Origin: Micropruina sp.
Lineage (GTDB): Bacteria; Actinomycetota; Actinomycetes; Propionibacteriales; Propionibacteriaceae
Length of the DNA stretch: 38,268 bases
Direction of reading: 5' to 3'
Assembly (NCBI RefSeq): GCF_027492755.1
Contig: NZ_JAPUED010000220.1
Coordinates: 1 to 38,268 of the forward strand
Numbering within the stretch: position 1 is the stretch's first letter; every line of letters begins with the position of its first letter. Positions 1 through 38,268 of this stretch are shown in pieces. The notes beneath the pieces are model-generated. The model ran no database searches. It was not told the origin of the DNA and worked only from the letters and a program-made list of their open reading frames with translations. Position numbers and translations under genes: made by a program.

Positions 1-117
1 GACATCCAGCGCACCGTGCCGATCGACGCCTGGCCACGGACCCGGACGGTGATCGGGTTCGAGCTGCGGGAAGCCGTCCGGGCCGAGACGGCGTCCGTGC
101 CCCGGGTGGTCGGCTGA
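1..117 (+). CDS. C-terminal fragment of an unidentified protein
   Basis: Frame 1 is open from the window edge to a TGA at 115-117 and gives the last 38 residues of a protein. The fragment reads DIQRTVPIDAWPRTRT, then VIGFELREAVRAE, and ends in PRVVG. G+C-rich third positions match the neighbouring genes, which supports real coding. The fragment is too short to assign a family and I recognise no motif. It converges on the HdeD-like gene, with 29 bases between the two stop codons and no obvious terminator hairpin. Confidence 0.55.
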   Translation, partial: DIQRTVPIDAWPRTRTVIGFELREAVRAETASVPRVVG

Positions 118-146
118 GATCACCCGGGGCGGCAGTCGGGACCAGG

Positions 147-731
147 TCAGGCGGTCGGGTCGGACGGCGGAACGATCTCGCCCTCGATCGGCGCGACTCG
201 GTTGGCCTCGCGCCGGACCAGGAAGCCGACAGTGATCAGCACGATGCCCCAGACGATCGCCAGGATGCCCAGCCAGAGCGCGATGATCAACGCCGCGGCG
301 GTATCAGGCGCGGAGAGGACCAGCCAGCCCGCGAGGAGCCAGAACACGCCACCGAGCACCAACAGCCAGCGCGGCGCGGTCTGCGGCTGGGTGAACGCCG
401 CGATGATCTCGATGACGCCGCGCAGGATCAGCCAGACCCCGAGCACCCATAGCAGTGCGAGGCCGGCGGTCACCGGCGAGAAGACGGCGATGCCGCCGGC
501 CAGGATGCCGACGACGGCGGTGAAGATCAGATAGCCGCGGGACTGGTCGGGTCGTGGGTTGAACGCCATCACGGCCGCGACGATGCCGTCCAGCAGTGCG
601 TAGATGCCCCACAGGATCACCAGGGTGATCCCGGTGGCGATCGGGAAGAACGCTGCGACAAGGCCGAAGACCAAAGCGACGGCGCCGGAAACGAATAGAT
701 AGGTCGATGACCGTTTCATCAGGTCGATCAT
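147..731 (-). CDS. HdeD family (DUF308) integral membrane protein
   Basis: A 194-residue, very hydrophobic protein with about six transmembrane segments arranged as short repeated hairpins, a pattern typical of the HdeD/DUF308 family. Examples are LVFGLVAAFFPIATGITLVI near the N terminus and WLLVLGGVFWLLAGWLVL in the second half. HdeD of Escherichia coli is linked to acid resistance; in actinobacteria these proteins are mostly uncharacterised. I place the start at the ATG read from 731 (MIDLMKRSS) because AGAGGA lies 7 bases upstream; an in-frame ATG at 794 would add 21 unconserved-looking residues. The C terminus is a short charged tail (EGEIVPPSDPTA). It is divergent from the glycosyltransferase gene. 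Confidence 0.85.
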   Translation of the reverse strand: MIDLMKRSSTYLFVSGAVALVFGLVAAFFPIATGITLVILWGIYALLDGIVAAVMAFNPRPDQSRGYLIFTAVVGILAGGIAVFSPVTAGLALLWVLGVWLILRGVIEIIAAFTQPQTAPRWLLVLGGVFWLLAGWLVLSAPDTAAALIIALWLGILAIVWGIVLITVGFLVRREANRVAPIEGEIVPPSDPTA

Positions 732-815
732 GCTGAGTCCTCTGACAGGGAAAATGCCCGGGAGGTGTGCGGCGGGCGATGTCCAGTCTTCCACGCGACC
801 CCATCGAACGCTCTC

Positions 816-867
816 CGAACTACTTACCGCTCGCCGAATTCAGCGAGCCCCAAGTAGTTCGGCGAGC
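816..867. repeat. Nested palindrome with two competing stems
   Basis: In the gap between two divergent genes, CGAACTACTT (816-825) pairs perfectly with AAGTAGTTCG (852-861). A second perfect 10-bp pair, GCTCGCCGAA (829-838) with TTCGGCGAGC (858-867), overlaps the right arm of the first, so the two helices exclude each other. A small GCTCG/CGAGC hairpin fits inside the first stem. It looks like a REP-type palindromic element. A role in expression of either neighbour is possible but not shown. Confidence 0.6.
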
Positions 868-978
868 GCTGGGTGGGCGAACCGCCGGACCAGGCTCGGA
901 CAGTCGGGGACGCTGCACCCTAGACTGGCCCCTCAGCGCCGGTCACACCGGTAACCATCCACGACAGGAGCCGCCACG

Positions 979-2289
979 GTGCCCGTGCTCGATGTGATCG
1001 GCTGGGTTCTCCAGACGATCATGGTGATCGGTGCCGTCTACGGTCTCTATCACGTGGTGGTCGGCCTCAACGCTTTCGGCGAGCTGAAGCTGCCCGAACC
1101 CGAACCGGGCGAGAAACAGCACCGCTTCGCGATCCTGGTGTGCGCCAAGAATGAATCGTCGGTGATCGACCAGTTGCTGCTGACCCTGGGCAACCAGGAC
1201 TATCCGCGCGAGTTGTACGACGTCTTCGTGGTCGCCGACAACTGCACCGATGACACCGCCGAAATCTGCCGCAAGGCCGGCGCCTACGTCTATGAACGCA
1301 CCGACCCCGACCGCAAGGGCAAGGGCTTCGCGATGTCGTGGTTCTTCGAACGGTTCAACGTCGACCATGCCGGCCGCTACGACGCCTGTGTGGTGTTCGA
1401 CGCCGACAACGTCGTCGAGGTGGGCTTCCTGGAGGCGGTCAACACCCGGTTCAACCACGGCGAGACCATCGTCGTCGGTTACCGCACCGGTAAGAACCCG
1501 TCCTCGTCGTGGGTGGCCGGTTGCAGCACTCTGTACTGGCTGCTGCAGACCCGCTTCTTCCACCTGCCGCGCAACCGGTTCGGCTGGTCGCTGTTCTCGG
1601 TCAGCGGCACCGGCTTCGGCTTCCTGCTGTCGGTGCTCGACGGCAAAGGCTGGGACACCAAGACCCAATGCGAGGACATCGAGTTCACCCTGAACGCCGT
1701 CGCCGAGGGGCATCGCGCGGTGCTCGAACCGCGCGCGGTCTTCTTCGACGAACAGCCCGACGGGTTGTGGACGTCGATCAAGCAGCGTTACCGGTGGGCG
1801 CTGGGTGGAGTCCAGATCGTTCCGATCTGCACTCCGCGGTTGTGGCGCCGGGTGCGCTCCGGTGACCGGCGGGCGATCGACGGAACGATCTACAGCGTCG
1901 GCCTGCTGGTGTCAGCCATCGCCGGCTGGTCGGGCATGGCGTTCAGCGTGATGACTGCGTTCCGGACGGGCAACTGGGCCGGGTTGGTGCTGATCAGCGC
2001 CGCATTCGGGCTCTTCGCCTACCTGTTCACCCTGATCTTCGGCTGGATCACCGTCATCCTCGAGGACGCCCGCTGGCCGGGCATGTGGAAGACGATCGTG
2101 CTGTTCCCGATCCACCTGGGCATCTGGTGGGTGCTGATGCTGGTCGCACTGTTCTACCGCGACTCCACCTGGCACGACATTCCGCACACCGTCCGGCTCA
2201 GCCTGTCCGAGATCGAGGCCGAGCATCACACCGGACGGCTGCCGCTGCGGCGTCCGGAGGGCCGGGAGCCGGACGCAGACGCGTCCTGA
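979..2289 (+). CDS. Membrane-anchored family 2 glycosyltransferase
   Basis: A 436-residue processive-type GT2 enzyme. One N-terminal transmembrane helix (residues about 5-28) precedes a GT-A catalytic domain starting at about 47 (FAILVCAKNES). The domain carries the nucleotide-sugar/metal motif DAD in VVFDADNV (about 141-143), the catalytic-base motif ED in CEDIEF (232-233) and QxxRW in KQRYRW (269-273). Three or so helices follow (LLVSAIAGWSGMAF, LVLISAAFGLFAYLF, VLFPIHLGIWWVLMLV). This order matches synthases and glycosyltransferases that make or extend cell-envelope polysaccharide. Donor and product cannot be told from sequence. The start is GTG 979, preceded by CAGGAG at 965-970. No polysaccharide cluster surrounds it. 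Confidence 0.88.
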   Translation: MPVLDVIGWVLQTIMVIGAVYGLYHVVVGLNAFGELKLPEPEPGEKQHRFAILVCAKNESSVIDQLLLTLGNQDYPRELYDVFVVADNCTDDTAEICRKAGAYVYERTDPDRKGKGFAMSWFFERFNVDHAGRYDACVVFDADNVVEVGFLEAVNTRFNHGETIVVGYRTGKNPSSSWVAGCSTLYWLLQTRFFHLPRNRFGWSLFSVSGTGFGFLLSVLDGKGWDTKTQCEDIEFTLNAVAEGHRAVLEPRAVFFDEQPDGLWTSIKQRYRWALGGVQIVPICTPRLWRRVRSGDRRAIDGTIYSVGLLVSAIAGWSGMAFSVMTAFRTGNWAGLVLISAAFGLFAYLFTLIFGWITVILEDARWPGMWKTIVLFPIHLGIWWVLMLVALFYRDSTWHDIPHTVRLSLSEIEAEHHTGRLPLRRPEGREPDADAS

Positions 2290-2318
2290 TCCCGAGCGCC
2301 GTCGGGCCGGACTCGATC

Positions 2319-2371
2319 CTCGTCATCCCGGACTTGACCCTCGTCATCCCGGACTTGATCCGGGGTCTCCA
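2319..2371. repeat. Tandem REP-like sequence between convergent genes
   Basis: CTCGTCATCCCGGACTTGA occurs twice in direct orientation at 2319-2337 and 2340-2358 (period 21). The second copy continues into a hairpin, CCCGGA-CTTGA-TCCGGG, ending in GGTCTCC. The phrase GTCATCCCGGACTTGATCCGGG is a widespread intergenic palindrome type. It lies between the stop codons of the glycosyltransferase and the Nudix regulator and may act as a bidirectional transcription end or mRNA-protecting hairpin. There is no U-tract. Confidence 0.7.
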
Positions 2372-2383
2372 AACCAGCCGTCC

Positions 2384-2998
2384 TCAGGCGGCCGGACGTT
2401 CCCATTCCCACACGGTGCCGGGGCGGCCGCGTCCGAGCACCATGCGTTTGCTGCTCACGGCAAGCCCCCGCAACGAGGCCAGACGGCGGTTCAGGTTGCC
2501 CCGGTCAGGGGCGATGCCGCTCAGGGTGTGGGTGATCGCCACGGCAGCGCTCACCGGGAACTCGGCGCCGGTGAGCGCCTTGGTGAACTCCAGGTCACGC
2601 CACAGCATGTCGACCAGCAGCGGACGGCACTCGAAGAGCATCACGTTGTGGTCGAACGCCAATTTGGGAACGTCGTCGAAGCCGTACCAGTCGGCGTCGC
2701 CGTCACCCACCGCCCACATCGCCACCGACAGCGAGTAGCCGCGCGGATCCCGGTTGGGCTGATCGAAGACGGTCAGCTGACCCAGCGCGGAGACATCGAA
2801 ACCGACCTTCTCGATCACGGCGCGGTGGGCGGCGGCCGCCAGCCGCTCACCCTCGCGCAGCAGCACACCGGGCAGCGCCGGCACGCCCTGGTAGGGCTCG
2901 ATGGTACGAGGCTTGGTCGCCACCTCCACCCGCCGCAGTTCCGCGTTGTACCGCAGCGCGATGACATCCACCGAGACCAGAGATCCGACGTTGTTCAT
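2384..2998 (-). CDS. NrtR-like Nudix/winged-helix transcriptional regulator
   Basis: A 204-residue protein with an N-terminal Nudix fold (about 1-130) and a C-terminal winged-helix segment (about 140-204), the architecture of NrtR-type regulators, which bind ADP-ribose-like ligands instead of hydrolysing them. The Nudix box at 44-67 (PGVLLREGERL then HRAVIEKVGF) is degenerate. The second glycine is V45, and of the REUXEE metal-binding glutamates only E63 remains (A60 and K64 replace the others), so hydrolysis is unlikely. The ligand-loop signature DQPNRDPRGYSLSVAMWAV is kept. The start at ATG 2998 has AAGAAGG upstream. It is divergent from hen1-pnkp with 134 bp between, so the RNA-repair operon is the obvious candidate target. 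Known NrtR members control NAD metabolism, so the target remains inference. Confidence 0.75.
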   Translation of the reverse strand: MNNVGSLVSVDVIALRYNAELRRVEVATKPRTIEPYQGVPALPGVLLREGERLAAAAHRAVIEKVGFDVSALGQLTVFDQPNRDPRGYSLSVAMWAVGDGDADWYGFDDVPKLAFDHNVMLFECRPLLVDMLWRDLEFTKALTGAEFPVSAAVAITHTLSGIAPDRGNLNRRLASLRGLAVSSKRMVLGRGRPGTVWEWERPAA

Positions 2999-3132
2999 GG
3001 TGCCTTCTTGTCAACATCGCTTCATCAGCTGTTCATTGGTCTGCCTGACTATAACCGGCACGACGAGGCTTGTCAGGCGGTGGTTGAACCTGGTCGAGGG
3101 TTGGCACGGAGCATCGCTGCCACAATGGCCCG
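2999..3132. promoter_or_regulatory. Divergent promoter region, Nudix regulator / hen1
   Basis: This 134-bp gap must hold the promoters of both divergent genes. A perfect 7-bp inverted repeat, GCCTGAC (3043-3049) and GTCAGGC (3072-3078), with a 22-bp centre, overlaps a TATAAC that could be a plus-strand -10 (3050-3055). I see no good -35. The repeat is a candidate operator for the Nudix regulator, by position only. The hen1 start at 3133 has no strong Shine-Dalgarno sequence. Confidence 0.35.
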
Positions 3133-4578
3133 GTGTTCTTGACCCTGACCATGACCGGAGCGGACGCCCCGGCGCTGGGTCACCTGCTGCGCAAGCACCC
3201 CGATCGGGTGCAGACCTTCACCCTGCCGGTGGGTGCCGCGACGGTGTTCTATCCGGAGTCGACCCCGGAACGGGTGACCGCGGCGCTGCTGCTCGAGGTC
3301 GACCCGATCGGCATGGTGAAGCGGCGGCTGAAGTCGCGCGAAGGGTTGTCGCTGACCGACTACGTCACCGACCGGCCGTATGCGGCGTCGTCGATGCTGG
3401 CGGTGGCGTTGGGCCGGGTGTTCAACACTGCGCTGAACGGCCGCAGTGAGTCCTACCCGGAGTTGGCCGCCGGACGGGTCCCACTGGAGATCCGGACGCC
3501 GGCGGTGCCGGCGCGCGCGACGTCCCGCCACTCGGGTGCCGAACTGGTGCGCCAACTCTTCGAGCCGCTGGGCTGGAACGTCACCGCGGCCACGCGCGAC
3601 TTCGGTCCGGAGGGAAGTTGGGGGCCGGCGCCGTATGTCGACCTGACCCTGACCGGACGGGTCCGGCTGGCTGACGCGCTGTCGCAGCTGTATGTGCTGC
3701 TGCCGGTGCTCGACAACGCCAAGCACTACTGGGTCGGCTCCGACGAGGTGGCCAAGCTGGTCCGTCGTGGTGAGGGCTGGCTGGCATCCCACCCGGAGCG
3801 GGAGCTGATCGTGCGCCGCTACCTGAAATCGCGCCGCGACTACGTGGAGGACGCCACCGCGCGGCTGCGGGCGCTGGACGACGCGGTCGACGAAACCGAG
3901 CCGGACGACCCGGCCTCCGGTGAGGAAGGGGCAGAGGCACCGACGCCGCTCAAGCTGTTGCGGCTGCAGGCCGTGCTGGACGCCGTCCGCGAGGTCGGCG
4001 CGCGCCGCGTGGTTGATCTGGGCTGCGGCGAGGGGTTCTACCTGCGGGCTCTGCTCGACGACCCGGCGATCGTCGAGATCGTCGGGGTCGACGTGTCGCC
4101 GCGGGTGCTGGAGTATGCGGAGCGCCGGCTCGGTCTCGACCGGCGCTCGGAACGGCAGGTGGCGAAGCTGTCGCTGTGGCAGTCGTCGGCGACCTATCGC
4201 GACGACCGGCTGGCCGGGTTCGACGCGATCCTGCTGGTCGAGGTGATCGAGCACCTCGACCCCGACCGGATCGACGCCCTGGAAGCGAGTGTGTTCGGGG
4301 CGGCTCGCCCAGCGCATGTCGTGCTCACCACGCCGAACCGGGACTACAACGTCGTCTACGGGCTGCCCGACGGCACATGGCGGCATCCGGACCATCGCTT
4401 CGAATGGACGCGGGCCGAGTTCGCCGCGTGGGCGCAGACGGTGGGCGACCGTTTCGGCTACCGGGTGGAGCTCCGCGGCGTCGGTGCGGTCGACGCCGTG
4501 CTCGGCGCGCCGACGCAGCTCGCCCTGTTCAGTCGCGACGACGTCGCGGAACCGCCCGGACGAGGGGAGGGCCGATGA
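3133..4578 (+). CDS. hen1: RNA 3'-terminal ribose 2'-O-methyltransferase Hen1
   Basis: A 481-residue bacterial Hen1. The N-terminal half (about 1-250, beginning MFLTLTMTG and containing LRKHPDRVQTF) is the domain specific to bacterial Hen1. The C-terminal half is a SAM methyltransferase with motif I VVDLGCGEGFYL (about 293-304), then the metal-binding set of eukaryotic and bacterial Hen1: E and EH in EVIEHL (about 369-373) and H in HRFEWTR (about 421). It methylates the 2'-OH at the 3' end of a broken RNA before sealing, so the repaired junction resists the same ribotoxin. The start is GTG 3133, which gives the usual family N terminus; ATG 3151 is an alternative. It overlaps pnkp by ATGA (4575-4578), so the two are co-translated. 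An acidic linker (about 255-275) joins the halves. Confidence 0.95.
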   Translation: MFLTLTMTGADAPALGHLLRKHPDRVQTFTLPVGAATVFYPESTPERVTAALLLEVDPIGMVKRRLKSREGLSLTDYVTDRPYAASSMLAVALGRVFNTALNGRSESYPELAAGRVPLEIRTPAVPARATSRHSGAELVRQLFEPLGWNVTAATRDFGPEGSWGPAPYVDLTLTGRVRLADALSQLYVLLPVLDNAKHYWVGSDEVAKLVRRGEGWLASHPERELIVRRYLKSRRDYVEDATARLRALDDAVDETEPDDPASGEEGAEAPTPLKLLRLQAVLDAVREVGARRVVDLGCGEGFYLRALLDDPAIVEIVGVDVSPRVLEYAERRLGLDRRSERQVAKLSLWQSSATYRDDRLAGFDAILLVEVIEHLDPDRIDALEASVFGAARPAHVVLTTPNRDYNVVYGLPDGTWRHPDHRFEWTRAEFAAWAQTVGDRFGYRVELRGVGAVDAVLGAPTQLALFSRDDVAEPPGRGEGR

Positions 4579-7127
4579 CCGCGCTGCCGGTTCCGGCGCT
4601 CAGCCTGGTGGTGCTCGTCGGGGTGTCCGGCTCGGGCAAGTCCACCTTCGCCGCGCGGGCGTTCGCGCCGTACGAGGTGCTCAGCTCGGACTACTGCCGG
4701 GCGCTGGTCAGCGGTGACGAGACCGACCAGTCGGCCAGCGCGGACGCCTTCGACGTGCTGCATTACATCGTCGGCAAGCGCCTCGATCGGGGGTTGCTGA
4801 CCGTCGTCGACGCCACCAATGTGTCCCGCGAGGCGCGGGCGTCCCTGGTGCAGCTGGCCCGCGACCACGATGTGCTGCCGGTGGCGATCGTCCTCGATGT
4901 GCCGACTCAGGTGGCGATCCAGCGCAACGCCGGCCGCGCCGACCGTCCGTTCGGGGAGGGGCCGATCAAACGTCAGGCGGCCCAGCTGCGCCGCTCGGTC
5001 CGCGGGCTGGGCCGGGAGGGTTTCCGCAAGGTGCACGTGCTGACCTCGGTCGACGAGGTCGACCAGGCGGTGATCGTCCGGGAACGGCTGCTGAACGACT
5101 TCCGCGACCAGCACGGGCCGTTCGACGTGATCGGCGACGTGCACGGCTGCCTCGACGAGCTGGTGCTGCTGCTCGACCGGCTCGGCTACCTGGTGGTTCG
5201 GGATTCCGCCGGGCGGGCCGTCGATGCCGAGCATCCCGGGGGACGCCGCGTCGTGTTCGTCGGCGACCTGGTCGATCGCGGCCCGTCGTCGGTGGGCGTG
5301 CTGCGGTTGGCGATGGGTATGACGGCCGCCGGTCACGCGCTGGCGGTGCCGGGCAATCATGAGGCGAAGCTGATCCGGGCACTCGACGGCCGCAACGTGC
5401 AGGCCAGCCATGGGCTGGAGCGGACGTTGGCCGAACTCGCCGATGAACCCGACGAGTTCCGGGTTCAGGTGCGGGAATGGTGCCGGAGCCTGGTCTCGCA
5501 CCTGGTGCTCGACGACGGGAAGCTGGTGATCGCCCACGCCGGACTCAAACAGGCCTACCACGGCCGGGCGTCCGGGCGGGTGCGGTCGTTCGCGCTGTAT
5601 GGCGACACGACCGGTGAGACCGACGAATACGGGTTGCCGGTGCGGCTGCCCTGGGCTGAGGAGTACCGCGGACGGGCGTTGGTCGCCTACGGGCACACCC
5701 CCACCCCGACGCTGGACTGGGTCAACAACACGTTGTGCCTGGACACCGGCTGCGTGTTCGGGGGCAAGCTCTCCGCGCTGCGCTATCCCGAGCGGGAGAC
5801 CGTCTCGGTCGACGCGCTCGGCGTCCACTACGAGCCGGTGAAGCCCCTGGTTCCCCAGGTCGAGCAGCGGGCCGCCGATGAACTGCGGCTCGACGATGTG
5901 GCCGGACGCCGCTCGATCGAAACCTCGACGATGGGCCGGGTGACGATCACGGCCGAGGACGCCGCCGGTGCCCTCGAAGTGATGAGCCGGTTCGCGCTGC
6001 ACCCCCGGCTGGTGCCTTACCTGCCGCCGACCATGTCGCCGGTCGCCACCGCGAAGCGGGACGGCTACCTGGAGCACCCCGCCGAGGCGTTCGCAACGTA
6101 TGCGGAGTGGGGCGTCGATCGGGTGATCTGCCAGGAGAAGCACATGGGGTCGCGGGCGGTGGTGTTCGTCCGGCCCGGTGACGGGGCGGTCTACACCCGC
6201 ACCGGCCGCACGTTCTTCGGTGCCGAGTTGACCGCGAAACTGCTCGACCGGGTGCGGGCAGCGGTAGCGAGCGCCGGTCTCGATCGGGAGCTGGGTTCGG
6301 ACTGGCTGTTGCTGGACGCCGAGCTGCTGCCCTGGTCGGCCAAGGCCGGGTCGCTGCTGCGCGAGCAGTACGCGCCGGTCGGTGCGGCGGCGGCGATGGC
6401 GTTGCCGCCCGCGGTTGCGGCGCTGCGGATGGCCGCCGCGCGCAATGTCGACCGAGGTGAGGTGGAACGAGGGGACGGTTCTTTTCGTTCCGCTGGGCTC
6501 GACGTCGGGCCCCTGCTACAGCGCACCGAGTCCCGGCTCGCGAACGCGTCCGCCTATGACGCGGCCTGGCAGCGTTACGTCTGGCCGACGTCCGGGCTGG
6601 ACGGCGTGCAACTGGCGGTCTTCCAGGTGCTCGCCGCCGAAGGGGCATCGTTCGCCGGGCGTGACCACCAGTGGCACCTGGCGATCGCCGACCGGCTGGT
6701 CGAAGCCGATCCCGGGTTGTTCCGGACGACGCGGCGGCTGGCGGTGGAGGTGGACGACGCCGAGAGTGTCGCGGCCGGCATCGGTTGGTGGGAGGAGCTG
6801 ACCGAGGCGGGCGGTGAGGGCATGGTGGTGAAACCGCTTGCCAACCGGGTGCCGGTGACCAAGGGACGCCGCCCGCAGCCCGGTCTGAAGGTGCGCGGCC
6901 GTGAGTATCTGCGGATCATCTACGGCCCCGACTACACCGAGCCCGGCAACCTCGAGCGGCTCCGCAACCGTAACCTCAGTAGGAAGCGCTCGCTGGCCCT
7001 TCGCGAGTATGCGCTGGGGTTGGAAGCGGTGGATCGGCTGGTTGCCGGGGAGCCGCTGTGGCGCGTCCATGAGGCGGTGTTCGGGGTGTTGGCCCTGGAA
7101 TCGGAGCCTGTCGACCCGCGGCTGTGA
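4575..7127 (+). CDS. pnkp: Polynucleotide kinase-phosphatase/ligase (bacterial Pnkp)
   Basis: An 850-residue, three-domain RNA end-healing and sealing enzyme. The N-terminal 5'-kinase has the P-loop GVSGSGKST (16-24) and SSDYCR. The central metallophosphoesterase has GDVHGC (187-192), GDLVDRGP, PGNHE and a late histidine in IAHAGL; it removes 2',3'-cyclic or 3' phosphates. The C-terminal nucleotidyltransferase/ligase has KHMGSR (lysine about 522), EGMVVKP and GLKVRGREY. With Hen1 it forms the known bacterial repair complex for tRNAs cut by ribotoxins. The ATG at 4575 overlaps the hen1 stop and follows GAGGGGAGG. Length agrees with the roughly 870-residue Clostridium thermocellum enzyme. Oddity: residues about 627-643 look like an in-frame insertion. 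A reading start further upstream in the same frame overlaps hen1 and is not credible. Confidence 0.95.
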   Translation: MTALPVPALSLVVLVGVSGSGKSTFAARAFAPYEVLSSDYCRALVSGDETDQSASADAFDVLHYIVGKRLDRGLLTVVDATNVSREARASLVQLARDHDVLPVAIVLDVPTQVAIQRNAGRADRPFGEGPIKRQAAQLRRSVRGLGREGFRKVHVLTSVDEVDQAVIVRERLLNDFRDQHGPFDVIGDVHGCLDELVLLLDRLGYLVVRDSAGRAVDAEHPGGRRVVFVGDLVDRGPSSVGVLRLAMGMTAAGHALAVPGNHEAKLIRALDGRNVQASHGLERTLAELADEPDEFRVQVREWCRSLVSHLVLDDGKLVIAHAGLKQAYHGRASGRVRSFALYGDTTGETDEYGLPVRLPWAEEYRGRALVAYGHTPTPTLDWVNNTLCLDTGCVFGGKLSALRYPERETVSVDALGVHYEPVKPLVPQVEQRAADELRLDDVAGRRSIETSTMGRVTITAEDAAGALEVMSRFALHPRLVPYLPPTMSPVATAKRDGYLEHPAEAFATYAEWGVDRVICQEKHMGSRAVVFVRPGDGAVYTRTGRTFFGAELTAKLLDRVRAAVASAGLDRELGSDWLLLDAELLPWSAKAGSLLREQYAPVGAAAAMALPPAVAALRMAAARNVDRGEVERGDGSFRSAGLDVGPLLQRTESRLANASAYDAAWQRYVWPTSGLDGVQLAVFQVLAAEGASFAGRDHQWHLAIADRLVEADPGLFRTTRRLAVEVDDAESVAAGIGWWEELTEAGGEGMVVKPLANRVPVTKGRRPQPGLKVRGREYLRIIYGPDYTEPGNLERLRNRNLSRKRSLALREYALGLEAVDRLVAGEPLWRVHEAVFGVLALESEPVDPRL
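6453..6503. repeat. Palindromic in-frame insertion inside pnkp
   Basis: About 51 nt encode RGEVERGDGSFRSAGLD between two GAC codons, in a place where I expect Pnkp relatives to run straight from ...VD to VGxLL. The segment contains a perfect 7-bp inverted repeat, GGAACGA (6464-6470) and TCGTTCC (6485-6491). Its loop, GGGGACGGTTCTT, is identical over 13 nt to part of the intergenic repeat at 30766-30778. It lies in the ligase half, away from the visible catalytic motifs. Origin from a mobile palindromic repeat is inference. Confidence 0.5.
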
Positions 7128-7241
7128 CGATCCGACAGTCGGTCGGCGGATCCCCAGGCACCCTTGGGCTGCTCTTGAGGTTCCGCTGATCGTTGGTTGA
7201 GGAGCACCCGGCAGAGTTCTTCTCGTGCTGGGGGGCCAAGC

Positions 7242-7364
7242 CACCACAGGGCAGGGGCCGGGATCGTGATTCGGGGGAACACGAACCAGGTCGGGGAAAC
7301 TGCCTAGTGGTGAGACGGATCGAGCCGGGTCTGGACGCAGGAGGAAGCGTCCGGAGCCCGGCTC
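7242..7364 (+). ncRNA. Candidate structured RNA downstream of pnkp
   Basis: Three helices follow one another. Segment 7242-7254 (CACCACAGGGCAG) pairs with 7300-7312 (CTGCCTAGTGGTG) with one mismatch. It encloses a hairpin TCGTG (7264-7268)/CACGA (7280-7284) with a purine-rich loop. Then 7322-7338 pairs with 7347-7364 over 17 bp with one bulged G and an 8-nt loop, AGGAGGAA. On the other strand that loop reads TTCCTCCT, which is complementary to Shine-Dalgarno sequences. No promoter is clear and I recognise no known RNA family. Strand and transcription are uncertain. Confidence 0.35.
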
Positions 7365-7428
7365 TCCGCAATTGCGCTGGGTGAGACCTCTCCGTCAGCC
7401 CTGCGCGGTCAGTCCGTTCCGGCTTCTT

Positions 7429-7503
7429 CGTCATCGCGGGGCTTGCCCCGGGATCTCGTTGCGCTGGATAGGTGCGGAGATCCCGGCGTTCGCCGGAATG
7501 ACG
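7429..7503. repeat. Inverted pair of REP-like palindromes
   Basis: CGTCATCGCGGGGCTTGCCC at 7429-7448 begins one unit, with stem CGGGGC/GCCCCG. A second, inverted unit ends in CCGGCGTTCGCCGGAATGACG at its right side, with stem CCGGCG/CGCCGG. The inner edges GGGATCTC and GAGATCCC are complementary, and the outer edges CGTCA and TGACG are as well. The whole thus folds as a two-headed structure typical of paired REP (BIME) elements. Confidence 0.75.
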
Positions 7504-7519
7504 GGTCCTCGCCGATAGG

Positions 7520-7556
7520 GTCTCGACAAGCTCGACCAACGGTTGGGGCAAGCTCG
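7520..7556. repeat. TCGACAAGCTC-type intergenic palindrome
   Basis: GTCTCGACAAGCTCGACCAA is followed by GGGCAAGCTCGACTG, next to the stop of the GH38 gene. The core TCGACAAGCTC and its complement GAGCTTGTCGA recur at 16595-16603 (partly), 18527-18580 and 19730-19826, so this is one member of a dispersed family in this window. Confidence 0.65.
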
Positions 7557-7569
7557 ACTGACGGGGCTG

Positions 7570-10500
7570 TTAAGCCCGGGTGATCCGGAGGGTTTGCACC
7601 TGGAACGGACGCAAGGTGAGGCCGACCGACACCCCGTCGTCCGTCGCCGAGTGGGCGACCGGGTCGCCGGGGCGCTCCAACAGGTCCGCGGCCCGCACGG
7701 AGGCTACCGGCAGATCGACGGTCAGTTCAGTCGATGCCCGGCCGCCGGAGGCCTCGTAGACCCGGACGATCAGGTCACCCGAGCGGTCGTCGGCGAGCTT
7801 CACCGCGCTGATCAGCACCCGCGGGTCGCTGGACGTCACCAACGGCGCCAGTTCGGCTCCCCGCGCCGGGCGGGCCGGCACGTTGACGGCCCAGCCCAGT
7901 TCGGTGGCCCGGGCCGGGTCGGCGCCGAAGGCGAGCGCGAACCGCATCTGCTGGACGCCGAGGTCGGTCCGCGGGTCGGGGAAGCGCGGCGCTCGCAGCA
8001 TCGAGAACCGGACGTCGGAGACCACGGTGCCGCCGCGCTGCGATCGCACCACGTCGAAGCCGTAGGTCGAATCGTTCGCGAATGCGACGCCGAAGCCGGG
8101 CTCCTGGACCAGGAACCAGCGCTGGGCGTGGGTTTCGAACCGGGCGTTCTCCCACGAGGTGTTGTCGTGGGTGGCGCGCGACTGGAAGCCGAACTGGGTC
8201 TCGGCGATCGCGGTGTCGGCGAACACGTCGATCGGGAAGGCCAGCTTGAGGAACTTCTCGGTCTCCTGCCAGTCGACCGTGTTGTCGATCAGCAGCGCCC
8301 GGCCGTCCGCGGACAGCGACAGCCGCTGCTCGATGGACGAGGCACCGAACGAACGCCGTACGACGATCGCGTCGCCGTCCAGCCGGACCTCGTCGGCGGT
8401 CTCGATGTCGCGGCGCATCGTGCGGTAGCTGTTGTCGACGTCCCAGGCGTCCCACAGGTTCGGGAAGTCCTGGTGCAGCTGCAGCAGGTTGCCCCGCTCG
8501 CCGGCCGGGATCGCATCCCGTCCGGACGCCAGGTCGACTGCGCTCACCACGTGCCCGGCCGCGTCCAGTTCGATTCGGACGGCGTCGCTGGCCAGCACGA
8601 AACCGTCCCCCGCCACCGAGGCAGTGGTGCCGGCGGGGGTGACCGGAAGGCTGACGGCCCCCGCCGCCACGCCCGATTGAGCGATCGGTGCGGCGTTGAC
8701 CAGGAGGTTCGGCTCTGCGGCGTCCAGCTCGACGCCCAATGCCGCCAGCGAGTCGGCGATGATCTGGTTAAGGGTCTGCGCCACCAGCGCGTAGCGGACG
8801 ACCGCCTCGCGATGCACCCAGGCGATCGAGGTGCCGGGCAGGATGTCGTGGAACTGCAGCAGCAGCACTTCGTGCCAGGCCCGGTCGAGCGTCTCGTACG
8901 GGTACGGATGCCCCGTCCGGACGGCCGCGACGCTGGCCCACAGCTCGGCCTCGAACAGCAGCTGCTCGCTGCGCCGGTTGCCCTGCTTCATCTTGTGCTG
9001 GGTGGTGTACGTGGCGCGGTGCCGCTCCAGGTACAGCTCGCCCTTCCACACCGCAGGCTCGGGCAGCTCGGCCCTGGCCCGCTCGAAGAAGGCGTCCGGG
9101 GTCTCCCAGGTGACCTTGGCGCTGCCCTCCAGGTCGGCCAGCCGCTTGGCCCGGGCGATCATCTCGCGGGTGGTGCCGCCACCGCCGTCGCCCCAGCCGG
9201 TCGGCGCCAGCGAGGACGAGCCGATCGACTTCTCCTTGAAGTTGCGGTCGGCGCGGGCCACCTCGTCACCGGACAACTGGGAGTTGTAGGTGTCCATCGA
9301 CGGGAAGTGGGTGAAGATCCGCGAGCCGTCGATGCCCTCCCAGTGGAAGGAGCTGTGCGGGAAGATGTTCCGCTCGTTCCAGGAGATCTTCTGCGTCAGG
9401 AACCATTCGAAACCGGCCCCGACAAGCAGCTGCGGCAGTGCCGCCGAGTAGCCGAAACTGTCCGGCAGCCAGGCCCCGCGGCATTCGATTCCGAACTCGT
9501 CGCGGAAGAAGCGCTGCCCGTACAGGAACTGCCGGATCATCGCCTCGCCGCCGGGCAGCACGGCGTCGGCCTCGACCCACATGCCGCCGACCGGGACGAA
9601 ACGCCCGTCGGCGACCGCCTGCTTCACCCGGGCGTACACCTCGGGGCGATGTTCCTTGATCCAGGCGTACTGCTGGGCGCTCGACATGGCGTAGATGAAG
9701 TCGTCGTGCTCGTCGAGCAGGGTGACCATCGAGCTGGTGGTGCGGGCCACCTTGCGGACGGTTTCGCGCAGCGGCCACAGCCACGCCGAGTCGATGTGGG
9801 CGTGGCCGACCGCGGTGATCCGGTGCGCGGAGGGCGCGGCCGGGCTGCTCAGCACCTCGACGAGTTCGGCCCGGCCCGCGGCGGCGGTGCCGGCGATGTT
9901 CTGCAGGTCGACGGCGTCCAGCGCCCGATCGAGCGCGAACAGGATGCGTGCCCGACGGGCGGAGCTCGCGTCCAGCTGCTGGGCGAGCTGCAGCAGCACC
10001 TCGACGTCGTGGACGAGTTCGAACACCTCGGTCTCGAAGACCACGACGTCGGCACGGCGCAGCCGGTACAGCAGCTCTTCTCCGGCGGTGGCCCATTCCC
10101 CCTTCTCGGTGGGCTGGAACGGCACATAGTCGAGCAGCACCGGATTGGACGCCGCCTCGACGTAGAACTCGATCGGCTCACCGCCGGTGGCCTCGCCGAC
10201 CACCGGGATCCACTGTGCGCGCGGGTGCAGGGACCGCACCGGGCTGCCGTCCGCGCGGTAGACCAGGCCCTCGGCCTGGAAGCCGGTCATGTTGATGTCG
10301 AAACCGAGGTCGAGCAGCACCTCGACCCGCTCGCCGGCGAACTCGGCGGGCACCTGGCCGGTGACTCGGAACCAGGTGGTGTCCCAGGCCCGCCCCCACG
10401 GCTCGCCCGGCTGAGTCGGCGCGTACTCGGCGGCCAGCCCGTCGGCGACTGCGATCGGTTCGCCGCCCACCCGGTGCGCGGCGATCATCAGCGGATGTGG

Positions 10501-10581
10501 CCGCGAATGGATGGCGGGGCGCAGCCGCTCTTCGAGGACGCGGACCGCGCGGGCAAGCGTCAGATCCTGGTTGTTGTGCAT
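7570..10581 (-). CDS. Alpha-mannosidase, glycoside hydrolase family 38
   Basis: A 1003-residue GH38 enzyme that removes alpha-linked mannose from mannosides or N-glycan-type oligosaccharides. It has a zinc-site motif GHAHIDSAW (about 258-266), a nucleophile aspartate in WLPDSFGYS (about 373), and a zinc ligand in LLQFHDILPG. The C-terminal beta-sandwich follows (RDAIPAGERGNLLQLHQDFP onward). There is no signal peptide or membrane segment, so it acts in the cytoplasm. The ATG (10579-10581) overlaps the stop of the GH5 gene by one base, so the two are translationally coupled. A much longer in-frame extension to 11271 would run through GH5 and is rejected. It is expected to follow the operator-bearing promoter in front of GH5. 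Confidence 0.93.
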   Translation of the reverse strand: MHNNQDLTLARAVRVLEERLRPAIHSRPHPLMIAAHRVGGEPIAVADGLAAEYAPTQPGEPWGRAWDTTWFRVTGQVPAEFAGERVEVLLDLGFDINMTGFQAEGLVYRADGSPVRSLHPRAQWIPVVGEATGGEPIEFYVEAASNPVLLDYVPFQPTEKGEWATAGEELLYRLRRADVVVFETEVFELVHDVEVLLQLAQQLDASSARRARILFALDRALDAVDLQNIAGTAAAGRAELVEVLSSPAAPSAHRITAVGHAHIDSAWLWPLRETVRKVARTTSSMVTLLDEHDDFIYAMSSAQQYAWIKEHRPEVYARVKQAVADGRFVPVGGMWVEADAVLPGGEAMIRQFLYGQRFFRDEFGIECRGAWLPDSFGYSAALPQLLVGAGFEWFLTQKISWNERNIFPHSSFHWEGIDGSRIFTHFPSMDTYNSQLSGDEVARADRNFKEKSIGSSSLAPTGWGDGGGGTTREMIARAKRLADLEGSAKVTWETPDAFFERARAELPEPAVWKGELYLERHRATYTTQHKMKQGNRRSEQLLFEAELWASVAAVRTGHPYPYETLDRAWHEVLLLQFHDILPGTSIAWVHREAVVRYALVAQTLNQIIADSLAALGVELDAAEPNLLVNAAPIAQSGVAAGAVSLPVTPAGTTASVAGDGFVLASDAVRIELDAAGHVVSAVDLASGRDAIPAGERGNLLQLHQDFPNLWDAWDVDNSYRTMRRDIETADEVRLDGDAIVVRRSFGASSIEQRLSLSADGRALLIDNTVDWQETEKFLKLAFPIDVFADTAIAETQFGFQSRATHDNTSWENARFETHAQRWFLVQEPGFGVAFANDSTYGFDVVRSQRGGTVVSDVRFSMLRAPRFPDPRTDLGVQQMRFALAFGADPARATELGWAVNVPARPARGAELAPLVTSSDPRVLISAVKLADDRSGDLIVRVYEASGGRASTELTVDLPVASVRAADLLERPGDPVAHSATDDGVSVGLTLRPFQVQTLRITRA

Positions 10582-11780
10582 CAAGCCTCCACGGTCGCGG
10601 CCAGGGTCACCCGAGGGTGCCGGCCGGCACGGGCAATGTCCATGTAACGCTCCCAGAACGCGCCGCCCGGTGCCAGATCGCGGCGGCTCACGTCGGTGGG
10701 GTCGAGCAGCAGTCGCGGCGGGTCGGCGTCGTCGACGCTCTCCCGGCGGCGTCGGCGCAACTCGTCCATCGCCCGGGCGAGCACCCGGCCCTCGTTCTTG
10801 ATCGTGCCGTGCTCGTCGATCAGGCCGAGGTCGTACTCCAGTTCGGGGAAGTCGGCCAGTGACCGGCTGACGTCGTGCGAGCACCACCAGGTGATGCCGT
10901 ACAGCTGCGGGGTGTCGGCGAGCTGCTCGACGGTGGCCTCGATGAACGGTGCGACGGACGCCTGCGGCAGCACGTTGCGCGGCGCACCCACCTCCTGCAC
11001 CCAGACCGGGCGATCCGGGTCGGCCTGGAACGCCCGGGCGATCTCGGTCAGGTAGCGGGCGTGCGCCCGGGTCTCGAAGGCGTCCGGGCCGTAGACCTGG
11101 GCGGTGCCGTTGAACACCCACGAATGCAGCACGGTCATGTCGCCCAGGTTCGCGGCGTGCGCCGGGGTGAAAGGCTGGGTGTCGTCGTACCAGGTGGCGT
11201 CGTAGCAGGCGTGCAGCACCTGGACGTCGGGGGCGCCGGTGCGCAGCGCACCCAGCATCGCGTCGAGCCACGCGCTCACGTCACCCTCGGACGCCGGATA
11301 CGGCTCGGGATGGACGGTGCCGGTGAACTGGTTGACCTCGTTGCCGACGGTCAGTCCGAGCAGGTTGGGGTGACCGGCACAGGCTCGGGCCAGCGCGGTC
11401 AGGTAGACGGCCGTGGAGGCGACCACGTCGGGGTCGGTGAAGAAGCCGCGGCGATGCCAGCTGGTCAGCCAGGCCGGCACGAAGTCGAAGCTGGACAGGT
11501 GACCCTGCAGGCCGTCGACCCAGACGTCCAGGCCGCGCTCGTCGGCGAGCTCGATCACCTTCTCGACATCGGCCAGGCCGCCGGGGCGGATCAGTGTCCG
11601 GTTCGGCTGCAGCAGTGGCCAGAGCGGGAAGACCCGGACGTGGTCGACGCCCAGTTCGGCGATGGTGTCGAAGTCGCGGGCCACGTCGTCGGCGCTGAAA
11701 TCGAGCCAGTGGTGGAACCATCCGACGCGTGGGGTGTAGTTCACCCCGAAGCGGACCGGGGCTCCAGCAGGGGCCGTCAT
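10581..11780 (-). CDS. Glycoside hydrolase family 5, probable subfamily 18 beta-mannosidase
   Basis: A 399-residue (beta/alpha)8 enzyme. The N terminus FGVNYTPRVGWFHHW and the blocks VRVFPLWPLLQPNRT and DGLQGHLSSFDF match what I know of GH5_18, bifidobacterial beta-mannosidases that split the Man-beta-1,4-GlcNAc core of N-glycans. The acid/base is E148 in TVGNEVNQ and the nucleophile E263 in VWVQEVGAP, as expected for clan GH-A. No signal peptide is present. I choose ATG 11780 because a TTGACA/TAAAGT promoter ends 7 bp before it, which leaves no room for an upstream start and implies a leaderless transcript; no Shine-Dalgarno sequence is visible. It is the first gene of the GH5-GH38 operon. 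Family is firm, subfamily is inferred from recall and context. Confidence 0.82.
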   Translation of the reverse strand: MTAPAGAPVRFGVNYTPRVGWFHHWLDFSADDVARDFDTIAELGVDHVRVFPLWPLLQPNRTLIRPGGLADVEKVIELADERGLDVWVDGLQGHLSSFDFVPAWLTSWHRRGFFTDPDVVASTAVYLTALARACAGHPNLLGLTVGNEVNQFTGTVHPEPYPASEGDVSAWLDAMLGALRTGAPDVQVLHACYDATWYDDTQPFTPAHAANLGDMTVLHSWVFNGTAQVYGPDAFETRAHARYLTEIARAFQADPDRPVWVQEVGAPRNVLPQASVAPFIEATVEQLADTPQLYGITWWCSHDVSRSLADFPELEYDLGLIDEHGTIKNEGRVLARAMDELRRRRRESVDDADPPRLLLDPTDVSRRDLAPGGAFWERYMDIARAGRHPRVTLAATVEA

Positions 11781-11784
11781 CGGC

Positions 11785-11815
11785 GTAACTTTACCGATTG
11801 AGTATCGCCTGTCAA
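11785..11815 (-). promoter_or_regulatory. Promoter and LacI-type operator of the GH5-GH38 operon
   Basis: On the minus strand a perfect -35, TTGACA (complement of 11810-11815), is followed after 16 bp by TAAAGT (complement of 11788-11793), 7 bp before the GH5 ATG. Between and into the -10 lies TCAATCGGTAAA (complement of 11790-11801). It is centred on CG like LacI-family operators and shares its left half TCAATC with the sites at 13171 and 20785. Binding there would block RNA polymerase directly. Confidence 0.65.
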
Positions 11816-12014
11816 AGGCTCTGTCCGGGGGCCGCCGCGCGGGCTCGGGCGGGGTCACCGGAACGTCGGCGGCCGACCGTGCCGGACCCAGCCGTCCGCG
11901 CGCCTCGGAACCGCTCGGCCGGGCCGTGCGGGAGCGGGGCGAGGCAGCCCCGGCCGCCCTTCCGCCACTACGTTAAGGTTGGCCCGGAAACAGGCACGAC
12001 CGGGAGGCGGAGCA

Positions 12015-13055
12015 ATGGCGGCCAGAGAGGCGGGTATTCCCCGTTCCGGCCGCGTCACGATTTCCGACATCGCCCGTCGGGCGGGTGTCACCAGCGGTGC
12101 CGTTTCGCTCGCAATCAACGGCAAACCGGGCGTTTCCGATATCACTCGGGCCCGCATCCTCAGGATCGCCGACGAGATGCGCTGGCGTCCGAATCACGCC
12201 GCCAAAACGTTGCGCGGGCAGAGCCCGCATTCCATCGGACTGGTGCTGACCAGGCCCGAAGAGGTGGTCGGCGAAGAGGTCTTCTTCACCAAATTCCTCG
12301 CCGGCGTCCAGTCGGTGCTGAGTCAGCGGGGCTATTCGCTGCAGTTGCAGATGGCTACCGACCTGGCCTCCGAGACGGCCATCCATGCCGACTGGATCGC
12401 CGACGGCCGGGTGGACGGCATCCTCGTCCTCGACCCGCGGGTGGACGATCCACGGGTGGCCGCGCTGCTCGAACTCGGCCTGCCTGCGGTGATCGTCGGC
12501 GGCGACCAGGACGGCGCCGCCTTGACCAGCGTCCGCACCGACGACGGGCAATTCATGCGGGTGGTGTTCGACCATCTGCTCGCCCTGGGGCATCAGCGAA
12601 TCGGTTACATCACCGGCGACCAGAGCTTCGCCCATATTCGCCGGCGCATCGCTGCTTTCACCGACTACACCCTCGAATCGGGTATCTGGGGCATCACCCT
12701 GGCGGCAGATTTCGTGCCGCAACAGGCCAAGGAAGCCACCCGAAAACTCATGTCGTCACCCAAGGGCCCGACCGCGCTGATTTTCGACAGCGAAGTGATG
12801 GCCATCGCCGGAATGGCGACGTTGAGCGAGTTGGGATTCGCGGTGCCGGGCGATGTTTCGGTGCTGTCGTGGGAAGACTCGGCAACCTGTCGGGTGCTGC
12901 ACCCGACGCTGACCGCGCTGAATCGTGACGCCGCGGCATTGGGTCGCCAGGCCGCGACCGGCATGCTGCGACTGCTCGACCGTGAACCGGCCGACGAGCC
13001 GGCGGTCGTCGCCAGCGTGGTGCCCCGCGAGTCGACGGCGCCCCCGGCGTCCTGA
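12015..13055 (+). CDS. LacI family transcriptional regulator of the mannose-glycan locus
   Basis: A 346-residue LacI/GalR repressor. The N-terminal helix-turn-helix (about 14-40: VTISDIARRAGVTSGAVSLA) is followed by a hinge helix (NHAAKTLRGQ, about 60-69) and a periplasmic-binding-protein-like sensor domain (SIGLVLTRPEE onward, with VDGILVLDPRVDD, HQRIGYITGD and VSVLSWEDS). The start is ATG 12015 with GGGAGG at 12002-12007; an earlier ATG at 11979 lacks a ribosome site. It sits between the GH5-GH38 operon and the importer operon. The TCAATCG elements in three nearby promoters are its most likely operators. I see no copy in front of the gene itself. The inducer is probably a mannose-containing oligosaccharide, by context. 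Confidence 0.92.
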   Translation: MAAREAGIPRSGRVTISDIARRAGVTSGAVSLAINGKPGVSDITRARILRIADEMRWRPNHAAKTLRGQSPHSIGLVLTRPEEVVGEEVFFTKFLAGVQSVLSQRGYSLQLQMATDLASETAIHADWIADGRVDGILVLDPRVDDPRVAALLELGLPAVIVGGDQDGAALTSVRTDDGQFMRVVFDHLLALGHQRIGYITGDQSFAHIRRRIAAFTDYTLESGIWGITLAADFVPQQAKEATRKLMSSPKGPTALIFDSEVMAIAGMATLSELGFAVPGDVSVLSWEDSATCRVLHPTLTALNRDAAALGRQAATGMLRLLDREPADEPAVVASVVPRESTAPPAS

Positions 13056-13159
13056 TCCGCGCCGACTTCCAACTGACGTTCCGACAACTGACGTTTCCGA
13101 TCCGCCGAGCCCGGAGGCTCGCCCCCTGGTCTCTGCGAGCCCGATCGGTGGGCCGTCCC

Positions 13160-13188
13160 TTGCACTCAACTCAATCGATGTAGTAACT
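13160..13188 (+). promoter_or_regulatory. Promoter and LacI-type operator of the importer operon
   Basis: TTGCAC (13160-13165) and GTAACT (13183-13188) are spaced 17 bp and could be -35 and -10, though the -10 is weak. TCAATCGATGTA (13171-13182) fills the spacer. Its core TCAATCGAT is the same as in the manA/ROK site, which points to repression by the adjacent LacI protein. A short direct repeat, CAACTGACGTT, lies upstream at 13070-13080 and 13085-13095. Confidence 0.6.
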
Positions 13189-13240
13189 TCCACGCCACCA
13201 TGCGCCGTCGCTTGGCGGCCTTGCACAACTATGAGGAGGC

Positions 13241-14533
13241 ATGATGAGACGCTTCACCGGACTCGTCACCCTGGTGGCATCGGCCGCACTCGCTCTGACT
13301 GCTTGCACGGGCGGCGGCGCAGCCCCCGCTCCGGCACAGTCCAGCGGTGGTGGCAGCGGCAAGCTCTCCGGAACGGTGAAGTTCCAGAGCTGGTCGCTGA
13401 AGAACGAGACGTTCAGCCCCTACTTCGAGGCGCTCTTCGCCTCGTTCGAGAAGGAGACCGGCGTCAAGGTCGAGTGGCTCGACCAGCCCGGCGAGGGTTA
13501 CCAGGAGAAGGTGCTCGCCCAGGCCAATTCCGGTTCGTTGCCCGACGTGATCAACCTGCCGCCGGACATCGCGTTCCCGCTGGCCAAGGCCGGCGTGCTG
13601 CTCGACGTCAACGCGGCCGATTCGTCCCTGGCCTCGACCTTCGTGCCGGGCGCCTGGGAGGCCTACTCCTACCCGGGCCTGACCGGCACGTTCGGCATTC
13701 CCTGGTACCTGGGCACCGACCTCAGCTGGTGGAACGGCACCGAGCTGAAGAAGTACGGCGTCGACACCGACAAGCTGCCGACCACCAATGAAGAACTGAT
13801 CGAGCTGGCCAAGAAGGTCGGCACCGAGTCCAAGGGCAAGCTGCCGGTGCTGTCGTCGATGCCGACGATCGACCTGTTCTCGTCCAGCGGCGTCCCGGTG
13901 ATGAACGACGCCGGAGACTTCGTCTTCAACACCCCGCAGGCCGCCGCGATCGTCGATCAGTTCCGCGACGCCTACAAGGCCGGCGGTGTCCCCCCGGAGG
14001 CGCTGACCGGTGACTTCGGTGGCAATGCCGACAACTTCAAGGCGGGCAAGGTCGCCTACACCACGGCCACCTCGACCTTCGCCACCGATCTGGCGAAGAA
14101 CGCGCCGACGATCGCCAAGGGCGTCATCGCCACGCCGCGTATCGGCGACGCCCCGCTGTTCGTCCAGGGCGTCTCGGTCGCGGCCAACTCGGCCAACAAG
14201 GACGCCGCGCTCGCCTTCGCGAAGTACCTGACCAACACGGCCAACCAGGTCGCGTTCTGCAAGATCGCCGTCGGCTACATGCCGGGCACGGTCGAGGGCA
14301 GCGCCGATACCGCGTCGCTCAGCGCGGGAGTCAAGGACGAGTTGCAGTTGAAGGCCATCGGCATCGTGGTCGAGTCCATGAAGACCGCGCGGGTGCTCAC
14401 CCCCGTGCAGTGGACCGGTGCGATGAAGACCTACATGGACCAGCAGCTCGCCCTCGCCCTCAAGGGAGAGATCGGTTCGCAGGAGGCGCTCGACAAGATC
14501 GTCAAGTACGCCAACACGAACAAGGTCGAGTGA
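13241..14533 (+). CDS. Sugar ABC transporter substrate-binding lipoprotein
   Basis: A 430-residue extracellular solute-binding protein of the maltose/oligosaccharide type (family 1). It has a lipoprotein signal with lipobox LTAC and lipidated C22, a Gly/Ser/Ala/Pro linker, then the mature domain starting KLSGTVKFQSWS. It contains the typical segment YQEKVLAQANSGSLPDVINL. Two ATGs occur at 13241 and 13244; AGGAGG (13234-13239) leaves 1 or 4 bases, so the second may be used. It is the first gene of an operon with two permeases. The likely ligand is a mannose-containing oligosaccharide, judged from the GH38, GH5 and GH92 neighbours and the shared operator, not from binding residues. Confidence 0.92.
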   Translation: MMRRFTGLVTLVASAALALTACTGGGAAPAPAQSSGGGSGKLSGTVKFQSWSLKNETFSPYFEALFASFEKETGVKVEWLDQPGEGYQEKVLAQANSGSLPDVINLPPDIAFPLAKAGVLLDVNAADSSLASTFVPGAWEAYSYPGLTGTFGIPWYLGTDLSWWNGTELKKYGVDTDKLPTTNEELIELAKKVGTESKGKLPVLSSMPTIDLFSSSGVPVMNDAGDFVFNTPQAAAIVDQFRDAYKAGGVPPEALTGDFGGNADNFKAGKVAYTTATSTFATDLAKNAPTIAKGVIATPRIGDAPLFVQGVSVAANSANKDAALAFAKYLTNTANQVAFCKIAVGYMPGTVEGSADTASLSAGVKDELQLKAIGIVVESMKTARVLTPVQWTGAMKTYMDQQLALALKGEIGSQEALDKIVKYANTNKVE

Positions 14534-14575
14534 CCTGAACCGCCTAGCGATCCCGGGAAGGAGAAGGAGGAACCC

Positions 14576-15457
14576 ATGAAGTCACACAAGTGGTTCACGC
14601 CGTGGCTGCTGGTGGCACCGGGTGTCATCTGGGTGCTGGTGTTCGGCCTGTGGCCGTTCTTCAACACCGTGGTGCTGAGCTTCACCAACGCGCGCCCACT
14701 GCAAGCGGGACGGTTCATCGGACTGGAGAACTATGCCCGGATCGGCTCGGACGAGCAGTTCGGCTACGCGCTGACGACGAGCCTGATCTACATGGTCGTC
14801 TGCATTCCGTTGCTGACGATCCTGCCGTTGCTGGTCGCGCTGCTGGTGGAGAAGACGATCCCCTGGATCACCTTCTTCCGCACCACCTTCTACTTCCCGG
14901 TGATCGCGTCGGTGGTTGTGGTCGCCCTGATCTGGAGTTGGCTGTTCGACACCAAGGGCTTGATCAACGGCGCCCTCGAGGCGATGGGTGTGGTCGACAA
15001 CCCGGTTCCGTTCCTGGTCGACCGCTGGTGGCTGCTGATCACCGCCATCCTGCTGACCGTCTGGAAGGGCCTCGGCTACTACATGGTGGTCTACCTGGCC
15101 GCTCTGGGTAACTCCAACAAGGAGTTGCACGAGGCAGCCGCGCTGGACGGCGCCGGAGCCTTCCAGCGGTTCCTGACGGTCACCCTTCCGGCGGTCCGGG
15201 GCGCGATGGTGCTGATCATGGCGCTGGTGGCGGTCTCCGCACTGCGCGTCTTCACCGAGTTGCAGGTGCTCTCCAACGGCACCGGCGGCCCTGGTGGCCA
15301 GTCCATGTCGCTGGTGATGTTGATCAAGACGGTCGGTTCAGGGCTGACCGGCAACGTCGGCTACGCGTCGGCGCTGAGCGTCGTGCTGTTCCTGATCACG
15401 GCGTTGCCGCTGCTGGCGATCGCCTGGATGAACCGCGAGAAGGAAGCGAAGGCCTGA
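14576..15457 (+). CDS. Sugar ABC transporter permease, MalF type
   Basis: A 293-residue inner-membrane permease with six predicted helices, starting SHKWFTPWLLVAPGVIWVLV. The ATPase-contact loop EAAALDGAGAFQRFLTVTLP (EAAxxDGA motif) is near residue 185. It forms the channel with the next gene and is fed by the upstream lipoprotein. GGAGAAGGAGG lies just before ATG 14576. The operon has no ATP-binding gene, so it probably borrows a shared ATPase of the MsiK type, as many actinobacterial sugar importers do. Confidence 0.93.
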   Translation: MKSHKWFTPWLLVAPGVIWVLVFGLWPFFNTVVLSFTNARPLQAGRFIGLENYARIGSDEQFGYALTTSLIYMVVCIPLLTILPLLVALLVEKTIPWITFFRTTFYFPVIASVVVVALIWSWLFDTKGLINGALEAMGVVDNPVPFLVDRWWLLITAILLTVWKGLGYYMVVYLAALGNSNKELHEAAALDGAGAFQRFLTVTLPAVRGAMVLIMALVAVSALRVFTELQVLSNGTGGPGGQSMSLVMLIKTVGSGLTGNVGYASALSVVLFLITALPLLAIAWMNREKEAKA

Positions 15458-15458
15458 C

Positions 15459-16394
15459 ATGACCACAACCGTGGAAGAAACCCCGCAGTCCATCGAGATC
15501 GCGGCGCGGGCCGTCAAGCCCAAGAAGGTCAAGGAGCCGGCCTACCGGCGCAAGGGCTCGAGCGATTTCCTCAAGCCCACGCTCGGAGGCCTGATCGTCC
15601 GGTACGTGCTGCTGGCGATCATGACAGTGATCGTGGTCGGCCCGCTGATCTTCCAGTTGGCGACGTCCTTCAAGGGCCCGCTCGACGACATCTACAACTT
15701 CCCGCCCAGCCTGATCCCGACGGACCCGACCTTCCAGAACTACGTGCGGGTGCAGGACTTCATTCCGATCTACCTGTACGCCTGGCACTCGTTGCTGGTG
15801 GCGGTGGGCACCGTGATCACCAACGCGGCGTTCGCCACCTTCGGCGGGTACGCGTTGGGCTGCATGGAGTTCAAGGGAAAGAAGATCGTCTGGGGCATCC
15901 TGCTCTCGACGATGCTGCTGCCCGGTGAGGTCACGATCACCAGCCAGTTCCTGACCATCAAGGCGTTCGGACTGGCCGACACCCTGTGGGGCGTCTTCCT
16001 GCCGGGTGCGGTCGGTGCGATGAACGTGATGCTGATCGCCACCGCCTGCCGGGCGATCCCGCAGGACATGCTGGCCGCGGCCACCATCGACGGTGCCACC
16101 ACCTGGCAGCGGATTCAGCACATGGTGTGGCCGAACATCAAGGGCATGGTCAGCGTGGTCGCGATCTTCTCGTTCATCGGTGCCTGGGACGACTTCCTGT
16201 GGCCGCTGATCGTGCTGTCGGATCCGGCCAAGTACACCCTGACGGTCGGCATGGCGTTCCTCAGCGGCAACTTTGCCGATCCGCGACTGGTCGCGGCCGG
16301 TACGATGATCGCGCTCGTCCCGATCGTGATCCTGTTCTCGGTGATGCAGAAGCACTTCTTCGCCGGTGTCGAGGAGGGCGCTGTCAAGGGATGA
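15459..16394 (+). CDS. Sugar ABC transporter permease, MalG type
   Basis: A 311-residue partner permease. A charged cytoplasmic N-terminal stretch of about 40 residues rich in lysine (VKPKKVKEPAYRRK) precedes six helices (YVLLAIMTVIVVGPLIFQLA first). The EAA-type loop is LAAATIDGATTWQRIQHMVWP with the DGA core. The start ATG 15459 is one base after the stop of the previous gene, so the two are translationally coupled. It should carry the second substrate-path half and contact the ATPase. Confidence 0.93.
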   Translation: MTTTVEETPQSIEIAARAVKPKKVKEPAYRRKGSSDFLKPTLGGLIVRYVLLAIMTVIVVGPLIFQLATSFKGPLDDIYNFPPSLIPTDPTFQNYVRVQDFIPIYLYAWHSLLVAVGTVITNAAFATFGGYALGCMEFKGKKIVWGILLSTMLLPGEVTITSQFLTIKAFGLADTLWGVFLPGAVGAMNVMLIATACRAIPQDMLAAATIDGATTWQRIQHMVWPNIKGMVSVVAIFSFIGAWDDFLWPLIVLSDPAKYTLTVGMAFLSGNFADPRLVAAGTMIALVPIVILFSVMQKHFFAGVEEGAVKG

Positions 16395-16401
16395 TTGTCT
16401 G

Positions 16402-19400
16402 GTGACGACCCCGGTACTGCGGCCCGATCCAGGGCCGCCGGAGCCACCATCGTCTCGCCCCCGAGCAGGAGTGCTCGGGGGCGAGGTGTTCTCCTTCTCC
16501 TACCGGCCCGCGGACGGCGTCCAGCGACTTCCGCTGGTCTCCGTCCTCCCGGCGGACGCCGGTGTCTTGCCGGTCGGCACCCGGTCGCTGGTCGAGCTTG
16601 TCGAGAGCTCTTTGGTGGCCGCCGACACCGAACTGCACTGGGCCTTCTACGCCGACGACGAAGCGGCGTTGCGAGCGCCCTGGGCGTCCCTGGCGGTCTG
16701 CCCGGACGTGGTCTTCGATGACGGCTCCCGGCTGTCCGACGGGCTCCCGGATCGCGGGCCCGCCATCGACCGGTACGGCTTCCCGGTCACGCCGTCCGAT
16801 CAGTTCGCGGCGCGCTGGAGCATGCCGCAGCAATGGAACGCCGACACGGTCTCGCTCGCCCCCTGGGCCGGACGCAGGATCAGCGCCATCGAGGTCGTCC
16901 TCGGCGACGGGTCGTTGACCGGCGACGCCGCCGCTGAGCCGGCGACGGGCTGGGTCGAGGTCGTCGTGCGGCGAGCAGAGGCACTTGCGGGCTGCCCGGC
17001 CGAACGGGTCGACACCCGGCGCGGCACGCATGCGGGCGCCCGGTTCTCCCGCGGGAACACGCTTCCCGCCGTCGCGCACCCGCACGGCTTCGTCTTCCTC
17101 ACCCCGGCCACGGACGCCGCCGACACCCGCTGGCCGTACCGCTGGGGTGTCCACGACGAACCGGCCGGACGCCGGCTGGCGGCGTTGCAGACCTCGCATC
17201 AGCCGAGCCCGTGGATCGGCGATCACGGGGTGCTGCAGTTCCTGCCGTACCTGCCCACGGCGGGTGGGCCGTCCGGTCACGGCGGTCACATCGTGCCGGG
17301 CACCGAGCTGGCCCGGCCGCACCGGTACGCCGCGACGTTGGTCGAGGGCATCGAGGTCGAGGGCGCGAGCACATCTGCGGTGGTCGCGGTGCGGGTGCGT
17401 GGCGCCTGGGCCGGTCTGCTGGTCGGTTGGCCGCCGGGCGACGGCTCACTGGCGCTGGAGTCGCTCCCGGACGGCAGGGTGACGGTCCGAGGCTGGATCG
17501 GCGAGCGTCCGGACGCCGCCTGGGGCAACGCGCCCCGGATGTACGTCTACGGCGAGACCGCGGAGCCAGCCGCGGTAGAGACCTCCGGCGAGCCGTACGG
17601 GCTGGGGGTGATGGCACCCGGCGAACTGGAACTGCGGGTCTCGACATCCTTCCTCTCCGCCGAGCAGGCGCGCCGCACCTTCGACCTGGAGGCGCCCTGG
17701 ACGTCCGGCTTCGACGAGCTGGTGGCGGCGAGCCGGGCTCGCTGGGACGCGATCTGCGGCGCCGTCGAACTGCCGGCGCCCGCCGATGACCGGTACGCCC
17801 TAGCCCATCGCGAACTGCGGGCCACGCTCGCGCACGCCCTGTACCGGCTGAACCTCTACCCGAACACCGCGTCCGAGAACGCCGGGACCGCTGACGCGCC
17901 CGTGTGGCGCTTCGCCGACGTCTTCACCCGCGCTGAACCACACGGCGAGGAGGTCACCGGCGCACCCGTCGCGTCCGGACGGCTGGTGGTGAACAACGGC
18001 TACTGGGACACCTATCGCACCGTCTGGCCGCTGCTCGCTCTGCTGGACGCGGACGTCACCGGGGAACTGCTGGACGGGCAGCTGGAGCAGGTCCGCCGCG
18101 GCGGTTGGACGGCGCGGTGGAGCGGTCCCGGCTACATCGATTGCATGGTCGGTACCTCCAGCGATCAGGTGTACGCCCAGGCCGCCCGGCTCGGCGTCGG
18201 CGGTTTCGACCGCGAGCTGGCCTACGAGTCGGGTTGGCGCAACGCCTGCGAACCCAGCCCGGACCCCCGTACCGGACGAGCGGGAACGGCGTCCGCGCGG
18301 TTCACCGGCCATGTTCCACGTGAAATCCACGCCGGGTTGTCCTGGACCATCGAGGCCGCGATCGGGGACGCCGCGCTGGGCCGGTTCGCCGCACTCCTCG
18401 CCGAGACGTCGTCGGAGCCCGTGCGCTACCGGGCACATGCCCGCTACTTCGCGAACCGTTCCCTGTCCTACCGGCAGCTGTTCGATCCGGAGACCGGCTT
18501 CTTCCGCGGCCGTTCCGCCGCTGGCCGAGCTTGTCGAGACCCTGGTGAATTCAACCCTGACAAGGTGTTTCGACAAGCTCAACCATCGGCGGAGCAGGGT
18601 GATCTGCATCCCGTCGGCGACTTCGATCCCGCGGTCTGGGGCGGTGACTACGTCGAGACCAACGCCTGGGGCATGTCGGCCTCCGCGGTGCACGACGGCG
18701 CCGGCCTGGCGGAGCTGTTCGGTGGCCCGGCGGCATTGCGGGAGCATCTGGACCGGCTGTTCGCCGAGCCGGAGACGATCGTGGCGCCGTACCATCCCGA
18801 TCAGGTGGTGCACGAGCAGCTCGAGGCAAGGGCCTTGCGCTCGGGCATGTGTGCGCTGTCGAACCAGCCGGCGCACCACCTGCCGTTCATGTACCTGCAC
18901 ACCGATCAGCCCTGGCGCGCCGCACCACTGGCGCGGGAACTGGCCGGACGGCTGTTCGCCGGCGGGCACATCGGCCAGGGCTTCCCCGGCGACGAGGACA
19001 ACGGCGAGATGAGCGGCTGGTGGCTGTGGGCTTTGCTCGGCCTCTATCCGCTCGATCCGGGCAGCGGCGAGCTGGTCATCGGGGCGCCGCTGGTCGACGA
19101 CCTCACCCTGCGTCGCGATGTGGGTCCGCTACGAGTACGGGTGAACCGCGAGTCGCCGGACGCGTCGTACCTGGCAGCCGCGTCCTGGAACGGGCGTGTC
19201 CTTAGCCGACCCCGGCTCACCCCCGCTGAGCTCGCCGAACCGGGGGTGCTCGAGGTCGACCTGGTCGATGAACCGCCGGCCGACGCTCTGCTCTGGCAGG
19301 AGCCGGCGGCCACCGTCAAGGAGTGGCAACCGGATCTGTGTCATCCCGAGTTCGCCCTCGCGAGCTCCGGTGTGAACGCTCAGGTTGCCTTCGACGACGG

Positions 19401-19707
19401 TGCCGACCCAGATGGCTGCTGCACTGTGCAGCCGGGTCAGTGGCTGGGCCAGGACTTCGGTGTCCCGCGACGTGTGACCGACCTCACGGTCACAACCCTG
19501 GACCCGGCGGATGCTCACTGCTTCGTGGTCGAGCACAGCGAGGACGGCCTGGTCTGGCAGCAAGCTTCCGCCACGCACCACGAGCCGCTGCCAGCGAACC
19601 GGACGACCCCATTTCAGCTAGCCACACCGGTATCGAGGCGCTACTGGCGAGTTCGGGTGACGGCCCCACTCCGGCTACGGCAGCTCGAGTTCTTCGACCT
19701 CGACTGA
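16402..19707 (+). CDS. Glycoside hydrolase family 92 alpha-mannosidase with discoidin-like ends
   Basis: About 1100 residues. GH92 enzymes are calcium-dependent exo-alpha-mannosidases, most often alpha-1,2 specific. The GH92 beta-sandwich begins at FSRGNTLPAVAHPHGFVFL. The catalytic barrel holds WGGDYVETNAWGM and, near residue 865, GDEDNGEMSGWW, the family's acid-residue motif, then LLGLYPLDPGSGELVIGAP. The last 130 residues (ASSGVNAQVAFDDG, WLGQDFGVPRRV) look like an F5/8 type C carbohydrate-binding domain. There is no signal peptide, so it is probably cytoplasmic. GTG 16402 follows the permease stop by 7 bases. GTG 16486 is an alternative, because a strong hairpin fills 16454-16485 and the residues before it are proline-rich and look unconserved. 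About 25 residues near 705-732 look inserted. Confidence 0.85.
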   Translation: MTTPVLRPDPGPPEPPSSRPRAGVLGGEVFSFSYRPADGVQRLPLVSVLPADAGVLPVGTRSLVELVESSLVAADTELHWAFYADDEAALRAPWASLAVCPDVVFDDGSRLSDGLPDRGPAIDRYGFPVTPSDQFAARWSMPQQWNADTVSLAPWAGRRISAIEVVLGDGSLTGDAAAEPATGWVEVVVRRAEALAGCPAERVDTRRGTHAGARFSRGNTLPAVAHPHGFVFLTPATDAADTRWPYRWGVHDEPAGRRLAALQTSHQPSPWIGDHGVLQFLPYLPTAGGPSGHGGHIVPGTELARPHRYAATLVEGIEVEGASTSAVVAVRVRGAWAGLLVGWPPGDGSLALESLPDGRVTVRGWIGERPDAAWGNAPRMYVYGETAEPAAVETSGEPYGLGVMAPGELELRVSTSFLSAEQARRTFDLEAPWTSGFDELVAASRARWDAICGAVELPAPADDRYALAHRELRATLAHALYRLNLYPNTASENAGTADAPVWRFADVFTRAEPHGEEVTGAPVASGRLVVNNGYWDTYRTVWPLLALLDADVTGELLDGQLEQVRRGGWTARWSGPGYIDCMVGTSSDQVYAQAARLGVGGFDRELAYESGWRNACEPSPDPRTGRAGTASARFTGHVPREIHAGLSWTIEAAIGDAALGRFAALLAETSSEPVRYRAHARYFANRSLSYRQLFDPETGFFRGRSAAGRACRDPGEFNPDKVFRQAQPSAEQGDLHPVGDFDPAVWGGDYVETNAWGMSASAVHDGAGLAELFGGPAALREHLDRLFAEPETIVAPYHPDQVVHEQLEARALRSGMCALSNQPAHHLPFMYLHTDQPWRAAPLARELAGRLFAGGHIGQGFPGDEDNGEMSGWWLWALLGLYPLDPGSGELVIGAPLVDDLTLRRDVGPLRVRVNRESPDASYLAAASWNGRVLSRPRLTPAELAEPGVLEVDLVDEPPADALLWQEPAATVKEWQPDLCHPEFALASSGVNAQVAFDDGADPDGCCTVQPGQWLGQDFGVPRRVTDLTVTTLDPADAHCFVVEHSEDGLVWQQASATHHEPLPANRTTPFQLATPVSRRYWRVRVTAPLRLRQLEFFDLD
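16454..16485. terminator. 14-bp perfect hairpin near the 5' end of the GH92 gene
   Basis: CTCGCCCCCGAGCA (16454-16467) and TGCTCGGGGGCGAG (16472-16485) are exactly complementary around a 4-nt loop, GGAG. The following GTGTTCTCC is not a clean U-tract. By strength and position, 60 bases after the permease stop, it could end or weaken transcription between the importer genes and GH92, or protect the upstream mRNA. If GTG 16402 is the real start, this stem is translated. Confidence 0.55.
18514..18593. repeat. REP-like palindrome inserted in the GH92 coding sequence
   Basis: Outer arms TCCGCCG (18514-18520) and CGGCGGA (18587-18593) and inner arms GAGCTTGTCGA (18527-18537) and TCGACAAGCTC (18570-18580) are perfectly complementary. 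The inner arms belong to the same family as the intergenic copies at 7520 and 19730. The encoded stretch (GRACRDPGEFNPDKVFRQAQ) separates FFRGRSAAG from FDPAVWGGDY, two pieces that are usually close together in GH92 proteins. The frame is kept. Confidence 0.7.
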
Positions 19708-19726
19708 CCGTGCGCACATTCGAGGG

Positions 19727-19826
19727 TTGAGCTTGTCGAAACCCGGTGAGTGATCTCGACAAGCTCGATCAACGGTGGCAGGGACGAGACGGCGTCCGAG
19801 GACGAGGAATCTCGACACGCTCGATC
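19727..19826. repeat. Cluster of TCGACAAGCTC-type palindromes between GH92 and ROK genes
   Basis: TTGAGCTTGTCGAAA (19727-19741) faces TCTCGACAAGCTCGATCAA (19754-19772), and a diverged third copy, TCTCGACACGCTCGATC, lies at 19810-19826. The first pair can form an 11-bp stem. The cluster sits between convergent genes and may serve as a bidirectional terminator or simply be a REP insertion site. Confidence 0.7.
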
Positions 19827-19848
19827 AGCGGAGGGTGAAGAAGCGGGG

Positions 19849-20769
19849 TCAGACCAGCAGGTCGGAGCGGTGCACAAGGGCGGCAGCGCCGATCAGCGGG
19901 GCGTCGCCGGCCAGGGACGCCCGCTCGACCCGGACGGCGCGGGCGAACGCGTTCACCGCACGAGAATCCACCGCCGCGCGGATGTGATCGACGTAGTCGT
20001 CGGCGACCAGCGAGAACCCGCCGCCGACCACGGCCAACTCCAGGTCGAGCAGGGTCGCGGCGTTCACCACGCCGGTGCCGATGAAGGTGGCGGACCGCAC
20101 CACGGCGGCGACGGCGATCGGGTCGCCCGCGGCGTAGGCGGCGGCCAGCTCTTCGCCGTCCGACCCGGTCCAACCCTGGGAGCGGGCCCAGGTCACGGTG
20201 TGCGGCCCGGACGACAGCTCCTCGACAGTCGCCGCGGCCGCCGAGCCCTCGACCCGGTCGACGATGACCTGGCCGAGGTGCCCGGCGTTCCCGGTGGCCC
20301 CGGCGATCACCCGACCGTCGGAGATGATGCCGCCGCCCACACCGGTGGAGACGACGAAGACCATGGCGTTGCTGACCCCGCGCGCCGCGCCCAGCCACAA
20401 CTCGGCCAGCGCGATGCAGGTGCCGTCGAGACGCAGCCGGACGTCGTCCAGCCCGGACGCCTCACGCACCACGTCGACGATCGGGAAGTCGCGCAGGCCG
20501 GGCAGGTTGATCGGCGAGATCGCGCCGAGCGGCAGGTTCAACGGGCCGGCCGAACCGATGCCGGCGGCGGCGACGTCCGACCAGTGCGGCGAGTCGAGTG
20601 CGGGCCGCAGCGCGGAGGCGATCGAAACCGCTGCGGCGTCCGGGGTCGAGGCGCCGGTGGCGCCCATTGCGGCGCGGCCGCGGGTGCCCTCGATAATGGT
20701 GCCGTCGGTGCCGATGAGCGCCGCCTCGACCTTGGTTCCGCCGAGATCGATAGCCAATGCAGCCGTCAT
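19849..20769 (-). CDS. ROK family sugar kinase, probably mannokinase
   Basis: A 306-residue ROK-fold kinase with the phosphate-binding N terminus AIDLGGTKVEAAL (about 5-17), GIGSAGPLN, and the second phosphate motif STGVGGGII. No helix-turn-helix precedes it, so it is an enzyme and not a ROK repressor. It lacks the usual zinc-binding cysteines: after GNAGHLGQVIVD, where most ROK kinases have a CxCGxxGCxE-like loop, it reads GSAAAATVEELSSG. In this locus, next to manA and under the same operator, phosphorylation of mannose (or GlcNAc) released from glycans is the best guess. The start ATG 20769 is 16 bp from the operator at 20785. Substrate is inferred. Confidence 0.85.
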   Translation of the reverse strand: MTAALAIDLGGTKVEAALIGTDGTIIEGTRGRAAMGATGASTPDAAAVSIASALRPALDSPHWSDVAAAGIGSAGPLNLPLGAISPINLPGLRDFPIVDVVREASGLDDVRLRLDGTCIALAELWLGAARGVSNAMVFVVSTGVGGGIISDGRVIAGATGNAGHLGQVIVDRVEGSAAAATVEELSSGPHTVTWARSQGWTGSDGEELAAAYAAGDPIAVAAVVRSATFIGTGVVNAATLLDLELAVVGGGFSLVADDYVDHIRAAVDSRAVNAFARAVRVERASLAGDAPLIGAAALVHRSDLLV

Positions 20770-20779
20770 GGCGACACGG

Positions 20780-20802
20780 TATCCTAAATCGATTGAGGAG
20801 GG
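20780..20802. promoter_or_regulatory. Shared operator between ROK kinase and manA
   Basis: The 43-bp gap between two divergent starts holds TAAATCGATTGA (20785-20796), whose reverse complement TCAATCGATTTA matches the sites at 11790 and 13171 in its TCAATCG half. TATCCT (20780-20785) could be the manA -10. GAGGAGGG (20795-20802) is the manA ribosome site and overlaps the operator. One bound repressor would silence both genes. Confidence 0.65.
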
Positions 20803-20812
20803 TAGGACTTCG

Positions 20813-22009
20813 TTGTTTATCGAGCTTTCGAATACGCCGCGGCACTATGCGTGGGGTTCCTACGACGGCATCGCCGGCTTCACCGGGCAGCAGCCGAGCG
20901 GGGAACCCGAGGCCGAACTGTGGTTCGGCACCCATCCGGGTTCACCGAGCCTGACGCCGCGCACCTTCCCACCCACCGAGCCCGGCCACGCGACGCTGCG
21001 CGACTGGGTCGCCGCCGAGCCGGAACTGCTGCTCGGGAACCCGGACGCCACCGAACTGCCGATCCTGCTGAAGGTGCTGGCCGCCCGGACGCCGCTGTCG
21101 CTGCAGGTGCATCCCAGCCCGGAACAGGCCGAGCAGGGCTACGCCGACGAGGTCGCCCGGGGAATCGAACCCGACGCGTTCATCCGCAGCTACAAGGACC
21201 CGCATCCGAAGCCCGAGATCATCGTCGCCGTCACCGAGTTCGAGGGACTGTGCGGCTTCCGGCCCAGCGCCGAGGTGGCCGCATTCGCCGCCGACCTGGC
21301 GGCACTGGCACCGCAACCGAGCCCAGGGGTGGCCCAACTGCTTGAGCTATTGGCCGATCCCACCGCGATGGAGCCGGTGGTCGACTGGTTGTTGTCCGGT
21401 GAGGCGTCGGCCGCCGAGTGTGTCGCCGAGGTGGTCGCGCTGGCCGGCTCGGACGCCGCCGCCACTGCGCCCAGTGCGGCCACCTTCCACACCATCGGCG
21501 AGCTGGCGGAGCACTACCCGGGCGACCCGGGCGTGGTGGTCGCCGCGCTGCTCAACCAGACGGCGCTGCGGCCGGGGGAGTGCATGTTCGCCGCCGCGGG
21601 CGTCCTGCACGCCTACCTGCGCGGCGTCGGCATCGAACTGATGACCGCCAGCGACAACGTGCTGCGCGGCGGGCTGACCCCCAAGCACGTCGACACCGGC
21701 GAACTGCTGCGGGTGCTGTCCTTCGAGCAGGGCGAACCGGCCCTGCTGGTGCCGGGACGTCCGGCCGAGAACGTGACCGTGTACGCGCCGCCGGCACCCT
21801 TCGAACTCGCTGTCGTCGACCTGGCCGGCAGCACCGAGCAGCTGCATGGTGGGCCGGCGATCCTGCTGGTCGAACGCGGCCCGGTGACGCTCACCGGCGC
21901 GGAGGCGTCCGTCACCCTGGGGCGGGGGCAGGCGGTGTTCGTCCCGGCGTCCGAGAGCAAGGTGATCCTCAGCGGCACCGGACGAGTGTGGCTGGCCAGC
22001 GCCGGCTGA
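20813..22009 (+). CDS. manA: Mannose-6-phosphate isomerase, class I
   Basis: A 398-residue type I phosphomannose isomerase that converts mannose-6-phosphate to fructose-6-phosphate. The zinc-site pieces are LSLQVHPSPEQ (about 93-103), KPEI in HPKPEIIVA (about 132) and HAYLRGVGIELM (about 265). The latter runs into the family signature ASDNVLRGGLTPKHVD. I start at TTG 20813 because the protein then begins LFIELSNTPRHYAWGS, the normal family N terminus, with GAGGAGGG 10 bases before it. A longer frame upstream runs antisense through the ROK gene and is not real. It completes the route from imported mannose to glycolysis. Confidence 0.94.
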   Translation: MFIELSNTPRHYAWGSYDGIAGFTGQQPSGEPEAELWFGTHPGSPSLTPRTFPPTEPGHATLRDWVAAEPELLLGNPDATELPILLKVLAARTPLSLQVHPSPEQAEQGYADEVARGIEPDAFIRSYKDPHPKPEIIVAVTEFEGLCGFRPSAEVAAFAADLAALAPQPSPGVAQLLELLADPTAMEPVVDWLLSGEASAAECVAEVVALAGSDAAATAPSAATFHTIGELAEHYPGDPGVVVAALLNQTALRPGECMFAAAGVLHAYLRGVGIELMTASDNVLRGGLTPKHVDTGELLRVLSFEQGEPALLVPGRPAENVTVYAPPAPFELAVVDLAGSTEQLHGGPAILLVERGPVTLTGAEASVTLGRGQAVFVPASESKVILSGTGRVWLASAG

Positions 22010-22024
22010 CGAGGTTCCGAGGTC

Positions 22025-22036
22025 TATAGTCCGGTG
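22025..22036 (+). promoter_or_regulatory. Possible -10 for a leaderless EamA transcript
   Basis: TATAGT (22025-22030) ends 3 bases before GTG 22034 and 6 before GTG 22037, and no Shine-Dalgarno sequence is visible. This spacing would place the transcript start at or next to the start codon. No convincing -35 is seen. Confidence 0.4.
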
Positions 22037-22897
22037 GTGCGCAGCGCCCTGACCCGGATCGATCCCGTCTGGCTGGTGCTGTTCGGGATCGCCTCGGTGC
22101 AGCTGGGCGCGTCGTTCGCGAAGGATCTGTTCGCGCTCAGCACGCCGACGGCGACGGCCTGGCTGCGGCTCTGTTTCGCCAGCCTGATCTTCCTCACCTT
22201 CGCCCGGCCCCGGCTGCGCGGACGCCGTCCGCGGGAATGGGTGATCGCGATCGGCTACGGGCTGGCCCTGGCCGGGATGAACTGGGCGATCTACGCCAGC
22301 TTCGCGCGGATCCCGATCGGGGTCGCGGTTACCGTCGAGTTCCTCGGACCGCTGGCTGTCGCGGTGGCCGGCTCACGCCGTCCGCGCGACCTGATCTGGG
22401 TCGGTCTGGCCGGGCTCGGAGTCGCGCTGCTCGGCCTGCAGCCCGTCGAGGCCGACTGGGTCGGGATCGGACTGGCCCTGCTGGCCGGCGCGCTGTGGGC
22501 CGGCTACATCCTGCTCGCCGGGCCGACCGGACGCCACTTCGAGGGCGTCTCCGGAGTGACCGTCGCCAGCGTGGTCGGCGCGGTGCTGCTGGCACCCGCG
22601 GCGCTGACGTTCGGCAGTCCGGTGTTCAGCCCGCATGTGCTGGGTGTCGCACTTGCGGTCGGCTTGTTGTCGTCGGTGATTCCGTACGGATTTGAGATGG
22701 TCGCGCTGCGTCGGATGAGACCCGGTCTGTTCGGCATTCTGATGAGTCTCGAGCCGGCCGCCGCGGCACTGTTCGCCCTTGTGTTGCTGGGGGAGAACCT
22801 CAGCATCGTCGAGTGCGCGGCGATGGCCTGCGTGATCGTCGCCAGCGTCGGCGCCGCCCGTTCGGCCGGCACTTCCACGCCGATGGCCCGCGACTAG
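22034..22897 (+). CDS. EamA/RhtA-type drug/metabolite exporter
   Basis: A 287-residue protein with ten hydrophobic helices in two EamA halves. Characteristic pieces are GMNWAIYASFARIPIGVAVTVEFLGPL in the first half and SLEPAAAALFALVLLGE in the second, both familiar from RhtA-like threonine/homoserine and related exporters. The start is GTG 22034 or the adjacent GTG 22037. It lies 24 bp after manA in the same direction but probably has its own promoter. The substrate is unknown, and I see no link to the mannose locus. Confidence 0.88.
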   Translation: MVRSALTRIDPVWLVLFGIASVQLGASFAKDLFALSTPTATAWLRLCFASLIFLTFARPRLRGRRPREWVIAIGYGLALAGMNWAIYASFARIPIGVAVTVEFLGPLAVAVAGSRRPRDLIWVGLAGLGVALLGLQPVEADWVGIGLALLAGALWAGYILLAGPTGRHFEGVSGVTVASVVGAVLLAPAALTFGSPVFSPHVLGVALAVGLLSSVIPYGFEMVALRRMRPGLFGILMSLEPAAAALFALVLLGENLSIVECAAMACVIVASVGAARSAGTSTPMARD

Positions 22898-22965
22898 CCG
22901 CTACCCTCTGCGTTCGCCGGATCACCCTCTCGATCCGGAACCACACCGACCAAGGGGAGCTTTCG

Positions 22966-23487
22966 ATGACGAAACCCGCTGCATTCATCCATCACTCGGC
23001 GTTTGTCGTCTCCGATCTGGAGAAGACCCGCGAGTTCTACGTCGACGTGCTGGGCTTCGAGGAGATCCACCGGCCGACCGACTTCGTCTTCCACGGCGCC
23101 TACTTCCGGCTGGGCGAGGCGGAGATCCACGTCGTCCAGGAGAAGACCCCCGGACGGCTGCGCGAGAACGCCCCGAACTGGGAACTCGACGAGCTGCAGA
23201 CCGGACTCGTCCACCACGTCGCGATCATGGTCGACGACTGGCGGCCGCTGCTGGCCAAGGTGCAGGCACGGGGCGAGGACCGGGTCGGCGGCTTCCGGGT
23301 CCGCGACGACTTCGTCGAGCAGGTCTACGTCGCCGACCCCGACGGCAACATCATCGAGCTGCTGCAGCAGCACGACGAGGCGTCCGGACGCCGCCGCCGG
23401 CAGCAGATCTTCGACGAGGGCATCGCCGTCCCGGTGGCCCCGGGCTACCCGCTGATCGATCCGCGTGAGAAGTACGGCGAGGCCTGA
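22966..23487 (+). CDS. VOC-superfamily (glyoxalase/extradiol dioxygenase fold) protein
   Basis: A 173-residue single-domain metalloprotein fold with paired beta-alpha-beta-beta-beta modules. Likely metal ligands are a histidine in FIHHSAFVV (9 or 10), a histidine in LVHHVAIMV (about 83) and a glutamate in NIIELLQQ (about 131). It ends in an unusual basic stretch and a proline-rich tail (ASGRRRRQQ, PVAPGYPLIDPRE). Typical activities are dioxygenase, glyoxalase or isomerase; the substrate cannot be read. The start is ATG 22966 with AAGGGGAG at 22952-22959. Confidence 0.85.
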   Translation: MTKPAAFIHHSAFVVSDLEKTREFYVDVLGFEEIHRPTDFVFHGAYFRLGEAEIHVVQEKTPGRLRENAPNWELDELQTGLVHHVAIMVDDWRPLLAKVQARGEDRVGGFRVRDDFVEQVYVADPDGNIIELLQQHDEASGRRRRQQIFDEGIAVPVAPGYPLIDPREKYGEA

Positions 23488-23512
23488 GCGGAGGTAGGCG
23501 CCCGGACGGATT

Positions 23513-23558
23513 CTGCCGCGGTGGCGGAAGCAGATTTCCTGCCGCCGTGGCGGAAGCA
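23513..23558. promoter_or_regulatory. Tandem 20-bp repeat upstream of the PTS operon
   Basis: CTGCCGCGGTGGCGGAAGCA (23513-23532) is repeated at 23539-23558 with one change (G to C at the eighth base). The period is 26 bp, about two and a half helical turns. It lies 84 bp before the IIA start, a natural place for activator binding. The PRD regulator at the end of the operon is the obvious candidate, by context only. Confidence 0.55.
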
Positions 23559-23604
23559 AGTGTGTTGGAGCGGCATGGTTCGGCTCGGCTACGTTCGCAT
23601 GGGT

Positions 23605-23624
23605 CCCCGGCAGCGGTGCCGGGG
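23605..23624 (+). other. Leader hairpin in front of the PTS IIA gene
   Basis: CCCCGGCA (23605-23612) and TGCCGGGG (23617-23624) are exactly complementary around GCGG. The Shine-Dalgarno AGGAG follows at 23631-23635 and the ATG at 23642. It has no U-tract, so a translation-control or mRNA-stability role is as likely as attenuation. Confidence 0.45.
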
Positions 23625-23641
23625 CGGGACAGGAGAACGAG

Positions 23642-26750
<3,109 letters not shown>

Positions 26751-26811
26751 CCCGAACCCGACGCCGCCGTCCGTCAACGGCGACAGACACAACCACAAGT
26801 GAGGAATGACC

Positions 26812-27105
26812 ATGAAGGTGTTGCTGATCTGCTCGGCAGGAATGTCCACGAGCCTGCTGGTGAACAACATGCTGAAGTTCGCCGAGGCCGGCGACGCGGT
26901 CGACGCGCTGCCGTTCGGCGAGCTCGAGGCCAAGATCGCCGACTACGACGTCGTACTGCTCGGCCCGCAGATCCGGTTCAAGCTCTCCGACGTCGAGAAG
27001 GTGGCTGCCGCGCACGGCAAGCCCGCCGAAGTCATCGACATGAGGGTGTACGGAACGATGAACGGCAAAGCCGCGATGGAGCAGGCCCGACGCCTGCTCG
27101 CCTGA
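26812..27105 (+). CDS. PTS lactose/cellobiose-type EIIB
   Basis: A 97-residue EIIB with the phospho-cysteine C7 in the loop ICSAGMSTS, the hallmark of this class, and the conserved LLGPQIRFKL later. I prefer ATG 26812 because GAGGAA at 26801-26806 is well spaced; ATG 26806 overlaps that site. It accepts phosphate from the EIIA at 23642 and passes it to sugar bound by EIIC. The order IIA-GH1-IIC-IIB-regulator is compact. Confidence 0.93.
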   Translation: MKVLLICSAGMSTSLLVNNMLKFAEAGDAVDALPFGELEAKIADYDVVLLGPQIRFKLSDVEKVAAAHGKPAEVIDMRVYGTMNGKAAMEQARRLLA

Positions 27106-27132
27106 GCATGATCAGGATGGAGAGTTCGCGTC

Positions 27133-29043
27133 ATGGCCAGGCGGCCTGATCGCGAACACCAGCTGATCGCGGCGCTCGAAGCGGGCACCCGGCCGTTGTC
27201 CGGATCGGACCTCGGCCGTCTGCTCGGCGTGTCCGCGCGCAGCGTTCGGGAGTACGTCCGCGCCATCAACCGGCGTGCCGGCGGCACGGTGATCGAGTCG
27301 TCACACCGTGGCTATCTCCTGGATCGACAGGCGTATGCGCGGCGTACCGAGGACGAACTCGTGCCCGGCGACAGCGGCGGTCCCAGCCAGCGTGCCCTGC
27401 ACGTTCTGGAACTGTTGCTGTTCGCCGGTGACTCCGGCGACGTGCACGCGCTGTGCGAGCAGGAGCATGTCAGCCTGCCGACCCTGGAGCTGGAGTTGGG
27501 CCGGGCCCGCAAGATCCTGCGCGACCACGGGCTGCGGCTGGTGCGGAACCGGGACCGGGTGTGGATCGAGGGAGCGGAGCCGCAGAAGCGGCTGTTGCTG
27601 CGCCACGCGCTGTGGTCGGCGGTGGCGAGCTCCCGTCGCGACGACTACGCCGAGCTTGTCGCGGCACGTCCGGACCACCCGCTGGAGCTGTTGCGCTCTC
27701 TGGTGCGCAGCGAACTCGACGCACACCGGATGGAGACCAACGAGTTCGCGCTGAACGACCTCGCCGTCAACCTGGTGGTCGCCGTGGCGCGAGCACGGGC
27801 CGGACGGCAGCTGACGGCGTCCGAGTCCAGTGCGCTGCCGGAGGTGGTGGAGTCACTCGCCGACGAGGTCGGTGAGCGGCTCGGAGTCGAACTGGATCTC
27901 GCCGAACGGCAGCATCTGGCCGACCTGGTCGAGGCCAACACCCGTCCGCTGGCGGCCGAGCTGGGCGACACCGTCCCGTCCGAAGTGCGCGAGGCGGTGG
28001 AGCGTGCGCTGTCCGAGGTGGCGGCCGAGTTCCAGATGCTGCGGGCCGGCCAGGAGATGGTGGACAAGCTGGTGCTGCACGTCAACGCCCTCCGCCGCCG
28101 GGCGCGCACCGGCGCCTTCGTGCACAACCCGCTGAGCCGTCCGTTCAAAGAGACCCAACCGCTGCTGCACGAACTCGCCGTCCAGTTCGCGCGCAAGCTG
28201 AGCGGGTTGCTGTCGATCGCGGTCGGCGAATCCGAGGTCGGTTTCCTGGCCTTCTACCTGGCGCATCACTTCCAGTTGCCGCGGGAATCCGACAGCCAAG
28301 TGACGGTGCAGTTCGTGGTGCCCCGGTACGCCCCGCTGCTGGCCGGCTTCCAGGCCGCGGTGGAACAGGCGGTGGGCGACCGCGGCTACATCGGTCCGCC
28401 GCTGACCGCGGAGGAGGTGCGGGCCGAGGCCATCGACGGCGACGTGGTGGTGACCTGTGTGCATCTCTCGCCGATTCCGGGCGTGCGCACCGTCCGGGTC
28501 TCACCGGTGCCGACGGCGTCCGACCTGACCGCGATCACCGAGGCGGTGCTGGCGGTCGCCGACCTGCGCCGACGCAACCACGTCTGGTCGGTGCTGTCGG
28601 ATCTGATCCGGCCCGACCACTACTTCTCGGACGCCTCGTGGACCGATCGCGACCAGGTGATCACCGAACTGTCCCGGGTGCTGATCGACGGCGGCTACGC
28701 CCCCGACTGGTTCACCGAGGACGTGCTGGAACGCGAGCGGTTGTCGTCCACCGCGTTCCGGGATCAGTTCGCGATCCCGCACGGATTGCAGCTGAGTGCG
28801 CAGCGCACCGGAATCGCCGTGTTCGTCAGCCAGCGCCCGGTGTCCTGGGGTGACAGCTCGGTCCAGTTGGTGATGCTGTTCGCCTTCGAACCCGAGGAAC
28901 GACGGATCTTCCGGGACGTCTTCGACACCCTGATCGGCTTCCTGTCCTCGCCGCAGGCGACCGCGAGCCTGATCGCCGCCGGAGGGACGCACCGGGAGTT
29001 CATGGCCTGCCTCGCCGAACTGATGCAGGACGGATCGCGCTGA
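27133..29043 (+). CDS. PRD-containing PTS-controlled transcriptional activator (LicR/MtlR type)
   Basis: A 636-residue regulator. An N-terminal helix-turn-helix (about 10-60: SGSDLGRLLGVSARSVREYV) and a second Mga-like HTH (about 90-160) suggest DNA binding rather than RNA antitermination. Two PRD domains follow (about 165-270 and 290-400), then an EIIB-like domain without an active cysteine (VQFVVPRYAPLL) and a C-terminal EIIA-like domain with histidine in FAIPHGL. In the first PRD the usual histidine region reads NLVVAVARAR, and in the second the late histidine region reads LAFYLAHH, so some phosphorylation sites seem lost, while VLHVNALRRR keeps one. It probably activates its own operon according to sugar supply. 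The start is ATG 27133, with GGATGGAGAG upstream. Confidence 0.88.
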   Translation: MARRPDREHQLIAALEAGTRPLSGSDLGRLLGVSARSVREYVRAINRRAGGTVIESSHRGYLLDRQAYARRTEDELVPGDSGGPSQRALHVLELLLFAGDSGDVHALCEQEHVSLPTLELELGRARKILRDHGLRLVRNRDRVWIEGAEPQKRLLLRHALWSAVASSRRDDYAELVAARPDHPLELLRSLVRSELDAHRMETNEFALNDLAVNLVVAVARARAGRQLTASESSALPEVVESLADEVGERLGVELDLAERQHLADLVEANTRPLAAELGDTVPSEVREAVERALSEVAAEFQMLRAGQEMVDKLVLHVNALRRRARTGAFVHNPLSRPFKETQPLLHELAVQFARKLSGLLSIAVGESEVGFLAFYLAHHFQLPRESDSQVTVQFVVPRYAPLLAGFQAAVEQAVGDRGYIGPPLTAEEVRAEAIDGDVVVTCVHLSPIPGVRTVRVSPVPTASDLTAITEAVLAVADLRRRNHVWSVLSDLIRPDHYFSDASWTDRDQVITELSRVLIDGGYAPDWFTEDVLERERLSSTAFRDQFAIPHGLQLSAQRTGIAVFVSQRPVSWGDSSVQLVMLFAFEPEERRIFRDVFDTLIGFLSSPQATASLIAAGGTHREFMACLAELMQDGSR

Positions 29044-29047
29044 CGCC

Positions 29048-29926
29048 CTAGAGGGTGGGCGGCGAGGGCAGCACCCGCGGCCCCTTCACCCCGGCGTCCT
29101 TCAGTGCCTGCGAGCCCCGGTCGAGAATCGCGCGCTGCACCCCGAACTGCTGGTTGGGCTGGGTCTTCGCGACGATCCGGATCGTCATCCGGCCCGCTTC
29201 CACCGACTGGACGCCGACCACTCTCGGCTCTTCGAGCAGCACCTTCTCCCACTCGGGGTCGGCGCCGACCTCGGCGGCCACCTGACCGAGGATCTCGATC
29301 ACCCGGGTGGAGCTCTCGCTGGTGTCCACCGGAATGTCGATGGTCGCCGTCGACCAGCCCTGGGACTGATTGCCGACCCGCACGATCTCGCCGTTGCGGA
29401 TGTACCAGACCTGCCCCGAGCCGTCCCGCAATCGGGTGACCCGCAGCCCGACGTCCTCCACCGTGCCGGTGGCCTCGCCGAGATCGACCAGGTCACCGAC
29501 CCCGTACTGGTCCTCGACGATCATGAAGATGCCGGAGAGGTAGTCCTTCACCAGGCTTTGCGCGCCGAAACCGAGCGCCACGCCGCCGACCCCGGCGGAG
29601 GCCAGCAGCGGGGTCAGCGGAATGCCGAGGGTGGCCAGGACGGTGAGCACCGTCAGCACCGCGATCACCGCATTGGTCAGGCTGCGCAGCAGTGACCCCA
29701 TGGTGGCGGCGCGGGCGGCGTAGCGGGCCATGTGGAGCGGTTCGGTCTGGGTGCCCAGCTCTTCGCGGCGGCGCTTGGCCCGCTCGACGGCCAGAGCGGA
29801 GGCCCGCCGGATCATCCGCACCAACAGCCAGCGCCCGACCAGCGCGGTCACCAGGATGACCAGGATGACGATCGGGGTCTCCGGCCAGTTCCACACGACG
29901 ATCGCATTCGGCACCATGGCGTCCAT
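29048..29926 (-). CDS. MscS-type mechanosensitive ion channel
   Basis: A 292-residue small-conductance mechanosensitive channel. It has an N-terminal helix (ETPIVILVILVTALVGRWLL), a basic linker, a second helix, then the pore-lining helix LLASAGVGGVALGFGAQSLV with its glycine/alanine pattern. The conserved KDYLSGIFMIVEDQYGVGDLV and the cytoplasmic beta domain follow. It releases solutes on osmotic down-shock. Its stop lies 4 bp from the stop of the PTS regulator, with no terminator between the convergent genes. The start ATG 29926 is 52 bp from the divergent SDR gene; a second ATG three codons in is possible. Confidence 0.93.
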   Translation of the reverse strand: MDAMVPNAIVVWNWPETPIVILVILVTALVGRWLLVRMIRRASALAVERAKRRREELGTQTEPLHMARYAARAATMGSLLRSLTNAVIAVLTVLTVLATLGIPLTPLLASAGVGGVALGFGAQSLVKDYLSGIFMIVEDQYGVGDLVDLGEATGTVEDVGLRVTRLRDGSGQVWYIRNGEIVRVGNQSQGWSTATIDIPVDTSESSTRVIEILGQVAAEVGADPEWEKVLLEEPRVVGVQSVEAGRMTIRIVAKTQPNQQFGVQRAILDRGSQALKDAGVKGPRVLPSPPTL

Positions 29927-29978
29927 TGTTCCGGGCGGACGCCGTCGTCACCAAAGCGCCGGCCGGTAGCGTGCTGTC

Positions 29979-30716
29979 GTGTCCTCCACCCGTGTTGCCC
30001 TGGTCACCGGTGCCTCCCGCGGTCTTGGTGCCGTCATCGCCCGCCGGCTCGCCGCGGACGGCTGGACGGTCGCGGTCAACTACCGCTCGGAGGCGGAGCT
30101 CGCCCAGCGTGTGGTCGACGACATCCGCGCCGGCGGGGGATCCGCTGCCGCCTACCCGGCCGACGTCACTGACGAGACCGAGGTCGCCGACCTGGCCGCA
30201 CGAGTGGGCGCGGAGCTCGGGCCGCTGCTTGCCGTGGTGGCGAACGCGACCGGGCCGCAGCCGAGCGCGTTCCTGGAGGAGCTGACCTGGGACGCCTACC
30301 TCGACCAGTTCCGGTTCTTCGTGAAGAGTCCGACGTTGCTCGCGCAAGCCGTCCTGCCGGCGATGAAGTCGCAGCGGTTCGGCCGGCTGATCCTGATCGG
30401 TTCGGACATGGTCGACCGGGCCAAGCCCGGCTCGTCCGCCTACGCTGCGGCGAAGGCTGCCGAGGCCGAGCTGGTCAAGATCTGGGCCCGCGAACTCGGA
30501 CCGCACGGAGTCACGGTGAACCTGGTCGCGCCCGGCTGGATTCCCGTCGAGCGGCACGTCGGCGCCGACACTTCCGGTTATCTCGCCGACGTCCCGATGG
30601 GCCGGATGGGCACCCCGGACGACATCGCCGGCCTGGTCGGGTACCTGGCCTCGGACGCCGCGGGCTTCGTCACCGCGCAACGGATCAGCGTCAACGGCGG
30701 CCACACCCTCGGCTGA
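29979..30716 (+). CDS. Short-chain dehydrogenase/reductase (FabG-like)
   Basis: A 245-residue Rossmann-fold oxidoreductase of the classical SDR type. The cofactor motif is TGASRGLG (about 11-18), the NNAG-like position reads ANATG, and the catalytic serine, tyrosine and lysine are in LIGSDM, SAYAAAK. NYRSE after the second strand suggests NADP(H) preference. The C terminus matches FabG-like reductases (SVNGGHTLG). The start is GTG 29979. No pathway neighbour indicates the substrate. Its stop codon is part of the repeat that follows. Confidence 0.9.
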   Translation: MSSTRVALVTGASRGLGAVIARRLAADGWTVAVNYRSEAELAQRVVDDIRAGGGSAAAYPADVTDETEVADLAARVGAELGPLLAVVANATGPQPSAFLEELTWDAYLDQFRFFVKSPTLLAQAVLPAMKSQRFGRLILIGSDMVDRAKPGSSAYAAAKAAEAELVKIWARELGPHGVTVNLVAPGWIPVERHVGADTSGYLADVPMGRMGTPDDIAGLVGYLASDAAGFVTAQRISVNGGHTLG

Positions 30717-30787
30717 CCACGAGAACCGTCCCCGGTGACCACGAGAACCCGTCCCCTTGGTCACTGGGGACGGTTCTTCTGGTCACC
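30714..30787. repeat. GAGAACCGTCCCC repeat with 22-bp hairpin
   Basis: TGACCACGAGAACCGTCCCC (30714-30733) is repeated with one extra C at 30736-30756. The second copy, extended left to GGTGACC (30734), pairs with GGGGACGGTTCTTCTGGTCACC (30766-30787) around a 9-nt loop, nearly perfectly. It lies between the convergent SDR and livF genes. The first copy supplies the SDR stop codon. It probably ends transcription in both directions, though there is no U-tract. Confidence 0.75.
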
Positions 30788-30796
30788 ACCCGGTGG

Positions 30797-31504
30797 TCAG
30801 TCTTCGCCGAGGTAGGCGCGGCGCACCCGGTCGTCGCCGAGCAGTTGCTCACCGGTGCCGTCCAGGGTGATCTGGCCGACTTCGAGCACGTAGGCGCGGT
30901 CGGAGAGCTTCAGGGCGGCAGCCGCGTTCTGCTCGACCAGCAGGATCGTGACGCCTTCGGACTGCAACGCTCGGATGGTCGACATGATCCGCTGCATCAT
31001 CAGCGGGGAGAGGCCCATCGACGGCTCGTCCAGCATCAGCAGTCGTGGACGGCTCATCATCGCCCGGCCGATCGCCAGCATCTGCTGTTCGCCGCCGGAG
31101 AAGGTGCCGGCCGGTTGGGTGCGCCGCTCCCGCAGGATCTCGAACAGGTCGTAGACCCGCTCCAGATCGGTGGCCACGCCGGCGGCATCCTTGCGGGCGA
31201 AGGCGCCGAGCAGCAGATTGTCCTCGACGGTCAGCCGAGGGAAGATCCGGCGTCCCTCGGGTGAATGCGCCAGACCGCGCATCACCACCTTGTGCGCCGG
31301 GACGCGGTCGATCCGCTCACCTTCGAACCAGATCTCGCCCGACTCCGGACGCAGCAGCCCCGAGATGGTGCGCAGCGTGGTCGTCTTCCCGGCACCGTTG
31401 GTGCCCAGCAGCGAAACGACCTGGCCCTGCTCGACGGTGAAGCTGATCCCCTTGACCGCCTTCACCTTGCCGTAGGCGACCACCAGGTCCTTGACCTCAA
31501 GCAT
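30797..31504 (-). CDS. livF: Branched-chain amino acid ABC transporter ATP-binding protein LivF
   Basis: A 235-residue ABC ATPase. It has Walker A GTNGAGKTTTL, signature FSGGEQQML, Walker B LLMLDEPSMGLSP and the LivF-type ending YLGED. It powers uptake with LivG. I take ATG 31504 (MLEVKDLVVAYGK), which overlaps the livG stop by 8 bases; GTG 31513 would add three residues. It is the last gene of a five-gene operon and ends at the repeat-based terminator candidate. Confidence 0.94.
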   Translation of the reverse strand: MLEVKDLVVAYGKVKAVKGISFTVEQGQVVSLLGTNGAGKTTTLRTISGLLRPESGEIWFEGERIDRVPAHKVVMRGLAHSPEGRRIFPRLTVEDNLLLGAFARKDAAGVATDLERVYDLFEILRERRTQPAGTFSGGEQQMLAIGRAMMSRPRLLMLDEPSMGLSPLMMQRIMSTIRALQSEGVTILLVEQNAAAALKLSDRAYVLEVGQITLDGTGEQLLGDDRVRRAYLGED

Positions 31505-32336
31505 TCTCGGCACCGTCCTCGCCCTCGGGAGACCCGATGTAGGCCTCGATCACCCGCGGATCGGACTGCACCTGCGCCGCCGTCCCCTCGACCAGGGTCT
31601 TGCCGCGCACCAGGCAGGACACCCGGTCGCACAGGTTGAAGATGAACCGCATGTCGTGCTCGATCACCACGATCGCCATGCCGGAGTCGCGGATCTTGAA
31701 GATCAGTTCCTCGGCCTGCCGGGTCTCCTGCGGGTTCATCCCGGCGGTCGGCTCGTCGAGCAGCAGCAGCTGCGGGTCGGTGGCCAGCGCGCGAGCGATC
31801 TCGAGCCGGCGCTGATCGCCATAGGGCAGGTTCCGGGCCAGGTGACCGCCCTGGCCCTTCATGCCCACGTACTCGAGCAACTCGACCGCCCGCTCGCGGG
31901 TCTCCGCCTCCTCGCGCCGGTACTTCGGACCGCGCAGGATCGACGTCACCGCCATCGACGAGGTGCGGCAGTACCGCCCCACCATCACGTTCTCGAGCGC
32001 GGTCATATTGGGGAACAGCCGGATGTTCTGGAAGGTGCGGGCCATCCCGGCGACCACCACTTGCCGCGGCTTGGGCGGCAGCAGCCTGTCGGCGAACCGC
32101 ACCTCGCCGCTGGTCGGCTTGTACAGGCCGGTCAGGCAGTTGAAGAAGGTGGTCTTGCCGGCGCCGTTCGGTCCGATCAGGCCGACGATCTCGCCGGTGT
32201 GCACGGTCAGGCTGACGTCGTCGACGGCGACCAGGCCGCCGAACCGCATGGTCACGTGGCTGGCGACCAGCATTTCGCGTTTGCCCACCTCGTGACCGGA
32301 CGCCGCGGCGCCGGCGACCGGGCTGTCGATGCTCAT
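31497..32336 (-). CDS. livG: Branched-chain amino acid ABC transporter ATP-binding protein LivG
   Basis: A 279-residue ABC ATPase with Walker A GPNGAGKTTFFN, the LivG-specific long insertion before the signature, signature region LPYGDQRRLEIARAL and Walker B LLLLDEPTAGMNP. An N-terminal stretch of about 20 alanine- and glycine-rich residues precedes the usual start MLVASHVTMRFGG, so an internal ATG near 32273 is a possible alternative. Its ATG overlaps the livM stop by one base. Confidence 0.94.
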   Translation of the reverse strand: MSIDSPVAGAAASGHEVGKREMLVASHVTMRFGGLVAVDDVSLTVHTGEIVGLIGPNGAGKTTFFNCLTGLYKPTSGEVRFADRLLPPKPRQVVVAGMARTFQNIRLFPNMTALENVMVGRYCRTSSMAVTSILRGPKYRREEAETRERAVELLEYVGMKGQGGHLARNLPYGDQRRLEIARALATDPQLLLLDEPTAGMNPQETRQAEELIFKIRDSGMAIVVIEHDMRFIFNLCDRVSCLVRGKTLVEGTAAQVQSDPRVIEAYIGSPEGEDGAENA

Positions 32337-34072
32337 CAGCTCTCCTCCGCGAACTCGTACGGCAGGTCTTCCTCGATCTCGTCGATCAGCTCCTCGTCAT
32401 CGGAGTGGAACTCCAGAACCCGGCGCTGGTTGGGGATCATGCCCTCGGGACGGACCCGCATCATGACCACCAGCAGCAGGCCGAACAGCAGCATCCGGTA
32501 CTCGTTGACGAACCGCAGCTTCTCGGGCACCAGCTTCAGCAGCACCGCACCCAGGATGACGCCCATCACGGTGCCCATGCCGCCCAGTACCACCGCGGCC
32601 AGCAGGAACGCCGACTCCAGGAAGATGTACTGGTCGGGAGTCACCGACTGGTCGACATGGGCTTTGACGGCACCCGCCAGGCCGGCCAGGAAGGCGCCGC
32701 CGGCGAAGGCGAGCAGCTTCAGCCCGAAGACGTTGACGCCCATCGCCTCGGCAGCCTTCTCGTCCTCGCGGATCGCCACCCAGCCGCGTCCGATCCGGGA
32801 GTGGTTGAGCCGGGTGAAGACCAGCACGATGACCGCCATGATCAGCAGCATCAGGAAGAAGTAGTTCGAGAACCTGCCCAGTGGAATACCAGCCACGGTA
32901 TGGACGGCCCCGAAGTCGAAGCCGAACAGGTTCAGGTTGGGAATCGCCGGAATACCGGACGAGCCATGTACCAGGTCGGGGCCGTCCCGGCCGTCCAGGT
33001 TGCTCATGCTGATCCGGAAGATCTCGCCGAACGCCAGGGTGACGATGGCCAGGTAGTCGCCGGAGACCCGCAGGGTGGGCGAGCCGATGATCAGGCCCAG
33101 GGTGGCCGAGATCAGGCCGGCGATCAGCATCACCACGATGAACGGCGGCTTCCAACCGATGGTGGCGAACGCCGACTGGCTCATCGTCGCCGCGGTGAAT
33201 GCGCCGGCGCCGAGGAAGGCGATGTAGCCGAGGTCGAGCAAGCCGGCTAAGCCGACCACGATGTTCAACCCGACGGCGGTGGCGGCAAAGATCAGCACCT
33301 GGGTGGCGATCGACATGTTGGCGTCCGAGCCGTTCTGGGTGAACGGGAACAGGAACGCCACCGCGAAGGCGGCGAAGACCAGCACGGTGCGATGCCGCTG
33401 GCTGATGGATGAGAGCCAACCGCCGAGGCCGCTGCGCAGAATGAAGGCGGCCAGCACGCCGGCGAAGGTCAGGATCACCACGAAGCTGCCGCCGTCGACC
33501 TGATTGAGTGCGTACGCCGCCAGCAGCAATGCACCGAGCAGCGTCAAGGCGATGGCGAGAATGCCGACCCAGCCGGGGGTACGCAGACGCTCCAGGCTGG
33601 GTGGGCGACCGGGGGTGATCAGCCGGGTACCGATCAGGCCGACGACGGCCGCGGCGAGGGCAACCCAGCCGCCCCACTCGACGGTGACCAGGCCGCCGAG
33701 TTCGATGACGATCGCCAGCAGCACCACGCCGATGTAGGCCAGCATGCCGATGCCGGTGACCTTGGCGCCACGCGTCCAGCCGACCCGTTTGCTCACCTTC
33801 AGCAGCGCCGGGGCGACGCCCTTGGCGCCCGCCCACGGCTCGATCAGGCCCATCGTGGCGCAGATCGCCAGGATCAGCCCGAGGGCGAGCCCGAGGAACT
33901 GCAGGGCGGACGGCCCACCCAGGTAGGACATGTCGTCCAGGGCACCGGACGCGTAGGCCCAGGGCAGGTAGGCGGAGACGGCGAAGACCAGCCCGCCGGC
34001 CAGGGCCAGCAGACGGCCGATGCGGTGGTGCCGCTTCTGCAGCTCAAGGGTGAAGATCGTGGGGATTCTCAT
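32336..34072 (-). CDS. livM: Branched-chain amino acid ABC transporter permease LivM
   Basis: A 578-residue membrane permease, longer than the roughly 350-residue core. The first 220 residues add about six extra membrane helices (LLALAGGLVFAVSAYLPWAY onward). The conserved core follows, with GLNIVVGLAGLLDLGYIAF and RTWxxIREDEKAAEAMG-like text (VAIREDEKAAEAMG), which contacts the ATPase. It ends in an acidic tail. The ATG 34072 overlaps the livH stop. A still longer frame to 34819 lies inside livH and is not credible. Confidence 0.93.
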   Translation of the reverse strand: MRIPTIFTLELQKRHHRIGRLLALAGGLVFAVSAYLPWAYASGALDDMSYLGGPSALQFLGLALGLILAICATMGLIEPWAGAKGVAPALLKVSKRVGWTRGAKVTGIGMLAYIGVVLLAIVIELGGLVTVEWGGWVALAAAVVGLIGTRLITPGRPPSLERLRTPGWVGILAIALTLLGALLLAAYALNQVDGGSFVVILTFAGVLAAFILRSGLGGWLSSISQRHRTVLVFAAFAVAFLFPFTQNGSDANMSIATQVLIFAATAVGLNIVVGLAGLLDLGYIAFLGAGAFTAATMSQSAFATIGWKPPFIVVMLIAGLISATLGLIIGSPTLRVSGDYLAIVTLAFGEIFRISMSNLDGRDGPDLVHGSSGIPAIPNLNLFGFDFGAVHTVAGIPLGRFSNYFFLMLLIMAVIVLVFTRLNHSRIGRGWVAIREDEKAAEAMGVNVFGLKLLAFAGGAFLAGLAGAVKAHVDQSVTPDQYIFLESAFLLAAVVLGGMGTVMGVILGAVLLKLVPEKLRFVNEYRMLLFGLLLVVMMRVRPEGMIPNQRRVLEFHSDDEELIDEIEEDLPYEFAEES

Positions 34073-35019
34073 GCCCGATCCACCACCTTCGCGCCGACCA
34101 GACCCTGCGGCCGGAAGACCAGGATCAGGATGAGCAGCACGAACGCCCAGACATCCTTCCAGGAGGGTCCGCCGAACTGGCCGGGCATGAATGCGGTCGC
34201 CATCGCCTCGACGACACCCAGCGTCAGTCCCCCGACCACCGCGCCGTTGATGTTCCCGATGCCACCCAGCACGGCCGCGGTGAACGCCTTGAGGCCGGCC
34301 AGAAAGCCCATCCTGAAGTCGATGTTGCCGTAGCGCAGACCGTGGGCGACGCCGGCTACGGCGGCCAGCGCGGCACCGACGGCGAACGCGACGACGATGA
34401 TCCGGTCGACGTCGATGCCCATCAGCCGCGAGGTGTCCGGATCCTGCGAGACCGCTTGCATCGCGCGTCCGGTCGCCGTCCGGTTGACGAACCACCACAG
34501 GAACGCCCAACAGACGATCAGTGCACCGATCACGAAGAAGTTGCCCCGGTGCACCAGCACGCCGCCGACGTTGACCGGGTCGCCGGTGAAGAAGTCGATC
34601 TGCGGGAACGGGATGGCCGCTTTGGCGTCCGGGAAGCCCGGGATCTCGCCGAAGAACAGGCGGACGAACTCCTGCAGGAAGATCGAGATGCCGATCGCGG
34701 TGATCAGCGGTGCGAGCCGGGGTGCGTTGCGGAGTGGGCGGTACGCGAACCGTTCCATCAGGACCGCGGTCAGCACGGCGACCACCATGCCGCCGACCAG
34801 CATCAGCGGAAGATTCCACCAGGCCGTCGAACCGCCGGTGACGGTGCCGAGCACGATCCAGGTGGACAGCGCCCCGAAAGCGCCGATCATGAAGACCTCA
34901 CCGTGGGCGAAGTTGATCAGCTGCACGATGCCGTACACCACCGTGTAGCCCACCGCGATCAACGCGTAGAGGGCACCCAGCGATATGCCGTTGAGCAGTT
35001 GGTCCAGGAAGAACGTCAC
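34069..35019 (-). CDS. livH: Branched-chain amino acid ABC transporter permease LivH
   Basis: A 316-residue permease with eight or so helices and the LivH signature GISLGALYALIAVGYTVVYG at the N terminus, then LINFAHGEVFMIGAF. A later segment is GLKAFTAAVLGGIGNINGAV. I use GTG 35019 (VTFFLDQLLNG) because GGGGGG lies 6 bases upstream, and a longer frame would read through the hairpin at 35036-35071. It overlaps livM by four bases. Confidence 0.94.
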   Translation of the reverse strand: MTFFLDQLLNGISLGALYALIAVGYTVVYGIVQLINFAHGEVFMIGAFGALSTWIVLGTVTGGSTAWWNLPLMLVGGMVVAVLTAVLMERFAYRPLRNAPRLAPLITAIGISIFLQEFVRLFFGEIPGFPDAKAAIPFPQIDFFTGDPVNVGGVLVHRGNFFVIGALIVCWAFLWWFVNRTATGRAMQAVSQDPDTSRLMGIDVDRIIVVAFAVGAALAAVAGVAHGLRYGNIDFRMGFLAGLKAFTAAVLGGIGNINGAVVGGLTLGVVEAMATAFMPGQFGGPSWKDVWAFVLLILILVFRPQGLVGAKVVDRA

Positions 35020-35035
35020 ATTGCCCCCCGTTCGG

Positions 35036-35071
35036 TTCTGTGGGGAGCCGCCGCAGCGACTCCCCACAGAA
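35036..35071 (-). terminator. 12-bp hairpin between livK and livH
   Basis: TTCTGTGGGGAG (35036-35047) and CTCCCCACAGAA (35060-35071) are exactly complementary with a 12-nt loop. It follows the livK stop by 14 bases, and the livH ribosome site comes right after. This arrangement commonly lets a binding-protein mRNA accumulate above the rest of the operon, by partial termination or by blocking 3' decay. No U-tract is present. Confidence 0.65.
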
Positions 35072-35085
35072 TCAGTAGTTGATCC

Positions 35086-36300
35086 TTACTTGACGCTGGC
35101 GGTCTTGTTGGCCACCCACTTGCCGTTCTTGACCTCGTACATGGTCATGGTCTTGGTGATGGCGTCGCCGAACTGGTCGAAGCCGACCTTGCCGGTGAGT
35201 CCGTCGAAGCTGACCTTGGCCATCGCGTCGATGGTCGCCTGCCGGGCCGAGGACGCGTCGGTGGCGTTCGGCAGGGACTGCTTCAGCGCGGCGACGACGG
35301 CCTTGCCGGCATCGTAGGAAGTCAGGCCGTAGGCGGACCAGCCGTCCTTGAAGCCGGCGGCCTGGTAGTCGGCGGCGAACTGCTTGCCGGCGGGCACGGT
35401 GTCGACATCCGGGCCGGGGAAGCTGACCAGGTCACCCTCGGACTTGGCGCCGGCCAGGGTGATGTACTTGTCGTCCTTGACGCCGTCGCCGCCGACCAGC
35501 GGAACGTTCAGGCCCTTGTTCTTCATCTGCTGGCTCATCGGTGCGGCCAGCTGGAACTCGGTGCCGAAGAACACCGCCTGCGGGTTCTTCGCCTTCATCA
35601 GGTCGATGACGGTGGAGAAGTCCTTGTCGTCCTTGTTGACCGTCTCATCGGCGACCACGTCACCGCCGAGCTTCTTGAACTCGGCCGCCACAGCGGTGGC
35701 GAGGCCCTGGCCGTAGGGCTTCTTGTCGTTGACCACCGCCAGCTTCTTGATGCCCGTGTCGGACAGGTACTGAGCGATGAAGGGGCCCTGGACGGCGTCG
35801 GTGGCGCAGGTCCGGAAGTAGCTGTCGTAGGGCCGCTTCGGGTTGGCCTCATCGGCACCCTTGGTCAGCGAGACAGCTGTGTTGGCCGGCGACACCTGGA
35901 CGATCTTCGCCGCATTGAGAATCGGCTGCACCGACTGGGAGACACCCGAGTTCAGTGTGCCGACGACAGCGACCACGTCTTTGTCCGAGGCCAACTTGGT
36001 GGCGGCGTTGGCACCGACATCGGGGGTGGCCTGGTCGTCCTCGGGGGCGAGTTCGAGCTTCCAGCCCGGGATCTCATTGGATTCGTTGGCCTGCTTGAGC
36101 GCCAGGTCGACCGAGTTCCGGATGCCGATGCCCATCACCGACAGATCGCCGGTGAGCGGCGCGATGACGCCGACCTTGGCGGTCTTCGTGGCCCCTGCGG
36201 TGCTTCCGGCGCTCGGCTCGGTACGGCTGCCGCAAGCGGCGAAGAGCAGCGATGCGCTCACCAGGGCCGCGGCGCCGCCGAGCAGATTCTTGCTACGCAC
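35086..36300 (-). CDS. livK: Branched-chain amino acid ABC transporter substrate-binding lipoprotein
   Basis: A 404-residue type I periplasmic-binding-fold protein. It has a lipoprotein signal with lipobox FAAC (C23), then the mature start AKVGVIAPLTGDLSVMG, the usual LivK-type opening, and VAVVGTLNSGVSQSVQPIL. GTG 36300 is the start, with AAGGAGG 5 bases before it; translation beyond it has no signal peptide. Leucine, isoleucine and valine, or other amino acids or amides, are possible ligands. The leader contains a TCGCGAC/GTCGCGA hairpin (36317-36335). Confidence 0.93.
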   Translation of the reverse strand: MRSKNLLGGAAALVSASLLFAACGSRTEPSAGSTAGATKTAKVGVIAPLTGDLSVMGIGIRNSVDLALKQANESNEIPGWKLELAPEDDQATPDVGANAATKLASDKDVVAVVGTLNSGVSQSVQPILNAAKIVQVSPANTAVSLTKGADEANPKRPYDSYFRTCATDAVQGPFIAQYLSDTGIKKLAVVNDKKPYGQGLATAVAAEFKKLGGDVVADETVNKDDKDFSTVIDLMKAKNPQAVFFGTEFQLAAPMSQQMKNKGLNVPLVGGDGVKDDKYITLAGAKSEGDLVSFPGPDVDTVPAGKQFAADYQAAGFKDGWSAYGLTSYDAGKAVVAALKQSLPNATDASSARQATIDAMAKVSFDGLTGKVGFDQFGDAITKTMTMYEVKNGKWVANKTASVK

Positions 36301-36514
36301 ATTTCCTCCTTGTCGCTCGCGACCCGCCGTCGCGATGATGCGAGAACTATTGCGGTCGAGGACGCGCAGGCGAAGCTCAGTGGCCTGATCGTTGGCCGAT
36401 TGTGACCAGGATGCAACGTTGGCGTGCGCAATCTCCGTCCCGCAGTGTTGCAGGCATCTAACCTGCTGGGACGCCCAGGCGCCAGCACCCCGGCCGCAAA
36501 TCGGTGACCCCAAT

Positions 36515-37261
36515 TCAGTTCAGTAGTGCCGGAATGACCTCGACGATCGGACTGCGATGGACGCTGTGCGCCAGGGCGTCGTAGTCGGTCGGCTCGGCGT
36601 TGACGATGATCAGCGCCGTCCCGCGTCGATGGGCGTAGGGCACCAGTCCGGCGGCCGGATGAACGGTCAGCGAGGTGCCGATCACCAGCAGCACGTCCGC
36701 CTCTTCGACGGCGGCCACCGCGGCGTCGATGTTCGCGGGGTCCAGATTCTCCTCGAACAGGATGGTGGTGGCCCGCACGATGCCGCCGTCGTAGGGGCAG
36801 CGCGGGTCGGTCTCACCGGCACGCACCCGGCGGATCATCTCGGTCATCTCGCCGGTGGCCCGGCACCGTTCGCAGCGCCAGGTGCGGCTGTTGCCGTGCA
36901 GCTCGATCACCAGTTCAGGGTTGGAGCCGGCCAGCTGGTGCAGGCCGTCGGTGTTCTGAGTGACCAGGCCGGTCAGCCGAGCGCCCTGTTCCAGGCCGAC
37001 CAGGGCGCGATGGGCGTCGTTGGGTTGGGCGTCGTAGACGGGTGATTCGGCCCGGAACCGCCAGGCCTTGGCGCGGACGTCCGGGTCGTTCAGGTACCAG
37101 GACAGGGTGGAGACGCGTTCGGCGTCCGGATCGAGCGTCCAGCGTCCCTGCGGCCCGCGGTAGTCACCGATCCCGGACGCCGTGGAGATGCCGGCCCCGG
37201 TCAGGACGGCGACCCGGCCGGCATCGCGCAGCAAGGCGCGTGCCTCAGCGACCTCGTCCAT
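36515..37261 (-). CDS. Sirtuin family NAD-dependent protein deacylase
   Basis: A 248-residue Sir2-type enzyme that removes acyl groups from lysine using NAD. It has GAGIS (22-26), SGIGDYRG (29-36), TQNTDGLH (101-108), catalytic H122 in ELHGN, and GTSLTVHPAAGLV. The zinc module is atypical: C130, C133 and C155 are present, but the fourth ligand position reads D158 in CPYDGG, and the following FGE motif is FEE (169-171). This may be a divergent actinobacterial subgroup. It lies upstream of livK on the same strand with a 214-bp gap, so it is probably a separate unit. Confidence 0.88.
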   Translation of the reverse strand: MDEVAEARALLRDAGRVAVLTGAGISTASGIGDYRGPQGRWTLDPDAERVSTLSWYLNDPDVRAKAWRFRAESPVYDAQPNDAHRALVGLEQGARLTGLVTQNTDGLHQLAGSNPELVIELHGNSRTWRCERCRATGEMTEMIRRVRAGETDPRCPYDGGIVRATTILFEENLDPANIDAAVAAVEEADVLLVIGTSLTVHPAAGLVPYAHRRGTALIIVNAEPTDYDALAHSVHRSPIVEVIPALLN

Positions 37262-37364
37262 GGCTCAGTGTGGCCCCGGCGACGACGAGGAGTCGAGACC
37301 CGGATGCTCGCAGTCCGTACCCCGGCAGATCATTCGGGGCGTACCCCGGGCGAACCGACCCACG

Positions 37365-37892
37365 TCAGAGCTTGACGACCCGAAGCTGCATCTCCTTGGG
37401 CCCGGTGAACTTTCCCTTGGTCTCGTGCGATTGACCGCCCGCGGTGACTCTTCTGGTGACATCGGACTGGTACTTGGCGTACCCCCACTCGCAGCGGTAG
37501 GTGGTGCCCTTCTTCTGCTTGAAGGTCCGACTCACCCCCGCCGTCAGGCTGGTCGACTTCACCAGTCCGCCGGTCACAGTCGCGCTGACCTTCGCGAAGA
37601 TCCACGCCTTCAGTTCCGCCGAGACCGAGATCGAGACGCTCCACGAGGTCGAAACAGTCTGCGACACCGTGCAGGTGCTGGTCGTGTCGACCTTCGACTT
37701 CGGCAGCAGGTAACTGCCCATCCGCTTGAATCCAACGCTCTTGCCACCGCTGGTGGTCACGCAGATGGTCGCCGGCGCGTCCCGGTAGCACTTGGTGTAG
37801 GAGGCGGCCTCGGACGGCTGTGCGGTCAACGCGGTGGAGGCTACAAGTGCCATCGCGGCGGCTGACGCGCCGGTGATCGTCCTCAGTCTCAT
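37365..37892 (-). CDS. Secreted cysteine-containing protein of unknown function
   Basis: 175 residues with a Sec signal peptide (MRLRTITGASAAAMALVAST, cleavage likely after SEA near 34). The mature part of about 145 residues has four cysteines (YTKCYRD, ATICVTT, TSTCTVS, YRCEWG), enough for two disulfides. Its middle is rich in alternating small, polar and hydrophobic residues (SWSVSISVSAELKAWIF, SATVTGG, SLTAGVSRTF), which suggests long beta strands. I do not recognise a family. The strand pattern recalls secreted beta-rich or pore-forming-like proteins, but only weakly. ATG 37892 is chosen because GAGGTGG lies 9 bases before it. Confidence 0.75.
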   Translation of the reverse strand: MRLRTITGASAAAMALVASTALTAQPSEAASYTKCYRDAPATICVTTSGGKSVGFKRMGSYLLPKSKVDTTSTCTVSQTVSTSWSVSISVSAELKAWIFAKVSATVTGGLVKSTSLTAGVSRTFKQKKGTTYRCEWGYAKYQSDVTRRVTAGGQSHETKGKFTGPKEMQLRVVKL

Positions 37893-37971
37893 CGAAATAC
37901 CACCTCGTACTTTCGCCCTTGATGCGGGGGCCCGCGAGTCAGGCTCCTGGAGGGTAATCGGCATCGTACGA

Positions 37972-37992
37972 CTTCCCGATCGCGTCGGGAAG
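37972..37992. repeat. 8-bp palindrome in divergent promoter region
   Basis: CTTCCCGA (37972-37979) and TCGGGAAG (37985-37992) are exact complements around TCGCG. It lies between the secreted-protein gene and the monooxygenase gene, 80 bp from the former's start, and could be an operator or hairpin. Confidence 0.4.
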
Positions 37993-38042
37993 GCATCCGG
38001 GGAGGTGGGGGGAATAGCCTCGCGGCCCTGGTCGTTAGGTCG

Positions 38043-38063
38043 TATAGTTGAAACAGCAACTAT
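38043..38063 (+). promoter_or_regulatory. MarR-type operator overlapping a -10 of the monooxygenase gene
   Basis: ATAGTTG (38044-38050) and CAACTAT (38057-38063) are a perfect 7-bp inverted repeat with a 6-bp centre. TAGTTG-N6-CAACTA is the common form of MarR-family operators. TATAGT (38043-38048) inside it reads as a -10 box for the gene starting at 38076, so binding would repress it. No MarR gene is in the window. Confidence 0.55.
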
Positions 38064-38075
38064 CTGGGAGCAGGC

Positions 38076-38268
38076 ATGCAGTTCGGAATCTTCACCGTCG
38101 GCGACATCACCACCGATCCGACCACCGGCCGGACGCCGAGCGAGCACGAGCGGATCAAGGCGGCGATCGCGCTGGCGACCAAGGCCGAGGAGATCGGGCT
38201 CGACGTCTTCGCGACCGGCGAGCACCACAACCCGCCGTTCCACCCGTCCAGCCCCACCACGCTGCTGG
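38076..38268 (+). CDS. Luciferase-like (LLM class) FMN-dependent monooxygenase, N-terminal part
   Basis: The first 64 residues of a gene cut by the window edge. MQFGIFTVGDI, then EEIGLDVFATGEHHNPPF, matches the N terminus of flavin-dependent luciferase-like monooxygenases, in which EHH contributes to the active site. GGGAG at 38065-38069 precedes ATG 38076. A palindromic MarR-type operator overlaps its promoter. The substrate is unknown. Confidence 0.82.
   Translation, partial: MQFGIFTVGDITTDPTTGRTPSEHERIKAAIALATKAEEIGLDVFATGEHHNPPFHPSSPTTLL

Follow-up and report, generated by a model that had tools for sequence, protein, structure and literature searches.

In Cutibacterium acnes, a GH5_18 enzyme (CaMan5_18) paired with a GH38 was shown to split Man-GlcNAc efficiently and mannooligosaccharides poorly, and the glycan was proposed to be released outside the cell and trimmed inside (PMC6160142). 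Locus 1 of this species contains GH38 and GH5_18 genes without signal peptides, a sugar ABC importer and a regulator, and no GH92; in strain 266 it holds a GH20 and a GH18, both predicted to be cytoplasmic. The high-mannose operon of Bifidobacterium longum (Cordeiro et al., 2019, 2022, as summarized in PMC10154615) likewise serves import first and includes GH38 enzymes and a GH5_18 specialist, its α-mannose set comprising, in that summary, three GH38 and one GH125. The N-glycan locus of Streptococcus pneumoniae combines GH92, GH38, ROK, the NgtS-P1-P2 importer, whose ATPase apparently lies elsewhere, and an endoglycosidase; it also encodes GH125, GH20, GH29 and EndoD (GH85), and no GH5_18 is listed (PMC5215778). 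Its GH92 was placed outside the cell in a review (PMC10154615).

We analyzed a stretch of 38,268 nucleotides from Micropruina sp. (the window), which makes up contig C220 in a metagenome assembly of 3.74 Mb (257 contigs, 85% complete). Gene identities were obtained by Pfam and NCBIfam profile searches, and start codons were refined by sequence inspection. A preliminary description of the window had reported GH38, GH5, LacI, an ABC importer, GH92, ROK and manA clustered at about 7570–22009, and all of them were recovered by profile search:

7570–10581, minus strand: GH38 α-mannosidase (Pfam GH38N/mid/C; GH38N E 8e-92)
10581–11780, minus strand: GH5_18, predicted exo-β-1,4-mannosidase (weak match to Pfam GH5; E 7e-134 to ScGH5_18)
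11788–11803, minus strand: putative operator ACTCAATCGGTAAAGT (exact motif match, just upstream of the GH5_18 ATG)
12015–13055, plus strand: LacI-family regulator (Pfam LacI HTH and Peripla_BP_3, E 3e-29)
13169–13184, plus strand: putative operator ACTCAATCGATGTAGT (exact motif match, upstream of the importer genes)
13241–14533, plus strand: sugar-binding lipoprotein of the ABC importer (Pfam SBP_bac_1, E 1e-31; lipobox-like N-terminus)
14576–15457, plus strand: ABC importer permease 1 (Pfam BPD_transp_1)
15459–16394, plus strand: ABC importer permease 2 (Pfam BPD_transp_1)
about 16402–19707, plus strand: GH92 α-mannosidase (Pfam GH92, E 1e-90; E 4e-148 to NnGH92, 7nsn)
19849–20769, minus strand: ROK sugar kinase (Pfam ROK, E 1e-40)
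20783–20798, minus strand: weaker putative operator CCTCAATCGATTTAGG between the divergent ROK and manA genes (differs from the motif at 2 positions)
20813–22009, plus strand: manA, mannose-6-phosphate isomerase (TIGR00218, 206 bits against a cut-off of 116 bits)

Two divergent units are arranged around LacI, with GH5_18–GH38 running leftwards and LacI, the importer and GH92 rightwards; beyond GH92, ROK is read leftwards and manA rightwards. The start codon of GH38 overlaps the stop of GH5 (TGATG), and that of GH92 coincides with the end of permease 2 or follows it by a few bases. No ATPase gene was found within the locus and no endoglycosidase gene within the window, the latter as described previously. 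The binding protein carries a lipoprotein-type signal. No strongly hydrophobic segment was present at the N-termini of GH38, GH5 and GH92, and the earlier statement that these hydrolases have no signal peptide agrees with our inspection, none being visible in the three proteins or, for GH92, in the relatives examined; from the missing signal peptides we infer that they would be cytoplasmic. Compared with the C. acnes locus, Micropruina adds GH92, ROK and manA, and compared with the α-mannose set summarized for B. longum it has one GH38 and one GH92, in a genome without GH85.

The GH5, previously called 18-like, belongs to subfamily 18 by sequence. In phmmer searches it matched the solved GH5_18 groups (ScGH5_18, BlGH5_18 and BlMan5B from B. 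longum, and C. acnes CaMan5_18, 6gvb) as close relatives, with E-values of 7e-134 to 3e-100, as against only 1.5e-15 for the next GH5. Numbered from the longest ORF start (11858), the predicted acid/base E174 and nucleophile E289 were present together with R75, N173, H245, W247 and W325 of the −1 subsite, residues matched by motif, not by structure, to Glu140, Glu259, Arg41, Asn139, His215, Trp217 and Trp295 of CaMan5_18; the full set was invariant in 11 relatives. A phylogeny had been recommended, and in a tree of actinobacterial proteins of this type, built with other GH5 subfamilies left out, the protein nested with the remaining Micropruina copies; their neighbours were Microbacterium gorillae, Tessaracoccus, Timonella and a further genome of the Propionibacteriaceae, and the Kribbella-like lineage formed a long branch. 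The best reading is an enzyme of subfamily 18 predicted to split Man-β-1,4-GlcNAc, and for the locus it is import-first N-glycan use, as proposed at the outset.

GH92 aligned with NnGH92 (7nsn) across most of its length, and its predicted acid E764, its bases D876/D878, W283 and H816-E817 (numbered from 16366) correspond to the residues of NnGH92 and Bt3990. Since the Trp/His/Glu triad sets α-1,2 specificity in this family (PMC10167667), GH92, which keeps it, is a predicted α-1,2-mannosidase. The best solved relatives of the binding protein are generic sugar binders; nagA is present in the genome, and the ROK kinase probably acts on released mannose. For GH38, the best solved relatives were the α-mannosidases 7ufr–7ufu (E down to 4e-226), which we take to be N-glycan enzymes of B. 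longum, followed by yeast-type Ams1, and it probably trims α-1,3- and α-1,6-linked mannose from the N-glycan core.

The preliminary description had argued that the glycan must be released elsewhere or by other organisms, and had suggested looking for GH85 and GH18 enzymes in the genome. This search located a predicted secreted endoglycosidase in the same genome, so that the help of other organisms would not be needed. The only GH18 of the genome lies on contig C204 (about 9259–10230, minus strand); its product of 323 residues matched Endo H (6ve1) across the whole catalytic domain (E 6e-88) and carries a DGIDLDDE motif and a signal peptide of the AQPAAA type. Throughout this domain the Micropruina GH18 is about 50% identical to Streptomyces Endo H (1edt, 6ve1), with which it also has the DG-D-DDE motif in common. 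We consider it a secreted relative of Endo H with the corresponding predicted activity, unlinked to the locus, in contrast to the GH18 of C. acnes strain 266. With this gene, the genome unites GH38 and GH5_18 without signal peptides, an importer, a regulator and a putative endoglycosidase, as expected of an import-first system. GH85 was discarded as a candidate endoglycosidase partner: neither this genome nor any of the six Micropruina genomes has it, and among relatives it showed no association with GH5_18 (4/27 with GH5_18 vs 7/70 without). GH20, which would act on the chitobiose core, was likewise missing from the genome, which fits the import of glycans with a single GlcNAc.

On C204, the Endo H gene stands alone between genes for a LysM protein and an ICMT-like protein. 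The order LysM, ICMT-like, pdxH-like (the last named by sequence alone) and universal stress protein is common to C204 and Micropruina G004, both with Endo H. The complete genome G005 has the same neighbours but neither the locus nor Endo H, LysM and ICMT being 127 bases apart, and contig C204 therefore belongs to the genus. Endo H was also missing at this site in G003, and neither G003 nor G005 has GH5_18.

Across relatives, Endo H was found in 17 of 97 genomes, all of them with GH5_18 (17/27 with vs 0/70 without); within the family it was present in 3 of 11 genomes with GH5_18 and in none of 46 others (Fisher p 0.006), although these genomes are akin and not phylogenetically independent, so that p-values serve only as a guide. 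Three Microbacterium genomes (M. gorillae, RM44 and Yaish 1) carry the Endo H gene within the locus itself, adjoining GH92. Neither Endo H nor GH85 was detected in 8 of the 27 genomes with GH5_18, among them Micropruina G001 (89% complete), which has the locus without an Endo H match. Endo H is therefore not obligatory, and some of these genomes rely on other glycan sources or enzymes.

A motif derived from the promoters of three Micropruina loci and two Endo H genes, ACTCAATCGNTNNAGT, has exact copies upstream of both GH5_18 and the binding-protein gene, and the stretch separating ROK from manA holds a further copy that deviates at two positions. When up to two mismatches were allowed, the window gave four matches (two of them being one site on both strands) against 0.21 expected, and a 217 kb sample of the same genome gave none. 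C204 contains one exact copy, at 10294–10309, just before Endo H, the only visible tie of this gene to the locus. The site before the binding protein is the same in G001 and G004. In its symmetrical form, ACTNAANCGNTTNAGT, the motif is a palindrome with a central CG, as in operators of the LacI family; of 79 loci, most of which took no part in deriving it, 73 have it close to the start of the binding-protein gene, compared to 2.6% of random windows. With one mismatch, it also precedes Endo H in both Micropruina genomes, in three Microbacterium genomes and in G056. In Kribbella-like genomes (L041–L044, L137–L150), which are large and belong to the same order as Micropruina, the sequence before Endo H has drifted to GCTATACCGGTTTATC or a close variant, and this version also stands before the binding protein of these genomes themselves. 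That two unlinked promoters have drifted in the same way speaks strongly for a single regulator. No enrichment was seen before GH92 or GH38 across loci, as expected for genes inside operons. The LacI protein at 12015–13055 is the probable local repressor, and the locus and Endo H together have the make-up of a LacI operator regulon, with predicted binding at these sites. Inside the GH5_18 operator, a −10-like TAAAGT stops about 7 bases short of the likely ATG of the gene, a position that suggests a leaderless transcript.

The core of the locus is widespread. Among 80 named genomes gathered by a GH5_18 profile, most of them Streptomyces and relatives, the genes found near GH5_18 were both permeases (75 loci), the binding protein (73), LacI (73) and GH38 (67), GH5_18 being conserved more than any other hydrolase in it. 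GH92 was part of it in only 3 of the 80, the three Microbacterium genomes named above, and, beyond this set, in Micropruina G001 and the family member G046. Its recurrence in about 70 further genomes shows that the grouping is not due to chance. The parallel with the N-glycan loci of bifidobacteria drawn earlier holds and extends further, the GH5_18/ABC/LacI core being common in Actinomycetota and described in C. acnes (PMC6160142).

We propose, with a probability of roughly 85%, that the locus encodes the cytoplasmic part of a high-mannose N-glycan regulon under LacI control in Micropruina. On high-mannose glycoproteins, secreted Endo H would cut the core between its two GlcNAc residues, and Man(n)GlcNAc would be imported by the binding lipoprotein and the permease pair, working with an ATPase from elsewhere in the genome. 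In the cytoplasm GH92 would take off α-1,2 mannose, GH38 the α-1,3 and α-1,6 mannoses, and GH5_18 would split the remaining Man-β-1,4-GlcNAc; mannose would be converted to fructose 6-phosphate by ROK and ManA, and GlcNAc would enter the NagA route. LacI would occupy the ACTNAANCGNTTNAGT sites in the promoters of the importer, GH5_18, ROK/manA and Endo H until an imported sugar relieves repression. For the activities, the transported and the repressor ligands, the order of steps and the cytoplasmic location, this scheme extrapolates from sequence. The import-first principle is already known, the closest counterparts being the C. acnes, B. longum and pneumococcal systems described above; what this variant adds is a predicted cytoplasmic GH92 in combination with GH5_18, and a tie to Endo H through the operator. 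A partial literature search, without subscription papers, retrieved no description of this combination or link, and no publications on Micropruina mannosidases or an Endo H regulon.

GH92 and GH38 also serve the use of yeast mannan in Bacteroides (PMC10154615), and NnGH92, the best relative of the window's GH92, works on yeast mannan (PMC10167667). The locus might accordingly serve fungal or yeast α-mannan or O-mannan oligosaccharides, with GH5 acting on β-mannosides of other origin. We regard this as unlikely, as GH5_18 is the hydrolase retained most consistently and its characterised member far prefers Man-GlcNAc over mannooligosaccharides; moreover, the operator is common to Endo H, an enzyme that needs the chitobiose core, and the window has no recognisable endo-mannanase gene. 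Slightly less probable again is the uptake of glycans or free oligosaccharides released by others, such as eukaryotic cytosolic Man-GlcNAc, with Endo H as a separate matter. It would account for G001 and the seven other GH5_18 genomes that show neither Endo H nor GH85, but the window's genome has an Endo H gene with the same operator, and in Microbacterium this gene lies within the locus.

Beyond Micropruina, it is likely that a conserved LacI-type regulon ties secreted Endo H, even where unlinked, to GH5_18 and ABC import throughout Actinomycetota, that Endo H serves in nature to open N-glycan feeding as its first step, and that the operator and the Endo H gene co-vary by lineage. This would give a likely natural role to an enzyme best known as a laboratory reagent, and a complete, testable N-glycan feeding pathway to Micropruina, a genus known from activated sludge. 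With the common operator as a guide, the regulon can be read from genomes, and additional members are to be expected. Actinobacteria of soil and water commonly have the intracellular GH38/GH5_18 pathway that was described in host-associated relatives; the glycoproteins available to them would be of fungal, plant or protist origin.

The flanks of the locus contain further gene sets. Just upstream lie the RNA-repair genes Hen1 and Pnkp (3133–7127, plus strand), the former with Hen1_L (E 2e-96) plus a methyltransferase and the latter a kinase/phosphatase/ligase (PNKP E 3e-157). Downstream, a GH1 β-glucosidase or phospho-β-glucosidase, a PTS EIIC and a PRD/EIIA-type regulator (23974–29043, plus strand) are followed by an ABC importer of the branched-chain amino acid type (32336–36513, minus strand) and a Sir2 gene (36515–37261). 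A similar GH1-EIIC-PRD set adjoins GH5_18 in Tessaracoccus caeni (L048).

Follow-up and report, generated by a model that had tools for sequence, protein, structure and literature searches.

A palindromic promoter motif probably places a high-mannose N-glycan regulon of Micropruina under a LacI-type repressor

A set of 14-bp palindromes in the promoters of a glycoside hydrolase cluster of Micropruina sp. very probably represents the operators of the LacI-type protein encoded within that cluster (12015-13055), which would repress a high-mannose N-glycan regulon until an inducer is present. Three of these sites lie in the window, by which we mean the whole stretch of DNA analysed (38,268 nucleotides, contig NZ_JAPUED010000220.1), and a fourth lies on another contig. 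The regulon is best read as one for high-mannose N-glycan utilisation that comprises Endo H, an ABC importer, GH92, GH38, GH5_18, a ROK kinase and perhaps an extra manA.

The minus strand of the window carries a gene for a GH5_18 exo-beta-1,4-mannosidase (10581-11780) and, downstream in the same operon, one for a GH38 alpha-mannosidase (7570-10581; GH38N, 5.5e-92). The Pfam match of the former to GH5 is under the gathering cut-off (E=1.1e-4). Among PDB entries its best match is ScGH5_18 (7lr7, E=5.9e-134), and BlGH5_18 and an exo-beta-1,4-mannosidase (6gvb) are matched as well; the protein is thus predicted to be a subfamily 18 beta-mannosidase. The lacI gene on the plus strand (12015-13055, start taken from the alignment) encodes the helix-turn-helix TISDIARRAGVTSGAVSLAING, and its product matches PF00356 (HTH) and PF13377 (periplasmic-binding-like ligand domain), both above cut-off. 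On the same strand stand genes for an ABC solute-binding protein (13241-14533; Pfam, with matches to PDB substrate-binding proteins), two ABC permeases (14576-15457 and 15459-16394; Pfam) and, last in the importer operon, a GH92 alpha-mannosidase (16366-19707, start approximate; GH92, 1.3e-90). A ROK-family sugar kinase (Pfam) is encoded at 19849-20769 on the minus strand, and a second manA, for a type-I mannose-6-phosphate isomerase, at 20813-22009 on the plus strand, with operator 3 upstream. The features by which we recognised an N-glycan locus, namely a GH5_18 and GH38 pair, an ABC importer and a regulator gene, are all present in the window cluster. Another sugar-uptake cluster of the window (23974-29043), with a GH1 glycosidase, a PTS EIIC and a PRD/EIIA-type regulator, stands apart from these genes and lacks the operator.

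An earlier note on this DNA had named three 12-mers as one operator family, and these agree exactly with the DNA in sequence and coordinates. Operator 1 (CTCAATCGGTAAAG, 11789-11802, minus strand, in the GH5_18-GH38 promoter), operator 2 (CTCAATCGATGTAG, 13170-13183, plus strand, in the importer-operon promoter), operator 3 (CTCAATCGATTTAG, 20784-20797, minus strand, between ROK and manA) and the Endo H site are 14-bp imperfect palindromes with a central CG, the best copy being CTCAATCGATTTAG. Operator 1 differs from this consensus at three positions, and its 3' half (GGTAAAG) has weaker symmetry. The heptamer TCAATCG is common to the three sites, as had been claimed, but it does not hold up as their defining core: it occurs five times in the window against 3.9 expected, and 39 of 100 shuffles reach five, whereas the 14-bp motif stands above chance. 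With up to three mismatches the latter gives six strand-matches in the window (palindromes being scored on both strands) against 0.69 expected, and none of 100 shuffles is as high; one of the six (18132-18145) is internal to GH92. Across the 3.74-Mb assembly, the stricter 13-mer CTCAATCGRTNTA has two copies, the importer and the ROK/manA sites (control, 0), and sequences with up to two mismatches to CTCAATCGATTTAG occupy three distinct places, two of them window sites and one upstream of the Endo H gene, a number also returned by the reversed-pattern control (3).

The lacI promoter had been thought to lack the site, and the two approaches that we used agree with this: no match in the window there scores above 5.8, and none appears in the three-genome alignment. 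The level of LacI is therefore probably not self-limited. In Isoptericola one site lies directly before lacI. Outside the window, 25 loci with approximate operator matches were passed through a rough ORF screen; 16 fell inside an open frame (including the Endo H place, whose frame extends upstream of its start) and nine between frames. By Pfam, the genes beside five of these nine (L007, L011, L018, L022 and L024) have no link to glycan degradation. A site of similar score, CTTCAACGATTTAG on contig C117 beside an RNase Y-like gene, was dropped because a pathway link is absent; the candidates ranked in that comparison had already been filtered for resemblance to the window motif.

A consensus scan identified the GH5_18-GH38 promoter as TTGACA-16-TAAAGT (11788-11815, minus strand), with both hexamers kept in three genomes, and operator 1 spans its spacer and −10. 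The predicted transcript start is at or beside the ATG, so the GH5 mRNA is probably leaderless. The importer promoter, TTGCAC-18-TAACTT (13160-13189, plus strand), is not among the results of the consensus scan and was read by eye from the sequence and the alignment; operator 2 is situated in its spacer. Operator 3 overlaps a −10 that can be read as TAGGAT toward ROK and as TATCCT toward manA, and at this place the consensus promoter scan finds nothing on either strand. In the Endo H promoter, TATAGT overlaps the end of the operator. All four operators thus overlap or abut a predicted −10, in keeping with the proposal that the sites are inside or next to core promoters. An operator over or abutting the −10 is in the classic position for steric repression. 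Given this placement, the most likely mode of action is simple repression that an imported oligosaccharide lifts.

The genome search that had been suggested for further sites added one place, which lies in the promoter of a gene for a secreted Endo H homologue. This site, CTCAATCGTTATAG on contig C204, is the sole further place in the organism's own genome with up to two mismatches. A gap of 64 nt separates it from the start of a downstream gene whose product matches Endo H (6.1e-88) and Pfam GH18 and, as judged by eye, has what looks like a secretion leader. The gene is found in two of the six genus genomes, the own genome (G000) and G004, with 85% identity and an identical site in both; none was found in G001, an incomplete MAG. 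Two loci, L032 of Isoptericola sp. BMS4 and L136 of G278, have an Endo H homologue within the cluster, with the variant sites CTTAAGCGCATGAG and CTGTAGCGCTTAAG upstream. As judged from sequence, Endo H would be under the same control as the cluster. The idea that four transcription units form one regulon is therefore supported, but the regulon is wider than first proposed because the unlinked Endo H gene carries the same site, and the membership of manA is uncertain. With the Endo H place included, what had been called a mannoside regulon becomes a high-mannose N-glycan regulon.

Two of the five other genus genomes searched contain a lacI orthologue (G001, 89%; G004, 86%); both are incomplete MAGs, and the own assembly is 85% complete. 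Loss of the sites from relatives that keep the genes had been put forward as evidence against the proposal, and we found that both lacI-bearing relatives keep all three (GH5, importer and ROK). In the three-genome alignments the operators are visible as blocks of conserved sequence. All 14 positions of operator 1 are identical in G000, G001 and G004, and the ROK site of G001, CTTAAACGATTTAG, is changed but still a palindrome. A secreted GH3 gene has the site CTGAATCGCTTGAG directly upstream in G001 (C215) and G004 (two MAG contigs, C330 and C331), at loci L075, L074 and L076, and is a candidate member in these relatives only. Its 90% identical orthologue in the own genome (C201) reads GCGGATCGCCTGAG, with four mismatches, and was rejected as a member there.

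The cluster manA is absent from G001, an incomplete MAG, and the operator beside ROK is kept, which suggests that the operator at the third place follows ROK and leaves the membership of manA uncertain. The operator may act on ROK only, with manA under its own control or a separate promoter; we consider this quite possible, though on balance somewhat doubtful. Consistent with it, G001 retains both the operator and the flanking GGTAGGACT in the absence of manA, and no promoter consensus was found on either strand at operator 3. Against it, the site in G000 and G004 overlaps the near-symmetric TATCCTA, which can be read as a −10 in either direction and is 15 nt ahead of the start codon of manA. 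The window manA is an extra, cluster-specific copy, since a second manA of the same genome (G000:C28:11185-12357) is 41% identical to it. No site was detected upstream of the manA copies elsewhere (G000:C28, G001:C324 and G003:C13), a check that covered these three and left out G002, G004 and G005, where the gene is on the other strand. In G001 (L030/L081) an EamA-family gene follows ROK, and a gene of the same family follows manA in the window; this looks like loss or gain of manA at the spot between them.

We also searched 293 genomes of the order for GH5_18 and obtained 61 with a relative at E<=1e-60; G001 and G004 were not among the listed matches. Twenty of the 61, mostly the best-scoring plus four of f2 g27, were taken as wide stretches, and addition of the Isoptericola locus L032 gave 21. 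Isoptericola and the family relatives have the same ABC importer and regulator layout as the window cluster. A scoring matrix built solely from 11 Micropruina sites had its best match in the entire stretch within a cluster-gene promoter in 17 of these 21 loci, which are related to one another and are not independent trials; such promoter regions account for 2-14% of a stretch. Palindromic column-permuted matrices (300), some of them close to the real one, gave a mean of 3.3 and a maximum of 12. Of the four loci missed, two (L145 and L146) have neither a LacI homologue nor a site. In L143 an equal-scoring site is found in the GH38/LacI promoter, and in L148 the second-best site is upstream of the SBP gene. 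The f2 g27 genomes carry CTAAACCGATTTAG or CTAAATCGGTTTAG immediately before GH5_18. Loci of the AAGCG type score low on the matrix (10-15), and their sites are thus a diverged version. Beside the GH5_18/GH38 cluster of G108 (L148), a CTAAAGCCATTTAG palindrome (7278-7291) is followed after about 20 bp by the start of a protein (7311-8525) that Pfam matches to an EndoS-type leucine-rich repeat.

The sites were compared with the LacI hinge in the loci remaining after six (L139-L144) in which the HTH was unreadable. Loci with the hinge LRG, LSA or LG(G/A) mostly have AA(T/A/C)CG half-sites, with the exceptions of L151, where one half is AAGCG (CTAAAGCGATTTAG), and of some L147 and L148 sites with GCG. 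Loci with LMG or LTG (L032, L135, L136 and L138) have AGCG(C) sites. An apparent shift of operator specificity with the hinge is a lead only, as few loci are involved and the grouping tracks ancestry. We tentatively propose, at a little under even odds, that a dedicated N-glycan-sensing LacI controls the whole pathway, including the unlinked Endo H, across Propionibacteriales and an Isoptericola, and that its operator changed from AATCGATT to AAGCGCTT together with the hinge (R, S or G versus M or T after the hinge leucine). If this is true, the hinge and operator variants would be a natural series for protein-DNA co-evolution.

Another LacI-family or global regulator might bind the sites in place of the local LacI. 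The own assembly encodes 18 LacI-type HTHs and is 85% complete, so that another LacI may be missing, this shape of motif is generic among LacI proteins, and a similar palindrome (CTTTACCGGTATAG) comes just before a paralogue on C99. We nevertheless regard binding by another regulator as improbable. The recognition helix of the window LacI occurs in none of its own paralogues, and the 22 locus LacIs form one group in a tree, separate from 17 of these paralogues, a grouping that is partly built in because the locus sequences had been chosen for their resemblance to the window LacI. Among the genus genomes, the sites at the promoters occur where the lacI orthologue occurs (G000, G001 and G004), and both GH5_18 loci that have no LacI also have no site. 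The second palindrome (CTTTACCGGTATAG or CTTTACCGGTAAAG) is present in five of the six genus genomes (G000:C99, G001:C78, G003:C1, G004:C2 and G005:C1); the copy at L176 (G000:C99:4378-4391) is separated by about 80 bp from the downstream HTH of the C99 LacI paralogue (C99:4474) and is probably that protein's own operator.

It is still harder to credit that the sites resemble one another only by chance, through the AT-rich −10 boxes of a GC-rich genome, a reading already contradicted by the comparative data. The −10 itself does form part of each site and the 7-mer core is at chance level, but the 14-mer statistics and the symmetry argue otherwise, the half outside the −10 is conserved in all lacI-bearing relatives, and composition-matched permuted matrices fail.

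For control by the local LacI, we infer binding, repression and an inducer, along with the enzyme specificities and the leaderless starts, and envisage the following sequence of events. Without inducer, a LacI dimer would sit on the CG-centred 14-bp palindrome at the −10 and block RNA polymerase at GH5_18-GH38, importer-GH92, ROK (perhaps with manA) and the secreted Endo H on another contig. Endo H would clip high-mannose N-glycans off glycoproteins, and the ABC importer would take up the resulting Man(n)GlcNAc. GH92 and GH38 would then strip alpha-mannose, GH5_18 would split Man-beta-1,4-GlcNAc, and ROK and ManA would pass the sugars into glycolysis. The cytoplasmic oligosaccharide or a breakdown product would release the repressor.

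Actinobacterial N-glycan degradation clusters were reportedly treated by Higgins and co-workers in 2021. Central-CG LacI operators are already known, as are N-glycan clusters with GH38 and GH5_18, an importer and a regulator. An even palindrome with a central CG was reported for 1173 of 1303 LacI-family regulators in a survey that states that Actinobacteria are under-represented in it (Ravcheev et al., 2014; PMC4052901). The local sugar regulons described there resemble the present one in having sites upstream of sugar-uptake and hydrolase genes and the repressor gene next to the genes that it controls; PMC4052901 makes no mention of N-glycans (term count 0). Its ManR regulons (mannose and mannosides) are likewise mannose-related and of the LacI family, a comparison made by name alone. 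In Cutibacterium acnes, GH5_18 is described as an exo-beta-1,4-mannosidase of the N-glycan core, and its locus is like that of Micropruina in the GH38 and GH5_18 pair, the ABC importer genes and a regulator gene (PMC6160142). That locus has a GH18 enzyme inside and its secreted enzymes are called dispersed; the portion of PMC6160142 available to us names the transcriptional-regulator gene and gives no operator. The Micropruina system differs in the proposed operator, in the inclusion of GH92 and an extra manA, and in an unlinked Endo H with the same operator. In the literature searched, which was mainly open-access, we found no account of a LacI operator that governs an N-glycan regulon in actinobacteria; what is new is the operator, the inclusion of the unlinked Endo H and the spread across an order.

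These findings offer a testable regulatory logic for the scavenging of eukaryotic glycoproteins by free-living actinobacteria, in which a secreted Endo H is linked to the intracellular pathway through sequence alone. The motif could be used to find further enzymes of the pathway, and its family recurs in relatives whose hinge residues have diverged, a small natural experiment in how LacI proteins select their operators.
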